Shown here piece after piece: positions 1 to 64,000 of a DNA stretch of 64,000 nt. The translations under genes were made by a program, and so were the position numbers. Positions within the stretch are counted from its first letter, which is position 1. Each line of letters starts with the position of its first letter. The notes under the pieces were generated by a model. That model saw only the letters and a program-made list of their open reading frames with translations. It was not told where the DNA came from and made no database searches. Source of the stretch: Caenibius tardaugens NBRC 16725 (lineage in GTDB: Bacteria; Pseudomonadota; Alphaproteobacteria; Sphingomonadales; Sphingomonadaceae); contig NZ_CP034179.1 in the NCBI RefSeq assembly GCF_003860345.1, positions 2,464,001-2,528,000 of the forward strand, read 5' to 3'.

Positions 1-1
1 G

Positions 2-541
2 CCGGGTCAGGTGCCGTTCGGCATCCACCTGATGATCGGCAAGGATTACACCGTATTCCTCGCCGATACGACGATCAACGAACGCCCCACGGCGCAGGAA
101 CTGGCGCATATCGCCAAGGAAACCGCTGCGGTTGCCCGTCGTCTCGGGCACGAACCGCGCGTCGCGTTTCTCAGCTTCTCCACCTTCGGCAATCCGTCGG
201 GCAAGTGGCTGGAGCCGATCCGCGAAGCTGTGGCGATCCTCGATGCGGAAAATCCGGGCTTCGAATACGAAGGGGAAATGGCCCCCGACGCCGCGCTCAA
301 TCCGCGCGTCATGGCCAATTATCCGTTCAATCGCCTGTCGCAGCCGGCCAACATCCTGATCATGCCGGGCCTGCAATCGGCCAATATCTCGGCAAAGCTG
401 CTGCGCGAACTGGGCGGCAACGCCACGATCGGGCCGATGCTGATCGGGATGGAAAAGCCGGTGCAAATCGCGCCGATGACATCGATTGTGCCCGACGTTC
501 TGCAACTGGCCGTACTGGCTGCTGCCGGGGTCGTGGGCTAA
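2..541 (+). CDS. maeB: NADP-dependent malic enzyme, C-terminal part (partial)
   Basis: This is the last 179 residues of a malic enzyme of the large MaeB type, which decarboxylates malate to pyruvate with NADP. The visible part is the phosphotransacetylase-like C-terminal domain that regulates these enzymes. Conserved stretches such as FGIHLMIGKDYTVFLADTTI, FLSFSTFGNP and ILIMPGLQSANI are seen. The catalytic malic domain lies outside the window. The reading frame is open to the window edge, so an internal GTG at 11 is not a start. The gene faces the leftward SDR operon, with a hairpin in the gap between them. Confidence 0.93.
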   Translation, partial: PGQVPFGIHLMIGKDYTVFLADTTINERPTAQELAHIAKETAAVARRLGHEPRVAFLSFSTFGNPSGKWLEPIREAVAILDAENPGFEYEGEMAPDAALNPRVMANYPFNRLSQPANILIMPGLQSANISAKLLRELGGNATIGPMLIGMEKPVQIAPMTSIVPDVLQLAVLAAAGVVG

Positions 542-545
542 CCTC

Positions 546-579
546 AAAAAAAGGGGGCGTTTCCCACCGGAAACGCCCC
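546..579 (-). terminator. Rho-independent terminator of the leftward SDR operon
   Basis: An 11-bp perfect stem (GGGGCGTTTCC at 554-564, GGAAACGCCCC at 569-579) has a 4-nt loop. Read leftward, it is followed by seven T residues (A run at 546-552). It fits the end of the leftward operon that finishes at 614. The stem may also serve maeB from the other side, although no T run follows in that direction. Confidence 0.8.
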
Positions 580-613
580 GCAGGTAGGGTAACTGTTTTT
601 ACGCGCCCGCGCG

Positions 614-1363
614 TCAGGATGCGCGGGTTTGTCCGCCGTCCACCATCAGCGTCTGCCCGGTGACATAGCTGGCGGCATCGCTGGCGAGGAATACGGCGGC
701 AGCGCCGATATCTGCCTCGGGATCACCAATCCGCTTCAGCGGCACTTGCGCAAGGCTGGCGGCGTACTGGTCGGGGAAGGCTTGCGACCATGCCTCGACC
801 CCCGGGGTCATGGCATAGGGGCAGATCACGTTCACGCGAATGCCGTCCTTGCCCCATTCATTGGTGGCCACTTTGGACAGGGCGCGGATCGCCTCCTTGG
901 CGGCGGCATAGCTGGCCTGGGTGACCATTCCCGACAGGCCCGAACCGCTGCCGAAATTGATAATCGAACCTTTGCTGGCTTTCAGGTGCGGATAGGCGGC
1001 CTGCATCAGGTGATAGGTTGGCCAGAACCCGGTGTCGAAAGCGATATTGGCCTGTTCGCGCGTCTGTTTCGCGAACATTTCCTGCGCGGATGCCTGGGCC
1101 GCGTTGACCAGCGTGTCGAGCTTGCCGAATTCGGCCACGGCCTTGTCCACAATCAGGTGCAACTGATCATGCTGCGACAGATCCATCGGCATGAACACGA
1201 CTTTACCGAACTGGCTCAGTTCGGCGGCGGTGGCATTGCCCAGATCTTCTTCGCGATCGACAATCAGGACACTGGCCCCGGCTTTCACGAAGGCCGTTGC
1301 GATGCCTTTGGCGATACCGCGCGCGCCACCGGTAACGATGGTGGCTTTTCCGTTGAGATCCAT
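614..1363 (-). CDS. SDR-family oxidoreductase with altered cofactor motifs
   Basis: A 249-residue short-chain dehydrogenase/reductase, last gene of a five-gene leftward operon. The start is the ATG at 1363, which follows GGAGAGG at a good distance; a GTG at 1381 lies before that site. The nucleotide-binding motif reads TGGARGIAKGIA where most SDRs have TGxxxGIG. The usual NNAG reads NAAQ. The catalytic pair is intact in SYAAAKEAIR (Y and K). The C-terminal VTGQTLMVDGG is typical of classical SDRs. The changes suggest an unusual member rather than a dead one, because the Tyr/Lys pair is kept. The substrate is unknown; the neighbours suggest a catabolic alcohol or ketone. Confidence 0.88.
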   Translation of the reverse strand: MDLNGKATIVTGGARGIAKGIATAFVKAGASVLIVDREEDLGNATAAELSQFGKVVFMPMDLSQHDQLHLIVDKAVAEFGKLDTLVNAAQASAQEMFAKQTREQANIAFDTGFWPTYHLMQAAYPHLKASKGSIINFGSGSGLSGMVTQASYAAAKEAIRALSKVATNEWGKDGIRVNVICPYAMTPGVEAWSQAFPDQYAASLAQVPLKRIGDPEADIGAAAVFLASDAASYVTGQTLMVDGGQTRAS

Positions 1364-1425
1364 TTTTGTTATCCTCTCCACAAGTGATTGGCTTTTGAAG
1401 CCCGATCACGCCTTATCTGAACGTA

Positions 1426-1457
1426 CAGGGGGCAGCCCGTTGGTGGACTGCCCCCTG
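1426..1457 (-). other. Intercistronic hairpin between two SDR genes
   Basis: A perfect 10-bp inverted repeat (CAGGGGGCAG at 1426-1435, CTGCCCCCTG at 1448-1457) with a 12-nt loop lies in the 115-bp gap between two co-directional SDR genes. No T run follows. It may be a transcript-stabilising or attenuating structure rather than a full terminator. Confidence 0.6.
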
Positions 1458-1478
1458 ACAATTGGCTGGCGGGCCTGC

Positions 1479-2276
1479 TCAGGTGAGCGAGGCGCCGCCG
1501 TTGACCGTTACCGTGCTGCCTGTGGCGAAGCTGCCGTCCGACCCGGCGAGGAACGCAACCGCGCCCGCCACTTCTTCCGGCTGCGCGAGGCGGCGCAGAA
1601 GGCTGTCGTTGGCGACGGCCTGCTTCACTTCTTCGGGCAGGCCGATGTAGATCGGCGTTTCCGTGGCACCGGGATGCACCGCGTTGACGCGGATGCCGCG
1701 CGGGGCCAGTTCGCGCGCCATCGCGCGGGTCATGCCCAGAATGCCCGCCTTGGCGGTGCAATAGGGAACCGGACCATTGCCCTTTTCCGCCGCGGTGGAG
1801 GCGATGTTGACGATCGAACCGCCGTTGTTGCCTTCCGCCATCAGGCGCACCGCCGCACGGCTGCACCGGAAGGCGCCGTTGAGCGTGATGTCGAGCACGC
1901 GCAGCCAGCCCGCATCTTCGCAATAGATGGTCTGGTCGGCGAACACATCCTTGCCTTCGGCCTGCTCGGCCTGCGCGGCATAGTACTTGTCCATCCCATC
2001 GCCCGGTGCCGAACCGACCCCGGCGTTGTTCACCAGGACATCGAGCCCGCCAAAGGCGGCCTTGATTTCGGCAAAGGCCTTGTCGACCGAGGCGCTGTCG
2101 GTGACATCGCAGGAAAGGCCGATGTGCGGCGCGGGCAGCACGCTGGCTGCGCCTTCCGCATTGATGTCCAGCACCGCCACGCGGGCGCCTTCTTCAGCCA
2201 GACGACGGGCGATGGCCGCGCCGATGCCCTGTGCCCCGCCGGTGACGGCCGCGCGCAATCCTTCAAGACGTTTCAT
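1479..2276 (-). CDS. SDR-family NAD(P)-dependent oxidoreductase
   Basis: A 265-residue classical short-chain dehydrogenase. TGGAQGIGAAIA (cofactor loop) lies near the N terminus, NNAG is near residue 85, and YCTAKAGILG provides the catalytic Tyr and Lys. An insertion rich in A, E and Q (around DKYYAAQAEQAEGKDVF) after NNAG is longer than in most family members and probably shapes the substrate pocket. The gene is preceded by a 14-bp gap from the next SDR and belongs to the same leftward operon. The family oxidises or reduces alcohols, ketones and dihydrodiols; the substrate here cannot be told. Confidence 0.9.
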   Translation of the reverse strand: MKRLEGLRAAVTGGAQGIGAAIARRLAEEGARVAVLDINAEGAASVLPAPHIGLSCDVTDSASVDKAFAEIKAAFGGLDVLVNNAGVGSAPGDGMDKYYAAQAEQAEGKDVFADQTIYCEDAGWLRVLDITLNGAFRCSRAAVRLMAEGNNGGSIVNIASTAAEKGNGPVPYCTAKAGILGMTRAMARELAPRGIRVNAVHPGATETPIYIGLPEEVKQAVANDSLLRRLAQPEEVAGAVAFLAGSDGSFATGSTVTVNGGASLT

Positions 2277-2290
2277 AATCGCCAGCCTCC

Positions 2291-3082
2291 TCAGTCTTCA
2301 ACCTCGGGGCGCCACGGCACGCCGTTGATATGGCCACCGCCATCCACGAACATGGTGTTGCCGGTGTAATAGCCGCTGCCTTCGCTGGCGAGGAACACCG
2401 CGATCGGGCCGATGTCCTGTTCGGAATCGCCGAACCGGCCAGCGGGCACGTTCTTCAGGATGTTGGTGGCCATTTCCGGGTTTGCGGCGAAGTATTCCTT
2501 GGCCAACGGGCTGGTGGCCGAAGGGCAGATCACGTTTGCCGTGATGCCGTGAATGCCCCATTCGACCGCAGCCGTACGGGTGAGCGCGCGGACGGCTTCC
2601 TTGCTGGCGTTATAGGCCACCGTGAACATATGGGCGTTCACGCCGTTCAGCGAACCGAGGTTGATGATGCGGCCGAACTTCTGCGCCTTCATGGTGGGGA
2701 AGGCTGCCTGCATCGCCCAGAACGCGGAATAGTAATTCAGCGCGAAGTACAGTTCCATGTCCTTGTCGGTGTGGTTTTCCAGACGCTTGGCAACGCTGCT
2801 GCCCGCGTTGTTGACGAGCACTTCCAGCTTGCCGAAGCGCGCGATAGTGGCGGCCACCAGTGCATCGACCTGTTCACGCTTGGTCACGTCGGTCTGGATG
2901 AAGGTCGCGTCGACACCGTGCGTGTCACGCAGATAGGCTGCTTCTTCCTCACCCTGTTCGACACCGCGCTGGGCAATCACGACATTGGCGCCCGCTGCGG
3001 CGAGCGCACGTGCGATGCCCTGGCCAACGCCCTGGCCACCGCCGGTTACGAGCGCGGCGCGCCCTTCGAGAATCTTGGTCAT
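2291..3082 (-). CDS. SDR-family NAD(P)-dependent oxidoreductase
   Basis: A 263-residue classical SDR with TGGGQGVGQGIA, NNAG and YNASKEAVR (catalytic Tyr and Lys). Its ATG overlaps the stop of the upstream old-yellow-enzyme gene by four bases (ATGA, 3079-3082), so the two are translationally coupled. It resembles the SDR at 614-1363 in layout (ALTR..EWG..I..NVICP), which suggests an old duplication inside this operon. Unlike that copy it keeps the standard NNAG motif. Confidence 0.9.
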   Translation of the reverse strand: MTKILEGRAALVTGGGQGVGQGIARALAAAGANVVIAQRGVEQGEEEAAYLRDTHGVDATFIQTDVTKREQVDALVAATIARFGKLEVLVNNAGSSVAKRLENHTDKDMELYFALNYYSAFWAMQAAFPTMKAQKFGRIINLGSLNGVNAHMFTVAYNASKEAVRALTRTAAVEWGIHGITANVICPSATSPLAKEYFAANPEMATNILKNVPAGRFGDSEQDIGPIAVFLASEGSGYYTGNTMFVDGGGHINGVPWRPEVED

Positions 3083-4173
3083 TCAGACACCTCTTCCTGG
3101 ATTTGCGTGTAAGTGGGATAGTCCGTGTATCCGCGACGGTCGTCGCCATCGCCGGTATAGAAGCTCTTGCGATCGGCCTTGGCGAGACCGACGCCATCGC
3201 GGAAGCGTTCGACCAGATCCGGGTTGCCGATATAGGCGTAGCCGAACGACACCGCGTCGGCCTTGCCATCGGCCAGAACGGCCTTTGCCTTGTCGAGATT
3301 GAGGCCGTTGTTCTCGATCACCGGGCCGGTCCAGTTGGCGCGGACCAGTTCGAGAGAATCGAACCCGTCGTTCGGGATGTGAATCAGGTGAACATAGGCG
3401 AGGCCCAGACCGTTCACGGCCTTGAGCAGCGTGGCATAAGTTTCGGCGGGATCGGCATCGTCCATCCCGTTCAGCTTGATGCCCGGGCAAATGCGGAAGC
3501 CGACACGACCGGGGCCAATCGCTTCTGCCAGAGCGGACAGCGTTTCCACCACGAAACGGACGCGGTTTTCGGCCGATCCGCCATACTGGTCGGTGCGCTG
3601 GTTGCTGTTCGACGACAGGAACTGCATCGGCAGATACCCGCTGGCGCAGTGGAGTTCGACCGCATCGATCCCTGCTTCGCGCGCGTTTTTGGCAGCGGTC
3701 ACATATTCGGCGATGACACCGGCAATTTCATCGGTTTCGAGCGCGCGGGGGGGCACGGTGGCTTCCGGCACACCGGTCGGCCCCGGGATCAGATCGGGGC
3801 AGGGGATGGCAGATGGCGCGACGGTTTGCGCATCGGCATCCTTGTTCGCCTGCACCGCCGCGCGGCCCACATGCATGATCTGGACGGCGATCTTGCCGCC
3901 TTCCGCATGTACGGCGTCAGCAACCTTGCGCCAGCCGGCGACTTGTTCCTGGCTGTGGATGCCCGGCGTGCGCCAGTACCCCTTGCCCGCGGGCGAGGGC
4001 TGGGTGCCTTCGGTGATAATCAGGCCCGCGCTGGCACGTTGGCGGTAATATTCGACCATGACTTCGGTCGGTTCGTCGTTCGGTCCGGCGCGGTCACGCG
4101 TCATCGGGGCCATGACGATCCGGTTGGCCAGCTGGATTTCGCCAAGGGAAACGGGGGAGAAGATATCGCTCAT
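3079..4173 (-). CDS. Old yellow enzyme-family NADH:flavin oxidoreductase (NemA-like)
   Basis: A 364-residue TIM-barrel FMN enzyme of the OYE/NemA family, which reduces activated alkenes or nitro compounds with NAD(P)H. Family motifs are clear: LANRIVMAPMTR, GLIITEGT, QIMHVGR, RTDQYGGS and the C-terminal FGYAYIGNPDLVERF. The substrate-binding pair, usually H-x-x-N or H-x-x-H, reads H175-C-A-S178, so the second partner is serine; Tyr180 is kept. The start was set at the ATG at 4173 (SDIFSPVSLG), which matches the family N terminus and has GGGA upstream. It is coupled by an ATGA overlap to the next SDR. Confidence 0.9.
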   Translation of the reverse strand: MSDIFSPVSLGEIQLANRIVMAPMTRDRAGPNDEPTEVMVEYYRQRASAGLIITEGTQPSPAGKGYWRTPGIHSQEQVAGWRKVADAVHAEGGKIAVQIMHVGRAAVQANKDADAQTVAPSAIPCPDLIPGPTGVPEATVPPRALETDEIAGVIAEYVTAAKNAREAGIDAVELHCASGYLPMQFLSSNSNQRTDQYGGSAENRVRFVVETLSALAEAIGPGRVGFRICPGIKLNGMDDADPAETYATLLKAVNGLGLAYVHLIHIPNDGFDSLELVRANWTGPVIENNGLNLDKAKAVLADGKADAVSFGYAYIGNPDLVERFRDGVGLAKADRKSFYTGDGDDRRGYTDYPTYTQIQEEVSE

Positions 4174-4234
4174 GCTAGGGTCCCGGTACTGTTCCCGCCC
4201 GAAAAAGCGGGCGCGGATGGGATAGATGGGGGGA

Positions 4235-4267
4235 ACCATCCGGGCCTCTGCGGAGGCACCGGATGGT
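4235..4267 (-). other. Intercistronic hairpin between NTF2-like and OYE genes
   Basis: A 14-bp hairpin is formed by ACCATCCGG (4235-4243) plus GCCTC (4244-4248), pairing with GAGGC (4253-4257) and CCGGATGGT (4259-4267), with a TGCG loop and one bulged A. It lies between two co-directional genes, with no T run downstream. It may separate the expression of the first gene from the rest of the operon. Confidence 0.6.
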
Positions 4268-4281
4268 CCTGACCCCGTGCG

Positions 4282-4920
4282 TCAGGTGCGGACGCGAGGT
4301 TTGGGCAGCGGGTGGCCGCGGCGCATCGTTTCGATGAACTTTTCCAGCGGGGCCGGTTCGGCCACCGGCGTGTCGTTGCCCGTGCCAGCCTTGTCGCGGT
4401 CCCAGTATTCCTTCCAGCTGGGGAAGAGATCGTGGAAGCTGCCATGATAGGGCTGCGCGCCCGGCCAGCGCATCTTGCGATCGCCCACAGGCGGCTTGTT
4501 GAGATCGGTGGCGTACCAATAGAGCGGCAGGCGGCGGCGGAAATACCAGCGGCCATCGATGCGCTCGTACTTGTCGAAGTACATCATCTGCATGATCACC
4601 CATTCGGGGCCGGTTTCATGTTCGTTCTTCGAATAGACAATGCCCTGGGCATGGTCGGCATCGTCGAAATCGATGATGTGCCCGCCGATGTGGTGCGAGG
4701 TGCCATCGAACTGCATCGAATGGGTTTCCTCGAACCAGTCACGCAGATCCTTGCGGCCGGTCTTGCCGCCGCCGACGCGGACGTCTTCGGGGAACAGGTT
4801 CACCCAGGCATCCGAATCGCGCATGTCGAGGGCGAGCGAATATTTTGCGGCGAGCTGGCGGATCGCATCCAGCGATTCCAGCCGATCGATTCGCCGTAAC
4901 AGGTCTTCGTTTGCGCTCAT
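4282..4920 (-). CDS. NTF2-like (SnoaL-type) protein, possible dehydratase or isomerase
   Basis: A 212-residue protein with a SnoaL-like NTF2 fold in its first two thirds. Typical features are the N-terminal helix LDAIRQLAAKYSLALDMRD, then WVNLFPEDVRVGGG, the HHIGGHIIDFDD segment and the strand-rich RIDGRWYFRRR. Members of this fold act as small-molecule dehydratases, isomerases or ring-hydroxylation subunits. The proline-rich tail (EPAPLEKFIETMRRGHPLPK) is an extension. It is the first gene of the leftward operon and diverges from the AraC regulator at 5061. Substrate unknown. Two further NTF2-like genes lie at 16.3-17.6 kb. Confidence 0.85.
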   Translation of the reverse strand: MSANEDLLRRIDRLESLDAIRQLAAKYSLALDMRDSDAWVNLFPEDVRVGGGKTGRKDLRDWFEETHSMQFDGTSHHIGGHIIDFDDADHAQGIVYSKNEHETGPEWVIMQMMYFDKYERIDGRWYFRRRLPLYWYATDLNKPPVGDRKMRWPGAQPYHGSFHDLFPSWKEYWDRDKAGTGNDTPVAEPAPLEKFIETMRRGHPLPKPRVRT

Positions 4921-5008
4921 TCCGTCCTCTCCATGTGCGAAAAACGCCGACAGTCATCCATGGACTGCCCGCGCAGATGTGCTCGCCACATTTGTCCCTT
5001 GGCGGGGC

Positions 5009-5050
5009 ATGGCTTTGAATGGCAGAATAGCTCAAAGACTATGGCAATAG
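5009..5050. promoter_or_regulatory. Candidate AraC-type operator in divergent promoter region
   Basis: The 140-bp gap between the leftward operon and the AraC gene holds repeated ATGGC half-sites at 5009, 5019 and 5041. The copies at 5019 (ATGGCAGAATAG) and 5041 (ATGGCAATAG) are 22 bp apart, about two helical turns, as is common for AraC-family sites. An inverted pair CTTTGA (5013-5018) / TCAAAG (5032-5037) overlaps them. Assignment to this regulator is inferred from position. Confidence 0.4.
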
Positions 5051-5060
5051 AGTTCATCCT

Positions 5061-6137
5061 GTGAAGCACCTTTCGCTGCCCGCACCACGCGTGGTTTCCA
5101 TTCCGGTCGCGCGCGAACTGCTGCGTTATGTCGCAAAAACGGGTGATGACGTGGATGCGTTGGTGCGCCGGGCGCAACTGCCCCATCCTGCCAAGGCGCT
5201 GCTCGATCCGCGCTGGACGGGGCAATTGTCGCGGCACGAATTTTCCGCACTCTACGCCGAAGCCACCTGGGCGCTGGATGCCCATGCCGCCCGGCAGGAA
5301 GGGCGCGAACCGCTGGCCAAGCAGGAATTCGACCTGTTCTGCCAATGCCTGATCACCTGTCGCACGCTCCGGGACGTGATCGCGCGGGCCACCGCGTTTC
5401 AGACGATGCTGATCCCGCGCATGGGCCGCCTGGAACTGATCGAGGAAGGCGATGTGGCGGAATTCCGCATGGTCACCTTTCGGACCCGGCGCAATGTCAG
5501 CGCCTATGTTTCCGATCTGACTGGCCTGTCGACGCATCACCGGCTGTTCAGCTGGCTGATCGGGGATGACATTCGCATCCTTTCGGTGGGCTTTCGCTAT
5601 CCCCCGCTCGTCAGCCGCGAATGCGCCTCGCGCCTGATGCTGCATCCGGTGCGCCACCATGCGCCGGAGAACAGCCTGCGGTTCCCCGCGCATTATCTCG
5701 CATTGCCCGTGGTGCGGACACCCGCCGAACTCGACCGGCTGCTCGAACGCTTCCCCTTCGATCTGGAGGAGATTCGTTCCAAGGAAGCGCCGCTTTCGGA
5801 AAAGGTGCGGGTGGTGCTGCATTCGGCGCTGGCGCAGGGGGAACCCTTGCCCACAGGGGTTGCTCTTGCCCGCCAGTTTCACCTGAGCTCCGCCACCTTG
5901 AAACGGCGGCTGGCCGAAGAAGGGTTTACGCTGGTCGATCTCAAAAATGCCTGTCGGGGCGATCTGGCGGAGGCCTTGCTGGGGGATGGGGGATTGAGCA
6001 TCGGCGATATCGCGCAGCGCGTAGGGTTCAGCGATTCCGCCACATTCAGCCGCGCATTCCGGCAATGGACCGGCCAGTCGCCGGGGGCGTGGCGCCATCG
6101 CGCGCGCGCGGCAAGCGGCGAGTCTTCCGCGCGTTGA
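5061..6137 (+). CDS. AraC-family transcriptional regulator (arabinose-binding-like N domain)
   Basis: A 358-residue regulator of the type with a long N-terminal ligand domain and a C-terminal AraC double helix-turn-helix. The DNA-binding part, about residues 270-345, shows HLSSATLKRRLAEEG and then ISIGDIAQRVGFSD-like spacing (LSIGDIAQRVGFSDSATFSR) and FRQWTGQSPGAWR. It begins with GTG (VKHLSLP read as M). It diverges from the NTF2-OYE-SDR operon and precedes the rightward SDR-RidA operon, so it may control either or both. Relatives respond to small metabolites. Confidence 0.9.
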   Translation: MKHLSLPAPRVVSIPVARELLRYVAKTGDDVDALVRRAQLPHPAKALLDPRWTGQLSRHEFSALYAEATWALDAHAARQEGREPLAKQEFDLFCQCLITCRTLRDVIARATAFQTMLIPRMGRLELIEEGDVAEFRMVTFRTRRNVSAYVSDLTGLSTHHRLFSWLIGDDIRILSVGFRYPPLVSRECASRLMLHPVRHHAPENSLRFPAHYLALPVVRTPAELDRLLERFPFDLEEIRSKEAPLSEKVRVVLHSALAQGEPLPTGVALARQFHLSSATLKRRLAEEGFTLVDLKNACRGDLAEALLGDGGLSIGDIAQRVGFSDSATFSRAFRQWTGQSPGAWRHRARAASGESSAR

Positions 6138-6302
6138 CATGCGCGCCCATCACGCACCGGGGCGGGCCATTGCGTGGGTATTCCGGTGATGCAGGCTTGC
6201 AAGGGCCTGCAAACCGCGTGAGAAAACGCGGCATGGCGAAACGGGCTGTCGGGTAGCATGCTGCGCCCGGATCAAAACACTGGTGAGAAGGATGAGGGCA
6301 CT

Positions 6303-7109
6303 ATGAAAAGGGATCTGCTGGATCAGGCGGAACAGGCAGACTTTGGCCCCCGGCTGCATTCACCCGCGAACGGGGTGGTGATCACCGGTGGTGCTTCGGG
6401 TATCGGTTTGGCCACGGCTTATGCACTGGCCGCCGTGGGGCGCCCTGTGGCCTTGTGGGATATCAACGCGGATGGCGTGGCCCGCGCGGCAGAGGCGATT
6501 ACCGCGCGGTATGGGGTGAAGGCTCTCGGGCTCGCCGTGGATTTGCGCAACCCGCAGGCCGTTACCCCGGCCGCCCTGGCCACGCGCGAAGCCGTGGGCG
6601 TAATTGGCGGTCTGGTCCATGCGGCGGGTACGGCAGAGGCGACTTATATCGACGGGGTAACCCCGGAAAACTGGGATTCCGGCATCAACCTGCACGTACG
6701 CCCACTGATCCTGCTGACACAGGCCTTCCGCGAAGACCTGCGGGCCACACCCGGTGCGGCGATTGTCGCCGTGGCGTCGATCAACGCCACGCTGGGCAAT
6801 GGCATCATCCCGATTTACTCCGCCGCGAAAGGTGCGGTGATCTCGCTTGTCCGTTCGATGGCCGATGAACTGGCGGCCGATGGTATCCGCATCAACACGG
6901 TCAGCCCGGGCAATGTCGACACGCCGATCGTTGCGCCGGTCAAACGGTCGATGCCGGGCCATTTCGAACGGCGGATCATGATGGGGCGTTACGGAGAACC
7001 GGATGAACTGGGCCGTGTCATCCGGTTCCTGCTGTCGGATGAGGCAAGCTACATGACCTCGTCTGAAATTGTCGTCGATGGCGGCAATATCCATTCACAG
7101 CGCCAGTAA
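6303..7109 (+). CDS. SDR-family NAD(P)-dependent oxidoreductase
   Basis: A 268-residue SDR with TGGASGIGLATA, then HAAG in place of NNAG, a catalytic YSAAKGAVISLVRSMA, and the standard SPGNVDTPIV and EIVVDGG C-terminal motifs. The ATG at 6303 was chosen because AAGGATGAGGG lies just upstream. An earlier in-frame ATG at 6258 would add 15 poorly conserved residues. It is the first gene of a rightward five-gene operon. The substrate is not predictable. Confidence 0.88.
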   Translation: MKRDLLDQAEQADFGPRLHSPANGVVITGGASGIGLATAYALAAVGRPVALWDINADGVARAAEAITARYGVKALGLAVDLRNPQAVTPAALATREAVGVIGGLVHAAGTAEATYIDGVTPENWDSGINLHVRPLILLTQAFREDLRATPGAAIVAVASINATLGNGIIPIYSAAKGAVISLVRSMADELAADGIRINTVSPGNVDTPIVAPVKRSMPGHFERRIMMGRYGEPDELGRVIRFLLSDEASYMTSSEIVVDGGNIHSQRQ

Positions 7110-7134
7110 GCGCGGCGCGGGGAGCAATCGCAGG

Positions 7135-7533
7135 ATGAACACGGGGATCGTGCGGAGCAATCCGCCCGGCATGGCCTTTCCGGGAATGAGCCAGGCCATT
7201 CGTTGCGGGGACTGGGTGACGGTATCGGGGCAGGTGGCGCTGCGCGACGGGCAGGTGGTGGGCATTGGCGATGCGGCCGAACAGGCCCGGCAATGCTTCG
7301 CTAATATCGAAGCCGCGCTGATGGCGGCGGATGTCACGCTGGGCGATGTCGTCAATTTGCGGTGTTATCTTGTCGAACGCGCTGCCTATGGCGGTTACGC
7401 GGCGGTCAAGAATGCCCTGTTCGCGGATAATCCGCCCTGTTCGACAGCGGTGATCATTTCCGGGCTGCTGCTGCCCGATCTTCTGATGGAAGTGGAAGCC
7501 ACGGCCTATGCGCCGCTTCCGCAACAGGGATAA
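7135..7533 (+). CDS. RidA/YjgF-family protein lacking the catalytic arginine
   Basis: A 132-residue member of the Rid (YjgF/YER057c/UK114) family. True RidA hydrolyses reactive enamine/imine intermediates and depends on an arginine in the P-A-R-S motif. Here the matching stretch reads NPPCSTAV, so residue 102 is cysteine. The protein is therefore unlikely to be a classical imine deaminase; several Rid subfamilies lack this Arg and act in catabolic pathways. It retains GMSQAIRCGDWVTVSGQVAL and the C-terminal MEVEATAYAP. The ATG at 7135 follows a CAGG stretch. The downstream thioesterase begins five bases after its stop. Confidence 0.87.
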   Translation: MNTGIVRSNPPGMAFPGMSQAIRCGDWVTVSGQVALRDGQVVGIGDAAEQARQCFANIEAALMAADVTLGDVVNLRCYLVERAAYGGYAAVKNALFADNPPCSTAVIISGLLLPDLLMEVEATAYAPLPQQG

Positions 7534-7537
7534 TTGT

Positions 7538-7966
7538 ATGTCCGATACGGCATTTGCATTCACACCGGCGCAACAGGGCTTCATCGATGCGGCCCTGGGC
7601 AGCGGTTACAATCTGTGGAGCGGTATACGTCTGCTCGAGGCGCGCCGCGGGTTTGCGCGCGTGGCGTTCCGTCCGCGCGCCGAAATGCTCACCCCGTGGG
7701 GAACGCTCAACGGCTCGGTCATGAACGGGCTGGTCGAGGTGCCTTCGTTCGTGGCGCTGGTGACCGAACTGGCAGAGAGCGAACTGCCTGTCACGAGCGA
7801 TATCTTTATCCAGCACGCCCGCCCCATGCCCGGCGATGTGGAATATGTGATGGAGGGCACCCTGCTGCGCCGGGGGCGGACGATGGCGTGGACCGATGTG
7901 ACTGTTCTGGTGGATGGCAAGCCGGTGACTTACGCCCGGATCACCAAGACCATTGTGCCCCGCTGA
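7538..7966 (+). CDS. PaaI-like hotdog-fold thioesterase
   Basis: A 142-residue single hotdog-domain protein of the PaaI/acyl-CoA thioesterase class. The central helix segment TPWGTLNGSVMNGLVEVPSF matches the family position of the active-site helix, and the final strands (MAWTDVTVLVDGKPVTYARI) are typical. It probably hydrolyses an acyl- or aryl-CoA, releasing CoA from pathway or dead-end intermediates. The start at 7538 gives a 4-bp gap from the RidA-like gene. An upstream in-frame TTG would overlap that gene. Confidence 0.82.
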   Translation: MSDTAFAFTPAQQGFIDAALGSGYNLWSGIRLLEARRGFARVAFRPRAEMLTPWGTLNGSVMNGLVEVPSFVALVTELAESELPVTSDIFIQHARPMPGDVEYVMEGTLLRRGRTMAWTDVTVLVDGKPVTYARITKTIVPR

Positions 7967-8116
7967 TCCGGCCCATCATGCGGGCCTGACATGGTCCGTG
8001 CATTTTTGCACAAAAGCTGTGCAGCATCGGGGGCTTCGCTAACCCGCTGGAATCGGTCTATCCCCGCGCCGCACACCTTCGGCCAAGCATCGAAGGATCA
8101 TCCGGGAGAACAGGCC

Positions 8117-8983
8117 ATGGTACAGCCCATTATTCACAGCTTGCGCATGGCAGGGCATCTGGGGCTGCGCAGCCCCGATGGGCCGCTGTTCGCGCACAGC
8201 GCCCCTTCGCGCGATGCGGGGGCGCAACTGGATTATCTGGCGCAGCAGGGCTTTGCCGGGGCTTTCGACATCTATCTCAAGGTTCGTGCCGATGCGGAAC
8301 GCGCCGCAATCTCCGCGAAGCTGGCCGAACATGGCCTCGAAATGGGCACGTTCAACAACGATCTGGCCCATTGGGACAAGCCGCTGTGGAGCCGGAACGA
8401 CGCCGATGCGCAGGCGCTGATCCGGGCCAGCATTGAATCGAGCATTGCCACAGTGGCGCAGATGGGCAGCGGGGCGGCCGTCTGTGTCACGGGTTTGGAT
8501 GCCGCATACGAAAAGCCCGCGCAGATTGCGGCCATGATCGCCAATTTGCGCCGCATCGCCCCGCTTGCGGAAGACGCGGGGCTGACTTTGATGATCGAAC
8601 CGGTTGCCCCGCAATGGATTCCCGGCCTGCTGATCGACAGCATGGCCGATGGCGCGGCAATCGTACGCGCGGTGGATAGCCCGGCGGTGCGGCTGCTGTT
8701 CGACGTCGGCCATTGCGCGATGATGGGCGATGACGTGGTCCAGTCGCTTGATGCCCATTGGGATCTGATTGGCGGTATCCAGATTGCGGATGTGCCGGGG
8801 CGGGTGGAACCGCGTGCGGGGGTGATCGACTGGGTGCCTGTTCTGGGCAGGTTGATCGACCGCGGCTTCGACGGGCTGGTCGAGGTGGAATTGCTGACCA
8901 AGGAAGACAGCGCGCAAGGCGAGGCCAATCTGCTGGCCAGTTTGCGCGCGATCGACAACGAATTGAAAGAGAGGCCGATATGA
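8117..8983 (+). CDS. Hydroxypyruvate isomerase-like TIM-barrel protein
   Basis: A 288-residue protein of the xylose isomerase-like / Hyi superfamily. Metal-binding positions appear in MIEPV (Glu), FDVGHC (Asp/His), GGIQIADVPGR (the Hyi signature) and the final VEVELL (Glu). Such enzymes isomerise or epimerise hydroxy-aldehydes or ketones using a divalent metal. The ATG at 8117 has GGGAG upstream. A longer frame starting at 7991 encodes no family-like sequence. Its stop overlaps the next ATG (ATGA at 8980-8983), so it is coupled to the hydrolase gene. Confidence 0.85.
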   Translation: MVQPIIHSLRMAGHLGLRSPDGPLFAHSAPSRDAGAQLDYLAQQGFAGAFDIYLKVRADAERAAISAKLAEHGLEMGTFNNDLAHWDKPLWSRNDADAQALIRASIESSIATVAQMGSGAAVCVTGLDAAYEKPAQIAAMIANLRRIAPLAEDAGLTLMIEPVAPQWIPGLLIDSMADGAAIVRAVDSPAVRLLFDVGHCAMMGDDVVQSLDAHWDLIGGIQIADVPGRVEPRAGVIDWVPVLGRLIDRGFDGLVEVELLTKEDSAQGEANLLASLRAIDNELKERPI

Positions 8984-10014
8984 CGATAACCGAACAGATG
9001 ATCCAGACCAACGGCATTACCATGCGTATTGCCACTGCCGGGGAAGGCATGCCGGTGGTCTTTTGTCATGGTTTCCCGGGCCTGTGGTACAGCTGGCGCA
9101 ACCAGATGGAACCTGTGGCGCAGGCGGGTTTCAAGGCCGTGGCGGTGGACCAGCGCGGCTATGGCCGCAGCGATCGTCCGGTCGATCCGATCGAATACGA
9201 CGCAGACAAGGTCATGGACGATATGATCGGTCTGTTGGACGCACTGGGTGCGGAAAAGGCGGTGTTCGTCGGCCACGATTTCGGCGCGCAGCAGGTTTGC
9301 AACCTTGCCGTGCGGCACCCGGATCGCGTGGCGGGCGTGGTGATCATGGCCTGTCCTTATGACTTCGATCTGGCCGGGCGCGCCGGGCAGGGCAGCAAGG
9401 CCACTGCGGAACAGCGCGGCATGGAATGGGGCGGCGGCATGCGCCCGACCGAGGCCTTCGCCCTCGCTGCGGAAAGGCATTTCCTGCACTTGCACTATTT
9501 CCAGGACATTGGTGCGCCGGAACGTGAACTGGGCGCCCGCCCGGCCGATATCCTGACGCGGCTGTTCTGGGCGCTGAGCGGCGGCGGCAATTACAAGGAT
9601 TACGTCAATCATCCGTCCGAAGGGACCGGGTATCTCGATGTGCTCAGCGAAGCGCCGCCGCTGCCGTGGTCGTGGATGAGCGAAGCCGACATGCAGTACT
9701 ACATCGATGAATTCACCAGCGTCGAACCGGCACGGGCGTTTATCGGCGGGCTCAATTCCTATCGTATGGCGGATCGCAACTGGGAACTGGGTGAACCCTG
9801 GGCGGATGCCAATATCGAAGTCCCGGCCCTGTTCATTTCCGGCGCGGACGATATCGTTTTGAAGATGATCGCGCCCGATGCGCTCGACATCATGAAACAG
9901 CGCGTGCCCGATCTTCGCGGCATCGCCCTGATCGAGGGGGCGGGCCATTTCGTGCAGATGGAAAAGCCGGAAGAAACCACGCGGGCTCTGCTCGATTTCC
10001 TTGCGACGCTTTGA
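8980..10014 (+). CDS. Epoxide hydrolase-type alpha/beta hydrolase
   Basis: A 344-residue alpha/beta hydrolase. It shows the HGFPG oxyanion-hole motif, DQRGYGRSDRP, the nucleophile elbow GHDFGA with Asp100 (so an ester intermediate on Asp, as in epoxide hydrolases and dehalogenases) and the catalytic His in GAGHFVQMEKP. The cap region (about residues 140-250) is rich in aromatics and carries the tyrosines expected to hold the epoxide oxygen. It is the last gene of the rightward operon and is followed by a hairpin. Epoxide hydrolase is favoured; haloalkane dehalogenase is the alternative. Confidence 0.87.
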   Translation: MTITEQMIQTNGITMRIATAGEGMPVVFCHGFPGLWYSWRNQMEPVAQAGFKAVAVDQRGYGRSDRPVDPIEYDADKVMDDMIGLLDALGAEKAVFVGHDFGAQQVCNLAVRHPDRVAGVVIMACPYDFDLAGRAGQGSKATAEQRGMEWGGGMRPTEAFALAAERHFLHLHYFQDIGAPERELGARPADILTRLFWALSGGGNYKDYVNHPSEGTGYLDVLSEAPPLPWSWMSEADMQYYIDEFTSVEPARAFIGGLNSYRMADRNWELGEPWADANIEVPALFISGADDIVLKMIAPDALDIMKQRVPDLRGIALIEGAGHFVQMEKPEETTRALLDFLATL

Positions 10015-10020
10015 TTTTGA

Positions 10021-10069
10021 CGCCGTTTCGGGCTGGTGCGGGCCTTTGCCCTGCGCCAGCCTTACGGCG
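10021..10069. terminator. Bidirectional terminator-like hairpin between convergent genes
   Basis: An outer stem (CGCCGT at 10021-10026 with ACGGCG at 10064-10069) encloses an inner stem based on GGCTGG (10031-10036) and CCAGCC. It lies between the rightward hydrolase operon and the end of the leftward TetR gene. No long T run is seen, so strength is uncertain. Confidence 0.5.
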
Positions 10070-10082
10070 GCGTTTCAACGTA

Positions 10083-10766
10083 TTACACACCAAACCCGGC
10101 TGTGATGTAGGCCGTCAGGCGGTTTAGCAGGGCTTCGCGATCGTCAGGCCCGCAGCGGCCGTCCGACAGCAGCGCCAGACGCTCGTAATCCGCCGCGCTG
10201 TTGTGGTGCAGCACCCCCAGCGTGAAATGCAGGCGCCACAGGATGTCATCGCGATCGAGATGCGGCAGCGCATTTTCCAGCGCCTCGGCAAACCGGCGCA
10301 AATGGCGCACGTCGGTGCGAATGATCTCACGCACTTCGGCGGGGCCTTCGCGGCGGGCGCGGTTCAGATAGGTGAGCGCAGTGCGGCGTTCGTCGCTGCT
10401 CCATAATGTCGGCGGTTCGATCAACGCGCGCAGGATCGCGTTGGCATTGGGTGGGGCATTGGGCGGGGCATCGGCCAGGGCATCGCGTAGCATAGCCTGC
10501 CGTTCGCTGTTGAGTTCGCCTGCCCGCGTCCGGAAAATCTCCAGCAGCAATTCGTGCTTGGACCGGTAATGATAATTGATCGCCCCCAGATTGACCCCGG
10601 CGCGCGCGGTGATGTCGCGCGATGACACCGCTTCGAACCCCTGTTCAGCCACCAGTGATTCCGCCGCCAGAAAAATTCGTGTTTTGGCATTGCCTTCGAC
10701 GGGCGCGGTGGCGGCAGGGGTGGTTTCCGCCGCTTTGGCGCGCTTTTCGGCATTGTTTGCAGTCAT
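10083..10766 (-). CDS. TetR-family transcriptional regulator
   Basis: A 227-residue regulator. An Ala/Thr-rich, disordered-looking leader of about 27 residues precedes the TetR DNA-binding domain (KTRIFLAAESLVAEQGFEAV, then ITARAGVNLGAINYHYRSKHEL). The rest is the helical ligand and dimer domain, interrupted by a PPNAPPNAN repeat near residue 100. It diverges from the quinone reductase-FadB-ACAD-kinase operon, and the gap holds a perfect palindrome, so it most likely represses that operon and itself. The ligand may be an acyl-CoA or the pathway substrate. Confidence 0.9.
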   Translation of the reverse strand: MTANNAEKRAKAAETTPAATAPVEGNAKTRIFLAAESLVAEQGFEAVSSRDITARAGVNLGAINYHYRSKHELLLEIFRTRAGELNSERQAMLRDALADAPPNAPPNANAILRALIEPPTLWSSDERRTALTYLNRARREGPAEVREIIRTDVRHLRRFAEALENALPHLDRDDILWRLHFTLGVLHHNSAADYERLALLSDGRCGPDDREALLNRLTAYITAGFGV

Positions 10767-10815
10767 CTGCGCTCCCTAGCGGCAAAATCGAAGGTTGACA
10801 CGACTCGCCCTTTAT

Positions 10816-10831
10816 TCAAACAAGTGTTTGA
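10816..10831. promoter_or_regulatory. Palindromic TetR operator candidate
   Basis: TCAAACA-AG-TGTTTGA is a perfect inverted repeat with 7-bp arms and a 2-bp spacer. It lies in the 79-bp gap between the divergent TetR gene (start 10766) and the quinone reductase operon (start 10846), about 15 bp before the latter. Its size and symmetry fit a TetR dimer site. Confidence 0.7.
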
Positions 10832-10845
10832 TACGAACGTTGGGA

Positions 10846-11847
10846 ATGTCAATGAAAGCTGTAATCTGCCGGGAATTCGCCCCCGTCGAAGAACTGGAAA
10901 TCGGTGCGTTCGATGCGCCCGAAGTGGCGCCGGGCAAGGTGCTGATCGATGTGGAAGCCGCCGGGGTGAACTTCCCCGATGGCCTGATGGTGCAGGGCAA
11001 ATACCAGACCAAGCCGCCGGTGCCGTTCGTGCCGGGCAGCGAACTGGGCGGAACGGTGCGTGCCGTGGGCGAAGGCGTGACCGGCTTGGCCGTGGGCGAT
11101 CGGGTCGTGGCATTCAGCGGGACGGGTGGCTTCGCGCAGCAGGCGCTGGTTCCCGCGCCGCAGGTCTTCCCCTTGCCCGATGCGGCGGATGCGGTGGTCG
11201 CATCCGGGATGCTGATTACCTATGGCACCTCGTACCACGCGCTGAAGGATCGCGCGCAGCTCAAACCCGGCGAAACGCTGCTGGTGCTGGGCGCGGCGGG
11301 CGGCGTCGGGCTGGCCGCGGTGGAACTGGGCGCACTGATGGGTGCGCGAGTGATCGCGGCGGCATCGACGGAGGAAAAGCTGGCGCTGGCCCGCACGTAT
11401 GGCGCGGCCGAAACGATCAATTATGCCACCGAGGATTTCCGCGAGCGGATCAAGGAACTGACCGGCGGCAAGGGCGTGGACGTGGTTTACGATCCGGTCG
11501 GCGGCGATCTGACAGTGCCCGCGATCAAGTCGCTGGCCTGGTATGGTCGCCTGCTGGTGGTAGGGTTTGCCGCTGGGCAGATTCCGCAAATCCCCGCCAA
11601 CTTGCTGCTGCTGAAAAGCGCGTCGGCCGTGGGCGTGCTGTGGGGCAATTCCCTGCGTGCCGATCCGGTGCATCACGCGGGCAATATCGCCCAGCTGCTG
11701 GAATGGCTGGCAGCGGGCAGGATCAAGCCTGAAGTCGATACGGTTTTCCCGCTGGATCAGGCGGTCAAAGCAATCAATCACGTTATGGAACGGCGCGCGC
11801 AGGGCAAAGTGATCCTGACCATGGCCGCCGAAGGAGAAAGCAAATGA
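10846..11847 (+). CDS. NADPH:quinone oxidoreductase-like zinc-independent MDR protein
   Basis: A 333-residue medium-chain dehydrogenase/reductase of the quinone oxidoreductase type. GroES-like N domain: AGVNFPDGLMVQGKY and FVPGSELGGTVRAVGEG. Rossmann domain: LGAAGGVGLAAVELG near residue 147. No structural or catalytic zinc cysteines are present, as in QOR and enoyl-reductase members. It could reduce a quinone or an enoyl-CoA using NADPH. The start is ATG at 10846 or 10852; frames further upstream run through the operator. The final ATGA (11844-11847) couples it to the next gene. Confidence 0.88.
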   Translation: MSMKAVICREFAPVEELEIGAFDAPEVAPGKVLIDVEAAGVNFPDGLMVQGKYQTKPPVPFVPGSELGGTVRAVGEGVTGLAVGDRVVAFSGTGGFAQQALVPAPQVFPLPDAADAVVASGMLITYGTSYHALKDRAQLKPGETLLVLGAAGGVGLAAVELGALMGARVIAAASTEEKLALARTYGAAETINYATEDFRERIKELTGGKGVDVVYDPVGGDLTVPAIKSLAWYGRLLVVGFAAGQIPQIPANLLLLKSASAVGVLWGNSLRADPVHHAGNIAQLLEWLAAGRIKPEVDTVFPLDQAVKAINHVMERRAQGKVILTMAAEGESK

Positions 11848-13925
11848 ACGCGATGGTGACTTTCACCAAGCAGGGCCCGATTGCCGAGGCTCTGGTCGAC
11901 AACCCACCCGTCAACGCGACCTCCGCCGGTGTGCGGCAAGGGCTGGTCGATGCGGTGCGCCAGTTCGAAGCCGATCCGGAACTCAAGGTTCTGATCCTGC
12001 GCTGCGCCGGTCGCACGTTCATCGCCGGGGCGGATATCAAGGAATTCGGCAAGCCGATGGTTGGCCCGAACCTGACCGAAGCGATCGCCATGTTGGACGG
12101 GGCGTCCAAGCCTGTGATCGCGGCCGTCCACGGCACGGTGCTGGGCGGCGGGTTTGAAGTGGCGCTGGCGTGCCATTACCGCATCGCCGATCCGGCCACG
12201 CGTTTCGGCTTCCCCGAAGTGAAGCTCGGCCTCTTGCCGGGTGCGGGCGGTACACAGCGTACGCCGCGTCTGGCGGGCCTTGCCACAACGATCGAACTGG
12301 TCACCACGGGCAAGCAGATCAACGCGAAAAAGGCGCTGGAATCCGGGCTGATCGACCGCATTGCCGAAGGCGATCTCGCCGCAGCGGCGCATGCCTATGC
12401 CACCGAACTCGCTGCCGCCGGCACCGGGCCGCGCAGCGCGGGTGACCTGCCGATGCCGGAAGATGACGCGGCGCTGTTCGCCGATGCGCGCAAGAGCCTG
12501 GCCCGGTCGATGCGCGGCCAGACCGCGCCGTTGCTGGCGCTCGAAGCGATCCGTTTGGGCTACGACTATCCCTTCGCCGAAGCGCTCGAACGGGAATATG
12601 CGATGTGCAAGGAAGCGATCGCCGGGCCGCAATCGAAGGCGCTGCGCCATGTCTTTGCCGCTGAACGCGAAGTGGCGCGCATTCCGGACTTGCCCGCCGA
12701 TGTCACCGCGCGCGAGGTGAAGTCGGTTGGCGTCATCGGCCTTGGCGTCATGGGCCGGGGCATTGTCATGGCGATTGCCGCCGCAGGTATCCCGGTTGTG
12801 GCCGTTGGTCTGGATGACGAGCATGTCGCCAAGGCCATGGGTGCGATTGAAAAGATGTGGGGCTCCACGGTCAAGAAGGGCCGGATGAGCCAGGAACAGC
12901 TGGATCGCCAGCTCGCCCTGATCACGCGCAGCACCAACGTGGCAGACCTTGGCTCGGTCGATCTGGTGATCGAAGCGGTGACCGAAGACCTTGCCACCAA
13001 GGAAAAGGTCTTCGCCGAACTGGGCAAGGCAACACGCCCCGGCACGATCCTTGCCAGCAACACCTCGTTCCTCAATATCGAAAAGCTGGCTGATGCATCG
13101 GGCCGCGCGGAAGATGTCTGCGGGATGCACTTCTTCAACCCGGCCAATGTCATGCGCCTGCTCGAAAACGTGCGGGCGGAACGCACCGATCCGGCTGTGG
13201 TCGCCACGATCATGGATTTCGGCAAGCGTATCGGCAAGCTTTCGGTCCTTTCGGGTGTGTGCGACGGTTTCATCGTCAACCGCATGCTGTCCAAGCGTTC
13301 GCGCGAAGGCTTCTTCCTGGTCGAGGAAGGCGCTGCCCCTTCGGTGGTGGACAAGGCCGTATCGGGTTTCGGCTTCCCCATGGGGCCGTTCGCTCTGGGC
13401 GATCTGGCGGGCCTTGACGTGCAGGCCGCTGCGCGCAAATCGCGTGCTGCCAGCGCAAGCCCGCGTGAACTGCGTGCCGATTTCGTCGAACAGATGGTGG
13501 CGCAGGGTAACCTCGGCCAGAAGACCGGTTCCGGCTGGTACACTTATGACGAAAATCGCAAGGCCAGCCACAACCCGGCCACCGACGCAATGATCGCGGC
13601 CCATGCCGAAAAGCATGGTCTGAGCTTGCGCGAAATTGGCGAACAGGAAACGATCGAACGCCTCGTTTATGCCATGGTCAATGAAGGCGCGAAAATCCTG
13701 AGCGAAGGCGTTGCTGCCCGTCCGCAGGATATCGACGTGGCGATGATCAATGGCCTTGGCTTCCCGGCTTACACCGGCGGCCCGCTGTTCTGGGCCGACC
13801 AGATCGGTCTCGACAAGGTTCTCGCCCGGATCGAGGAATTCCGAGAGCAGCATGGCGATGCCTACTGGACGCCCGCACCGCTGCTGGTGGAACGCGCCAA
13901 GGCGGGACAGGGGTTCTACGCATGA
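11844..13925 (+). CDS. Bifunctional enoyl-CoA hydratase / 3-hydroxyacyl-CoA dehydrogenase (FadB/FadJ type)
   Basis: A 693-residue beta-oxidation enzyme. Residues 1-190 form a crotonase domain with the oxyanion segment IAGADIKEF and the catalytic region [16 protein letters not shown] to [17 protein letters not shown]. The NAD domain starts near residue 293 ([13 protein letters not shown]) and has the HFFNP motif with the catalytic His. Two 3HCDH C-terminal repeats follow ([37 protein letters not shown]). It hydrates enoyl-CoA and oxidises the 3-hydroxyacyl-CoA with NAD. Both ends overlap their neighbours by four bases (ATGA), so the operon is tightly coupled. Confidence 0.95.
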
Positions 13926-15130
13926 CCATCGGGTTCGAGCATAACGAAAAGACCGCTGACCTGCTGGCGCGCCTGCGCGCCTTCATGGCGGAACACATCT
14001 ACCCCAACGAAAAGCTCTATTATCAGCAGAAAACCGAAGGCGATCGCTGGGCGCACATTCCGCTGGTTGACGAGCTGAAGGCCAAGGCCAAGGCTGCCGG
14101 ACTGTGGAACCTGTTCCTGCCCGAAAGCCGCCATGGGGCAGGGCTGACCAATCTGGAATACGCGCCGCTGTGCGAGGAAATGGGCCGTGTCCATTTCTCG
14201 CCGCAAGTGTTCAACTGTCAGGCACCTGACACCGGCAACATGGAAACGCTGGAGCGTTTCGGCACCGAAGAGCACAAGGCGCGCTGGCTCGAGCCGATGC
14301 TCGACGGCAAAATGCGGTCGTCCTTCGTGATGACCGAACCGGCGGTGGCCTCGTCCGATGCGACGAACATCCAGAGTTCGATCGTGCGCGATGGCGATGA
14401 ATACGTCATCAACGGGCGCAAGTGGTGGATTTCGGGGATTGGCGAGCGCGATTGCCAGATTCTGATCTTCATGGGCAAGACCGATCCGACCGCCGAAAAG
14501 CACAAGCAGCAGTCGATGATCCTGATCCCGCGCGATACGCCGGGGATCACCGTGGTCCGCCCGATGACGCTGTTTGGCTATGACGATGCGCCGCATGGCC
14601 ATATGGAAATGATCTTCGAAAACGTCCGTGTCCCGGCATCGAACCTGCTGCTGGGCGAAGGGCGCGGGTTCGAAATCGCGCAGGCCCGCCTTGGGCCGGG
14701 CCGCATTCACCACTGCATGCGCCAGATTGGCATGGCCGAACGCGCGCTGGAGGCGATGTGCCGCCGGGTGAAAGAACGCGTCGCCTTTGGCAAGCCGCTG
14801 GCCGAACAGGGCGTGATTGTCGAACGCATCGCCAATTCGCGCATCATGATCGATCAGGCGCGCCTGCTGACGCTGCACGCCGCGCACAAGATGGACACGG
14901 TGGGCAACAAGGCGGCCAAGGCCGAAATCGGCATGATCAAGGTGGCAGCGCCGAATATGGCCTGTCAGGTGATCGACTGGGCCATCCAGGCGCATGGTGC
15001 GGCGGGCCTCAGCCAGGACTTCTTCCTTGCCGAATACTATGCCCATGCGCGCAAGATCCGCTTTGCGGACGGCCCTGACGAAGTGCACCGTCACCAGATC
15101 GGCCGCTCTGAACTCGCGAAGTATAGCTGA
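13922..15130 (+). CDS. Acyl-CoA dehydrogenase of the ADGP (ACAD10/11-like) type
   Basis: A 402-residue flavoprotein of the acyl-CoA dehydrogenase family: [16 protein letters not shown] (FAD and substrate loop), [18 protein letters not shown] and [20 protein letters not shown]. The usual catalytic YEGT is replaced by ADGP, as in ACAD10/ACAD11 relatives. In those, the partner kinase phosphorylates a 4-hydroxyacyl-CoA and the ACAD domain eliminates phosphate. The next gene is exactly such an APH-fold kinase. Simple alpha,beta-dehydrogenation is the alternative. The start overlaps fadB (ATGA). Confidence 0.9.
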
Positions 15131-15138
15131 ACGAACCG

Positions 15139-16194
15139 ATGACGCAGGACATGGCAGATCGCTTCAAACTGGACCTCACGCGGCTGGACCCCTGGCTGCG
15201 TGAGCGTTTTCCCGATCTTACGGGCGCGATCACGGCGGAAAAGTTCGCAGGCGGGCAATCGAACCCGACCTATGCGATCCTTGTCGATGGCACGGCGCGC
15301 ATGGTCCTGCGCAAGAAGCCGCCCGGTGTCCTGCTGCCCTCGGCCCATGCGGTAGAGCGCGAGTATAAAGTCACGGCGGCGCTGGCGGACACCGATGTGC
15401 CCGTCGCCCGTCCGCTGGCGCTGTGCGAAGACCCGGACATCGTTGGCACGTCGTTTTTCGTGATGGAACACGCCTCGGGCCGCAATTTCTGGGATGCGCG
15501 TTTGCCCGACATGCAACCTGCGCAGCGCGGTGCGATCTACGATGCGATGATCACGGTGCTCGCGCGCCTGCACGCGGTCGATCCGGTGGCGGTCGGCCTC
15601 GCTGATTTCGGCAAGCCCGGCAATTATTTCGCGCGGCAGGTGGGGCGCTGGACCAAGCAATACCGCGCCACCGAAACGCAGACGATCGAGGCGATGGACC
15701 AGTTGATCGCATGGCTGCCCGCCAACGATCCCGGGCTGGAGGAAAGCCGCGTCGTTCATGGCGATTATCGCAATGACAACCTGATCTTTCATCCCGATCG
15801 GCCCGAAGTCATCGCTGTGCTCGACTGGGAATTGTCGACACTGGGCCATCCCCTGGCCGACCTTGCCCAGCACGTCATGGCGTGGCGGATCGATGCCGCG
15901 AATTTCCGGGGCTTGTCGGATTCCGATCTGCCCGCGCTCGGCATTCCGACGGAGCAGGCCTACCTTGCCCGCTATCAGCAACAGGCGGGCAGTGGACCGA
16001 TCGATCCGGCGCACTGGCGCTATGCGCTGGCCTTCGCGATGTTCCGCAATGCGGGCATCCGTCAGGGCGTTTACAAGCGTGCGCTGGAAGGCAATGCCTC
16101 AAGCGAGGCCGCGGCGCTGCATGGCGCAAAGGCTGCGCAGATTGCGGCGCTTGGCTGGCGCATCGCCCAAGGCGAAGATGACGCGCACATGTGA
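15139..16194 (+). CDS. APH-fold phosphotransferase (4-hydroxyacyl-CoA kinase-like)
   Basis: A 351-residue kinase-like protein of the aminoglycoside phosphotransferase fold. The N lobe has GGQSNPTYAI and MVLRKKPPG (ATP-binding Lys). The catalytic loop VVHGDYRNDNLIFHP (Brenner motif with Asp and Asn) and the metal site VLDWELSTLGHPLADL are intact. It is almost certainly not an antibiotic kinase: it follows an ADGP-type acyl-CoA dehydrogenase by 8 bp, the pairing seen as a fusion in ACAD11 and as LvaA/LvaC in levulinate catabolism. A strong terminator follows. Confidence 0.85.
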   Translation: MTQDMADRFKLDLTRLDPWLRERFPDLTGAITAEKFAGGQSNPTYAILVDGTARMVLRKKPPGVLLPSAHAVEREYKVTAALADTDVPVARPLALCEDPDIVGTSFFVMEHASGRNFWDARLPDMQPAQRGAIYDAMITVLARLHAVDPVAVGLADFGKPGNYFARQVGRWTKQYRATETQTIEAMDQLIAWLPANDPGLEESRVVHGDYRNDNLIFHPDRPEVIAVLDWELSTLGHPLADLAQHVMAWRIDAANFRGLSDSDLPALGIPTEQAYLARYQQQAGSGPIDPAHWRYALAFAMFRNAGIRQGVYKRALEGNASSEAAALHGAKAAQIAALGWRIAQGEDDAHM

Positions 16195-16217
16195 TCCGAT
16201 TACAGAGACTCTGCCTT

Positions 16218-16259
16218 GGCCCGGTCCGGTTCCTAGTGAACCAGACCGGGCCTTTTTTT
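16218..16259 (+). terminator. Rho-independent terminator after the fadB-ACAD-kinase operon
   Basis: A 15-bp stem (16218-16232 with 16238-16252, one C/A mismatch) has a CTAGT loop and is followed by seven T residues. It lies 24 bp past the kinase stop. It also separates this operon from the convergent leftward NTF2-EthD operon. Confidence 0.92.
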
Positions 16260-16283
16260 GGCATGTTTTGCGCGGGGCGGGGT

Positions 16284-16745
16284 CTATCCCAGTTCGCTGT
16301 TACCGGCGCCGATAATCGCGGGGTCGCCGGTCTGGCTGGCCCAGCGGGCATCGCGGCGCACGATCCGCCAGCCTTCTGCCCGGCGTTCCCACTGGTCGAT
16401 ATATTCGCCGTTGGAATCGAACACCGGCCCGGCGTGATCGCCAGTCCGCTGATGGCGGGCCTGAACATAGGCGCGGCTGGTGGCACGATCGCCATCGACA
16501 TCCACCAGAATGCTGCCGATCAGGTGCTGCGTGCCGCCGCATTTGTCGAGAAAGCGGGTCATATTGTCGCGCAGTTCGGCCATGCCGTGCTGTTCGACGC
16601 CCGTCCCGTAATCGAAACGCAGATCAGCGGCGAACACCTCGCCCAACTGGTCCCAGCTCTTGGTGTCGAGAACACGGGCAAAGCGTGACAGGCCACGGGT
16701 AATGTCCCGCTCGTCGAGCAGGGTTTGCAAAGAGATATCGGTCAT
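16284..16745 (-). CDS. NTF2-like (SnoaL-type) protein
   Basis: A 153-residue NTF2-fold protein: LLDERDITRGLSRFARVLDT, then WDQLGEVFAADLRFDYG, MTRFLDKCGGTQHLIGSI and EGWRIVRRDARW. These match the SnoaL-like group, in which an Asp/His pair in the cone can support dehydration or isomerisation. The ATG at 16745 overlaps the stop of the EthD-like gene (ATGA at 16742-16745). It is the last gene of a three-gene leftward operon. Function unknown beyond the fold. Confidence 0.83.
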   Translation of the reverse strand: MTDISLQTLLDERDITRGLSRFARVLDTKSWDQLGEVFAADLRFDYGTGVEQHGMAELRDNMTRFLDKCGGTQHLIGSILVDVDGDRATSRAYVQARHQRTGDHAGPVFDSNGEYIDQWERRAEGWRIVRRDARWASQTGDPAIIGAGNSELG

Positions 16746-17119
16746 TGGGAACGTCCTGCGGGCTTGGTCCACTGGCGTTCTTCGACCACCACCATGCGCG
16801 ATGCCCCGCGTTCGAACAGATGTTCCTCGTCTTCCGCGATCTGGCGGGCGATATCGGGATCGGAGGATGCGGCGATAAACCGGTCATAGGCGGCGCGGTC
16901 TTCCAGCCAGATTTCGGTAATGACGTCGAAATCGATCGGGCTGGCGTCAGGGAACAGGAATGCCCCATCCATGTCGATGAAATTGCTGCGATAATCGATA
17001 ATACCGGGCAGCAGCTTGCGGATCAGCACCGAATGGTTGTTCTCGTAATAGGCGATGAACTGCTCTTTCGAGATATCGGCGCGTTTGCGAAGCAGGGCCA
17101 TGCATTTGAACATTGTCAT
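16742..17119 (-). CDS. EthD-domain protein
   Basis: A 125-residue dimeric alpha/beta-barrel (ferredoxin-like) protein of the EthD group: MFKCMALLRKRADISKEQF, YYENNHSVLIRKLLPGIIDY and the C-terminal DEEHLFERGASRMVVVEER. EthD-like proteins accompany oxidative degradation genes (ether or aromatic ring attack), sometimes as small lyases or isomerases; their reaction is often unknown. It sits between two NTF2-like genes, with an ATGA overlap to the following one and a 12-bp gap from the preceding one. Confidence 0.82.
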   Translation of the reverse strand: MTMFKCMALLRKRADISKEQFIAYYENNHSVLIRKLLPGIIDYRSNFIDMDGAFLFPDASPIDFDVITEIWLEDRAAYDRFIAASSDPDIARQIAEDEEHLFERGASRMVVVEERQWTKPAGRSQ

Positions 17120-17131
17120 TCTCCTGTGAAA

Positions 17132-17578
17132 CTATGCGGCGTCGACGCGCAGCCGGCTCAGCCGGATTTCCGCGATGCGCCATTCCCCGCCGATGCGGAT
17201 GTAGCGTTCGTGATAGTGGCCATAGCCGTGCAACATGCGAAACGGCAGTTGCGAGGTTTCCCTGGGCCACAACTTGTCTTCCATCGCCCATACGCCACGT
17301 GCCGAATCGGACGATTCGATTGTGATTTCAGGTGTGTGCCCATGGTGAACCGTCACCACGTCCTGTAAAATCGGGGCGAGTTTCGCGACATAGGGCGCCG
17401 CGCCATGAGTCAGCTGGCTCGGGTCATGGGTCTCGGTGGCATCGCGAAAATCAGCCACCAGATCGGGCGCGAACACCGCTTCCAGACCTGCCCAGTCCTT
17501 CGTGTCCATCGTGTGGAAGTAACGGGCCTTGAGCGCTGTGATCGCCGCGATCGCCTCAAGCCTTTCCAGGCTGTCCAT
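17132..17578 (-). CDS. NTF2-like (SnoaL-type) protein
   Basis: A 148-residue NTF2-fold protein, first gene of the leftward NTF2-EthD-NTF2 operon. It shows [59 protein letters not shown] and [20 protein letters not shown]. The ATG at 17578 was chosen because GAGGGAGAG lies upstream at normal distance; a longer frame to 17638 adds non-family sequence. It is similar in layout to the gene at 4282-4920 but lacks that gene's C-terminal extension. Its promoter faces ftsH across a gap of about 190 bp. Confidence 0.83.
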
Positions 17579-17770
17579 CGTTTGTCTCTCCCTCGGTTCT
17601 GCGGCCGATGCCGCAGTTGGGCGGGTGATATGGGGCAATCTCGCCCATGTCTATCGCTCCGCCAGCCCATTCGACGGGAAAGGCGCACAAATGCGCCGAT
17701 CTGGCCAAGGATCGCCTTGTCATTCGATCATGGCCTCCTACATTGGTGCGACGTCAACTGGGACTGCATG

Positions 17771-19726
<1,956 letters not shown>

Positions 19727-19747
19727 AGACCTTGTGATCGATAGGGC

Positions 19748-19778
19748 AAGGGGGCTCTGGCTATGCCTGAGCCCCCTT
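19748..19778 (+). terminator. Terminator after ftsH
   Basis: A 10-bp stem, AAGGGGGCTC (19748-19757) with GAGCCCCCTT (19769-19778), has an 11-nt loop and is followed by a short T-rich stretch. It lies 20 bp after the ftsH stop and also faces the convergent ParA-type gene. Confidence 0.75.
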
Positions 19779-19826
19779 TGCTGTTGCAGCGGGTACCGTC
19801 AGCCTGCGCTGCGCGCGACGTCCGGG

Positions 19827-20645
19827 TTACCTGGCTGGCATCTTGCCCAGACGGGCGTCGATTGCGCGCCATAGCGCGGCAAAAGCCTGTGCAGCGGGGC
19901 TGGCCGGGGCGAAGGCACCGACGGGGCATTGCCGCACGGCACATTGTTCGACCGCGCTGGCATAAGGAATGGCGGGCCAGTCAGGATTCGCATCACGGGC
20001 GGCCTTGTGCAGGCTGCGCCGCAGATCCAGCATCGAATGGACCGGCAGGATCGGGGCGTGGCGCGCGCCATCGTCGGCGACCTGTTGCACCACGAGATCC
20101 AGCGCGCGGGCGGAAAGCGGTGAAGGCGGCAAGGGCACGATAACCAGATCGGCCGCGCGCAGCACTTGTGCGCTGATTTCGTTGAGGACGGGCGGGCAAT
20201 CGAGCAGGATGCGGTCATAATCCCTGGCCAGGCTTTCGGTGAGCTTGGCCAGACGACGGCGTTTGCCGATATGGAGAAACTGCGCGTCGAGCGCGCGCAG
20301 GCTTTCATCGGCAGGAAGAATATCGAGGCGGTCGTAAGCCGTGGGACGGATCAGCCTGGCGGGATCACGTTCTTTGGAAAAGACCTTCCCGGCTTCGTGA
20401 TGTTTGTCAGGCGGCACGCCCAGCAGAAATCCGGCCCCGCTGGCCGCATCGAGATCCCACAAAAGAGTACGGCGGCCCGAACAGGCCGCCGCGTTCCATG
20501 CCAGATTGGCTGCCAGCGTCGTTTTTCCGACGCCGCCTTTCACGCTGTATATGGCGATAGTCGCCCCCCGCTGCCCATGTCCGCCGGTTTTGGGCGGTTT
20601 GGGTGCCCCGGCGATGCGGGGCAGAACGGAAGACGATTTGGCCAC
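19827..20645 (-). CDS. Orphan ParA/MinD-family ATPase
   Basis: A 272-residue deviant-Walker-A ATPase: KGGVGKTTLAANLAWNAA, DLDAASGAGFLLG, DRILLDCPPVLNEIS and VPLPPSPLSARALD. Family members position DNA, chemotaxis arrays or envelope machines. No ParB partner or parS-like site is visible here, so it is unlikely to be the chromosome-segregation ParA. An N-terminal basic, proline-rich leader of about 27 residues precedes the fold, and the C-terminal part has two close cysteines (QCAVRQCPVGAF). It lies 16 bp downstream of rpoZ and is probably co-transcribed with it. Confidence 0.85.
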   Translation of the reverse strand: MAKSSSVLPRIAGAPKPPKTGGHGQRGATIAIYSVKGGVGKTTLAANLAWNAAACSGRRTLLWDLDAASGAGFLLGVPPDKHHEAGKVFSKERDPARLIRPTAYDRLDILPADESLRALDAQFLHIGKRRRLAKLTESLARDYDRILLDCPPVLNEISAQVLRAADLVIVPLPPSPLSARALDLVVQQVADDGARHAPILPVHSMLDLRRSLHKAARDANPDWPAIPYASAVEQCAVRQCPVGAFAPASPAAQAFAALWRAIDARLGKMPAR

Positions 20646-20661
20646 TGTTCAGCGTGATGCG

Positions 20662-21006
20662 TCAGCCTTCGTAATCACCGCCGATGGAGGTGTTACGGAC
20701 CGGCGCCGATGCAGTAATCCGCAGCGCTTCTGCCGACTGGCTCAGCGAACCGATTTCATCCGCTTCGTCTTCATCGTCCGGAAGGACGCGCTGGAGCGAC
20801 TGGGTCAGCGATTCCTGAAGAATCTTCGGGCGAACTGTCTGTTCGGCGATTTCGCGCAGGGCAACGACCGGATTCTTGTCGCGGTCGCGATCAACGGTGA
20901 GTTCTGCACCACCCGAAATCTCCCGTGCGCGCTGTGCGGACAGAAGTACGAGATCGAAACGGTTGGGAATCTTGTCTACGCAATCTTCGACAGTAACGCG
21001 CGCCAT
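20662..21006 (-). CDS. rpoZ: RNA polymerase omega subunit
   Basis: A 114-residue omega subunit, which helps assemble beta' into RNA polymerase. The N-terminal signature [20 protein letters not shown] and [13 protein letters not shown] are unmistakable. [11 protein letters not shown] follows, and the C terminus is an acidic tail longer than in E. coli, as is usual in alphaproteobacteria. The ATG at 21006 has GGAG six bases upstream; a GTG at 21012 is less likely. Confidence 0.96.
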
Positions 21007-21136
21007 GGGCACTCCAAAAAAGTTGGACCTTGCGGGAAAGTCCGTTCAACTAGGGAACAGACGGCTCAAAGTCAAGGTTTTCAGCGAACCGTCGCATGAT
21101 TGCCTGACGATTGGGGAGGGACGAGCGCACCGTATC

Positions 21137-22330
21137 ATGGCCGATACTTACTGTGATCCGGCATGTTTTTCCGTCCCTGCGCATGGGCATGATCTGACCT
21201 TCTATCCCGGAGGGGAAGACAGGCTGAACGCATTGCTGGCGCTGATCGCGGGTGCCGCGCGCAGCCTGAAGCTGTGTTTCTATATCTTCTCCGAAGATCG
21301 CAGCGGCCGGCTGGTGCGCGATGCGCTGGTGCTGGCCGCGCGGCGCGGCGTGCAGGTGACATTGATTGTCGATCGTTTCGGTTCTGACGCGACCGAGACA
21401 TTCTTCGCCCCGCTGTCTGTGGTTGGGGGAACGGTGCTGTTCTTCAGTTCGCGCTGGACCCGCCGCTATCTGATCCGCAACCATCAGAAAATGGTGATTG
21501 CCGACGATGACCGGGTGATGATCGGGGGCTTCAATGTGGCCGACGATTATTTCGCGCCGCCCGATGCCAATGGCTGGAGCGATCTGGGAATCACGGTGTC
21601 AGGCCCGATTGTGGCCGCGCTGGGGCGATGGTTCGAACAACTGGCGAACTGGACGGCCGATCCGGATGCGCAACTGTTGGCGATTCGCAAGTTGGTGCGC
21701 GAATGGGAACCTGGCGAAGGCCCGATGCGCTGGCTCATCGGCGGGCCGACGAAGTTTCTCAGCAATTGGGCCCGCAGCGTCAGCAACGATCTGTCACGCG
21801 GGCGCAGGCTCGATATGGTGATGGCCTATTTCGCCCCCGCACCCCTGATGCTGCGCAAGATCGGCTGGATCGGGCGCACGGGCAAGGCGCGCCTGGTATT
21901 GCCGGCGAAGTCCGACAACGGGGCAACGATCGGGGCGGCGCGTGCGCTGTACCGGATGCTGCTGAAACGGCGGGTGGATATCTGGGAATTCGTGCCGTGC
22001 AAGCTCCATACGAAGCTGATCGTGATCGACAGCACCGTCTATATCGGCAGCGGCAATTTCGACATGCGCAGCCTCTACATCAATCTGGAGCTGATGCTCC
22101 GGATCGAGGATGCTGCGCTGGCGAATCGCATGCGCGATTATATCAGCCAGCAGGTGGATGCCTCCGATCGGATCACCCTTGCCCTCGATCGCGCGCGGCG
22201 GACATGGTTCAACCGGCTGCGCTGGGGCCTGAGCTGGTTTCTGGTCACCGTGGTCGACTATTCGATCACCCGCCGCCTCAATCTTGGGCTGGGTTCGGTG
22301 ATCGTGCCCGAGAACGATCCTCCGTCATAG
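21137..22330 (+). CDS. Phospholipase D-family phosphatidyltransferase (cardiolipin synthase-like)
   Basis: A 397-residue enzyme with two HKD motifs: HQKMVIADDDRVMIGGFN at about residue 116 and HTKLIVIDSTVYIGSGNFD at about residue 291. These make the two halves of the phospholipase D active site. The layout matches cardiolipin synthase B (ClsB)-like proteins without N-terminal membrane helices; a hydrophobic C-terminal segment (WGLSWFLVTVVDY) could attach it to the inner membrane. The ATG at 21137 starts the conserved part; the open frame continues upstream without family sequence. The last codons lie inside a 13-bp tandem repeat shared with the end of dnaB. Confidence 0.88.
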   Translation: MADTYCDPACFSVPAHGHDLTFYPGGEDRLNALLALIAGAARSLKLCFYIFSEDRSGRLVRDALVLAARRGVQVTLIVDRFGSDATETFFAPLSVVGGTVLFFSSRWTRRYLIRNHQKMVIADDDRVMIGGFNVADDYFAPPDANGWSDLGITVSGPIVAALGRWFEQLANWTADPDAQLLAIRKLVREWEPGEGPMRWLIGGPTKFLSNWARSVSNDLSRGRRLDMVMAYFAPAPLMLRKIGWIGRTGKARLVLPAKSDNGATIGAARALYRMLLKRRVDIWEFVPCKLHTKLIVIDSTVYIGSGNFDMRSLYINLELMLRIEDAALANRMRDYISQQVDASDRITLALDRARRTWFNRLRWGLSWFLVTVVDYSITRRLNLGLGSVIVPENDPPS

Positions 22331-22357
22331 GCCTCCGTCATAGGCCTCAGTCGTAGG
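22319..22357. repeat. Three tandem 13-bp repeats across two converging stop codons
   Basis: Two identical copies of CCTCCGTCATAGG (22319-22331, 22332-22344) are followed by a near copy, CCTCAGTCGTAGG (22345-22357). The repeat supplies the TAG stop of the phospholipase-D gene on one strand, and the third copy covers the TGA stop of dnaB on the other. It looks like a local slippage duplication. Confidence 0.9.
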
Positions 22358-23858
22358 AATGCCCGCCCAGTGCATCTTCGGCCAGATCGCTGAAGCGCGT
22401 GATCTTGGCTTCGAACCGCATGCGCACCTTGCCGGTGGAACCATGGCGCTGCTTGGCCACGATCAGTTCCGCCAGCCCGTGCACCCGTTCCATTTCGGCG
22501 GCCCAGGCGGCATGCGCCTCGTGCGCGCGGGCATCGTCATCGCCCTGTGGCACCTTGGGTTCTTTCGCCGCGACGTAATAGTCTTCGCGGAACACGAACC
22601 ACACCATGTCGGCGTCCTGTTCGATCGAGCCCGATTCGCGCAAGTCGGACAGTTGCGGACGCTTGTCATCGCGCTGTTCCACCGCACGCGAAAGCTGCGA
22701 CAGGGCGATCACCGGCACGTCGAGTTCCTTGGCCAGAGTCTTCAGACCACGGCTGATTTCCGAAATTTCGTTCACGCGGTTGTCGTTGGCGCGGCCACTG
22801 CCTTGCAGGAGCTGGAGATAGTCGATGATGATCAACCCGATATCGTGGCGCCGTTTCAGCCGCCGCGCGCGGGCGCGCAGGGCGGAAATCGTCAGCGCCG
22901 GGGTATCGTCGATATAGAGCGGCAGTTCGGCAAGGCGCTGGCTGGCATAGGATAGCTGCTGAAAATCGTCGCGGCTGATCTTGCCCATACGCAAGGCTTC
23001 GCCGCTGATCCCCGCCTGTTCGGCCAGAATACGCGTGGCGAGCTGGTCGGCGCTCATTTCGAGGCTGAAAAAGGCCGTGGGTGCCCCGATCGATTCCTTG
23101 TCGGGGATACCGTCGCGCCGGTCGCGCAGCAGGCGATCGGCGGCGTTGAACGCGATATTGGTGGCGAGCGAGGTCTTGCCCATGCCGGGACGCCCGGCGA
23201 GAATCACGAGGTCGGAATTGTGCAGGCCCCCGATTTTCTCGTTCACGCTGGTCAGGCCGGTAGTGATGCCCGAGACATGCCCGCCGGAATTGATCGCGAT
23301 TTCGATCATGCCGAGCGCCTTGTACGTCGCAGTACCGAAGCTTTGCGCTTCGTTCCCGGACGATGCCCCTTCGGCAACGGAATAGAGCGCCGCTTCAGCC
23401 CGTTCGATCTGTTGCAGCGGGGCGACGTCCTGCGAGGTGTCGAGCGCGCCGTCCACCAGATCGCGACCGACCGTGACGAGTTCGCGCAGCAGCGCCAGAT
23501 CATAGATCTGTTCGGCCAGTTCGCGCGCGGCCAGCAGGCCTTGCCCATCGGCCGTCAGCCGGGCGAGATAGTTGATTCCGCCCAGTTCCTTCAGCGCTTC
23601 GTCGGTTTCGAAATAGGGCTTGAGCGTAACCGGGGTGACCACGGCCTGTCGGTCGACCAGGGTTACGATGCGTTCATAGATCCGCCGGTGCAGCGGTTCG
23701 AAGAAATGATCGGCCCGTAACGGGGTTTGCAGATCCTCGATCACCCGGTTGTCGATCAGCACCGCGCCAAGAAAGGCGGCTTCCGCTTCGATATTGGCGG
23801 GCAGTGCGCGCACCGCGGGCATTTCGTCGGGACGGATCAGGAGGTCTTCTTCGGGCAT
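22347..23858 (-). CDS. dnaB: Replicative DNA helicase DnaB
   Basis: A 503-residue hexameric helicase that unwinds DNA at the fork. N domain: ALPANIEAEAAFLGAVLIDN and FEPLHRRIYERIV. RecA-like C domain: DLVILAGRPGMGKTSLATNI (Walker A), FFSLEMSADQLATRIL, IIIDYLQLLQ (Walker B), and the ends LSDLRESGSIEQDADMVWF and IVAKQRHGSTGKV. No intein is present. The start at 23858 gives a normal N terminus; the frame stays open far upstream, opposite UPF0262 and the genes beyond, but that part is antisense. It diverges from the UPF0262 gene. Confidence 0.97.
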   Translation of the reverse strand: MPEEDLLIRPDEMPAVRALPANIEAEAAFLGAVLIDNRVIEDLQTPLRADHFFEPLHRRIYERIVTLVDRQAVVTPVTLKPYFETDEALKELGGINYLARLTADGQGLLAARELAEQIYDLALLRELVTVGRDLVDGALDTSQDVAPLQQIERAEAALYSVAEGASSGNEAQSFGTATYKALGMIEIAINSGGHVSGITTGLTSVNEKIGGLHNSDLVILAGRPGMGKTSLATNIAFNAADRLLRDRRDGIPDKESIGAPTAFFSLEMSADQLATRILAEQAGISGEALRMGKISRDDFQQLSYASQRLAELPLYIDDTPALTISALRARARRLKRRHDIGLIIIDYLQLLQGSGRANDNRVNEISEISRGLKTLAKELDVPVIALSQLSRAVEQRDDKRPQLSDLRESGSIEQDADMVWFVFREDYYVAAKEPKVPQGDDDARAHEAHAAWAAEMERVHGLAELIVAKQRHGSTGKVRMRFEAKITRFSDLAEDALGGHSYD

Positions 23859-23987
23859 CGGCGCCACATGCGCCCGATGGTGGGTGAAACGCAAGGTGTG
23901 CCACCCCGCATCTGCTTGTGGATATCGGGGATGGACGATCTTCTCTTGCCCCGGGTACCCCGCATCTGCGAAAGCATGCGCCGCGCC

Positions 23988-24470
23988 ATGGCTGACCACC
24001 GAATCTCCCACATCGATCTCGACGATGCGACCATTATCTGGCGCAATGCCGATATTGAGCAGGAGCGACGCATCGCGATCTTCGATCTGATCGAGGAGAA
24101 TCGCTTCCGCCCGGTGCGCGCGTCGGAAGCCGGAGGGGAAGGGCCGTGGCGGTTGCGCCTGTCCGTTTCCGATGGCCGGTTGATCATGGATATTCGTGAT
24201 GCGGCGGATGTCCCGGTGGAAACGCTGGGGCTGGGGCTGGCGCGTTTTCGCCGCCCGGTGCGCGAATATTTCGCCATTTGCGACAGCTATTACCAGGCGA
24301 TCCGCAAGGCGACGGCGCAGGAAATCGAAACGATCGACATGGCGCGGCGCGCCATTCACGACGATGCGGCGCGGCTTTTGCTGGAACGGCTCGATGGCAA
24401 GGCCGAAACCGATTTCGCCACGGCGCGACGGCTCTTTACCCTGATCTGTGTGCTGCATATCAAGGGCTGA
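23988..24470 (+). CDS. UPF0262 family protein
   Basis: A 160-residue conserved alphaproteobacterial protein of unknown function. The whole length matches the family: HIDLDDATIIWRNADIEQER, AIFDLIEENRFRP, FRRPVREYFAICDSYYQAIR, IETIDMARRAIHDDAARLLL and the near-invariant C terminus FATARRLFTLICVLHIKG. The start is the ATG at 23988; an ATG at 23976 would add four residues. It is the first gene of a short rightward run with the GH25-like gene (18-bp gap) and cdd. Confidence 0.93.
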   Translation: MADHRISHIDLDDATIIWRNADIEQERRIAIFDLIEENRFRPVRASEAGGEGPWRLRLSVSDGRLIMDIRDAADVPVETLGLGLARFRRPVREYFAICDSYYQAIRKATAQEIETIDMARRAIHDDAARLLLERLDGKAETDFATARRLFTLICVLHIKG

Positions 24471-24488
24471 GGCAGGGGAAAGAGATTC

Positions 24489-25187
24489 ATGGGCAGGAAA
24501 CGCGGCCTTGCCGCACGTTTGCGGTGGCCAGCCATCGGCTTGCTGGTGCTGCTGATCGCGGGGCTGATCGGCTGGTGGCAGATGATTCACTGGACGCCAT
24601 CGCGCGATGCCTATCCGGTGCAGGGTGTGCTGGTGGAAGCGGGCGACGCCAATGTCGATTTTCGGGCCTTGCGCGCCATCGGTGCCGACTTTGCCTATAT
24701 CGAGGCCAGCGATGGCGGCGAAGACCGTGATCCCCAGTTCGATCGGTTGTTCGCGGCGGCTCGTGCCGCCGGGTTGCAGGTGGGCGCGGTGCACAATTAC
24801 GATCCCTGCATCACGGCGGATCGGCAATCGGGCAATTTCGTGACCGTGGTGGCGCGTGATCCGGACCTGCTGCCGCCCGCGATCGCACTGGAACGCACCG
24901 CGGAAAAGTGCCCCAAACGCGTCAGCGAAGCCGCGGTGGAGAGCGAGTTGATGACTTTCCTCAACCAGGTTGAAGGTCATGTCGGCAAGCCAGCTCTGCT
25001 CAAGGTTTCCCCTGCGTTCGAGAAGACCTATCGCCTTGCCGCCCGGCTCGAACGCAACCTGTGGCTCACCCGGACCTATTTCAGACCTGATTATGGCGGG
25101 CGCCCGTGGACATTGTGGACCGCAACGACAATGCTGCACACCGAAGCGGGCAAGGATGCCGTGCGCTGGGTCGTTGTCCAGCAATAG
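24489..25187 (+). CDS. Membrane-anchored GH25 lysozyme-like protein, active site degenerate
   Basis: A 232-residue protein with an N-terminal membrane anchor (IGLLVLLIAGLIGWWQMI) and a glycoside hydrolase family 25-like barrel. Normal GH25 enzymes begin G-I-D-V-S and carry a D-x-E motif. Here the first reads GVLVEAG and the second IALERT, so both expected aspartates are missing while one Glu remains. The fold pattern (FRALRAIGADFAYIEASDGG, DPQFDRLFAAARAAGLQVGA) is kept. It probably binds rather than cuts peptidoglycan, or uses another chemistry. It lies between UPF0262 and cdd in one operon. Confidence 0.75.
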   Translation: MGRKRGLAARLRWPAIGLLVLLIAGLIGWWQMIHWTPSRDAYPVQGVLVEAGDANVDFRALRAIGADFAYIEASDGGEDRDPQFDRLFAAARAAGLQVGAVHNYDPCITADRQSGNFVTVVARDPDLLPPAIALERTAEKCPKRVSEAAVESELMTFLNQVEGHVGKPALLKVSPAFEKTYRLAARLERNLWLTRTYFRPDYGGRPWTLWTATTMLHTEAGKDAVRWVVVQQ

Positions 25188-25200
25188 ACGAGGATGGCTG

Positions 25201-25620
25201 ATGAGTGACAATTCGGATCGTGATGCGCTGGTCGTGGCGGCGCGCCGTGCGCTCGAATTCGCCTATGCGCCCTATTCCGGCCTCAAGGTGGGCGCGGCCC
25301 TGTCGTTCGCCGATGGCACGGTGGTGACGGGCACCAATATCGAGAATGCCAGTTATGGTCTGACACTCTGCGCCGAAACGGTGGCCATCGCCAAGGCGAT
25401 GGGCATGGGGCATCGTGGCGGGCTGGAAGCGGTTGCGGTGTTTTCCGCGACGCAGGACCCGATCACGCCATGCGGGCATTGCCGACAGGTGCTCAACGAA
25501 CTGGCCGGGCTGGGGCGCACCGATCCGCTGGTGTGGTGCGCCAATGAAAGCGACGTGTTCTCCGCGCGGCTTTCCGAACTGCTGCCCCGGGCGTTCGGGC
25601 CGGGCAGTCTCGAACGCTAG
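25201..25620 (+). CDS. cdd: Cytidine deaminase
   Basis: A 139-residue homotetrameric-type cytidine deaminase of pyrimidine salvage, converting cytidine or deoxycytidine to uridine forms. The zinc-binding and catalytic signature is complete: TLCAETVAI (Cys and catalytic Glu) and PCGHCRQVLNEL (two Cys). The N-terminal FAYAPYSGLKVGAAL and NIENASYG are substrate-binding. It starts 13 bp after the GH25-like gene and ends one base from the convergent M14 gene. Confidence 0.95.
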   Translation: MSDNSDRDALVVAARRALEFAYAPYSGLKVGAALSFADGTVVTGTNIENASYGLTLCAETVAIAKAMGMGHRGGLEAVAVFSATQDPITPCGHCRQVLNELAGLGRTDPLVWCANESDVFSARLSELLPRAFGPGSLER

Positions 25621-25621
25621 G

Positions 25622-26755
25622 TCAGCTTTCTTCCAGCCATTCCGCCAGAGCGGCGAGGCATTCGCGGCCCAACAGCTTGCTGCGTTCCGCGCTCCACCCC
25701 TGTGCGGGATCGGGCAGGTCGCGATTGTCCTTGAACGGCATTTCCAGCGTCATCGCGCAGGCGCCGAAACGTTCGGCCAGCTGGTTGGTGGACATGGTGA
25801 GATTGGCCTTGCCCGCCGGGGCTTTGGGATAACCCAGCGTGGTCTGGAAATCGGGCGTGCGTCGCGCCAGAATCGTCTCGTACCGGTAATAACGTTCGCC
25901 CTGTTCCGCCGACCATGACGGGATGCCTTCGAAGCCGGCCAGGAACACTGCGGGAATCGCTTCATCGCCGTGCACGTCCATGGCGAAATCGACGCCGGTG
26001 GCATCCATCGCATTGCGGATGGCGAGCACTTCGGGCGACAGGTCCGCGCTGGGTTCGTGCCATTCGCGGTTGAGATTCACGCCTTTGGCATTGGTGCGCA
26101 AATGGCCGCGGAAAGATCCATCGGGATTGCAGTTGGGGACGATATGCAGGCGGCATTTGCGGCGCAGGGTCCGGCCAATCGGATCGGCGGGATCGGTCAG
26201 ACATTCCAGCGCGCCTTCCATCCACCATTCGGCCATGCTTTCGCCGGGGTGCTGCCGGGCATAGAGCCAAACCTGCACCGGGCCTTCCCCCATTTCGAGG
26301 CAGTCGATCGGCTGGCCATCGAGGCTGGTGCCGAGATCGCGATGCGAAACCCCTTCACAGGCCGCGCTTTGCGCCACCAGATCGTGATGCCGCTCCATCG
26401 AATAGGGGGCGAAGTAGGCAAACCACGCGACATCGCCCTGTGGGCGGTAACGGATCGTGAGCGTGCCATCCTTCTCGGACTTGTCCCACGTCGTGTCGGC
26501 GCGCCCCCAATAGTCGCGGTCTTCCGACACGGCAGCACGATAATCGGGCCAGCCCGCAGGATAGGCGGTTGCATTCAGGCCGGTCAGTTTCAGCACCAGT
26601 TCCCGGCCTGCCGCGCCCGAAACCCGAAAATGAAACCACTGGAAAAAATCGGAATCCTTGTCCTTGCGAATAGTCAGTTCCGCCGTCGGCCCGGCGATGG
26701 CGCGCACTTCGATATTCCCGCTGTCAAAGGCGGCATTGATGCCAATATCGCTCAT
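25622..26755 (-). CDS. M14-family zinc carboxypeptidase (cytosolic carboxypeptidase-like)
   Basis: A 377-residue peptidase. A beta-sandwich N domain (residues 1-120, including WFHFRVSG and [10 protein letters not shown]) is followed by the M14 catalytic domain. The zinc site is [10 protein letters not shown] (His and Glu, near residue 169) with the third ligand in [27 protein letters not shown] carries the substrate-carboxylate arginine, and TLEMPFKD the catalytic Glu. The layout matches bacterial relatives of cytosolic carboxypeptidase 6. It has no signal peptide. Its ATG overlaps the stop of the following lipoprotein-like gene, so both are in one operon region. Confidence 0.88.
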
Positions 26756-27351
26756 TTCACATCCACCGTTTCACCGGAATTGCCCGGGAACCCGGCAAAC
26801 AGCGCCTCCGCCATTTTTGCGGCGCCAAGCTGGGTGTCGGCCAGCGGCGACGATGCCTTCACCGTGAAATGGGCCCTGCCTTCCCATGCGGTCTTGCCGC
26901 TGGCGCGATCGCGAATCTGGACGGCGAGTTCCGTCGTCACCTGTTCGGCTGGCGGGCCCGACAGATCGATGCCGATACCCATCCCAACACCCGAACCGTA
27001 ACTGCCGGTGCCGCCGCCCACACCCACGCTGACCGGGCTGCCATCGCGGCCCGGACGGAAAGCCTTGCGTTCGACCCGGACCAGCGCGACCTGCGCGCTG
27101 TTTGCGGAACCGGTTTCGCGATAGCCGAGCGTGGTCAACTGGCGCGCAACGGCGGCCTGATAGCTGCGCAGTTCCAGCGCATTGGCATCCATGCCCGGTG
27201 CGGCTTCGACTGCGATGGTGCCCCGCCCCGCCCGATCGAGCAGCGCCGCATCATGGAACCGCGTCACTTCGACAGGGCCAACGGGGGCGACGCAGCCGCC
27301 CAGCGTGGCAGTAGCCAGCACGATCGCGATGGCCTTCGACGCAATGCTCAT
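26752..27351 (-). CDS. DUF4136-like lipoprotein
   Basis: A 199-residue putative lipoprotein. The signal peptide ends in a lipobox (ATLGGC). The mature part resembles DUF4136 proteins: a strand-rich domain, a Gly/Ser-rich stretch ([20 protein letters not shown]), then [19 protein letters not shown] and [18 protein letters not shown]. It shares its ending pattern (IRDRA..T.WEGRA..ALF.GFPN/G) with the next gene upstream, so the two are paralogues. Probable role at the outer membrane or in the periplasm; function unknown. It is followed, with an ATGA overlap, by the M14 peptidase. Confidence 0.8.
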
Positions 27352-27420
27352 GACAGGTCCCTTTTATCTCTGCGCGGTGCAGCGGAACCTGAAGCCCTCG
27401 CCTGCTTTAATCAAGCCCGG

Positions 27421-28152
27421 TCATGCTCCATCGTTGCGGTTGGGGAAGCCATCGAACAGCGCCTGCGCAAGCTTTTGCGCAATAGCGGCCTGATCCCAGC
27501 GCGAATCCCCCTGTCGGCTGAACATTTCCGCGCGCCCTTCCCACAGCACGGTATTGTTGGCGCGGTCGCGGATGCGGGCTTCCAGCCGGGTGGAGAGGAG
27601 TGCCCCCTTCGGTTTGCGGAGATCGACATTCACCGCCATCGCCGTCGACGTGCCATGATTGCTAACACCGACGGCCATGGCACCGCTCACCGGTTTGCGC
27701 GGCGGGTCCTTGGCGCGCGCTTCCTGGCGGATCAGGCGCAGTTCCACCACCTGCCCGCCCTGATCGCCCGGAACAGCCGTTTCATATCCGGCATGGACAA
27801 GCTGGTCGACGATCGCGGCTTCGTAGGGTGCGCTGGCCAATGGATCGTCCAGCGCGCCCTGGATCGTGGTCACGGTTACCGGGCCATGGCCCAGCGTGCC
27901 GGGCGGGAGATCAGGCGCGACAAAATGGGCCGCCTCGACCTTGCCGGTATCGTCATTCTTGTCTGCGCGGTTGACCGGCAGGTCGCGCGCCGGGACGCGG
28001 CCACCGTGCCAGACGGGGCCGATCGTACCGAACGTGCCGGGGCCATATTGTGCCAGTGCCGGACCGGCGAGAGCCACGAACATGACGGGGGCAAGGAGAT
28101 AGGCCCGCGCGCGCAAAAGAACGCGGCGGGTACGTGGCCGGTGGTGTGGCAT
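27421..28152 (-). CDS. Exported DUF4136-like protein, paralogue of the downstream lipoprotein
   Basis: A 243-residue protein with an N-terminal signal peptide (a basic start, then a hydrophobic stretch ending in GPALA) and no lipobox. The C-terminal half repeats the motif order of the gene at 26752-27351: ARIRDRANNTVLWEGRAEMF and KLAQALFDGFPNRNDG. The middle has an Ala-Val-Gly stretch where the paralogue has its Gly/Ser run. The two genes are 69 bp apart and co-directional. Function unknown. Confidence 0.78.
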   Translation of the reverse strand: MPHHRPRTRRVLLRARAYLLAPVMFVALAGPALAQYGPGTFGTIGPVWHGGRVPARDLPVNRADKNDDTGKVEAAHFVAPDLPPGTLGHGPVTVTTIQGALDDPLASAPYEAAIVDQLVHAGYETAVPGDQGGQVVELRLIRQEARAKDPPRKPVSGAMAVGVSNHGTSTAMAVNVDLRKPKGALLSTRLEARIRDRANNTVLWEGRAEMFSRQGDSRWDQAAIAQKLAQALFDGFPNRNDGA

Positions 28153-28307
28153 GGCGTGGCTATCCTGCAGGAATGGAACCGCTGCCTGCCGGGCTAGGCG
28201 CGATCGGTTTGCGGTGCGATGAACGGCGCTATCCGGCTTTTAATCATTTGGTTTATCTATGCCGATAGAGCCGATATGGCCCCATTCACATTCTATCAGG
28301 CGCATTG

Positions 28308-29315
28308 ATGTCCCAGAAAATCCCCGTTCTTGTTACCGGCGGTGCCGGTTATATCGGCAGTCACGCGGTGCTGGCCCTGATCGATGCGGGCTGGCCGGTC
28401 GCGGTGATTGACAATCTCACCACCGGTTTCCGTTTCGCCATTCCGGATGGCGTGCCGCTCTACGAAGGGGATGTCGAGGATCAGGCGCTTCTGGCACGCA
28501 TCTTCGCCGAACAGCGGATCGGTGCGATCATGCATTTCGCCGGGTCGATAATCGTGCCGGAATCGGTGGAGAACCCGCTCAAATACTATCACAACAACAC
28601 CGCCAAGAGCCGTTCGCTGATCGAGGCGGCGGTAAGGGCCGGGGTGCCGCATTTTATCTTCAGCTCCACCGCCGCGACTTATGGCATCCCCGAGGTGTCA
28701 CCGGTTCGCGAAGACAGCCCGAAGCAGCCGATCAACCCTTATGGGATGTCCAAGCTGATGACGGAAATCATGCTGGCGGATACGGCCAGCGCGCATCCGA
28801 TAAACTATTGCGCCTTGCGCTACTTCAACGTGGCCGGGGCCGATCCGCAGGCGCGCAGCGGCCAATCGACCGCGGGTGCCACGCATCTGATCAAGGTCGC
28901 GGTCGAGGCGGCATTGGGCAAGCGCAGCCATGTTTCCGTTTTCGGTACGGACTATGCAACGGCCGATGGCACCGGGGTGCGCGATTATATTCATGTATCG
29001 GATCTTGCCGCGGCGCATGTGCTGGCGCTGGAGGCGCTGATTGCCGACCCCGTACGTTGCCTGACGATGAACTGCGGCTATGGCCGCGGCTTTTCCGTGC
29101 TCGACGTGCTGGATGCGGTGGACCGGGTGACGAACCGGAAAGTCGAACGAATCATGGAACCGCGCCGTGCGGGCGATCCGGATTCGCTGATTTCCGATAA
29201 TCGGCTGATCAAGGCCACTTTGCCGTGGCAACCCCGCCATGCCGATCTCGATACGATCGTCACGCATGCGATCGCCTGGGAAAGAAAGCTTACTGAAATC
29301 CGCCCGCAAGGTTGA
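28308..29315 (+). CDS. galE: UDP-glucose 4-epimerase
   Basis: A 335-residue extended SDR that interconverts UDP-glucose and UDP-galactose for envelope polysaccharides. TGGAGYIGSHAVLALIDAGW (NAD binding), STAATYGIPE (catalytic Ser region), YGMSKLMTE (Tyr and Lys) and RYFNVAGADP are diagnostic of GalE. DYIHVSDLAAAHVLAL and NCGYGRGFSVLDVLDAV follow. ATG 28308 was preferred over the TTG immediately before it. It is a single gene followed 83 bp later by rpmJ. Confidence 0.95.
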   Translation: MSQKIPVLVTGGAGYIGSHAVLALIDAGWPVAVIDNLTTGFRFAIPDGVPLYEGDVEDQALLARIFAEQRIGAIMHFAGSIIVPESVENPLKYYHNNTAKSRSLIEAAVRAGVPHFIFSSTAATYGIPEVSPVREDSPKQPINPYGMSKLMTEIMLADTASAHPINYCALRYFNVAGADPQARSGQSTAGATHLIKVAVEAALGKRSHVSVFGTDYATADGTGVRDYIHVSDLAAAHVLALEALIADPVRCLTMNCGYGRGFSVLDVLDAVDRVTNRKVERIMEPRRAGDPDSLISDNRLIKATLPWQPRHADLDTIVTHAIAWERKLTEIRPQG

Positions 29316-29398
29316 CTTCCACGCGTGTGCCCCTTAACGGCGCGGCTTCAATTTTCGCGGTCTGAGAATCATTCGAGGCCCGCCAGACGAGATAAGCC

Positions 29399-29524
29399 AT
29401 GAAGATTCGTAACAGCCTCAAGTCGCTCAAGGGCCGCCACCGGGACAATCGCGTGATCCGTCGCCGTGGCCGCACTTATGTGATCAACAAGACCAACCGC
29501 CGTTTCAAGGCGCGTCAGGGCTAA
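29399..29524 (+). CDS. rpmJ: 50S ribosomal protein L36 (zinc-free type)
   Basis: A 41-residue ribosomal protein, [20 protein letters not shown] then [20 protein letters not shown] and a final G. It is the alphaproteobacterial L36 form without the four zinc ligands (C+ versus C- paralogues; this is C-). A strong terminator follows 29 bp after the stop. It is transcribed alone. Confidence 0.96.
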
Positions 29525-29552
29525 TCAGCCCTTTTTGACTTCGGTCGAATAG

Positions 29553-29581
29553 ACGGCCAGTGGGTGCCACTGGCCGTTTTT
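29553..29581 (+). terminator. Terminator after rpmJ
   Basis: A perfect 11-bp stem (ACGGCCAGTGG, CCACTGGCCGT) has a GTG loop and is followed by a T run. Confidence 0.92.
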
Positions 29582-29727
29582 CGTGCGTCCGGCATCCGCA
29601 GATTGTGCGCTATTGCGATGCGGGCTGGTTTTCTCCGATCCGCGTTCGCTCGTCGGGAACCAAATTTGTGCCTTCCGATTGTATTTGCTTATCTATTTTC
29701 CCTGTTGGGGCATTGAGGGAGTAATTC

Positions 29728-30300
29728 ATGGGCACTTCGAAGATGTCGCCGCTCAAAATCGGGCTGTTGGTCATTGTCACCGGTATTGCCGCCATTATCG
29801 GCTTCAATATCGGCAAGAATGCCTCTGGCCCGATGATCTTGCTGCTGCTGGTCGGCTTTGTTGCCATGATCGCGTTTTTCCTCTCGGGAAACCGGAAAGA
29901 AGTGGCGCTGGACAGCACGACTGTGGCCGATGCCCTGCGCCTGCAGGCCCCCACGGGGAAGGCGCGGCTCTATGTGGTGCGGCGCGGTTTCGTGGGTGGG
30001 ATGCAGGGCATGGAAATCACCATCGATTCCAGCCATTCGGGGCAGATCAAATCGGGTCGCGCGCTTTTCGCCGATCTCGCGCCCGGGCATCATCTGGTCG
30101 GCGCGAAAATGGCCAAGGGCGGGAAAAGCTCGGCCACCTCGCTGGAACTCGATCTTGCGGCCGATACGGTGACCGTGCTCAAGGCCGGGACCGAAATGGG
30201 CGCGCTGACCACAAAATGCGTGCTGGAGGTTTTGCCTAGCCTGCCGGTCGCGCAGCAGGAATTGAAGAAAGCGCGGTTTCTGGCATGGTATCAGGCCTGA
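29728..30300 (+). CDS. Two-helix inner-membrane protein of unknown function
   Basis: A 190-residue protein. Two adjacent membrane segments lie at the N terminus (IGLLVIVTGIAAIIGFNIG and MILLLLVGFVAMIAFFL), followed by a soluble domain of about 130 residues. That domain has RLYVVRRGFVGGMQGMEITI and a regular strand pattern (AGTEMGALTTKCVLEVLPSL) resembling small carbohydrate- or ligand-binding sandwiches, but I do not recognise the family. It starts with ATG at 29728 after a GAGGGAG-like site and lies 16 bp before the HAD phosphatase gene, so the two may form an operon. Confidence 0.7.
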   Translation: MGTSKMSPLKIGLLVIVTGIAAIIGFNIGKNASGPMILLLLVGFVAMIAFFLSGNRKEVALDSTTVADALRLQAPTGKARLYVVRRGFVGGMQGMEITIDSSHSGQIKSGRALFADLAPGHHLVGAKMAKGGKSSATSLELDLAADTVTVLKAGTEMGALTTKCVLEVLPSLPVAQQELKKARFLAWYQA

Positions 30301-30316
30301 TTATTCTGGAAATCGT

Positions 30317-30937
30317 GTGACCGGACAGGGGCAAATCCAGGCTGTCGTTTTCGATGTGGGGCGGGTGCTGATCGAATGGGATCTGCGCCTGCTGCTCCGC
30401 AAACTCTATGACGAGCCGGGCGAGGCCGAGTGGGTCTTTGCCCATGTCGTCAGCGAAGCCTGGCATGCGCAGCATGATGCCGGTTGCGATCTGGCGGACA
30501 TGGTGGATCGGCGCATGCGGGAATTCCCCGAACATGCCGCCGCGATCCATGCCTATGCCACCCGTTTCGGGGAATCGATACCCGGCCCCGTGCCCGGCAC
30601 ACCGGCACTGGTGGAACGGCTGGCGGCGGCCGATGTCCCCCTGTTCGCAATCACCAATTTTGCAGAATCGTTCTGGGCGGAATTTCGCGCGCGCGAACCG
30701 TTGTTCGATCACTTTCGCGATATCGTGGTGTCCGGGGTGGAAAAACTGGCGAAGCCCGATCCGGCGATTTACCGCTTGGCGGAGCGGCGCTTTGGTCTGC
30801 CAGCAAGTGCGATGCTGTTTGTCGATGACAGTCGGCCAAATATCGAGGCTGCCCGTGCGCTGGGATGGCATGTCCACCATTTCCAGGGGGCGGAGGCCTT
30901 GGAACAGGACCTTCGCGCGCGGGGCCTGCTGGCCTGA
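30317..30937 (+). CDS. HAD-superfamily hydrolase (YihX-like)
   Basis: A 206-residue haloacid-dehalogenase-type phosphatase. Motif I reads FDVGRVLIEWD; having G where most HADs have the second Asp is normal in the YihX group (FDxGxVL). Motif II is ITNFAES, the Lys of motif III is in VEKLAKPDPAIYRLA, and motif IV is LFVDDSRPNIEAARALGW. Likely substrates are sugar phosphates or nucleotides. It starts with GTG (VTGQGQ). The gene downstream, on the other strand, is the broken comM. Confidence 0.86.
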   Translation: MTGQGQIQAVVFDVGRVLIEWDLRLLLRKLYDEPGEAEWVFAHVVSEAWHAQHDAGCDLADMVDRRMREFPEHAAAIHAYATRFGESIPGPVPGTPALVERLAAADVPLFAITNFAESFWAEFRAREPLFDHFRDIVVSGVEKLAKPDPAIYRLAERRFGLPASAMLFVDDSRPNIEAARALGWHVHHFQGAEALEQDLRARGLLA

Positions 30938-30964
30938 CATGCCCCGGGGCGCTGCCTCCTGCGT

Positions 30965-31837
30965 TCAGGCGCGTGGGGGCTGACGGCGATAACTCAACGC
31001 TTCTGCCACATGGATGCGCCCGATCTGTCCGGCCCCGGCGAGATCGGCGATCGTGCGCGCCACGCGCAACATGCGGGTATAACCGCGCGCGGACAGGTGC
31101 ATCGTTTCCGCCGCCTGCATCAGCAGCTTTTGCCCAGCCTCATCCGGGGTGGCGTAGGCATCCAGCGCAGGCCCATCGAGTTCGGCATTCGTGCGCAGAG
31201 ATGTGTCGACGAGCCGTGCGGTCTGGATTGCGCGGGCGGCTGCCACGCGTTCCGCCACTTCGGCAGATCCTTCGGCGGGCGGGGGCAGGGCAAGATCCAC
31301 CGCACGCACCGGATCGACATCGACATGCAGGTCGATCCGGTCGAGCAGCGGCCCGGATACCCGCGATTGGTAATCCGCCGCGCAACGGGGCGCGCGGCTA
31401 CAGGCCAGTGCCGGGTCGCCCAGATGGCCGCAGCGGCAGGGATTCATGGCTGCGATCAGCTGAACTCGCGCGGGATAGGTGACATGGGCATTGGCCCGGG
31501 CCACATCGATCTTGCCCGATTCGAGCGGTTGCCGCAGCGAATCGAGCACCGCGCGCTGGAATTCAGGCAGTTCATCGAGGAACAGCACCCCGAGATGCGC
31601 CATCGACACCTCACCCGGGCGGACGCGTAACCCGCCTCCGGTCAGTGCGGCCATCGATGCCGAATGGTGCGGGGCGCGAAACGGGCGCGTACGGTTGATC
31701 CGTCCCTCTTCCAGCGTGCCAGCGACCGAGGCGACCATCGAAACTTCCAGCGCTTCGGCAGGGGTCAGTGCCGGAAGGATGCCGGGCAGGCAGGCTGCCA
31801 TCAGGCTCTTTCCTGCACCGGGCGGGCCGACCAGCAG
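30965..31837 (-). pseudogene. comM: comM (YifB), 3' part, split by an integrated element
   Basis: The C-terminal part of the magnesium-chelatase-like AAA+ helicase ComM, which promotes branch migration during natural transformation. This fragment starts in the Walker A loop (VLLVGPPGAGKSLM, encoded at 31799-31840) and contains RAPHHSASMAALTGGG, FLDELPEF, LIAAMNPCRCG and the end LSARGYTRMLRVARTIADL. Upstream of the Walker A codons the frame hits a TAG at 31841-31843 that belongs to the element. The 5' half is at 40008-40645. The fragment could only be translated from an internal ATG at 31801 and would lack the P-loop. Confidence 0.95.
31821..31837. other. Left attachment half-site (comM side) of the integrated element
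   Basis: The junction between comM and the element is at the AG dinucleotide 31836-31837. The comM side carries GGCGGGC at 31821-31827, eight bases before the AG. The matching inverted arm GCCCGCC lies eight bases beyond the AG at the right junction. From here the sequence leaves comM, and the serine integrase gene follows 73 bp on. Confidence 0.75.
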
Positions 31838-31910
31838 AACCTACGGAGCCTGTGGACCCGATTTGTCCCTCACCATTGATTTGGGAAACATCGCAACACA
31901 GGAGAACTTG

Positions 31911-33515
31911 ATGGCAACCGCACCGATCTGCGCGCTCGAAGAGGCACCGCGCGTATACAGCTACACCCGCTTTTCGACGCCCGAACAGGCGGAAGGCGAC
32001 AGCCAAAGGCGGCAGGCGGACGGCGCGCGCCGCTGGATGGAGCGGAAGAACGCTGAGCGGGCGGCTCAAGGCCTTTCCCTGCTCGCGTTGGATGAAAGGC
32101 TGAGCCTGTCGGACCTTGGCGTCTCGGCATATCGGGGGACGAATATCGGAGAGGATAAAGGGCTCGGGGGCTTCCTACGCGCTTGCCGGGACGGACTGAT
32201 CGCGCCGGGTTCTTACCTGCTCGTCGAAAGCCTTGATCGCATCAGCCGCATGACGCCCCGGCGGGTTTCAAGGTTGCTTGACGACATCGTTGACGCTGGC
32301 GTGGTCATTGCAACGCTAAGCGACGGACAGGAGTATGACGCCGATAGGCTGGACGGTGACCCGACAGCGCTCCTGATCGCACTTATGGTCTCATGGCGTG
32401 CCCATGAGGAAAGCAAGATGAAGGGGCAGAGGATCGGTGAAGTGTGGAAGGAGAAGCGGCGTCGGGTTCGCGCTGGCCTTGATGCCAAGTTAACCGGTAG
32501 GTGCCCCGGATGGCTCCATTGGACGACCGAAGGCTGGCAGGAACGGCTTTCGCACGGTGAAGCGGTCCGCCGCATCTATCGCATGACCATCGACGGCATG
32601 GGGGAACACAAGATAGCGCGGTGCTTTAACGCCGAAGGCGTGCCGGTAATGGGGCGGGGCAAGATGTGGCACAGGTCTACCGTGTCGAAGATTTTGCGCA
32701 ATCCTGCCGTGATTGGCACGTTAGTGCCGGGGCAAATGCATCACACGGACGGGAAGGCAGAGCGCGTTCTTGAACCGCCTATCCCTAATGTGTTCCCTGC
32801 GGTCATCTCGCAGGCTGATTGGACGACTGTTCGGGCCTTGAAGGATGGCATTGCGCGTGCGGTCCGGGGGCGGGGGGCAAATGCCCCACTGTCAAATATC
32901 TTTGCAGGGCTGGCACGGTGTCCCGAGTGCGGCGCTGCAATGACCCGTGTTTACAAGGGGAGCGGGCCGAAGTGCGGGAAGCCGAAGCTGGTTTGCACTA
33001 AGGCAAAGGCAGGGGCGGCGTCTCATTCGTATCGTTCGATAACGCTGCCCGATTTGCACGATGCCTTTGAGCGGGGATGGCAGCGGCTGGTCGCTGAGGT
33101 TCCAGCAGGTAATGCCGGTACCGAACTGGACCGCGATCATGCGGACTTGTGTGGCACTATCGATGCGGCGGAGCGGGAGTTGGCTGATCTGACTGCCAGA
33201 TTCGAACGGTCACCTTCTAGTGCCCTGTCAGTTCGCCTGCGCGCGCTGAATGCGACGTTGGCTTCCTATCGTGCGGACATGGATGCGTTAGAGCATCGGC
33301 AGGCGCTAGCGGATCATGGCCTTGTAGCGTCTCGCGTAGGGGCACTTGCTGATCTGCTCGAACCTGAAGAGGGGGAGCCCGGTAATGTTGCAAAGGTGAA
33401 CGCCTGCCTCCGTACGCTCTTCTCGGGCGTGACCATCGATTACCTAACCGGACAGCTCCGCTTCCAATGGCGGCAAGGAGGCGAGACCCCAATAACCTAC
33501 GCTTGGGTGGAATAG
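31911..33515 (+). CDS. Large serine recombinase (integrase of the element)
   Basis: A 534-residue large serine recombinase. Catalytic domain (residues 15-170): YSYTRFSTPEQAEGDSQRRQ with the nucleophile Ser, then SLDRISRMTPRRVSRLLDDI. Recombinase domain: YRMTIDGMGEHKIARCFNAE and STVSKILRNPAVIGTL. Zinc ribbon: CPECGAAMTRVYKG and CGKPKLVCTKAKAG. The C-terminal helical part is probably the coiled-coil that controls direction. The ATG at 31911 has AGGAG upstream; the frame is open further back through the junction but that is not coding. It should catalyse attB x attP integration at comM. Confidence 0.93.
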   Translation: MATAPICALEEAPRVYSYTRFSTPEQAEGDSQRRQADGARRWMERKNAERAAQGLSLLALDERLSLSDLGVSAYRGTNIGEDKGLGGFLRACRDGLIAPGSYLLVESLDRISRMTPRRVSRLLDDIVDAGVVIATLSDGQEYDADRLDGDPTALLIALMVSWRAHEESKMKGQRIGEVWKEKRRRVRAGLDAKLTGRCPGWLHWTTEGWQERLSHGEAVRRIYRMTIDGMGEHKIARCFNAEGVPVMGRGKMWHRSTVSKILRNPAVIGTLVPGQMHHTDGKAERVLEPPIPNVFPAVISQADWTTVRALKDGIARAVRGRGANAPLSNIFAGLARCPECGAAMTRVYKGSGPKCGKPKLVCTKAKAGAASHSYRSITLPDLHDAFERGWQRLVAEVPAGNAGTELDRDHADLCGTIDAAERELADLTARFERSPSSALSVRLRALNATLASYRADMDALEHRQALADHGLVASRVGALADLLEPEEGEPGNVAKVNACLRTLFSGVTIDYLTGQLRFQWRQGGETPITYAWVE

Positions 33516-33675
33516 TGGCGAGGTGGGCAGTGATAGTCGTCAAACTGGTCGTTGCCACGCAGTCTCTAGCGCCAAAGCCTCGGGCGTCTGTGAAGGCGTC
33601 CGGGGCCTCCCTTTTATCAGGGCGGCAATGCGATCCGCCACCGCTCTGGCCCCTGTGGACCACGAAGGGGCACCG

Positions 33676-34005
33676 ATGATTGACGCGCGGGGCCTGCATG
33701 GCTGGCTGCGTGTTGGCGCAGCTTTCAATGTATGGATCAATCGCCGCATCGTGGAATATGGTTTTGAAAGCGGCGTCGATTTTCAATCAAAACTGATCGA
33801 AAAAGAAGGACGCGGTCGGCGGCAGCGGGCCTACCACCTCACAATCGACATGGCCAAGGAACTGGCGATGGTCGAGCGCACCGACATTGGCCGCATGACC
33901 CGCCGGTACTTCATCAAGATGGAGCAAGCGGCTGTCCAGATGGCTGCGGATCACGTGGTCAACGGCACGCCTGAAGCAATCCCTCGGAATAGTTCGATAA
34001 GTTGA
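33676..34005 (+). CDS. AntA/AntB-type antirepressor domain protein
   Basis: A 109-residue protein matching the AntA/AntB antirepressor domain almost throughout: IDARGLHGWLRVGAAFNVWI, RRIVEYGFESGVDFQSKLIE, AYHLTIDMAKELAMVERTD and TRRYFIKMEQAA. In phages such proteins relieve repressor control; here it may tune the element's own genes or respond to a superinfecting phage. The usual second domain (Phage_pRha or KilAC type) is missing, so it is a short form. The ATG at 33676 has GAAGGGG six bases upstream. Confidence 0.88.
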   Translation: MIDARGLHGWLRVGAAFNVWINRRIVEYGFESGVDFQSKLIEKEGRGRRQRAYHLTIDMAKELAMVERTDIGRMTRRYFIKMEQAAVQMAADHVVNGTPEAIPRNSSIS

Positions 34006-34206
34006 ACAATCGCGAGAGGGCGCATTCAGGGTCGTTTGAGGGCGATTATTCGAAATGCAGTGCCTTCCGGCGTTCGCTTGCGATCACTGCTGTGCGGCCT
34101 TGTGGGCGGCGTTTAGGGGCGGGCGATTGCCCCTCACCATTGGTTTATAGAAACATTTTTCTGCCAGCCATTTTGCCAACTCAATTTAATCGAATGGAAT
34201 GACCGC

Positions 34207-34443
34207 ATGATCACGAACCACAACGCCCGCCGTGCTGCCCGCATTGATAACGGATTTACGGCTCCGCGTGCGCCGACCGCCGCAGAACCGACGCTGACTG
34301 TGCGCATTCAGGATATGACGCCTGAACAGGTCGGTTTTGTCATTGAACTCCTTTCACGGATGTCGGTTGCCGATGAAGATGTGTTGCTCAATGGTGCGGG
34401 CTGCCGGTTTCTCGCTGAGGCAACCGCGAGCGGGCGGGCATAA
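34207..34443 (+). CDS. Small hypothetical protein of the element
   Basis: A 78-residue protein that I do not recognise. A basic N terminus (MITNHNARRAARIDNG) is followed by an Ala/Pro linker and a folded-looking C-terminal half (VRIQDMTPEQVGFVIELLSR, then MSVADEDVLLNGAGC). A GGA-type ribosome site lies upstream. Codon use is normal. No cognate repressor gene is seen nearby. Confidence 0.6.
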   Translation: MITNHNARRAARIDNGFTAPRAPTAAEPTLTVRIQDMTPEQVGFVIELLSRMSVADEDVLLNGAGCRFLAEATASGRA

Positions 34444-34852
34444 GGGAGGCCGAAACGGCGGTTGCAATGTGTGACCGCCGGGAGGAAATCGAGTAACAGC
34501 CCCGCCCAAACTTCCAGTATCGATTACCCCTCACCCTTGGAGGAAGAGAACCCCGCCCCCCGGTCAGATATTGTAGGTTTACCTTAAGGATAACCTAAGG
34601 ATTCCTTCAGTGCACCAAGGGGGCTGAAGGCTCGTTCGTTGGTGTGCATTGGGATGGGTGAGGATGTCTCCTCTTACCAGTCCCTACAGCCTGCCTTTCT
34701 GGCTCTCTCCTTCCACCCGCTTCGGGCCTGTCATGAACGTGCCCCTGAAGAGGGAGCATGGAAGACCGGCCACCATCTCCAACCGAATGCGCACGCTTGA
34801 ACCCTGTCGGTCTCCGATGGGGCCTTTCGCGTGCCAGTAGGAAACCCCAATC
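34444..34852. other. Non-coding stretch in the element with short repeats
   Basis: I see no convincing gene in these 409 bases. The notable part is 34576-34602: AGGTT...AACCT flank the palindrome CCTTAAGG (34582-34589), and the motif ACCT(T)AAGGAT occurs twice in tandem (34581 and 34593). This could be an operator, for example for an element repressor. A 63-codon frame at 34649-34840 has no coding character that I can recognise. Confidence 0.5.
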
Positions 34853-35077
34853 ATGTCTACTTCTCAGCGCACATCGCTGCGCGCCGCCATCAACGAACGC
34901 TGCCGCGAATGCATTGTCGATCCTCTGAGCCGTGGCAGCTGGCGCGAGCAGGTCGCCGCCTGCGTCAGCAGCAACTGCGCATTGCATGCCGTCCGGCCTG
35001 TGCCGCGATCCTGTATCGTGGATGGTCTGATCTGCCGCGCTGCGGTTGCCACAGTGAGGGAGCGTATCGATGTCTGA
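34853..35077 (+). CDS. Phage-type cysteine-rich small protein
   Basis: A 74-residue protein resembling short zinc-ribbon-like proteins common in phages and prophages: AAINERCRECIVDPLSRGSW, then VAACVSSNCALHAVRPVP. The C-x2-C ... C-x4-C-x-L pattern matches the widespread R-x-K-C-x-x-C ... C-P-L-x-P-Y-R proteins, but the second half departs from it. Its stop overlaps the next start (35070-35077), so the two are coupled. Role unknown; probably binds zinc and nucleic acid. Confidence 0.72.
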   Translation: MSTSQRTSLRAAINERCRECIVDPLSRGSWREQVAACVSSNCALHAVRPVPRSCIVDGLICRAAVATVRERIDV

Positions 35078-35237
35078 TAGAGGCAGCGTCTCGCCCGCTT
35101 ATCCAGCCGTACAGGGCCTTCGGGGCTGTCTGGGGTGTCTTGCCCTAGGCGCGGTGGTCATCGCGTTCTCCGGTCTGAAAATGGCCCTTCTCGTTGCAGG
35201 CGCGCCCGCCGTGCTGTGGCCTGCGGCATACCAATGA
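35070..35237 (+). CDS. Small single-helix membrane protein
   Basis: A 55-residue protein that begins inside the end of the preceding gene and whose stop overlaps the next ATG (ATGA at 35234-35237). It contains one clear hydrophobic stretch from about residue 20 (CLGCLALGAVVIAFSG, then a second hydrophobic part LLVAGAPAVLW). The tight overlaps on both sides support it as a real gene. Function unknown; in phage-like modules such proteins may be holin-like or spacer proteins. Confidence 0.6.
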   Translation: MSDRGSVSPAYPAVQGLRGCLGCLALGAVVIAFSGLKMALLVAGAPAVLWPAAYQ

Positions 35238-35551
35238 CGGGAAGCGCTATGAACGATGAACAGTGGCGGGCAGGGCCGACCGTGGCAGACCTCCCGCCCG
35301 ATATGCGCCCAGCGATCCTGCAGCGCCTTGAAGGCATACCCCAGGTATCCCGCAGGGCCATGGAGGCGGCGCTAGTGCGTGATGTGGCGCAGGAGCGTAG
35401 CAGGCTTATCAAACGAGGCGGTGCGCCTGACGTGGGGCCGCTTGCCATCCTTGATCCCAATGCGCCGGGGTCTGCCTCCTATGCGGAACGGCACCGCAAG
35501 ACCTGCACGGAAGTGATGCCGGGAGTGATGCGGGAGGATAACGGGGGATAG
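35234..35551 (+). CDS. Hypothetical protein of the element
   Basis: A 105-residue soluble protein, mostly helical by composition: VADLPPDMRPAILQRLEGIP, RRAMEAALVRDVAQERSRLI. It ends in a Gly/Pro-rich region and MPGVMREDNGG. The start at 35234 overlaps the previous stop; an ATG at 35249 is possible. I do not recognise the family. It is the last gene of a four-gene rightward run that starts near 34207. Confidence 0.6.
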   Translation: MTGSAMNDEQWRAGPTVADLPPDMRPAILQRLEGIPQVSRRAMEAALVRDVAQERSRLIKRGGAPDVGPLAILDPNAPGSASYAERHRKTCTEVMPGVMREDNGG

Positions 35552-35587
35552 CAGGCAGCCTAGAGGGCTGACAGCGAGAAGCGAGCC

Positions 35588-35896
35588 TCAGTCTGCTTTT
35601 GTTCGCGCGTGGATAGTCCGTCCCTTGCGCTTGGTTATGCGTAATGTGCCGTCCGCTCTTCGTATTGCAACTTCGACATTTAGCATGCGCTGCCCAAGTC
35701 GCTGGGCGATCTCATCAGGAGACCTGCGGGGAGGCTTAATCTTGCGAAGCGCGGCTTGCTTGGCCATTTTCTTTGCCCGTTGTTCGGCTAGTTCGGCTTT
35801 TCGCATGCGTTTCGCTGACGGTTTCGGCGGTTCAGTCGGGCCTTTACGTGATGCGGTTTTCTTTTTGGGGTTGCTATGCGGTTGGCGTGTGGACAT
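35588..35896 (-). CDS. Small highly basic protein
   Basis: A 102-residue protein very rich in Lys and Arg (NPKKKTASRKGPTEPPKPSA, KRMRKAELAEQRAKKMAKQA) with an ordered-looking end (RRSPDEIAQRLGQRMLNVEV, ITKRKGRTIHAR). It probably binds nucleic acid. The ATG at 35896, with AGG upstream, was chosen; longer frames up to 36154 are open but add Cys/Pro sequence of low coding character. It faces the rightward run. Confidence 0.5.
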   Translation of the reverse strand: MSTRQPHSNPKKKTASRKGPTEPPKPSAKRMRKAELAEQRAKKMAKQAALRKIKPPRRSPDEIAQRLGQRMLNVEVAIRRADGTLRITKRKGRTIHARTKAD

Positions 35897-36203
35897 CCAG
35901 CCTGACCAAGGGCCGATTATCGTTGAGCCACCTAAATATGAACCACGGCCCACTGCGATCATCTCCCTTAGCCACTCATAAAAACGGTGGGCAAGCGTGT
36001 AGCTGGCACGCCTTGATAGGGCTTGCAACGATGATGTATGTGGCTGGCATCGAAACTGCGAAAAAATCCGAAGGGGCATAGCGTATCCGACAGATGCGCG
36101 GTTCCCCCCTCGGGGCGGGGGCGTCTCTGACCTATCCCAAGGCCACCGGGGCACTGCCAGCCATGTTCCGGCGGGTACCCTCAGTGGCCTTGGGGTGCCC
36201 GTT

Positions 36204-36551
36204 TTACAGGGCGGGGGCTGCGAGGCGTTTGCGGAACGCTGCGCTTTCGACTCTCATCTGAGCAAGTAGCTCGTCGGCTGGCATGGCGCTGAGGCGTTCT
36301 CGCTTAGCTGCACTACCATCGGCCTCGTCTACGAGTGCCGCTGCATAGTCCCCAAGATCGTCAGCCAGCATAACAACGCGATGATAGTGCAGCGCGGTGC
36401 GTCTGGCCTCGTCGTCGAGATCGTCGAATAGGCCGGTGCCTTCTATGATCTCAGCGAGCAGGGCGTCCGTCTCGGGGTCCGGCAGGCCCTGAAGGAGCGC
36501 CGAGAGGCGCGCGGGGATTGCTGCAAGGTCTGCGGGTACGTCTATGTGCAT
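36204..36551 (-). CDS. Hypothetical acidic helical protein
   Basis: A 115-residue acidic protein with a perfect ribosome site (GGAGG four bases before the ATG at 36551). It is predicted to be nearly all helix: IPARLSALLQGLPDPETDAL, LAEIIEGTGLFDDLDDEARR, AADDLGDYAAAL-like segments and AMPADELLAQMRVESAAFRK. It is not recognised. It diverges from the resolvase gene, and the 256-bp gap between them carries inverted repeats. Confidence 0.65.
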   Translation of the reverse strand: MHIDVPADLAAIPARLSALLQGLPDPETDALLAEIIEGTGLFDDLDDEARRTALHYHRVVMLADDLGDYAAALVDEADGSAAKRERLSAMPADELLAQMRVESAAFRKRLAAPAL

Positions 36552-36699
36552 ATGTCCTCCTGTTGGTGAGGTGCGCAGATGGCACAGGAATGGCCCGTTG
36601 AGAATCCTGTTTATGGAATAAAAGTGAATATATTCATATAGTTCTGTTTGGTAGATTGTCTGCCAAAGGGAGCTGGTCTGCGCGGCGTGGCCGTAACGT

Positions 36700-36807
36700 G
36701 AGGCCGGTTATAGCTCAAAAGGTGTAAGTTACAGGCTGGGCTCATAACATATGTTGACGAAGGTTAAGAGCTATGGATATGAGCTAGGCAAACAGCACCC
36801 CTAACTT
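36700..36807. promoter_or_regulatory. Inverted repeats upstream of the small recombinase (res-like region)
   Basis: The gap before the resolvase gene contains the 10-bp palindrome AACATATGTT (36746-36755), an inverted pair ATAGCTC (36710-36716) / GAGCTAT (36768-36774), and a second GAGCTA at 36781. Serine resolvases act at dimer sites of this kind, usually next to their gene. The assignment as a recombination or operator site is inference. Confidence 0.4.
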
Positions 36808-37401
36808 GTGAGCCGTAACATGACGCACCGTATCGCCTATTTCCGCGTATCCACCGCAGACCAATCTATCGAAGCCCAGCGCGCCGCGATGGGAGGCTCT
36901 TTCGATCAGGAGTTTACAGACGAGGGTGTGAGCGGCGGCGTTATGGCTGCTGAGCGTCCCGGCTTTGCTGCCATGGAAAAGGCAGTCCGCAGCGGCGATA
37001 CCGTTCACGTCTACGCTGTAGACCGCCTCGGGCGCGATGCGCTGGATGTGCAGGCAACCGTCCGTCGTTTGATCGATGCGGGGGTGACGGTCCACGTCCA
37101 TGGCCTCGGGCCTATGGCGCGTGGAGTGGGGGAACTGATCCTAGCCGTGCTGGCACAGGTGGCCGAGATGGAGCGCCGCAGGATCGCTGAGCGCACCGAA
37201 GCAGGGCGTCAGGCCGCGCGGGCGTCCCTGAAGACCACCGGCAAGACCCATAAGGGCAAGGAAAGCCTAGGCAGGCCGTTTGCGGCTGACGCGGTTGCCG
37301 TGAGGGACTGGAGGAAGGTCAATGGGGCCAGCATTACTCAGACGGCCAAACAGTTTGGCCTCTCGCTTGCGACCGTTAAGCGGTACTGCGCTGCGGCGTA
37401 G
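36808..37401 (+). CDS. Small serine recombinase (resolvase/invertase family)
   Basis: A 197-residue intact resolvase/invertase. The catalytic domain has AYFRVSTADQSIEAQRAAM (nucleophile Ser), VYAVDRLGRDALDVQATV and VLAQVAEMERRRIAERTEAG. The C-terminal helix-turn-helix is GASITQTAKQFGLSLATVKR. The start is GTG 36808 or ATG 36820. Inside an element that already has a large serine integrase, it could resolve multimers or invert a segment. I see no second matching long repeat that would define an invertible region. Confidence 0.9.
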   Translation: MSRNMTHRIAYFRVSTADQSIEAQRAAMGGSFDQEFTDEGVSGGVMAAERPGFAAMEKAVRSGDTVHVYAVDRLGRDALDVQATVRRLIDAGVTVHVHGLGPMARGVGELILAVLAQVAEMERRRIAERTEAGRQAARASLKTTGKTHKGKESLGRPFAADAVAVRDWRKVNGASITQTAKQFGLSLATVKRYCAAA

Positions 37402-37410
37402 GTTCTCTTT

Positions 37411-37434
37411 GGGGGCCAGCTGCCCAGCTTTTTT
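37411..37434 (+). terminator. Possible terminator after the resolvase gene
   Basis: A short GC-rich hairpin (GGGC...GCCC or AGCTG..CAGCT at 37413-37429) is followed by six T residues, ten bases after the resolvase stop. The stem is short, so confidence is modest. Confidence 0.45.
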
Positions 37435-37471
37435 CGTCAGAGCTACTCAAGCTCTCTCGACGCTCTGCTGA

Positions 37472-37738
37472 TCATTGTTCTGGTGGGGTCGTCTGGCCAG
37501 AGGATGCCACGACGTAGATCACCAGTCCCGGCAAGGCGCACACGAAGGCGGTTAGCACGCTGGTGAAGTTTCCGAGGATGTGTAGCAGCCGGTCCGCCGC
37601 TGATTCACAGGATAGGATATAGGCACTTTCAACACATCCCGCAGCAGGTAGTAGAAGCCAGCTGACCAGATACCCGGCAACTGCGCCGATGCCTGCCATC
37701 CATGCCCCAACATGTGCTATCTTGCTGCGAATGCTCAT
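37472..37738 (-). CDS. Small membrane protein with two or three helices
   Basis: An 88-residue protein with hydrophobic segments at about residues 10-32 (VGAWMAGIGAVAGYLVSWLL) and 55-80 (ILGNFTSVLTAFVCALPGLV) and a cysteine-containing loop between them (GCVESAYILSCESAADR). A GGGGAAG site precedes the ATG at 37738. It is not recognised. It diverges from the 266-residue unknown protein and may belong with it. Confidence 0.62.
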   Translation of the reverse strand: MSIRSKIAHVGAWMAGIGAVAGYLVSWLLLPAAGCVESAYILSCESAADRLLHILGNFTSVLTAFVCALPGLVIYVVASSGQTTPPEQ

Positions 37739-37920
37739 TACTTACTTCCCCTGATCGCTCGAACTCTGCATGCCTTCCATCGGTAAGGGATGCAATCCTC
37801 CCATGCACAGGGGCGTTAAGGTGGCTGCGGTTGCGCGCGACCACCTTTTGTCCCGCTTTCCTCTGCCCTCTAGACAGCGCGAGGTATCCTCTCCTACGCA
37901 TGGCGATTAAGGGGGAAAGA

Positions 37921-38721
37921 ATGGCCGAGATAACCGATCCAGCACTTGAACTTGCTGAACTATGCGACCGTTTAAACGTTGAGGTTAGGATGCAGGGTGA
38001 TGCCTTCCTTGCTGAAGCCTTCGAGGTTGATCCTTGGTCTTCTGAGTTCTTTCAGATCGTAAGCAGCATCGGGCAGCGTATCGTCGCGCTTAGTTCCATT
38101 CTGGACAACCTAAACGGTAACCCGGTTGTCATCAGGGGTGCGCAAGATCACCTCTTCCAAATCAATCAGGCATTTCACCTGAACAGTTTCACGCGTCCAT
38201 GGATCGGTACTGGGCAAAAGTTCGTCGGTCCGGAACACAGTAGTCCCATACGAATGCTTTCGATGGCGATGCCTGCCGAGTATAGGTACCCGAAACTTAC
38301 GGGCGAAGAGGCGTTGGAACTAATTCAGCTGGTCGACCAGTTACTCGAGTGGTTGAAAGAACATCAGCTCAATGAGCGAGATTTCATTCGGGAGAGCTTA
38401 ATTGAGGGACTGGAAAACTTCCTCTTTCGCTTGAACAAACTGCACTGGTTTGGTTGGGGCTATTCGATTGAAAGCCTTCGCGATGTCATTTTAGCATACG
38501 TAACACTTGAGCGAGGTCTTGATGAGGCCGCAAATCCAGATGCGTCAGCGCTTCTCAGGAAAACCGCATCTACACTGCAGAAGATATTCGCCTACGCCGG
38601 GGTGGTGAAGGAGGCATTCGAGACAAGTGATTGGCTGATCGGTGCTGCGCGTATAGTGTTGAAAACAGGAACTGGGCCTGCGGTTGGCTATGTCGCAGGC
38701 TTCTTAACGTCGATTGATTAG
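37921..38721 (+). CDS. Unknown 266-residue helical protein, cargo of the element
   Basis: A soluble, mostly helical protein with a clear ribosome site (GGGGGAAAGA before the ATG at 37921). Segments such as FEVDPWSSEFFQIVSSIGQR, TRPWIGTGQKFVGPEHSSPI, RMLSMAMPAEYRYPKLTGEE and FLFRLNKLHWFGWGYSIESL look well conserved, but I cannot name a family. There is no signal peptide or membrane helix; the last 30 residues are mildly hydrophobic (LKTGTGPAVGYVAGFL). Codon use is more AT-rich than in the flanking core genes, which suggests recent transfer. Its position at the cargo end of a mobile element makes a defence or toxin-type role possible, but nothing in the sequence shows it. Confidence 0.7.
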   Translation: MAEITDPALELAELCDRLNVEVRMQGDAFLAEAFEVDPWSSEFFQIVSSIGQRIVALSSILDNLNGNPVVIRGAQDHLFQINQAFHLNSFTRPWIGTGQKFVGPEHSSPIRMLSMAMPAEYRYPKLTGEEALELIQLVDQLLEWLKEHQLNERDFIRESLIEGLENFLFRLNKLHWFGWGYSIESLRDVILAYVTLERGLDEAANPDASALLRKTASTLQKIFAYAGVVKEAFETSDWLIGAARIVLKTGTGPAVGYVAGFLTSID

Positions 38722-38729
38722 CCCTTCGG

Positions 38730-38962
38730 CCATTGATCTCCGTAGACAAGCTCACCATGGGGGTTCTCGCAGCTGTGGCAGAGTTCGTGGCTAACATCAG
38801 GGCAGAGCGGCTGCGCGACGGGATAGAGGCGGCGGAGGCCTAGGGCGTTTACAGAGGCCGTCCTGCCACAATCGATCCTGAGACCATAAGGCTGCAATGG
38901 CGGCTGGCGAGGCTCCAACGGCGCTCGCTAAGCGGCTGGCGGTGGCCCGCTCGACGGTCTGA
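38730..38962 (+). pseudogene. Decayed resolvase/invertase fragment (C-terminal half)
   Basis: Translated in pieces, this gap encodes the second half of a Pin/Tn3-type serine recombinase. VDKLTMGVLAAVAEF lies at 38742-38786 with ERLRDGIEAAEA after it. Then comes an in-frame TAG (38838-38840) and, in the same frame, GVYRGRPATIDPETIRLQ. After a frameshift, GEAPTALAKRLAVARSTV (38906-38959) is the helix-turn-helix end. The catalytic N-terminal half is missing. It begins right after the stop of the 266-residue gene and runs into the 3' end of the leftward gene that follows. Confidence 0.8.
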
Positions 38963-39773
38963 CGTTTGAAGAAGGAGGCGTAGGGCTTCCGGCGAGGGCA
39001 ATGGAGTCCTGCATTTTTGATCGTCGCGCCTGTTCACTGAGAGGTCGCGGAAGGTTTATTGGAGTGTGATCGGTTTCCCAGTCATCAATCAATGGCTGGA
39101 GCCATTCGCGCGCAAAGCTACAATGTTCTTTTAAGCCCGGATACCTCGGATGGGGGCGGGTAGCGAGTAAACCAATTAGATTCAGGGCGAAGGTCGCGGA
39201 TTTTGTGGCGTTTTCCGAACGAAAAATGACGTGTTTCCTCGACATACCCGCAAGTAGCCTTGGGTGTAAAACAGGTTCTTCCGGCCTACCGTGGGCATGG
39301 AGCGCTGTATGTCGAAACCTAAAGATGTCTTTTATCGGCTGTCTGATACTCGCGACAGTTTCATTTTTCAGCGCAAATCGTTGCTGAAAGGTGGCGGTTA
39401 TGATCCTCTCACGCCCACGTTTTCGTTTTGTAGATGTCGATGAAGGGGGCGCTACAACCTTGCATCTATCTCGAACGGAACCGTAAAAGGCGTCTATTGC
39501 TGCTGCGGATGCTACAATCCCATTCATGGCGGCAATCATTTCAAGTTCCAGTAAGTCTCCCTCGCGCTCGTTGCCATCGCCGGTCCAGTGCTGTCCTAGA
39601 TCAGCCGCCGCCTGCTCTGCGGCTCGCGCTTGCGTTATCGCGGTACGCAACCAGAGTGGGTAAACGTCGAAGCCAACGTTCAACGTCACATCGCTGGAAT
39701 CACCGGTCGTTAAGTCGATGGTGAATGAGGGGATGTGTATTGAGCACCCTCGCGTCAAATATATACCGTTCAT
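38928..39773 (-). CDS. Unknown protein with HEPN-like RxxxxH motif, cargo of the element
   Basis: A protein of about 281 residues. I do not recognise the family. The central part has a helical stretch AMNGIVASAAAIDAFYGSVR, a basic linker (TSTKRKRGRERI) and IRQPIKDIFRFRHTALHAHG, whose R-x4-H (RHTALH) resembles the HEPN ribonuclease motif. The last 30 or so residues are Pro/Ser-rich and are antisense to the decayed resolvase, so the original C terminus has probably been replaced. The start is the ATG at 39773 with AAGG nearby; a GTG at 39800 is possible. It is the last gene before the right junction. Confidence 0.6.
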   Translation of the reverse strand: MNGIYLTRGCSIHIPSFTIDLTTGDSSDVTLNVGFDVYPLWLRTAITQARAAEQAAADLGQHWTGDGNEREGDLLELEMIAAMNGIVASAAAIDAFYGSVRDRCKVVAPPSSTSTKRKRGRERIITATFQQRFALKNETVASIRQPIKDIFRFRHTALHAHGRPEEPVLHPRLLAGMSRKHVIFRSENATKSATFALNLIGLLATRPHPRYPGLKEHCSFAREWLQPLIDDWETDHTPINLPRPLSEQARRSKMQDSIALAGSPTPPSSNVRPSSGPPPAA

Positions 39774-40007
39774 TGGCCTTGTATACGGTTCTGCGATCAC
39801 CGATTCTAGGGGCGCAGCAGTGGATAAGTGGCATCACATGTGTGCACCCTACGGGAACAGCTTATCGAGTTTTAATCGCATGAGGTATAACGGAAATATT
39901 CACATGGATGGGGCGGCAGGAGTTTGAGGCGGGCTGTTCTGGACCGCGCCTCTCAGGACAGGTTTAGTCACTCCTGAGCGTTCAAGGGTCTTGCGGTCCC
40001 GGAAGTT

Positions 40008-40024
40008 AGCAGATTATGCCCGCC
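40008..40024. other. Right attachment half-site (comM side) of the integrated element
   Basis: The comM sequence resumes at the AG dinucleotide 40008-40009. The arm GCCCGCC is at 40018-40024, eight bases beyond the AG, and is the exact inverted match of GGCGGGC beside the left junction. The element side of this junction (GGAAGTT before AG) mirrors the element side of the left one (AACCTAC after AG). Confidence 0.75.
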
Positions 40025-40645
40025 CGCTGCCGCGATTTCCAGCGCGCGTTTGGCGCTTTCCTGCCCTTTGACCTGTCGGAGATCGGGGCCACTGGCCGTG
40101 GGCGTGATTTCGCCCGGTTGCGGTTCGGGCAGGCGCTGTGTCCCTTTCAGGTGGTTGAGCAGGCTCACCAGATCCGGCGCGGCGCAGATGGGTATGCCAC
40201 TGGCCCAGCGCGCTTCAGCCCCTTGCGTTGCGGGGCAGATCAGCCCCTGTTGCCGTTCACTGGCATGCAGCGCGGCCAACAGTACCCCTGGACTGGCGAC
40301 GATTCGCCCATCCAGCGCCAGTTCGCCCACGGCGATCCAGTCCACCAGTTGTTCGGCATCGGTCACGCCCATGGCCGCCAGCAGCGCCAGCGCGATCGGC
40401 AGATCGTAATGCGAACCTTCCTTGGGCAGGTCGGCCGGGGAAAGGTTGATCGTGATGCGTTTGGGCGGGAGCGACAGCCCCATGGCGGCCAGGGCGGCCT
40501 GCACGCGTTCGCGGCTCTCGCCCACGGCTTTGTCAGGCAGGCCGACAATCGCGAATCGCGGCATGCCCGGTGCAATCTGGCACTGCACTTCGATCGCGCG
40601 CGCTTCGAGGCCGAGATAGGCCACACTCGATACAAGAGCCACCAC
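40008..40645 (-). pseudogene. comM: comM (YifB), 5' part, split by an integrated element
   Basis: The N-terminal part of ComM: VALVSSVAYLGLEARAIEVQ, FAIVGLPDKAVGESRERVQA, PPKRITINLSPADLPKEGSH, YDLPIALALLAAMGV and the pre-Walker segment KRALEIAAAGGHNL. It then runs into element sequence (LTSGTARPLNAQE, then stop). The start is likely the GTG at 40645, with GGGGGA upstream, which matches the family N terminus; an in-frame ATG at 40693 is the alternative. The AAA+ domain is therefore cut at the P-loop, and this strain probably lacks ComM function while the element is integrated. Confidence 0.94.
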
Positions 40646-40809
40646 TGCGAACTGTCCCCCAAGTCCCCTTGCGGCGCCACGATAACGCGCCATTGCGGCC
40701 TGTCGAGAGGGTTGCGGGAAGCCCCGGAAAAGGCCGCGAAACATGGTGAATCTGCGGGCAACCAAGATCGTTTGCAAAGATGCAGGGGCAATGGGCGCAG
40801 GCAGCAGGC

Positions 40810-41550
40810 ATGCGTCGTATTGCAACGTGCCTTGCCTTCCTCTGCGCTCTGCTGGCGGTGCCGTTTGCGGTGCAGGCCCGGGTGGGCGATTCTCAGGCCT
40901 ATGGCGGAAGTGCCGAGCGTTTCGTTCACGCGCCGCCTGCGCCGGTTCCTGCAGGGCTCGCGCGTTTCGGCCCTTTCCGGGTGGTGGACGCGAAGACGGC
41001 GGCCCTGGTGGATGTGACGGACGAACATTCGCCCGCGCACTTTGCCGCCATGCTGCGGGCCTATCCTGAACTTGCCATGCTCGAACTCGTCGACTGCCCC
41101 GGCACGTATGACGATATGGCGAATCTCCGTCTCGGCCGGATGATTCGCGCGGCCGGGCTTTCCACCCATGTGCCGCGGGGCGGGTCCGCACGGTCGGGCG
41201 GGGTCGAACTGTTTCTTGCCGGGGTGGACCGGCAGGTGGACGAAGGCGGCGAATTTGCCGTCCATGCCTGGGCCGATGAGGACGGGCTGGAGGCAAGCGA
41301 CTATTCCGCCAATGCGCCAGAGAATCGTAAGTATCTGAATTATTATCAGGAAATGGGTATGGATGCGGATACTGCCCGTGCGTTCTATGCCATGACCAAT
41401 TCCGTGCCCTTTGGCGGCGCACGCTGGTTGGGTGCTGCGGAAATGCGCCGCTGGCTGGGGCAGAACGACCAGCCTGCCGCACCGCCTGCCGGGCCGGTAC
41501 AGGCTGTTCCGGTGCTGGCCTATCTTGACTTGAACGCCGGGCTCAACTAA
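40810..41550 (+). CDS. Exported ClpP/crotonase-like protein of unknown function
   Basis: A 246-residue protein with a signal peptide (MRRIATCLAFLCALLAVPFA). The mature part follows the pattern of periplasmic ClpP-like serine proteases. LELVDCPGTYDDMANLRLGR is followed by MIRAAGLSTHVPRGGSARSG and GVELFLAG, where the ClpP nucleophile Ser would lie in ARSGG, and then EFAVHAWAD, where the His would be. The usual SGG start motif reads CPGT. So either a divergent peptidase or an inactive relative. It diverges from comM and is followed by rpmH after a 92-bp gap. Confidence 0.65.
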   Translation: MRRIATCLAFLCALLAVPFAVQARVGDSQAYGGSAERFVHAPPAPVPAGLARFGPFRVVDAKTAALVDVTDEHSPAHFAAMLRAYPELAMLELVDCPGTYDDMANLRLGRMIRAAGLSTHVPRGGSARSGGVELFLAGVDRQVDEGGEFAVHAWADEDGLEASDYSANAPENRKYLNYYQEMGMDADTARAFYAMTNSVPFGGARWLGAAEMRRWLGQNDQPAAPPAGPVQAVPVLAYLDLNAGLN

Positions 41551-41642
41551 CCGCCCGATCCGTAATCAAGGTCGCCTCTTTGCGGGCGGCCCTTTTGTTC
41601 GTACCGCTTGCGGTGCCATTTTGAATTATCGAGGGTTTCACA

Positions 41643-41777
41643 ATGAAGCGCACTTTCCAGCCCAGCAATCTCGTGCGCGCGCGCCGTCACGGTTTCCGCG
41701 CACGCAAGGCGACCGTTGGTGGCCGCAAGGTTCTGCGCGCACGTCGTGCTCGCGGCCGCAGCAAGCTGAGCGCCTGA
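41643..41777 (+). CDS. rpmH: 50S ribosomal protein L34
   Basis: A 44-residue ribosomal protein, [20 protein letters not shown] then [20 protein letters not shown] and KLSA, a near-invariant sequence. It heads the rpmH-rnpA-yidD-yidC-yihA cluster. Two strong hairpins follow before rnpA. Confidence 0.98.
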
Positions 41778-41790
41778 TTCGGTTCTGACC

Positions 41791-41812
41791 GGATCGGGGT
41801 GTTACCCGATCC
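41791..41812. other. First hairpin between rpmH and rnpA
   Basis: A perfect 8-bp stem (GGATCGGG at 41791-41798, CCCGATCC at 41805-41812) with a 6-nt loop, 14 bases after the rpmH stop. No T run follows, so it is more likely a processing or stability element than a terminator. Confidence 0.7.
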
Positions 41813-41821
41813 GCGCAGGTT

Positions 41822-41885
41822 CCAGCCCGTTTCTCCGTCCGGTATCCTCAGGCATGCCCTGGGGCCGGACGGAGAAACGGGCTGG
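41822..41885. other. Large second hairpin between rpmH and rnpA
   Basis: A 21-bp perfect inverted repeat (41822-41842 with 41865-41885) encloses a further 7-bp stem (CCTCAGG at 41846-41852 with CCTGGGG at 41858-41864, one G-T pair). This gives a 64-nt, almost fully paired hairpin. It lies 62 bp before the rnpA start and has no T run. It may limit rnpA expression relative to rpmH or be an RNase III site. Confidence 0.85.
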
Positions 41886-41947
41886 TGGCGTTTGGGGCAC
41901 AGACCCACGAATCGCGCGCGGATTTCGCTCTTAACCCGGTTTCCGCT

Positions 41948-42376
41948 ATGGATATCCGCATGCAGCGGCCTCTGACCATTCTCACGCGCCGGGCGGATTT
42001 TCTTGCAGCCAATAAAGGCTTGCGGATCGCGCGGGCGGGTTTCGTGCTGCTGGCGCTGCCCAATGGCGGGCAGGGCAAACGCTTCGGCATCACTGTGACC
42101 AAGCGGATCGGCAATGCGGTGGTGCGCAACCGCATGAAACGCCGGTTCCGTGCGCTGCTGCGCGAAAAATTGCCGACGGAAGGGCTTCCCGATCACGATC
42201 ATGTGATGATTGGCCGCGAGGGCGGGATCGAGCGCGATTTCAGCCTTTTGCGCGAAGAACTGACCGTGGCCCTGGCGCGCGCGACCGCAGGGAAAGGCGA
42301 TCCTCCGCGCCGCCCCAGAGGGGCAGGACGCGGTACGGGGCGCGGTGCGGGCGGGAAGGTTTCGCGCAGGCCATGA
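41948..42376 (+). CDS. rnpA: Ribonuclease P protein component
   Basis: A 142-residue RNase P protein, which helps the RNA subunit mature tRNA 5' ends. [20 protein letters not shown] is the N-terminal family pattern. The RNA-binding signature is [20 protein letters not shown] followed by RRFRALLRE. The C terminus is an extended basic Gly/Arg/Pro tail ([20 protein letters not shown]), longer than in E. coli. The start is the ATG at 41948 or the one at 41960. The final ATGA couples it to yidD. Confidence 0.95.
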
Positions 42377-42582
42377 AGTACCTCCTCATCCTGATCGCGC
42401 GCGCATGGCAATTGGGTCCATCGCGCATTTTGCCGCCCACTTGCCGCTATGCCCCATCGTGCAGCGAATACGCGATACAGGCGCTTGGAAAGTATGGTGC
42501 AATCAAGGGTGGATGGCTTGCACTTAAGCGTCTATTGCGCTGCCACCCTTGGGGTGGGCACGGATACGATCCGGTGCCCTGA
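42373..42582 (+). CDS. yidD: Membrane protein insertion efficiency factor YidD
   Basis: A 69-residue protein with the conserved core [20 protein letters not shown], the [20 protein letters not shown] stretch and the end [16 protein letters not shown]. It is a small amphipathic membrane-associated protein that aids insertion with YidC. It overlaps rnpA by four bases and precedes yidC by 53 bp. Confidence 0.97.
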
Positions 42583-42635
42583 GCCAGGGAAAACGGGCCC
42601 GTCGGGCGTTCTGAATTCGGAAACAGGGATAATAC

Positions 42636-44420
42636 GTGAGCAACCAGCGTAACATCGTACTGGCCGTGGTGCTGTCCATGGCGCTGCTGCTGGGGTGGGA
42701 ATATGCGATGGGCTGGTTCTATCCCCAGCCTGACAAGCCTGTTGCCGCCAAGACCGCCGCCGCACCGGCTGCCGGCGAACCTGCGCCGGGCAAACGCACG
42801 CGCGAAGGTGGCCTGCAAAATCCCGATGATATCGCGGCCGAACAGCGCGAACTGGCGGCCGATCTCAAATCGCCTGCCCGTGTGCCGATCGAGGCGCCGA
42901 GCCTGACGGGGTCGATCAACCTCTATGGCGCGCTGATCGACGATCTTACGCTTAACGATTTCCGCCAGTCGGTGGAAAAGGATAGCGGTCCGGTCCGCCT
43001 GTTTTCGCCGCTTCGCACCCCGGCACAGCATTTCGCGCAATTCGGCTGGGTCAAGGGTGACGTGGCCGGGCAGATGCCTGACGCCAATACCCTGTGGCAG
43101 GCCGATGGTGCAAAGTTGACCCCGAAAACGCCGGTCACACTGCGCTGGGTCAATGGGCAGGGCCAGGCTTTCTCGATCCGCTTCGAAATCGATAACGATT
43201 ACCTCATCACCGCGACGCAGACCGTGGCGAACACCGGGACCGGTTCGATCGTGGCGAAACCTTTCGCACTGATCAACCGCACCGATCGCACCGCCAGCAC
43301 GGATACCTGGAACGTGCATTCCGGCCCGATTGGCGCTTTTGACGGTAATGTGAATTTCGGAAACAATTACAAGGACGTTCGCGAAGCAGGAACGGTTTCG
43401 CCCGGCGGCCGTGCCGACTGGATCGGCTTCACCGATATCTATTGGCTGTCCGCACTTGTGCCCGATGCGAAGGCCAAGCCCGGCAGCGATTTCCGGTCAC
43501 TGGGCAACGGCCTCTACCGTGCGGACCTGATCTATCAGCCCGACACGGTGCCCGCCGGCAAGCAGATCACGCGCACCACGCGCCTGTTCGCCGGGGCCAA
43601 GGAGAGTGCGGTTCTCGATACCTATGAAGCGCAGGGGATCACCAATTTCGGCCTGGCGATCGACTGGGGCTGGTTCCGCTGGTTCGAACGACCGATCTTC
43701 CTGCTGCTCGACAAGCTGTTCGGGCTGGTTGGCAACTTCGGCGTGGCGATCATCCTGCTCACTGTGATCATTCGCGGGATCATGTTCCCGATTGCCCAGA
43801 AGCAGTTTGCCAGCATGGCGGCGATGCGGGCGATCCAGCCCAAGCTCAAGGCGCTGCAGGAACGCTACAAGGACGACAAGCCCAAGCAGCAGCAGGAAAT
43901 CATGGCGCTGTACAAGCAGGAAGGCGTCAATCCGCTTGCCGGTTGTTTGCCGATCCTGATCCAGATTCCGATCTTCTTCGCACTGTACAAGGTGCTGATC
44001 CTGACGATCGAAATGCGCCATCAGCCATTTGCATTGTGGATCAAGGATTTGTCGGCACCCGATCCGCTGCACATCCTCAATCTGTTTGGCGCCCTGCCGT
44101 TTGATGTGCCGAGCTTCCTGGCGATTGGTCCGCTGGCTTTGCTGCTGGGTGTCACCATGTGGCTGCAGTTCCGTCTGAACCCGGCCGCGCTGGACCCGAT
44201 TCAGCAGCAGATGTTTGCGATCATGCCATGGGTGCTGATGTTCGTCATGGCGCCGTTTGCAGCCGGTTTGCTGATTTACTGGATCACGTCCAACCTGCTG
44301 ACGATCGCGCAGCAAACCTATCTCTACAGCCGCCACCCCCAGTTGAAGGAGCAGGCGGCCAAGGACAGGGCTGACATGGCGCGCAAGGCTGCGGAAAAGA
44401 AGAAGGAGGCGGGCCGCTAG
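42636..44420 (+). CDS. yidC: Membrane protein insertase YidC
   Basis: A 594-residue insertase for inner-membrane proteins. The N-terminal membrane anchor (NIVLAVVLSMALLLGWEYAM) is followed by a large periplasmic beta domain (about residues 60-340). Then comes the conserved five-helix region: FGVAIILLTVIIRGIMFPIA with the hydrophilic-groove Arg, then QEGVNPLAGCLPILIQIPIF, MPWVLMFVMAPFAAGLLIYW and TSNLLTIAQQTYL. The C-terminal tail is short and basic. The start at 42636 gives MSNQRN. Confidence 0.97.
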   Translation: MSNQRNIVLAVVLSMALLLGWEYAMGWFYPQPDKPVAAKTAAAPAAGEPAPGKRTREGGLQNPDDIAAEQRELAADLKSPARVPIEAPSLTGSINLYGALIDDLTLNDFRQSVEKDSGPVRLFSPLRTPAQHFAQFGWVKGDVAGQMPDANTLWQADGAKLTPKTPVTLRWVNGQGQAFSIRFEIDNDYLITATQTVANTGTGSIVAKPFALINRTDRTASTDTWNVHSGPIGAFDGNVNFGNNYKDVREAGTVSPGGRADWIGFTDIYWLSALVPDAKAKPGSDFRSLGNGLYRADLIYQPDTVPAGKQITRTTRLFAGAKESAVLDTYEAQGITNFGLAIDWGWFRWFERPIFLLLDKLFGLVGNFGVAIILLTVIIRGIMFPIAQKQFASMAAMRAIQPKLKALQERYKDDKPKQQQEIMALYKQEGVNPLAGCLPILIQIPIFFALYKVLILTIEMRHQPFALWIKDLSAPDPLHILNLFGALPFDVPSFLAIGPLALLLGVTMWLQFRLNPAALDPIQQQMFAIMPWVLMFVMAPFAAGLLIYWITSNLLTIAQQTYLYSRHPQLKEQAAKDRADMARKAAEKKKEAGR

Positions 44421-44426
44421 GGCGCG

Positions 44427-45089
44427 ATGCCCCGGTCCGCACAGGCGATGGACGAAGAACAACAGGAATTGGCGGAACGGGCAGGGCGCCTGTTTTCAGG
44501 GCGGGTCGAGTTTTTGAAATCGGCCCCCGCGCTGAAATTCCTGCCCGATCCGGATTGTCCGGAGATCGCATTTTGCGGGCGATCCAACGTCGGCAAGAGT
44601 TCGCTGCTCAATGCGCTGACCGGGCGCAAGGCGATTGCCCGGACCTCGGTCACGCCGGGGCGGACGCAAGAACTCAACTTCTTCGAAGTGGGCGAGCCAA
44701 CGGCTTTCCGGCTGGTTGACATGCCGGGTTACGGCTTTGCCAAGGCGCCGCCGAAGGTGGTCGAAAACTGGCGCAAGCTGGTGCGCGATTTCCTGCGCGG
44801 GCGGGTGCCGCTGAAGCGCACGCTGTTGCTGGTCGATTCTCGTCATGGGGTGAAAGAGGTCGATCGCGAAATGATGCGCATGCTGGACGAGGCGGCCGTC
44901 GGGTATCGCATTGTCCTGACCAAAGCGGACAAGATCAAGGCCAGCGAACTGGATGCCGTGATCGCTGCGACGGGGGTAGAGGCGAAGAAACATCCCGCAG
45001 CCTTCCCGGTTATCCACGTCACCTCTTCCGAAAAGAAAATGGGGATCGAGGAACTGCGTGCGGCCGTTCTGGCCGACGCGGAAATCTGA
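44427..45089 (+). CDS. yihA: Ribosome biogenesis GTP-binding protein YihA/YsxC (EngB)
   Basis: A 220-residue TRAFAC GTPase needed for 50S subunit maturation. G1 FCGRSNVGKSSLLNALTG, G2 region RTSVTPGRTQELNFF, G3 LVDMPGYGFAKAP, G4 VLTKADKIKASEL and the G5-like VTSSEKKMG are complete. It begins seven bases after yidC, so it is in the same operon. The start is ATG 44427; an in-frame ATG at 44448 is possible. Confidence 0.95.
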   Translation: MPRSAQAMDEEQQELAERAGRLFSGRVEFLKSAPALKFLPDPDCPEIAFCGRSNVGKSSLLNALTGRKAIARTSVTPGRTQELNFFEVGEPTAFRLVDMPGYGFAKAPPKVVENWRKLVRDFLRGRVPLKRTLLLVDSRHGVKEVDREMMRMLDEAAVGYRIVLTKADKIKASELDAVIAATGVEAKKHPAAFPVIHVTSSEKKMGIEELRAAVLADAEI

Positions 45090-45220
45090 ACGGTTCCCGC
45101 GCGCCCGTGATGAGGCGGCCGGCAGGTACGGTGAATTTTGCATCGATTGCGGATCGATAGCATGCGCTGTGCGTTAACCCTTCTGGACGGCCCGGTTATT
45201 GAAAACCAAAGGATATTCAA

Positions 45221-45391
45221 ATGGGTAAGCTCACCGATACGGTTAAGGGCGGCGTCAACGAAGCGATTGGCAAGGCCAAGCAGCACAGTTCCGATCCGGA
45301 AACCCGGGCATCGGGCATGAAGCAGGAACTGAAAGGCAAGGCGCAACAAGTGAAGGGCAAGATCGAGGGCAAGCTGGGCGACAATATCTGA
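45221..45391 (+). CDS. CsbD-family stress protein
   Basis: A 56-residue hydrophilic protein. It has the family signature MGKLTDTVKGGVNEAIGKAK and the repeated lysine/glycine/glutamine end (GKAQQVKGKIEGKLGDN). CsbD-like proteins are abundant under general stress; their action is unknown. AAAGGA lies upstream of the ATG, and a strong terminator follows, so it is a single gene. Confidence 0.93.
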   Translation: MGKLTDTVKGGVNEAIGKAKQHSSDPETRASGMKQELKGKAQQVKGKIEGKLGDNI

Positions 45392-45417
45392 CAGCCCCTC
45401 TTACCACCCATCAACGA

Positions 45418-45446
45418 AGGGCTCTGCCGCAGGCAGGGCCCTTCTT
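45418..45446 (+). terminator. Terminator after the CsbD-like gene
   Basis: An 11-bp stem (45418-45428 with 45432-45442, one G-T pair) has a 3-nt GCA loop and is followed by TTCTT. Confidence 0.8.
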
Positions 45447-45529
45447 CGCAGGAGGAGGGGAGGCAGATCGTGCGCATCGGGCTTCCTTTCTCGACAGGGT
45501 GCCTGCCAGCCGTTAGGTCTTGATCCGGC

Positions 45530-46201
45530 ATGAAACTGATCATCGGCAACAAGAACTATTCCAGCTGGAGCCTGCGGGGCTGGCTGGCGTGCAAGCAGTC
45601 CGGACTCGCCTTCGAGGAAATCAAGGTGAATGTCCTTGGTGAAGACTGGGAACAGACCAAGCGCGAGCTTGGCGATGTGCAGCCGTCTTCGGGCAAGGTG
45701 CCGATCCTGTGGGATGGCGACGTGGTCATCTGGGACAGTCTCGCCATTCTCGAACATCTGGCCGATCGCGTGGGACGTGAACGGTTCTGGCCGAAAGATG
45801 ATGCCGCGCGCGGCATGGCGCGCTCCATGGTTGCGGAAATGCACAGTTCCTATCTGGCGCTGCGTCGGGGCTTGCCGATGAACGTGCGCAAACAGTTCCA
45901 TGGGGTGCAACTCAATGAGGAGGTGCAGGGCGATATCGTGCGTATCCTCGGTCTCTGGGCAGAGGCGCGGGCCCGCTATGGGCAGGGTGGCCCGTTCCTG
46001 TTCGGAACCTTTGGTGCCGCCGATATCTTCTATGCGCCGCTGGTAAGCCGGTTTCTTACCTATCAGGTGCCCGTGCCCGGGTTCGCGCAGGCCTATATGC
46101 AGGCGATGTGGGAACATGACTGGATGCAGCAATGGATCGCCGCCTCGGAAGAGGAGGAATGGGTGATCGCCCAGTATGAGGATCCGCAGACGCTCGCCTG
46201 A
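45530..46201 (+). CDS. Glutathione S-transferase family protein
   Basis: A 223-residue GST: a thioredoxin-like N domain (KLIIGNKNYSSWSLRGWLAC, with SGKVPILWDGDVVIWDSLAI giving the cis-Pro and the E/DS glutathione site) and an all-helical C domain. SSWSLR resembles the zeta/theta-like active-site serine region. Such enzymes detoxify or isomerise electrophiles with glutathione. It stands alone before dapE; a role in the catabolic pathways of this window is possible but not shown. Confidence 0.9.
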   Translation: MKLIIGNKNYSSWSLRGWLACKQSGLAFEEIKVNVLGEDWEQTKRELGDVQPSSGKVPILWDGDVVIWDSLAILEHLADRVGRERFWPKDDAARGMARSMVAEMHSSYLALRRGLPMNVRKQFHGVQLNEEVQGDIVRILGLWAEARARYGQGGPFLFGTFGAADIFYAPLVSRFLTYQVPVPGFAQAYMQAMWEHDWMQQWIAASEEEEWVIAQYEDPQTLA

Positions 46202-46261
46202 TGGCGCGGTGAAGGCCCCGCTTGTGCCCGCCCGGCTTAGCCCATATGCGGGGAACCTGAT

Positions 46262-47392
46262 ATGAGCGACAAGACCCCCGCAGAACTCGCCGAGGCGCTG
46301 ATTGCCTGCCCCAGCGTGACACCCGCCACAGGCGCCGTGTTCGCTTGTCTGGAAGACATGCTGGCGCCGCTGGGCTTCGATGTGGATCGGCGCATTTCGG
46401 GGGGCGCCCCCGATGGCCCGGTGGAAAACCTGTTTGCGATCCGCCGGGGGCCGGAAGGCAGCCGTCATTTCGCCTTTGCCGGGCATGTGGATGTGGTTCC
46501 GCCGGGTGAAGGCTGGTCCAGCGCACCCTTTGTGCCGGAGCGCCGGGGTGAGCTGCTTTACGGGCGCGGGGCGGTGGATATGAAAGGCGCGATCGCGGCG
46601 ATGGTCGCCGCTGTGCGGGATATCCCGCGCGAGGCCGGCACGATCAGCTTCGTGATCACGGGGGACGAGGAAGGCCCGGCGCGTTTCGGCACGCTCGCGC
46701 TGATGGATCGCATGCGCGCACTCGATGCTATTCCCGATCTGTGCCTCGTGGGGGAACCCACCAGCGTTAACCGGCTGGGCGATATGATGAAGATCGGGCG
46801 GCGCGGGTCGGTCAATGCCTGGCTGGAAGTGGCAGGCGTGCAGGGGCATGTCGCCTATCCGCATCTGGCCGATAATCCGGTGCCCCGGCTGGTTGCCATG
46901 CTGGCCGAACTCGATGCGTGGCAACTGGATGCGGGAACCGACTGGTTCCAGCCTTCCAATCTGGAAATCACCGATCTGGACGTGGGCAATCCCACCACCA
47001 ACCTGATCCCGGCGCTGGCCAAGGCGCGCATTTCGATCCGCTTCAACAACCTGCACAGCGGGGCAAGTCTGTCTGCCCGTATCGCGGAAACCGCAGCGCG
47101 GCATGGGGGAGCTGCCCGCTGCGTGATTTCGGGCGAATCCTTCATCACCGAACCGGGTGCTTTTTCCGCCATCGTCAGCGATGCGGTGAAGGCGGAAACC
47201 GGGCTGGAACCCGAAGCGTCGACCACCGGAGGCACCTCCGATGCGCGGTTCCTCAAGGATTTTTGCCCGGTTATCGAATTCGGGCTGAACAACGCCACCA
47301 TGCACAAGCGTGACGAGGCGGTGGTTCTTGCCGATCTCGACACTTTGGCGCGGATATACCGGCGCGTGGCGGAAGCAGGCCTCAGCAGATGA
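46262..47392 (+). CDS. dapE: Succinyl-diaminopimelate desuccinylase
   Basis: A 376-residue M20-family di-zinc amidase of lysine and peptidoglycan-precursor synthesis, which frees LL-diaminopimelate from its N-succinyl form. FAGHVDVVPPGEGWSSAPF (first zinc His and Asp), GRGAVDMKGAIAAM (bridging Asp), ITGDEEGPARFGT (catalytic Glu pair), VGEPTS and the end GLNNATMHKRDE (second His) are all present. It matches DapE over its full length. It is followed 55 bp later by the dicarboxylate symporter. Confidence 0.95.
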   Translation: MSDKTPAELAEALIACPSVTPATGAVFACLEDMLAPLGFDVDRRISGGAPDGPVENLFAIRRGPEGSRHFAFAGHVDVVPPGEGWSSAPFVPERRGELLYGRGAVDMKGAIAAMVAAVRDIPREAGTISFVITGDEEGPARFGTLALMDRMRALDAIPDLCLVGEPTSVNRLGDMMKIGRRGSVNAWLEVAGVQGHVAYPHLADNPVPRLVAMLAELDAWQLDAGTDWFQPSNLEITDLDVGNPTTNLIPALAKARISIRFNNLHSGASLSARIAETAARHGGAARCVISGESFITEPGAFSAIVSDAVKAETGLEPEASTTGGTSDARFLKDFCPVIEFGLNNATMHKRDEAVVLADLDTLARIYRRVAEAGLSR

Positions 47393-47447
47393 CCGTTCGG
47401 CCCGCTTTGCTGCTGAAAAGACGATAAGGGTCCGGGAGGGGACAACG

Positions 47448-48788
47448 ATGACAGACACTGTCGATGCAGTCGCCACGGATGCCCCGACCAACCATGGCGC
47501 TCTGCAATGGCGCCTGCTGATCGGCTTTCTGGCCGGGCTGATACTGGGGCTGGGTGTCTATAGCCTGATGCCCGGTGCACCGTGGGTCGATACGGTGGTT
47601 ACCTATGTCACCGGCCCCATTGGGCAGATTTTCCTGCGCCTGCTGTTTATGCTGGTGCTGCCACTGTTGTTTTCGGCTTTGGTGATCGGCATTGCCGAAA
47701 TGGGTGAGATCCGGGCTTTGAAGAAAGTCGGGATCATCACGCTGGTCTATACCGTGATCGTATCCGGGATCGCGGTGCTGCTCAGCCTCGTGCTGGTGAA
47801 CCTGATCCAGCCCGGAAAGGGTGTCGATCCCGCAGCCGCGCGTGAATTGCTGGCACAGGGGCAGCAGAGCGCTTCGGGGATCATCGAAAGTTCCGCAGGC
47901 AAGGCGCCGATGGGCATGGATGCCCTGGTCAGTCTGGTGCCGTCGAATGTCATTTCAGCGATGTCGAACAACGATATTCTCGCCGTGATGTTCTTTGCCC
48001 TGTTTTTCGGCATTGGCCTGCTGCTGGTGCAGACCCGGCGCACACAGACTCTGAAAGACGCGATTGAAGGCGTGTTCGAAGTATCGATGCGCCTTATTGC
48101 GATTGTCATCCAACTCGCACCGATTGCGATCTTCTGTTTCATGTTCAACCTGGCGGCGCAGTTCGGCTGGGATCTGCTGTTCAAACTGGCGGCCTATGTC
48201 GGTGTCGTGTTGCTGGCGCTGGCGCTGCAGATGTTCGGCGTGTTTTCACTGCTGTTGCAGTTTCTGGCGAAGAAAAGCCCGATCCGCTTCTTTCGCGAAA
48301 TCCGCTCCGCCATGCTGATGGCGTTCTCCACCGCCAGTTCCAATGCGACATTGCCCACCGCCCTGCGGGTGGCTGACAGCGAACTGAAGCTCCCGCCCAA
48401 GATCGCGCGCTTTGTGCTGACGATCGGGGCAACGGCGAACCAGAATGGCTCGGCCATGTTCGAAGGGGTGACCGTGCTGTTTCTCGCCCAGTTTTTTGGT
48501 GCGGATCTCAGCCTGTCAGACCAGTTCTTCGTCATGCTGGTCTGCATTCTGGCAGGCGTCGGCACGGCGGGTGTTCCGGCCGGAACGCTGCCGGTGATTG
48601 CATTGATCCTGGCCAGTCTCGATGTTCCGCCAGAAGGGATCGGGCTGATTCTCGGGGTCGACCGGTTCCTCGACATGTGCCGCACCACAGTGAACGTGGT
48701 GGGCGATCTGGTGGCCGCCACGGTGATCACCCGGATCAGTGGAGAGGAGGCGGAGGGCGATCAGCCAGCCAGCCCGGAGGCGACCTGA
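47448..48788 (+). CDS. Dicarboxylate/amino acid:cation symporter (GltP/DctA family)
   Basis: A 446-residue transporter with eight membrane helices and two re-entrant hairpins. Signatures are LRLLFMLVLPLLFSALVIGI, AFSTASSNATLPTALRVADS (the serine-rich hairpin), FVLTIGATANQNGSAMFEGV (sodium/proton site, NxxxxE form) and FLDMCRTTVNVVGDLVAATV (substrate-binding Asp and Arg). It imports dicarboxylates or acidic amino acids. The ATG at 47448 follows GGGAGGGG. It may supply malate for the malic enzyme, but this is speculative. Confidence 0.93.
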   Translation: MTDTVDAVATDAPTNHGALQWRLLIGFLAGLILGLGVYSLMPGAPWVDTVVTYVTGPIGQIFLRLLFMLVLPLLFSALVIGIAEMGEIRALKKVGIITLVYTVIVSGIAVLLSLVLVNLIQPGKGVDPAAARELLAQGQQSASGIIESSAGKAPMGMDALVSLVPSNVISAMSNNDILAVMFFALFFGIGLLLVQTRRTQTLKDAIEGVFEVSMRLIAIVIQLAPIAIFCFMFNLAAQFGWDLLFKLAAYVGVVLLALALQMFGVFSLLLQFLAKKSPIRFFREIRSAMLMAFSTASSNATLPTALRVADSELKLPPKIARFVLTIGATANQNGSAMFEGVTVLFLAQFFGADLSLSDQFFVMLVCILAGVGTAGVPAGTLPVIALILASLDVPPEGIGLILGVDRFLDMCRTTVNVVGDLVAATVITRISGEEAEGDQPASPEAT

Positions 48789-48821
48789 CCTGCCCCGACC
48801 GGTCCGGTCATACCGCGCGGG

Positions 48822-49220
48822 CTATCGGGTCTTTTCCAGTTCGACCGGAATGAACATGCCCAGCCCGCACCCGGCGCCGCGTTCCAGCGATCCGGCGGTG
48901 TTGCGCAGGACGAAAATCACGTCGGTGTTGCACAGCTGCGAAAGCGACGTTTTGTAAGTGAACGACTTCTCGAAGCCGAGGCTGGGGCAGCTTAGCGGCA
49001 GGGTGTTGCGATAGGTCTGGCCGCCGACGCGGAAATCGATCGTCTGGTTATCGTGGACCGTGCTTTCGTTGATCTGGTTGATCGGGATACAGGCGCGGGG
49101 ATCGCCCACCACACGGGCAGCAGGCGCTTTCGATGTCGCGCTTTCGCTTTCCATGTTGGTGGAGCAGGCCGTCAACGCCGTCAAACCGGCCACGGCAGAT
49201 GCAAGGATCAAGGCTTTCAT
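48822..49220 (-). CDS. Small lipoprotein of unknown function
   Basis: A 132-residue lipoprotein. The signal peptide (MKALILASAVAGLTALTAC) ends in a lipobox LTAC. The mature part has two cysteines in RACIPINQ and LSCPSLGF and two more near CNTDVIFVL and GAGCGLGMF, which suggests disulphides. Sphingomonad genomes carry similar proteins. It lies between the symporter and nth, on its own. Confidence 0.78.
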   Translation of the reverse strand: MKALILASAVAGLTALTACSTNMESESATSKAPAARVVGDPRACIPINQINESTVHDNQTIDFRVGGQTYRNTLPLSCPSLGFEKSFTYKTSLSQLCNTDVIFVLRNTAGSLERGAGCGLGMFIPVELEKTR

Positions 49221-49254
49221 CGCTATCCTCCTGTTTGCGCGGTTGATACCACAA

Positions 49255-49938
49255 TCAGGAAATGACCGCGCCAGCCTTTCTGGAAACCCCCGCTTTGGCC
49301 TTGGGTTCCGGAGTCTTTGCCCGATATTCGCACTGTTCGACCACCAGACAGCGCCAGCATTCGGGCGTGCGGGCCTTGCAGGTATAGCGCCCCAGCAGGA
49401 TCAGCCAGTGATGGGCATCGCGGCGGAAGGGCTGGGGCACACGCCTGTCCAGCAGGGTCTCGACCTTGTCGACCGTCTTCCCCTTGGCCAGCCCGGTGCG
49501 GTTGCTCACCCGGAACACATGGGTGTCGACCGCGAAAGTTTCCGCCCCGAAGGCGCAGTTCATCACCACGTTCGCTGTCTTGCGCCCGACCCCGGGCAGC
49601 GTGGTCAGCGTATCGCGATCTTCGGGAACCGCTCCGCCGAAATCGCGGACAAGGATTTCGGACAGCGCGATCACGTTCTTCGCCTTGCCATTGAACAGAC
49701 CAATGGTCTTGATATGCTCTTTCAACCCTTCTTCACCCAATGCGACCATCTGGGCAGGGGTTGTGACCTGTTCGAACAGCCGCCGGGTGGCCTTGTTGAC
49801 CCCGACATCGGTGGCTTGCGCCGAAAGGACGACGGCCACCAGCAGTTGATAGGTGTTCGAAAATTCGAGTTCGGTTTCCGGTGCGGGATTATGCTCCGCG
49901 AGAATGCGGAAGAACTCGAAAATCGTGTCCTTCTTCAA
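49255..49938 (-). CDS. nth: Endonuclease III
   Basis: A 227-residue DNA glycosylase/AP lyase of base excision repair that removes oxidised pyrimidines. ELEFSNTYQLLVAVVLSAQA, the helix-hairpin-helix LPGVGRKTANVV, the catalytic Asp in FAVDTHVFRVSNR, and the C-x6-C-x2-C-x5-C iron-sulphur loop (CKARTPECWRCLVVEQC) are complete. The start is a TTG at 49938, which overlaps the dapB stop by four bases (TTGA) and gives a normal N terminus. A longer frame to 49992 would run into dapB. Confidence 0.93.
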   Translation of the reverse strand: MKKDTIFEFFRILAEHNPAPETELEFSNTYQLLVAVVLSAQATDVGVNKATRRLFEQVTTPAQMVALGEEGLKEHIKTIGLFNGKAKNVIALSEILVRDFGGAVPEDRDTLTTLPGVGRKTANVVMNCAFGAETFAVDTHVFRVSNRTGLAKGKTVDKVETLLDRRVPQPFRRDAHHWLILLGRYTCKARTPECWRCLVVEQCEYRAKTPEPKAKAGVSRKAGAVIS

Positions 49939-50663
49939 AGGCCAAGCACCTCGGGCATGGTATAGCGGCCAACCGGCTTGCCCAGCAGCCATGTTGCGGC
50001 CCTGACCGCGCCGCGCGCAAAGATCGTGCGATTTTCGGCATGATGCGACAGCGTGATCCGCTCTTCCTCGCCCGCCAGAATAACCGAATGGTCACCCGCC
50101 ACCGTGCCGCCGCGCAAGGCGGCGAACCCGATAGAGCCTATCGCCCGCGCGCCCGTTATCCCGTCGCGGCCGCTCTCCTTGTTGTCGGCCAGCACGATAC
50201 CGCGCCCCTGCGCCGCCGCTTCACCCAGCAAGAGCGCCGTGCCCGAGGGGGCATCCACTTTCATGCGGTGATGCATTTCCACGATTTCGATGTCCCAATC
50301 GTCCCCCAGCCGCGCCGCCGCCTCGCGCACAAGATGGGCCAGCAGGGTGACGCCGAGCGAGGTATTGCCCGTCTGGAGCACGGGGATCGCTTTGGCGGCA
50401 TCATCGATCGCGGCATGGTGTTCTGCCTCCAGCCCGGTGGTGCCGATCACGATGGGAATGCCGGCCCTGCGCGCCGCCGCCAGATTGGCGTCAAGCGCGC
50501 GCGGGGAGGAGAAATCGATCAGCACATCGCATTGCGCGGCGAGTGCTGCCGGATCGTCCCCCTGGTCGATGCCGCCGGCCAGCACATGATCCGATGCTTC
50601 GAGCACCCGTGCGATCGCCTGGCCCATACGCCCCGCGCTGCCGATAATTCCGATACGTGCCAC
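49935..50663 (-). CDS. dapB: 4-hydroxy-tetrahydrodipicolinate reductase
   Basis: A 242-residue NAD(P)H reductase of the lysine/diaminopimelate pathway. ARIGIIGSAGRMGQAIARVL (cofactor), CDVLIDFSSPRAL, IGTTGLEAEHHAAIDDAAKA, the substrate motif EMHHRMKVDAPSGTAL and GDHSVILAGEEERITLSHHA are typical. It starts with GTG at 50663, with GGAG five bases upstream; the open frame continues upstream without family sequence. It is coupled to nth downstream. Confidence 0.95.
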   Translation of the reverse strand: MARIGIIGSAGRMGQAIARVLEASDHVLAGGIDQGDDPAALAAQCDVLIDFSSPRALDANLAAARRAGIPIVIGTTGLEAEHHAAIDDAAKAIPVLQTGNTSLGVTLLAHLVREAAARLGDDWDIEIVEMHHRMKVDAPSGTALLLGEAAAQGRGIVLADNKESGRDGITGARAIGSIGFAALRGGTVAGDHSVILAGEEERITLSHHAENRTIFARGAVRAATWLLGKPVGRYTMPEVLGL

Positions 50664-50689
50664 GTGTTCTCCAATCCAGACGCGCCAAG

Positions 50690-50767
50690 CCGAACTTGTT
50701 TCGGCATGCATGGTGCCCCAATGATGGCGCTTCGCATGGCGTGAAATGAACCCTGAAACAAGTTCGG
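50690..50767. repeat. Intergenic palindromic repeat between dapB and the sirtuin gene
   Basis: A 13-bp perfect inverted repeat, CCGAACTTGTTTC (50690-50702) and GAAACAAGTTCGG (50755-50767), lies 52 nt apart in the divergent gap. The unit and its context (ACCCTGAAACAAGTTC..GGGTGACG pattern) look like the short repeats scattered between genes in sphingomonad genomes. Only this locus is seen in the window. Confidence 0.7.
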
Positions 50768-50789
50768 GGTGACGGCAAGGGACCTGCTG

Positions 50790-51497
50790 ATGGCTGCAAT
50801 CCGCAATATCGTGATTCTGACAGGGGCGGGGGTCAGCGCGGAAAGCGGGCTGGAGACGTTCCGCGCGGCCGATGGCCTGTGGGAGAATCACCGGGTGGAA
50901 GACGTGGCGACACCCGAAGCCTTCGCGCGCGATCCCGAACTGGTGCAGCGTTTTTACGACATGCGCCGTACTGCGATCATGCAGGCACAGCCCAACCCGG
51001 CGCATGCCGCGCTGGCCCGGCTCGACGCGGCATGGCCGGGCGCGCTGTTGCTGGTCACCCAGAATATTGACGATCTGCACGAACGGGCAGGGGCCACCCG
51101 CGTGCTGCATATGCATGGCGAGGGGCTGTCTGCCTGGTGCACCGCCTGCGATGCGCGGATCGGGTGGAGCCGGTCCTTGCTGGACGAGCCGCCGTGCCCG
51201 TCATGCGGGGCCACGGCTCTACGCCCCGATATCGTGTGGTTCGGAGAAATGCCGTACCGCATGGACGATATCTTCGATGCCTTGCGCGAAGCGGATCTGT
51301 TCGTATCGATCGGCACGTCGGGCGCTGTCTATCCGGCGGCGGGTTTTGTACGGCAGGCGCGCGAATGTGGCGCGCGGACGCTGGAACTCAATCTGGAAGC
51401 CAGCCAGGGATCGGCATGGTTCCATGAAACCCGCCTCGGCCCCGCCAGCGCGCTGGTGCCCCAATGGGTGGAGGAAATACTAGTGACCCGAAGCTGA
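50790..51497 (+). CDS. cobB: NAD-dependent protein deacylase (class III sirtuin)
   Basis: A 235-residue sirtuin. NIVILTGAGVSAESGLETFR (NAD site), TQNIDDLHERAGATRVLHMH (catalytic His), a four-Cys zinc ribbon (CTACDARIG, CPSCGATALRPDIVWFGE) and SIGTSGAVYPAAGFV. RFYDMRR carries the Tyr/Arg pair that in SIRT5 and CobB binds succinyl or malonyl lysine, so desuccinylase activity is likely. The ATG at 50790 follows AAGGGA. It diverges from dapB. Confidence 0.92.
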   Translation: MAAIRNIVILTGAGVSAESGLETFRAADGLWENHRVEDVATPEAFARDPELVQRFYDMRRTAIMQAQPNPAHAALARLDAAWPGALLLVTQNIDDLHERAGATRVLHMHGEGLSAWCTACDARIGWSRSLLDEPPCPSCGATALRPDIVWFGEMPYRMDDIFDALREADLFVSIGTSGAVYPAAGFVRQARECGARTLELNLEASQGSAWFHETRLGPASALVPQWVEEILVTRS

Positions 51498-51550
51498 AGT
51501 TCGCCGCATTGTAGGCAGGCGCTCACCGAACTTCGGATTCATAAACCACA

Positions 51551-52321
51551 CTAGCGCCCTGAACAGGCGCGGCAGGCAGGGTCCTTGACGATGCGCATGC
51601 TGCGCATTTCGGGCTTGAGACCATCCATCAGATGCAGCGTGCCCCATTGCGGGTCGCCCAGTGTGCTGACCCCGTCGACGATCACGCGGATCGCATGCAT
51701 GGCGGCGAAGGAGGCGGTCCATCCGGCCATGGCGCCCAGCATGCCGTCCGCCGCGCAGGTATCGCAGTCTTCCGCATCGAACGCGTCGCCCACGAAGCAG
51801 CGATAACAGCTCTGGTCGGGCAAGTGCCCGGCAAATGCCGCAACCTGTCCCTGAAAACGGCCCACAGCCGCGCTGACCAGCGGAATGTTCGCCGCGACAC
51901 AGGCATCGGACACGGCGAGCCGGGTGGCGAAATTGTCGCAGCCGTCGAGAACCAGCCCGGCCCCTGCGATCAGCGCCCCGGCATTGTCTGCGGTGATCCG
52001 GGTGGCGTTGGTGCGGACATCCAGCGCCGGATCGAACCGTTCGAGCCAGGCCCGGGCGCGTTCCACCTTGAGCGCGCCGACATCGTCTGCGGCAAAAATC
52101 GTCTGGCGCTGGAGATTGCTGATATCCACCCGGTCGTCATCGATCAGCGTCAGCGTGCCGACCCCGGCTGCGGCGAGATACTGAAGCGCCGGCGATCCGA
52201 TCCCGCCAACCCCGACCAGCACGACATGCGCGCGCGCCAGCGCGGCCTGCCCGGCTCCGCCGATTTCGGGCAGGACGATGTGGCGTGCGAAGCGTTCAAG
52301 GCGGTCAGGAGCTAGGGCCAT
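51551..52321 (-). CDS. MoeB/ThiF-family adenylyltransferase
   Basis: A 256-residue E1-like enzyme that adenylates the C terminus of a small sulphur-carrier protein (MoaD or ThiS type). ERFARHIVLPEIGGAGQAAL, GVGGIGSPALQYLAAAGVGT, LIDDDRVDISNLQRQTIF (ATP site with Asp and Arg), DGCDNFATR and the zinc cysteines (SCYRCF, CDTCAADGMLG, CRACSGR) are present. It lacks the rhodanese domain of eukaryotic homologues. MoeB is favoured by length and N terminus; ThiF is possible. No sulphur-carrier gene lies next to it. Confidence 0.88.
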   Translation of the reverse strand: MALAPDRLERFARHIVLPEIGGAGQAALARAHVVLVGVGGIGSPALQYLAAAGVGTLTLIDDDRVDISNLQRQTIFAADDVGALKVERARAWLERFDPALDVRTNATRITADNAGALIAGAGLVLDGCDNFATRLAVSDACVAANIPLVSAAVGRFQGQVAAFAGHLPDQSCYRCFVGDAFDAEDCDTCAADGMLGAMAGWTASFAAMHAIRVIVDGVSTLGDPQWGTLHLMDGLKPEMRSMRIVKDPACRACSGR

Positions 52322-52390
52322 GGGCAGGCTCTAGGCGAGCAGACGCAAGCCTGTCGACAACTCTGTTCAGAAGTGCGGGAAAAGCTGTGG

Positions 52391-52421
52391 CCCGGCGGTG
52401 GACAATCTCTCCACCGCCGGG
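52391..52421 (-). terminator. Hairpin at the end of dnaA
   Basis: A perfect 11-bp stem (CCCGGCGGTGG at 52391-52401, CCACCGCCGGG at 52411-52421) with a 9-nt loop, just past the dnaA stop. Read leftward, four T residues follow after a 7-nt gap, so it is an imperfect terminator. Confidence 0.65.
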
Positions 52422-52428
52422 CGCAATA

Positions 52429-53871
52429 TCAGCTTTCGAGCTGGCGCAGCAGGCTGCGCACGTCGCCGTCCATATCGGCATCGCGCTGACGCAGGTCTTC
52501 GATCAGGCGCACGGCATGAATTACCGTCGAATGATCGCGTCCGCCGAATTTGCGACCGATTTCCGGATAGGAACGCGGTGTCAGAACCTTGGCCAGATAC
52601 ATCGCCACCTGCCGTGGGCGCACCACCGCGCGGGCGCGGCGCTTGCTCGACATTTCGGCGCGGTCGACGCGGTAAAACTGGCACACCGTGCGCTGGATTT
52701 CATCAATCGTGATGCGCTTGCGGTTGGCCGACAGGATGTCAGTAAGCTGTTCTTCGGCGAGCTGTAGCGAGACTTCCTGCCCCGTAAGCTGTGCATAGGC
52801 GATCAGCTTGTTAAGGCCGCCGACCAGTTCCCGGACATTGCGATTGATCGTCCGGGCAAGGAATTCGATCACATCCGATGGCACTTCCAGCGGCGCGAAC
52901 TTGCTCAGCTTGCTGTCCAGAATCGAGCGGCGCAGTTCGATGTCGGCAGGCTGGATATCCGCCACCAGCCCCATCGACAGGCGCGAGAGCAGGCGTTGCT
53001 CCACCCCGTCCAGCGCCTGCGGCGCACGGTCGGCGGCGAAAACCAGCCGCTTGCCTTCGGCCAGCAGGGCATCGATCGTGTACAGCAGTTCTTCCTGTGC
53101 AGCAGCCTTGCCGATGATGAACTGGATATCGTCGACCAGCAGCAGATCGAACGCGCGCAGGCGCGCCTTGAATTCGAGCATTTCGTTCTGGCGCAGCGCC
53201 TGAACGAATTCGACCATGAAGCGTTCGGCCGAACAGTAGAAAATGCGGGCGCGGGGATGCGCGGCCAGATAGGAATGGCCGATCGCGTGGAGCAGATGCG
53301 TTTTGCCCTGGCCCGTCGCAGCCTTGAGATAGAGCGGCGAGAATTGCGGGGTTTCCACTTTCGCCATCCGTTCCGCCGCGTTGAAGGCGAGAATATTGGA
53401 TTTGCCGGTCACGAAAGCCGTGAACGTCAGCGACGGGTCGAGGCCCACCGACGAGGTGAAACCCTGCGTGCCGATAGTATCGGCGGAAAGAGCCATTCCG
53501 CCCATTTCCACCCCGTCATTCGCGGGCATGACACCAAACGACTGGCCGGCGCTTTCGCCGACGCGCAGTTCCGGCAGCTGGCGGCGGCCGGGATGGACCG
53601 CGATGCGAACGTGCCGCACTTCGGTCCGCGCAATCTTCCACGCAAGTGAAAGGCGATCGGCAAACCGGTCCGAAACCCAGTTCGCAGAAAATTCGGTCGG
53701 CAGGAAAAGATCGAGCGTTCCCGTTTCTGCGCAGAAACTGCCGACCTGAATCGGCTTGATCCATTGGCTGTGGAGCTGATGGCCGAGATCCTTGCGCAGG
53801 CCCTGGCTGATATCCGCCCAATCCGCAGCAAGATTCACCGCTTCGAGATCATCTGCCACATTGTCATCCAT
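52429..53871 (-). CDS. dnaA: Chromosomal replication initiator protein DnaA
   Basis: A 480-residue AAA+ initiator. Domain I: WADISQGLRKDLGHQLHSQW. Domain III: LKAATGQGKTHLLHAIGHSY (Walker A, A-x4-GKT form), LLLVDDIQFI (Walker B) and SRLSMGLVADIQPADIELRR. Domain IV: RRARAVVRPRQVAMYLAKVL and the DNA-binding signature FGGRDHSTVIHAVRLIEDLR. The start is the ATG at 53871; upstream in-frame sequence to 54018 is not family-like. As is usual in alphaproteobacteria it sits beside rpsT rather than dnaN. Confidence 0.97.
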   Translation of the reverse strand: MDDNVADDLEAVNLAADWADISQGLRKDLGHQLHSQWIKPIQVGSFCAETGTLDLFLPTEFSANWVSDRFADRLSLAWKIARTEVRHVRIAVHPGRRQLPELRVGESAGQSFGVMPANDGVEMGGMALSADTIGTQGFTSSVGLDPSLTFTAFVTGKSNILAFNAAERMAKVETPQFSPLYLKAATGQGKTHLLHAIGHSYLAAHPRARIFYCSAERFMVEFVQALRQNEMLEFKARLRAFDLLLVDDIQFIIGKAAAQEELLYTIDALLAEGKRLVFAADRAPQALDGVEQRLLSRLSMGLVADIQPADIELRRSILDSKLSKFAPLEVPSDVIEFLARTINRNVRELVGGLNKLIAYAQLTGQEVSLQLAEEQLTDILSANRKRITIDEIQRTVCQFYRVDRAEMSSKRRARAVVRPRQVAMYLAKVLTPRSYPEIGRKFGGRDHSTVIHAVRLIEDLRQRDADMDGDVRSLLRQLES

Positions 53872-54357
53872 CCGACGCCGGGTATTCGATGTTTGATCAC
53901 CTTGGGCTTTTCCTCGCACCATTCCTGATCCCAATCCCCCTATGGATGGTTGTAACTCGGCTTTGCTCTCCCGGACATGGCAAAAGCCTACCGTTTGCCT
54001 GAACCCCCGTTCAGACATCGAGAATTACAACCGTCATGTGAACACCGGATTCGTCACCGCTCCGGTGAGGGTTTTATTGAAGAGGCGAGGCCTTCGAGCA
54101 AGGGCTGCGGTGAAAAAAATCTGAAATAAATCGTTTGACTCACGGCAACCCTAGGGACTGCAATTAAATGGCTGTTTTCTCCCGTTTTTCGGGTGCAGCA
54201 TGCGCGAATCGCGGAATTGCCTCAGCTTTGTGACAGGCTGTCATGATGGCTTCGCGTGCGCACAACGGATCGTGCAAATGCACAAAGGGCCGGCGCAGTC
54301 TGCGCCAGCCCCTGATGTGTTCCCGAGAGGGCGAATCGCCCCCGCAAGCGAGTCGGC
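53872..54357. other. dnaA-rpsT spacer with promoter region and inverted motifs
   Basis: This 486-bp gap holds no gene that I can support. It is AT-richer near 54080-54180 and probably holds the dnaA promoter. A 13-bp motif occurs twice in inverted orientation: ATGGTTGTAACTC at 53946-53958, and ACGGTTGTAATTC on the other strand at 54022-54034. Between them is the hairpin CTGAAC-CCCC-GTTCAG (53999-54014). A second inverted pair, CACCGGA/TCCGGTG, is at 54043-54067. I see no match to the TTATCCACA DnaA box. Confidence 0.55.
54287..54312 (-). terminator. Hairpin after rpsT
   Basis: A hairpin GGC-GGCGCA-GTC-TGCGCC-GCC with single-base bulges lies 46 bp past the rpsT stop on the leftward strand. 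It is followed only by a weak T stretch (TTTGTG). Confidence 0.5.
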
Positions 54358-54618
54358 TCAGAGAGCGGCGACCGCTTTCGTCAGGCGGGAGAATTTCCGC
54401 GATGCGGTGTTCTTGTGCAGCACGCCACGGGCCACGCCACGAGCCAGTTCCGGCTGCGCGGCTTTAAGCGCATCGGCAGCGGCAGCCTTGTCGCCACCAG
54501 CGATGGCCGATTCGACCTTCTTCACGAACGTACGGATGCGGGTGATACGCGCACCGTTAACTTCGGCGCGGCGTTCGTTGCGGCGGATGCGCTTGCGGGC
54601 TTGCGGCGTATTGGCCAT
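54358..54618 (-). CDS. rpsT: 30S ribosomal protein S20
   Basis: An 86-residue basic helical ribosomal protein: [60 protein letters not shown] and [20 protein letters not shown]. All match the family. It lies between mutM and dnaA, the conserved alphaproteobacterial position. Confidence 0.97.
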
Positions 54619-54675
54619 ATCAGTCCTTCATTTGCGCCGCCTGCATGCGGCGCTGTCTGTCCAAAAGAATCTCGT

Positions 54676-54707
54676 AAAAATGCGGGGTCCGGCTTTGCCG
54701 CCCCGCA
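54676..54707 (-). terminator. Terminator after mutM
   Basis: A 7-bp stem, TGCGGGG (54681-54687) with CCCCGCA (54701-54707), is extended by an inner CGGC/GCCG pair. Read leftward it is followed by five T residues (54676-54680). Confidence 0.75.
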
Positions 54708-54756
54708 CTTGAAGCGCGGCCCTTAGCGGTAGGGAGCCGAATCGTCAACCGTTCCG

Positions 54757-55569
54757 CTACTTCTGGCAAGCCGGGCAATACCAGCTACTGCGCCCGCCCT
54801 GGGTGATCCTGCGGATCGTGCCGCCGCAAGAGCACGCTTCGCCTTCGCGATCATAGACCTGAAACCGCGTGGCGAAATAGCCAAGTTCGCCGTCGGGCCG
54901 GGCGTAATCGCGCAGGGTGGAGCCGCCATCGGCAATCGATTCTTCCAGAACCTGCCGAATAGCTGGCACCAGCCGTTTCAAGGCCGGGAGCGAAACCTGA
55001 CCACCTGCCTTGGTCGGGGCGATCCCCGAACGAAAGAGCGCCTCGCAGACATAGATATTGCCAAGGCCGGCGACGATTCGCTGATCGAGCAGGAGAAGCT
55101 TGATCGCCTGCTGGCGCCCGGCGAAAGCCTCGCGAAGGTGGCGGGGGGAAAGGTCGTCACCCAGTGGTTCGGGCCCCATGACGGCGAATTGCGGCCATGC
55201 ATCGAGAGATTCGGTGGCGACCAGATCCAGCGAACCGAACCGGCGGGCGTCGTTAAGCGCCAGAACATGGCCCGATTCGGTTTCGAGAACGAAGTGATCG
55301 TGTTTGTCCTGCGTGGCCGGATCGATCCGCCAACGCCCGCTCATCCCCAGATGGAAGACCAGCGTTTGCCCGCGATCGGTGTGGATCAGGCCGTATTTCG
55401 CCCGACGCGAAAGGCCGGAAACCCGGGCCCCGGTCAGCGTCTGTACGAGATCTGGCGGGAACGGACGGCGCAGATCGGGGCGGTTGGTCTGCACGCGGGT
55501 GAGCCGTTGCCCATCCAGCACCGTCGCAAGGCCGCGTACTGTGGTTTCGACTTCGGGAAGTTCGGGCAT
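54757..55569 (-). CDS. mutM: Formamidopyrimidine-DNA glycosylase
   Basis: A 270-residue repair glycosylase/AP lyase that removes 8-oxoguanine and formamidopyrimidines. The catalytic N terminus MPELPEVETTVRGL (Pro1 nucleophile, Glu) is intact. GIGNIYVCEALF-type sequence (GLGNIYVCEALFRSGIAP) forms the helix-two-turn-helix. The zinc finger CSCGGTIRR...WYCPACQ is complete at the C terminus. It is divergent from ubiE, as in many alphaproteobacteria. Confidence 0.96.
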   Translation of the reverse strand: MPELPEVETTVRGLATVLDGQRLTRVQTNRPDLRRPFPPDLVQTLTGARVSGLSRRAKYGLIHTDRGQTLVFHLGMSGRWRIDPATQDKHDHFVLETESGHVLALNDARRFGSLDLVATESLDAWPQFAVMGPEPLGDDLSPRHLREAFAGRQQAIKLLLLDQRIVAGLGNIYVCEALFRSGIAPTKAGGQVSLPALKRLVPAIRQVLEESIADGGSTLRDYARPDGELGYFATRFQVYDREGEACSCGGTIRRITQGGRSSWYCPACQK

Positions 55570-55675
55570 AGGCGCGTCGTGTTCCGTAACGGTGTGGCTG
55601 GCTGTGGCGGGCCAGATCGTGCGATGCTCCTAACACCCTTTGCCCCGGCGGCAATTCCCCCTAAAGCGCCAAGCC

Positions 55676-56407
55676 ATGAGTGAGAGCGTTTCCTTCGGCT
55701 ACGAAGAAGTGAGCCCCGAAGAAAAGACCGCGCGCGTGGGCGAGGTCTTTTCCAATGTCGCGAAGAAATACGACGTGATGAACGATGCCATGTCCGTCGG
55801 CATGCACCGTTTGTGGAAGGACAAGTTCGTGCGCCGGGTCAAACCCCAGCCGGGGGAGGAAATCCTCGATATGGCGGGCGGTACCGGCGATATCGCGTTC
55901 CGAATGGAAGCCTGCGGCGCGAAGGTCACGGTGTCGGATATCAATCAGGATATGCTGGATGTCGGGATCGAACGGGCGATGGAGCGCGGCATCGATACAC
56001 TGGTCTGGTCGCGCCAGAATGCCGAGGAACTGGCTTTCCCCAGCCGCACCTACGATGCCTATACGATTGCCTTTGGCATCCGCAACGTGACCCGGATCGA
56101 CAAGGCGCTGGCCGAGGCGCATCGCGTGCTCAAGTTTGGCGGGCGCTTCTTCTGCCTCGAATTCTCCACCACGGAATGGCCGGGCTTCAAGGAAGTCTAC
56201 GATCTCTATTCGCACAAGCTGGTGCCGCAGATCGGCAAGGCTATCGCGCATGATGCGGACAGTTACCGCTATCTGATCGAATCCATCCGGCGGTTTCCGC
56301 CTATGCCCGAATTTGAACAGATGATTCGCGACGCCGGTTTTGTGCGTACGCGGGTGGAGCCGATTCTGGGCGGCCTTGTTGCGATCCATTCGGGCTGGAA
56401 GATCTGA
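55676..56407 (+). CDS. ubiE: Ubiquinone/menaquinone biosynthesis C-methyltransferase
   Basis: A 243-residue SAM-dependent methyltransferase that methylates the ring of ubiquinone precursors. KYDVMNDAMSVGMHRLWKDK, ILDMAGGTGDIAFRM (SAM motif I) and FGIRNVTRIDKALAEAHRVL with GGRFFCLEFS are diagnostic. The ATG at 55676 begins the conserved part. It precedes ubiB by four bases, so the two form a ubiquinone operon. Confidence 0.95.
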   Translation: MSESVSFGYEEVSPEEKTARVGEVFSNVAKKYDVMNDAMSVGMHRLWKDKFVRRVKPQPGEEILDMAGGTGDIAFRMEACGAKVTVSDINQDMLDVGIERAMERGIDTLVWSRQNAEELAFPSRTYDAYTIAFGIRNVTRIDKALAEAHRVLKFGGRFFCLEFSTTEWPGFKEVYDLYSHKLVPQIGKAIAHDADSYRYLIESIRRFPPMPEFEQMIRDAGFVRTRVEPILGGLVAIHSGWKI

Positions 56408-56411
56408 CGAC

Positions 56412-57968
56412 GTGACCAGTCCGATCAAGCATACGTGGCGACTGCTGGGATGGGGCCGCACATTGGCGCGGCACGGTGCCTTGCGCGGCATCGAACGGGA
56501 TGAACATACCCCGCCGCAAGTCCGGCGCCTGTGCCGCCTTGCGCGGCTGGGCACATTCCAGCCGCGTACGCCGGATTACGCCGGGGCTTTTCAGGAAATA
56601 GGCCCCGCCGCGATCAAGCTGGGCCAGACGCTGGCAACCCGACCCGATCTGGTCGGGGAAGACGCGGTGGTCAATCTGCTGAGCCTGCAGGACAGCCTTG
56701 CCCCGGTGCCGTTCGATACGATCCGCCGTGCGGTCGAGGCGAGCTTTGGGCAGCCGCTGGAAAACCTGTTCGCCGAGTTCGAGCCGGAACCGGTCGGCTC
56801 CGCATCGATTGCGCAAGTGCATCGCGCGGTGACCACCGAAGGACGCACGGTCGCGGTAAAAGTTCTGCGTCCGGGTATTCGGGAACGGTTCGAACGCGAT
56901 ATTGATACCTACGAATGGGCGGCCGCCCATCTCGAGGCGCTGAGCGCGGAAGCCGCCCGTCTTCGCCCGCGCATGGTGATCGCCAATTTCAAACGCTGGA
57001 CCAATCGGGAACTGGACCTGCGGCGCGAAGCGGCGTCGGCCAGCGAACTGACCGACGCGATGAAAGGCTTCGCCGGGTACAGCGTGCCCGGGATCGACTG
57101 GGACCGCACCAATGGCCGGGTCATGACCATCGAATGGATCGACGGGATCAAGATCAGCGATGTCGATGCCCTGCGCGCGGCGGGCCACGATCTGCCGGAT
57201 CTGGCGGAACGGCTGGTTCTCGCCTTTCTGACGCAGGCGATCAGTGCCGGTTTCTTCCATGCCGACATGCATCAGGGCAACCTGTTCGTGCGCCCCGATG
57301 GCACGATCGGCGCGATCGATTTCGGAATCATGGGCCGGATCGACCGGCGTGCACGGCAGTGGCTGGCGGAAATCCTCTATGGTCTGACCACCGGCAACTA
57401 TCGCCGCGTCGCTGAAATCCATTTCGAGGCGCAATATGTGCCGAGTTATCATTCGGTCGATGAATTCGCCACCGCGCTGCGGGCCGTGGGCGAACCGATG
57501 CGTGGCAAGCCGGTCAGCGAACTGAGCGTGGGCCAGATGCTTGACGGGCTGTTTGCGATCACCCGGGATTTCGACATGCAAACCCAGCCGCATCTCCTGT
57601 TGTTGCAGAAGACCATGGTCATGGTGGAAGGCATCGCCACGCAACTGAATCCCCGGATCAACATGTGGGATGTCGCGGCCCCCTATGTCAGCAACTGGAT
57701 ACGCGACGAATTGGGGCCTGAATCGCTGGTGGCTGACAGGCTGCGTGAAGATACCGCAACATTGCTGCGTATTCCCGAACTGGTCCGCCGCATCGAGGAA
57801 CGGTTTCCAGCCAAGGGCGGGGCGCCCGAACAACCGCCTTTGCCCGAAGTGGAACTGATGTGGGAACGCCGCCGCGGCGCGGGCTTGCGTATCTGGGGCT
57901 ATGCGCTCGCTGCACTGGTGGGGGCCGGGGCTGTATGGGCGGCCGATCTGGCCGGATGGCTGGGCTGA
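56412..57968 (+). CDS. ubiB: Ubiquinone biosynthesis protein UbiB (atypical kinase)
   Basis: A 518-residue membrane-associated ABC1/ADCK/UbiB protein. The hallmark KxGQ motif is in AAIKLGQTLATRPDL, followed by EPVGSASIAQVHRA (A-rich loop replacing a Gly-rich loop), VAVKVLRPGI (Lys), ADMHQGNLFV and AIDFGIMGRID (metal Asp). Two hydrophobic segments at the C terminus (GYALAALVGAGAVWAADLAG) anchor it. It starts with GTG (VTSPIKH), four bases after ubiE. Confidence 0.95.
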   Translation: MTSPIKHTWRLLGWGRTLARHGALRGIERDEHTPPQVRRLCRLARLGTFQPRTPDYAGAFQEIGPAAIKLGQTLATRPDLVGEDAVVNLLSLQDSLAPVPFDTIRRAVEASFGQPLENLFAEFEPEPVGSASIAQVHRAVTTEGRTVAVKVLRPGIRERFERDIDTYEWAAAHLEALSAEAARLRPRMVIANFKRWTNRELDLRREAASASELTDAMKGFAGYSVPGIDWDRTNGRVMTIEWIDGIKISDVDALRAAGHDLPDLAERLVLAFLTQAISAGFFHADMHQGNLFVRPDGTIGAIDFGIMGRIDRRARQWLAEILYGLTTGNYRRVAEIHFEAQYVPSYHSVDEFATALRAVGEPMRGKPVSELSVGQMLDGLFAITRDFDMQTQPHLLLLQKTMVMVEGIATQLNPRINMWDVAAPYVSNWIRDELGPESLVADRLREDTATLLRIPELVRRIEERFPAKGGAPEQPPLPEVELMWERRRGAGLRIWGYALAALVGAGAVWAADLAGWLG

Positions 57969-57981
57969 CCGGCGCTCCACC

Positions 57982-59109
57982 ATGCCATTGCAACGCCCGA
58001 AATTACAGGCCTGGTTTGAACGGCCGCTTGCCTGCTTGCCGCGGCCAGCGGCGCTGCTGCTCATCGCGGTCCTGATCGGCGCCTGTCTGTGGAGCATTCC
58101 GACAACCGTCGCGCTCGTCGATGCGGGCAATCGGCAAATGATGGCGGGAGAGCAGGAGCGCAAGGCAGGCACCAAAGGGGATTTGAACCTTTACCGGGCG
58201 ATCAATGCACGGATGGCGCAGGGCGAGGGTTATTATACTGCGGCAGTTTCGTTGCAGCAGATCAGGAATTATCCCACCAAACCGTTCTTCTGTGTCCGGT
58301 CCCCGGTGCTGGCGGAAGGCGTGCGGCTGTTCGGTGAATCTGGCTGGCGGGTTCTCACCATTACGATGCTTGCGCTTTCCCTGATCGGCCTGTTCGGGGC
58401 TTTGGCCCGGCGCACGACCTGGCCGGAAAGACTTCTCGCCGGGCTTATGCTGTGCCTTTGCGGGGCCAGTGCATTCCTGCCCACAGTGGGCCTGATACAT
58501 GAACTGGTTGCCGGGCTGTTTCTGAGTGCGGCCTTGCTGCTCTATCGGCCGAATCGCTGGTGGCCCAGTTTGCTGCTGGCGACAGTGGCGCTGGCGGTGC
58601 GTGAACTGGCCTTGCCGTTTTTCCTGCTGTGGCTGGTTTTCGCGGCGCTAGAGCGGCGGCGTAACGAATGTCTGGCGGTGGCCGGTGTGCTCGTGCTGTT
58701 TGCGATAGGGGTGGCGTTACACGCGCAGGCGGTGATGGCCTTGCGCCTGCCCGATGCGCTGGTGTCACAGGGCTGGTCTGGCCTTGTCGGGCCACAGGCT
58801 TTTCTGGGGGCAATCACGCGACTGACGCCTCTATCGACGATCCCCCTGGGCTTGGCCCCTCCGCTTGCGCTGTTGCCATTGCTGGGCTGGTTTGCCCTTG
58901 GCGGGCGGCTGGGCTGGTTCGCGACTTTGTGGTTTGGCGGATTTGCGCTGGCCATGGCACTGTTTGCGCGGCCCGAGAATTACTATTGGGCCATGATGGT
59001 GCTGCCTGCCTATATGATCGGGCTGGCGTTCATACCGCGCGCCTGTGTCACGCTTGCCAATACCGTGCGCGGCCGAGGCCACACCAATGCATTGGCAAGC
59101 GCGGCATAA
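57982..59109 (+). CDS. Multi-pass membrane protein of unknown function
   Basis: A 375-residue integral membrane protein with about nine hydrophobic segments. An N-terminal helix (ALLLIAVLIGACLWSI) is followed by a periplasmic loop of about 80 residues (AGNRQMMAGEQER, YTAAVSLQQIRNYPTKPFFC), then a dense helical region. The layout, with a large first loop and FCVRSPVL, resembles GT-C glycosyltransferase-like proteins, but the acidic catalytic residues of that fold are not obvious. It starts 13 bp after ubiB and may be in the same transcript. Confidence 0.7.
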   Translation: MPLQRPKLQAWFERPLACLPRPAALLLIAVLIGACLWSIPTTVALVDAGNRQMMAGEQERKAGTKGDLNLYRAINARMAQGEGYYTAAVSLQQIRNYPTKPFFCVRSPVLAEGVRLFGESGWRVLTITMLALSLIGLFGALARRTTWPERLLAGLMLCLCGASAFLPTVGLIHELVAGLFLSAALLLYRPNRWWPSLLLATVALAVRELALPFFLLWLVFAALERRRNECLAVAGVLVLFAIGVALHAQAVMALRLPDALVSQGWSGLVGPQAFLGAITRLTPLSTIPLGLAPPLALLPLLGWFALGGRLGWFATLWFGGFALAMALFARPENYYWAMMVLPAYMIGLAFIPRACVTLANTVRGRGHTNALASAA

Positions 59110-59118
59110 CGGCGCGTT

Positions 59119-59517
59119 CTATTCGCCCACATCTTCCACACGGTGATGGGGCAGAACGGCGCGGGCGACCAGCAGAATGCCAGCCAGCACCGCTTCTACC
59201 GCCACCGAGCCGACAAATGTCGGACTGGGGCCATCAAGTGCCGCGCTGAGCAGGCGGGCGGCAACGGCCATAAGCAGCGCCAGCGCCGGAAGCAAAAGCA
59301 GATCGCCCCGCCGCTTCCATGCACCCCAGATCATGCAAATGCCGAGGATTCCGAAAAACGCGAAAAAGTCGGCGCGCAATGTGGCCACCCCGGTTACGCC
59401 ACTGGCCGCAAGGCCAATACCCGATGCAGCCACTTGCGGCTGGAACAGAAATGACAGGCCGAACAGGATGAAAAACAGGCCACCCAGAAAGACCAGTGCC
59501 GTGATTGCAAGACGCAT
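59119..59517 (-). CDS. DUF4345-like four-helix membrane protein
   Basis: A 132-residue inner-membrane protein with four helices: LAITALVFLGGLFFILFGLS, then ADFFAFFGILGICMIWGAW, LLLLPALALLMAVAARLLSA and VEAVLAGILLVARAVL. The arrangement fits the DUF4345 group. GGAGGGGG lies upstream of the ATG at 59517; a longer frame to 59604 has no coding support. It is convergent with the preceding gene and divergent from coaBC. Confidence 0.75.
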   Translation of the reverse strand: MRLAITALVFLGGLFFILFGLSFLFQPQVAASGIGLAASGVTGVATLRADFFAFFGILGICMIWGAWKRRGDLLLLPALALLMAVAARLLSAALDGPSPTFVGSVAVEAVLAGILLVARAVLPHHRVEDVGE

Positions 59518-59612
59518 AAAGACCCCCTCCGTCGTTTGAAAAACTTCTCGCCCGTTCGCGGCGCGAAGTAAAGCGGTTGCGCACAATGGCGTTGCGCTGC
59601 ACAAGCCCGCCT

Positions 59613-60914
59613 ATGACAGTGCGAAGTATCCTTTTGATCGTCGGCGGGGGCATTGCGGCCTACAAGGCCTGCGAACTGATCCGCCTGATCCGCAAGGCCG
59701 GGGACTCGGTCACCTGCGTGCTTACCGATGGCGGTGCCCAGTTCATCACCCCCATGACGCTCGCCGCGCTCAGCGAAAATCCCGTGTACACAACGCTGTG
59801 GGATCTCAAGAACGAATCCGAAATGGGGCATATCCAGCTCAGTCGGCAGGCCGACCTTGTCGTGGTTTGCCCGGCGACGGCGGATCTTCTGGCGAAGATG
59901 ACTGCAGGGATCGCGGATGATCTCGCCACAACACTGTTGCTGGCGACAGACAAACGCGTGCTGGCGGTGCCGGCGATGAATGTCCGGATGTGGCAGCACC
60001 AGGCGACCCGGCGCAATGTCAGCTGGTTGCGCCAGTCGGGTGTGACTGTGATGGAACCGGATGACGGGGCGATGGCCTGTGGCGAATTTGGCCCCGGCCG
60101 CTTGCCCGAACCGGAACGGATCTGGCAGGCGATCCAGACGATGCTCAACAATGATGGCGGCACCGCCATTGCGGGCAGTGCGGGCAGCGTGGCGGCGCCT
60201 GTTCTCGATCTCGACGATGTGCTGGCCAATCCACTGGAAGGGCAGCCGGATTTCGAGACCGCGCCTGCGCATCGCCCGCTTTACGGCAAACATATCCTGA
60301 TTACCGCCGGCCCCACGCATGAGCCGATCGATCCGGTACGCTATATCGCCAATCGTTCGTCGGGGCGGCAGGGTTTTGCGATCGCGGGTTGGGCGGCGGC
60401 TTTGGGCGCGCGGGTGACGCTGGTTGCGGGCCCGGTGGCGTTGTCCACGCCAACCGGTGTGGAACGGATCGATGTCGAAACCGCGCGGGAAATGCAGCAG
60501 GCGGTGCGCGATGCGTTGCCCGCCGATGTGGCCGTGATGGTGGCGGCGGTGGCTGACTGGCGTGTTGACCATGCGGCGGACAGCAAGATGAAGAAGCAGA
60601 ACGGGCAAGTGCCCGCGCTGCAATTGACGGAAAATCCCGATATTCTGGCGTCCCTGTCAGCCGACGATCGACGTCCGGGGCTGGTGATCGGTTTCGCTGC
60701 CGAAACGGACAATGTGATCGCCTATGCGCAGGACAAGCGCAAACGCAAGGGCGCCGACTGGATTGTCGCGAATGATGTGTCCGGCGATGTGATGGGGGGC
60801 GCGCGCAACAGCGTGCACATCATTACCGCCGGGGGCGTGGAAAGCTGGGAAGACTTGCCCAAAGGGGAAGTCGCCAAACGGCTGGTGGAACGGATTGCTG
60901 ATGAACTTGTATGA
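59613..60914 (+). CDS. coaBC: Bifunctional phosphopantothenoylcysteine decarboxylase / phosphopantothenate-cysteine ligase
   Basis: A 433-residue coenzyme A synthesis enzyme. CoaC part: [20 protein letters not shown], then [20 protein letters not shown] and [11 protein letters not shown] (flavin and active site), and the loop [19 protein letters not shown] with the catalytic Cys. CoaB part, from about residue 225: [20 protein letters not shown] and [10 protein letters not shown], then [18 protein letters not shown]. It overlaps the dut start by 14 bases. The high demand for CoA in the acyl-CoA pathways of this window is noted, but there is no direct link. Confidence 0.96.
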
Positions 60915-61365
60915 TAAAGTGCCCGTCAGGGTGAAACGCCTGCCGCACGGTGAAGGACTGGATCTCCCAGCCTACGCCACCGATGGGGCAGCCGGTATGG
61001 ATGTGCTGGCGGCAGAAGATGTCTCGTTGGCGCCGGGGGCACGGTATGCCGTGGCGACCGGTCTCGCCGTGGCTATCCCCGAAGGCTATGAAATTCAGGT
61101 TCGCCCGCGTTCGGGGCTGGCGCTCAAACACGGCATCAGTGTGCCGAACACGCCGGGTACGATTGATTCCGATTATCGCGGTGAAGTGAAAGTGATCATG
61201 ATCAATCACGGGGATGCGCCCTTCGCCATCGCCCGGGGCGATCGTATCGCGCAGCTTGTGCTGGCACCGGTGGTGCGTGCGGGATGGGAAGAGGTTGCCG
61301 ATCTCGACGATACGCCCCGCGGGGCGGGCGGGTTCGGCTCCACCGGCGGGCACGCGAAGCTTTAG
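60901..61365 (+). CDS. dut: Deoxyuridine 5'-triphosphate nucleotidohydrolase
   Basis: A 154-residue trimeric dUTPase. All five motifs are present: [53 protein letters not shown] and the C-terminal arm [11 protein letters not shown]. The start is the ATG at 60901 inside the end of coaBC, so the genes are co-translated. Confidence 0.97.
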
Positions 61366-61427
61366 GTTATGCGCAGCGCCGCATAACCGGGCGTCTTGCG
61401 GAATAGCGCGGAAAATCCGTTCCGGCG

Positions 61428-62015
61428 TCAGCCGGGCAGGCGGATGTTCATCAGTTCGGCCAGTGTGGTCGTCGGCCGGGTGGCCGGTGCTTCGCTATCG
61501 GCATCGGCATAGATAAAGCCGAATGTGGGGTTGGTGCGAATACCCAGCCCGTTGGACGGGGCATGCCACACGCGCACTTCGCTCCAGTCACCGGCGGGCG
61601 ATACGTCGATTGCCCGTGCCTCGCGTTCGATCATGCCGGGGCGCGACCAGTTGGCGTGGTTCAGCAGAACGGTGCGTTCGTCGATGACCTTGGCCACTGT
61701 GGCGACATGGCCATAGGGCATGGCCCGGGTGGCGCGAAATGCCAGAACAGCGCCGACTTCGGGGTGATGGCCGCGGCGATAGATGCCTTCAGCCTGACCC
61801 CACCATGTCCGGGCGTTGCCCTGGATATGGATGTCGGACACCTGACGGGCATAGGGAACGCACTGGAGAACGCCGGCGAGGGCGGGTGTCGCCATGCCGC
61901 CTGTCAGAACCGCTGCCAGAGTGGCGGCGGCAACAGCGCGTTTCACAGAAGCGGCTTTGAATGCGATGGCCTGCAGCAAACGCTGGGGCAAACCCCGCAA
62001 ATTCTCAACTCGCAC
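61428..62015 (-). CDS. Exported CHAP-domain protein (peptidoglycan amidase-like)
   Basis: A 195-residue protein with a signal sequence (VAAATLAAVLTGGMATPALA) and a CHAP amidase domain. The catalytic Cys is in LQCVPYARQ, the His in PYGHVATVAKVI and the Asn/polar residue in LLNHANWSRPG. WWGQAEGIYRRGHHPEVGAV and LAFRATRAMP complete the fold. It is likely a cell-wall hydrolase in the periplasm. It diverges from the UPF0114 gene, and the 206-bp gap holds nothing else that I can identify. Confidence 0.85.
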   Translation of the reverse strand: MRVENLRGLPQRLLQAIAFKAASVKRAVAAATLAAVLTGGMATPALAGVLQCVPYARQVSDIHIQGNARTWWGQAEGIYRRGHHPEVGAVLAFRATRAMPYGHVATVAKVIDERTVLLNHANWSRPGMIEREARAIDVSPAGDWSEVRVWHAPSNGLGIRTNPTFGFIYADADSEAPATRPTTTLAELMNIRLPG

Positions 62016-62221
62016 GCCGGACCCTCATTTCCATTCCCGTTGGGCAGGATGGGTATGCGATCGAACGAAAAAAGACACGGGGCCTGCAGGGCATGCGTCG
62101 TATCTGAATAACGGTTCATCGGAAATCGTCGCAAAACAGGCTGTGGGGGTCGCATATTCGCCGCTCGCATTCGGCAAAAAATGGGTGCCACTTGGCTGCG
62201 TGATGCTCTAGTTCGCCGGAT

Positions 62222-62785
62222 ATGAGCACCAAAGATTCGACTTCGCCCCTTCGCCCGCTTCCCATGCTGATCTTCAGTTCGCGTTGGCTCCAGCTACCGC
62301 TTTATCTGGGTCTGATCGTTGCGCAGATCGTCTACGTCTTTCTCTTCCTGAAAGAGCTCTATCACCTGGTGATGCATGCTGCGGAATTCGGTGAGCAGCA
62401 GATCATGCTTGTGGTTCTGGGCCTGATCGACGTGGTGATGATCTCCAACCTGCTCGTGATGGTGATCGTCGGGGGGTATGAAACCTTCGTCTCGCGCCTG
62501 GGATTACAGGACCATCCCGATCAGCCCGAATGGCTCAGCCACGTGAATGCCGGTGTTCTCAAAGTGAAGCTGGCTATGGCGATTATCGGCATTTCGTCGA
62601 TTCACCTGCTGCGCACCTTTATTGAGGCCAGCCAGATCGGATCGCCGGGCGCCAATGTGACCAGCGAAGGCGTGATGTGGCAAACCATCATTCACAGTGT
62701 ATTTATCCTGTCGGCGATCGGCATTGCCTACGTGGATCGCATGACCCAGCCGCGCCATCATGGCGGCAAGGATGGGCACGACTGA
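62222..62785 (+). CDS. UPF0114 (YqhA) family membrane protein
   Basis: A 187-residue inner-membrane protein of the TIGR00645/YqhA family, with three or four helices: FSSRWLQLPLYLGLIVAQIV, QIMLVVLGLIDVVMISNLLV, MVIVGGYETFVSRL and KVKLAMAIIGISSIHLLRTF. The motif DVVMISNLLVMVIVGGYE is highly conserved in the family. Function unknown. A gene for a small regulatory-looking protein follows 140 bp later. Confidence 0.9.
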   Translation: MSTKDSTSPLRPLPMLIFSSRWLQLPLYLGLIVAQIVYVFLFLKELYHLVMHAAEFGEQQIMLVVLGLIDVVMISNLLVMVIVGGYETFVSRLGLQDHPDQPEWLSHVNAGVLKVKLAMAIIGISSIHLLRTFIEASQIGSPGANVTSEGVMWQTIIHSVFILSAIGIAYVDRMTQPRHHGGKDGHD

Positions 62786-62925
62786 CGCGGCGTTTTTGGG
62801 GCGAAACGGGGGTTAATCGTCGGTACGGCGCGCCCCACCCACGTTCGGCCCCAACAGTATTGTTCTCCTGCGGTTCTTTGCCCTTAACCATAATGGCGGG
62901 GCAGCAGACAGGTAGGAGAACCACT

Positions 62926-63489
62926 TTGAATGCAGTTCCATCGCCCGACCGATCCCATATCGTGGATCAGGGCCTGCCCCCGGAAGGTCCGCCCGTTTCG
63001 GCGAGCGAACTGTTCCTCGGACTGCAATTCTGCCGCGCCAATGTGATGTCGCTCACGCGGCTGCAACTCGCGCTGAAAAGCGGCGATCGCCAGTGCGCGC
63101 TCGAGGCGATGGATCGCCTGCACGCACTCGATACAGAAATGGAACGGCTGGCCATGAGCCTGCCCGTGCCCGAAAACGATGCACAGGACCGGATGGCGCT
63201 GGGCAAACATCTGGCCGATCAGAAGCTGGCGATCGCCTTCGAAAAGCTTGCGCTGGTCAGTGAAATCAGCGGGCCCGATCTCGTTTCCCCGCCAACGATG
63301 TTGCAGCACGAAGAAGCGGCAGAAGACGATGCCCCGCCAGAATCACTGGCGTGGAGCGCGGCCCCGGCAGAGGAATGGGACGCCGAACGGCGGGGGGCGA
63401 TCCCGATGCAGACGATTATCGGGTTCCTCATGGCCTTGTTGACGATCGCTGCATTGGCCGCCGCGGCCATGTTCATGACCACGCTGTAG
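62926..63489 (+). CDS. Hypothetical protein with C-terminal membrane anchor
   Basis: A 187-residue protein. It has a helical N-terminal part (SELFLGLQFCRANVMSLTRL, ALEAMDRLHALDTEMERLAM), an acidic disordered linker (EEAAEDDAPPES) and a single C-terminal membrane segment (IIGFLMALLTIAALAAAAMF). The start is a TTG at 62926 with AGGAGA six bases upstream; an ATG at 62893 in frame lacks such a site. I do not recognise it; a tail-anchored inner-membrane protein is likely. Confidence 0.7.
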   Translation: MNAVPSPDRSHIVDQGLPPEGPPVSASELFLGLQFCRANVMSLTRLQLALKSGDRQCALEAMDRLHALDTEMERLAMSLPVPENDAQDRMALGKHLADQKLAIAFEKLALVSEISGPDLVSPPTMLQHEEAAEDDAPPESLAWSAAPAEEWDAERRGAIPMQTIIGFLMALLTIAALAAAAMFMTTL

Positions 63490-63514
63490 AACTGTCCCTG
63501 TCTTGCCGGGAACG

Positions 63515-63537
63515 GGGCGGCAGTAAGGCCGCCCTTT
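63515..63537 (+). terminator. Terminator between convergent genes
   Basis: A 7-bp stem (GGGCGGC at 63515-63521, GCCGCCC at 63528-63534) with an AGTAAG loop and three T residues. It lies 26 bp past the preceding stop and faces the TauE-like gene. Confidence 0.6.
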
Positions 63538-63550
63538 GCCTATTCAGGTT

Positions 63551-64000
63551 TTAGCGGAATACGGCCGCATAGACGCCGTATGCGCTGGTCGCGCTCAACA
63601 CGATGCCCACCAGCACCAGCATCAGCTTGGCCGGGAAATGTTTCGCCGCGAAAGCGCCAAACGGTGCGGCCGCGACGCCGCCGATCAGAAAGCCGAGCGT
63701 GGCCCCCGCGAGATCGGCAATGCCCAGGTGCCAGATGAATGTGGCGGAGATCGTCACGGTCAGGAAAAATTCGACCGAGTTGACCGTGCCCACAACCTTG
63801 CGGGGTTCCGCGCCCTGGACCAGCAGGTTGGAACTGACCACCGGCCCCCAGCCACCGCCACCGGCGGCATCGAGAAAACCGCCCAGCAGGCCAAGCGGCG
63901 CCACGTATTTCGCTTCCCGCGCCTTGGGCGGATAGCGCAGGCCGCGCCACAGCAGATAAACGCCGATGCCGCAAAGATAGGCCAGTACGATGGGTTTGAT
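63551..64000 (-). CDS. TauE/SafE-family sulfite exporter-like permease (partial)
   Basis: The C-terminal 149 residues of a membrane permease; the gene runs off the window edge. It shows the TauE pattern: GFLDAAGGGGWGPVVSSNLL, QGAEPRKVVGTVNSVEFFLT and IGGVAAAPFGAFAAKHFPAK, followed by the last helix LMLVLVGIVLSATSAYGVY. The family moves sulfite, sulfoacetate or related anions. A GTG at 63904 is internal because the frame continues to the edge. Confidence 0.88.
   Translation of the reverse strand: MKPIVLAYLCGIGVYLLWRGLRYPPKAREAKYVAPLGLLGGFLDAAGGGGWGPVVSSNLLVQGAEPRKVVGTVNSVEFFLTVTISATFIWHLGIADLAGATLGFLIGGVAAAPFGAFAAKHFPAKLMLVLVGIVLSATSAYGVYAAVFR

Follow-up and report, generated by a model that had tools for sequence, protein, structure and literature searches.

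The comM gene on the minus strand of the window (the whole 64,000-nucleotide stretch of DNA analysed here) lies in two pieces, which raises the question of what entered it, at which codon and by what means. The insertion measures 8,172 bp with one AG counted, and its first gene encodes a 534-amino-acid large serine integrase (LSR). The 5′ part of comM, for the N-terminal half (40008..40744, minus strand; start codon uncertain), ends in AAAGGHNL plus CT. The 3′ part, for the C-terminal half (30965..31837, minus strand), is open to the junction and begins with a Leu codon completed by the core, followed by LVGPPGAGKS; an in-frame TAG lies inside the element just upstream of it. Read directly, the crossover dinucleotides are an AG at 31836..31837 (attL; CT in the comM sense) and an AG at 40008..40009 (attR), with the integrated element between them at 31838..40007. 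Joining the flanks at AG gives GACCAGC-AG-CAGATTATG, keeps the comM frame open through GGHNLLLVGPPGAGKS and regains HNLLLVGPPG. The crossover falls within the codon for the second Leu of HNLLxVGPPGAGKS; Walker A (GPPGAGKS) begins with a Gly three codons later. The earlier note, which had put the split exactly at the Walker A codons, was correct about the split and three codons off in its position. Apart from the split both halves are open frames, and the protein reads straight across the join. The GC content of the element is 58.0%, compared with 62-63% in the flanks. No tRNA was found in 28000-44000, and Rfam gave no match in 31700-40100.

The element is missing from comM of three genomes of the same genus, whose proteins are 85-90% identical to the joined comM protein. 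We collected 33 intact comM loci, counting these three (a strict pattern captured 31 and a looser one the other 2), and in all 33 four residues lead from HN (or HD) to GPPG, which is the length given by the AG join. The HNLLLVGPPG join of the earlier note is borne out by these genes, as is its proposed comparison with relatives, in which the three same-genus genomes match the AG-join length. Its reconstruction of the att sites at AG and its LSR mechanism agree both with the intact genes and with the 33 loci, described below, where an LSR lies beside the same codon. Only one ChlI domain of comM strength occurs in the genome, with two weak matches elsewhere, one of which (28.8 bits) is above the family cut-off; ComEC and DprA domains were found in the same genome. 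Because the cut falls just ahead of Walker A, neither comM half should yield a working ATPase, and the split comM is very probably inactive.

Both att sites are symmetric around the dinucleotide, as had been predicted for attB and, approximately, for attP. In the joined site, GGCGGGC and GCCCGCC lie 8 nt to each side of AG. When 1400 offsets were compared across 31 intact comM genes, these arms came out as the strongest conserved 7-nt dyad. The inner flanks of the insert read GGAAGTT-AG-AACCTAC. The attP proximal half-site on the integrase side (31838..31862; AACCTACGGAGCCTGTGGACCC..., with GACCC 18-22 nt from the core) and the distal half-site (39983..40007; GGGTC...GGAAGTT on the plus strand) are symmetric at 14 of 25 positions, a level reached by 0.1% of 5000 random 25-mers. 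Across elements, the attP halves match at 174 of 300 positions versus a random expectation of 75.7 ± 7.4, and none of 5000 random trials scored that high. Of 12 two-ended elements, 11 carry the same crossover dinucleotide at their two ends, and G319 has unequal cores (CT/TT). As judged by comparison rather than biochemistry, attP and attB each hold a 2-bp core between imperfect inverted half-sites.

The LSR (31911..33515, plus strand) matches the Pfam families Resolvase (PF00239), Recombinase (PF07508) and Zn_ribbon_recom (PF13408), all above cut-off, and the integrase family phrog_95 (8.4e-63). Its S22, which we take to be the nucleophilic serine, is invariant across a 20-row alignment that includes the window sequence. 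Matches in plasmid and phage records were all below 60% identity, and a pattern method found no relative in viral contigs.

We put at roughly 90% the probability that this is a small integrative island, which its own LSR brought into the comM Leu codon via a 2-bp exchange; the site, the core, the symmetry, the empty site in relatives and the recurrence of the codon among related LSRs are established by sequence comparison. The LSR would recombine attP, about 22 nt to each side of AG, with attB in comM, and a 2-bp staggered exchange at the second Leu codon would create the hybrid attL and attR. Putative excision, for which a directionality factor would be required, would restore comM exactly. 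The window LSR probably made the insertion and may still be active. Loss of comM, of which this is the only copy found, would be expected to impair recombination of incoming DNA, and this may shield the island from being transformed away.

Behind the LSR, the plus strand encodes an AntA-domain antirepressor-like protein (33676..34005; PF08346 1.9e-22, phrog_5817; relatives in L033 and L025), a 78-aa ORF with no family match (34207..34443), a 74-aa Cys-containing protein (34853..35077; no family match, 50-59% identity in the comM elements L030, L025, L029 and L027) and a ~100-aa protein partly common to L029 and L027 (35249..35551). Two minus-strand ORFs without a family match follow (35588..36154, start codon uncertain; 36204..36551, 115 aa), then a 193-aa small serine recombinase of the resolvase/invertase type (36820..37401, plus strand; PF00239 1.6e-29, HTH_7; 75-82% relatives in L027 and L031). 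Gene content was examined in 10 two-ended elements, of which 8 have a small serine recombinase of this kind as their second recombinase. The distal cargo consists of an 88-aa hydrophobic protein (37472..37738, minus strand; DUF2231 under its cut-off, no PADLOC match), a ~270-aa protein (37900..38721, plus strand; model pLDDT 48) and a 290-aa protein (38928..39800, minus strand; model pLDDT 40). The last two have no Pfam, PHROG or PADLOC match, neither plasmids nor viral contigs yielded a relative of either, and their models, each built from a single sequence, are of low confidence. To the eye alone the 290-aa protein looks like HEPN/abortive-infection proteins, and we do not claim this likeness. 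PADLOC returned no defence match among ten window ORFs. Defence-type cargo is present in relatives: RES and a CAP12-type TIR in G354, and a type II R-M system with Vsr in G323.

The alternative that survives best, though we consider it unlikely, is a decayed prophage, a conjugative element or a helper-dependent satellite. The AntA antirepressor and the integrase are phage-type proteins, and the comM halves are 68-84 kb apart in G191, G192 and G302. However, PHROGs assigned the ten ORFs scanned (the 88-aa ORF was left out) to integrase, anti-repressor, DNA invertase and unknown-function families only. We rejected a tailed prophage because these ten ORFs and the 11 window ORFs scanned with Pfam contain no head, tail or lysis genes, and an ICE or IME because the same 11 ORFs contain no relaxase or conjugation/T4SS genes. 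Compact relatives recur (5.0, 6.2, 7.2, 7.6 and 7.7 kb), which speaks against a prophage and is still compatible with a satellite.

It is considerably less probable that the element is a regulatory switch, excised in a programmed manner to restore comM when competence is needed. Such a role would suit the two open comM halves with their seamless protein join, and the antirepressor-like gene, but relatives range from 5 kb to over 60 kb and also differ in cargo and orientation, which points to independent mobile elements rather than to a conserved switch.

The small integrative island reading draws further on the recurrence of the site. A scan of the order gave 22 genomes with a related LSR, the present one among them, and in 18 of these the LSR lies beside the same comM codon (two of the 18 loci, G302 and G379, have identical LSRs). 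The same was found in 5 of 5 further named genomes, one of them Verrucomicrobial, in 5 of 8 non-own loci of a class scan limited to 1.5-kb flanks, and in 5 of 27 new loci of a phylum scan, the other 22 being without comM in the 1.5-kb flanks examined. This brings the total to 33 loci, own included, with LSR identities down to about 30%. Elsewhere in the order scan, the related LSR of G338 is in comM near codon 61, and those of G384 and G016 are seemingly outside comM, a single long comM match being present elsewhere in each of these two genomes. The LSR of G057 sits some 7 kb from the junction, within an insert that interrupts a comM at the P-loop. The earlier note had stated that related integrases inserted elsewhere would refute its site model; most of the order-scan genomes side with the model, and 4 of the 22, together with the majority of phylum-scan loci, do not. 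On these comparisons, the comM codon site is a family trait of these LSRs, and in more distant relatives it is often not seen.

We see very little chance that a transposase or the small resolvase at 36820-37401 made the insertion and carried the LSR as a passenger. Other elements do break comM at other positions within the order, a second serine recombinase is present inside the element, and some P-loop splits have no LSR beside them: tblastn with six LSR queries found none near the P-loop-split comM of G189, G259, G387, G270 and G028, in ten stretches next to comM pieces, three of them under 2 kb. Yet it is the LSR, not the resolvase, that adjoins the junction in the 33 loci across that range of identities, and the 2-bp overlap with a symmetric attP of ~46 bp fits an LSR. 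Pfam found no transposase or Tn7-type transposition gene among the 11 window ORFs, on which ground an AbaR/Tn7-like island was also rejected.

Least probable of all is a crossover elsewhere within a 6-bp AGCAGA overlap in an originally shorter comM, for although AGCAGA (offset 8175) is the longest identical run between the ends among the offsets tested, a join there drops one codon, whereas all 33 intact comM, the same-genus three included, fit the AG-join length, and at the AG register both ends agree in 11 of 12 two-ended relatives.

The earlier note had singled out the use of the comM P-loop by an LSR as the interesting part. The use of comM by an LSR is not new and is already in print. Mg chelatase/ATP-dependent protease genes, which we take to be of the comM/yifB kind, are the targets of 12.4% of predicted site-specific LSRs, with an enrichment of competence genes (Durrant et al., 2022, PMC10083194); codon, core, orientation and element anatomy are not given in the portion of that report cited here. 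The LSR of the Wolbachia phage sr1WO likewise integrates in the Mg chelatase gene, portions of which flank the prophage (Bordenstein and Bordenstein, 2022, PMC9203015). As described there, sr1WO is a tailed prophage, whereas the window element yielded no structural genes of a phage. Like other LSR elements that target comM/Mg chelatase genes, the window element lies between the two gene halves and has its LSR next to the junction. What we add is the codon itself, its likely cause and how widely it recurs; a statistical remark on LSRs and Mg-chelatase-type genes thereby becomes a precise site that can be tested, along with a proposed reason for its use. AbaR and other islands interrupt Acinetobacter comM and have been linked to lower transformation (PMC11472951, in the part consulted); AbaR is Tn7-like, in contrast to the LSR and 2-bp core here. 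The locus is a clear case for asking why mobile elements disrupt competence genes.

The proposed reason lies in the protein. With any choice of codons, the sequence for Gly-Gly-His (GGN GGN C) is the reverse complement of that for Gly-Pro-Pro (GN CCN CC) at 5 of 7 positions, and the attB palindrome is thus largely forced by conserved residues; as these five pairs are fixed whatever the codon, silent mutation cannot erase them. The core is different. In 31 intact comM genes the core Leu codon reads CT in 23 and TT in 8, and since CTG and TTG are synonymous while the core dinucleotide differs, a silent change could render a host immune. Element cores seen were CT, TT, GT or TG. We tentatively suggest, at somewhat less than even odds, that comM is a frequent LSR target because its conserved residues spell a palindrome, that a silent Leu change could immunise the host, that elements would track the core, and that a core change would flip the insertion.

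On the integrase tree, the orientation of related elements in comM flips several times, which one would expect if it is the core that determines polarity at a nearly palindromic attB. In a reversed Sphingopyxis element the integrase-side half-site is no nearer to the proximal than to the distal halves of its kin, so polarity is not readable from half-sites alone. Counted outward from the integrase, the LSR, AntA, 74-aa protein and resolvase genes of this element keep the same order and strand, an argument that the element flipped as a whole. The related integrases, with their paired att sites and naturally varying cores, offer material on LSR specificity and polarity.

Listeria LI/A118 and phiC31-type integrases, as described in the part of the source used (PMC3783163), resemble the window LSR in their Recombinase and zinc-ribbon domains, ~25-bp attP half-sites and central dinucleotide, and differ in target gene and half-site motif. 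In their attB, the zinc-domain motif lies closer to the core by 5 bp than it does in attP. Among 16 shifts tried in our main clade with the inner 5 nt, 6 bp scored best (0.522), then 5 bp (0.483), with the next at 0.439; there was no peak with a 9-nt window and the signal was weak in the second clade. A shift of 6 or 5 bp between attP and attB is suggestive only. Finally, the split codon is followed by Leu (CTG) in the window and by Met (ATG) in all 31 intact genes tabulated, which we take as a strain-specific or later change.

The genome that holds the window is a single contig of 4.36 Mb, and its comM lies on the minus strand in two pieces. The N-terminal half runs to 40008, where it breaks off behind ...AAAGGHNL and CT, and the C-terminal half begins at 31837. 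Between the two copies of AG are 8,170 bp foreign to comM, with a GC content of 58.0% versus 62-63% in the flanks. Re-reading of the sequence confirmed the junction coordinates and sequences reported in an earlier note. That note placed the split exactly at the Walker A codons; the insert does interrupt comM, but the crossover falls three codons before Walker A. In HNLLxVGPPGAGKS, the crossover dinucleotide comprises bases 1-2 of the codon for the second Leu, and the codon after the split one is CTG (Leu) in the window versus ATG in all 31 tabulated intact genes.

Two overlaps of the ends were considered: AG, as in the earlier note, or AGCAGA, three bases off. In intact comM, HN and GPPG are separated by four residues at 33 of 33 loci (31 by a strict pattern, two by a looser one), which comprise three same-genus genomes and 30 from the comM survey of the order. 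The AG join reproduces this spacing, including that of the three same-genus genomes; joining at AGCAGA does not, and this overlap was rejected. In the AG register, the dinucleotides at both ends are equal in 11 of the 12 elements read at both comM junctions, including the one in the window. Eight of these 11 have CT as their core and one each has TT, GT and TG; the remaining element, from genome G319, has unequal cores, CT and TT.

When the attP halves of the 12 elements are read from the core to their outer ends, bases of the proximal and distal halves agree at 174 of 300 positions. Random 25-mers from the elements gave 75.7 +/- 7.4 matches of 300, and 174 was reached in 0 of 5000 draws. Of 35 half-sites, 21 have GACCC starting 17-19 nt away from the core, and seven, which belong to a second clade, contain CTACAC. 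Across the 31 intact comM genes, the attB arms, which lie 9-15 nt from the core, agree on average at 6.16 of seven positions, the top score of 1400 offsets along comM (mean 2.02, sd 0.88); the figure gives a rank rather than a probability, because the arms were picked after the site had been seen and the genes share ancestry. The site drops to second rank when the arms are 16 nt long. By inspection, the protein sequence alone forces five of the seven pairs (GGN GGN C versus GN CCN CC), and at least five are matched in each of these 31 genes.

The large serine integrase (LSR; 31911-33515, 534 aa) has Resolvase, Recombinase and zinc-ribbon domains and matches a PHROG integrase family. Its closest relatives from named genomes, found in a genome_contigs search, are from Croceicoccus, Erythrobacter and Sphingopyxis. 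The LSR adjoins the same comM codon in all five relatives from that search and in 18 of the 22 genomes with a related LSR in the order scan (396 genomes, E<=1e-30, own included). The class scan (385 genomes, E<=1e-50) yielded nine, own included, and the codon is shared by five of the other eight. The phylum scan (398 genomes, E<=1e-50) yielded 33, with 30 loci examined and five of the 27 new ones at this codon; class and phylum loci were judged on 1.5-kb flanks, so that a miss does not prove a different site. G302 and G379 carry identical LSRs, and that of a Verrucomicrobiales MAG (L028) matches at 38% over residues 13-368.

Four of the 22 order-scan genomes with a related LSR are exceptions. 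G338 has a related LSR in comM near codon 61 (VGLPDKAV; L022/L048) and an intact P-loop site. The G384 LSR has no comM inside 54 kb, and a full-length comM is elsewhere in that genome. The G016 LSR also seems to sit outside comM, since it is close to a contig edge and the genome has one long comM match (E 1.9e-211). In G057:C390 (L069, L193) a divergent comM is split at the P-loop into pieces ~19 kb apart on the same contig, and the LSR lies within it, ~7 kb from the nearer junction; this assembly has ~400 contigs and may be contaminated.

The comM query matched 377 of the 396 order genomes, 58 of them (own included) at least twice in the match table. A re-search of these 58 and G338 found the P-loop clearly split in 22 of the 58 and probably in three more (G014, G028, G081), judged by eye from match ends. 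On the 507-aa query, other splits cluster near 245-250, 270-290, 305-315, 340-350 and 375-400, and some multiple matches have other causes: a deletion in G168, a second copy in G078, frameshifts or contig breaks. Compact inserts of 3.5-3.9 kb (L180 in G342, L181 in G123, L182 in G218, L183 in G134) recur near 245-250 and 307-314. The two whose ORFs were examined, L180 and L182, encode a ~148-aa companion and a transposase-like ORF, which by eye resembles IS1595/ISXO2. LSRs ~31% identical to that of L014 lie in comM near residue 368 (532-aa numbering) at L184 (G315) and L188 (G203). In G076:C1 (590182-643721) one comM 5' part precedes three separate 3'-end copies (~residues 346-507 of the query), as if each successive island had delivered one. 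An LSR-type half-site, GTGTAG or CTACACC, is present at P-loop-split comM ends in L169 (G189), L171 (G259), L174 (G387) and L175 (G270). No LSR was found in the stretches examined at these four splits, and the half-site is absent from the other ends in G189 (L170) and G387 (L173). These are possibly rearranged or decayed elements, or products of more divergent integrases.

Serine integrases generally take their polarity from the central dinucleotide alone. In the elements compared, half-site similarity by itself gave no polarity signal. At P-loop loci the integrase adjoins the C-terminal half of comM in 18 of 33 cases and the N-terminal half in 15. In a tree of 58 LSRs, the branches with good support require seven or more changes of either orientation label, although several of the tree's long branches are uncertain. 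A reversed Sphingopyxis element is nested in the clade of the window's element with its gene order unchanged. According to PMC3783163, serine integrase sites synapse in either alignment and only the parallel one leads to efficient exchange.

The earlier note singled out use of the comM P-loop by a large serine integrase as the interesting part. Use of such a gene has a precedent: most Wolbachia sr1WO phages sit in the magnesium chelatase gene (PMC9203015), a neighbour also mentioned in PMC5447182. Interruption of comM in Acinetobacter is discussed, with the idea of hindering mobile-element removal, in PMC11472951. Our additions are the exact codon, the protein-forced palindrome and the repeated flips, none of which was found in the available portions of the cited literature; a narrowly worded query pairing Walker A or P-loop with attB and serine integrase gave nothing relevant among the ten of 11 papers listed. 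In Acetoanaerobium phage ANDSL2_ph1 (L071, PP197248; 3851-6011), the ORF adjoining the integrase holds an internal comM piece of ~135 residues starting at the P-loop, as if insertion had rebuilt part of comM.

Judged from sequence, comM is very probably inactive in the window strain, because the N-terminal half lacks Walker A, and the C-terminal half is preceded by an in-frame TAG within the element and has its first ATG, GTG or TTG start past the Walker A motif. The genome has one ChlI domain of comM strength (133.6 bits) and two weak matches: one of 28.8 bits, which passes the family cut-off, and one of 24.8 bits. ComEC and DprA domains are both present.

Beside the LSR, the window element encodes an AntA antirepressor-like protein, small proteins that recur in other comM elements, and a resolvase-type recombinase of 193 aa. 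Of the ten two-ended elements checked for genes, eight have a second small serine recombinase, and UBA6174 and G323 lack one. Cargo varies from element to element. G354 carries DUF2321, a CAP12-type TIR effector and a RES protein, and in G323 Vsr accompanies a type II restriction-modification set. G319 encodes a cytosine methyltransferase and a protein weakly matching restriction enzymes, and also gave a weak match to reverse transcriptase. The distal proteins scanned in Croc, G140, UBA6174 and G248 matched no Pfam family, the window's three distal genes had no accepted match, and the structure models, made for two of their proteins, were poor. Given the cargo of some relatives and these unmatched genes, a defence role ("defence island") is a lead where the comM elements as a group are concerned and unproven for the window's. 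Directly upstream of the resolvase gene, an inverted repeat (GGCTCATAA/TTGTGAGCC; 36739-36814; 9 nt, 89%, 58 nt apart) is possibly a binding or res site.
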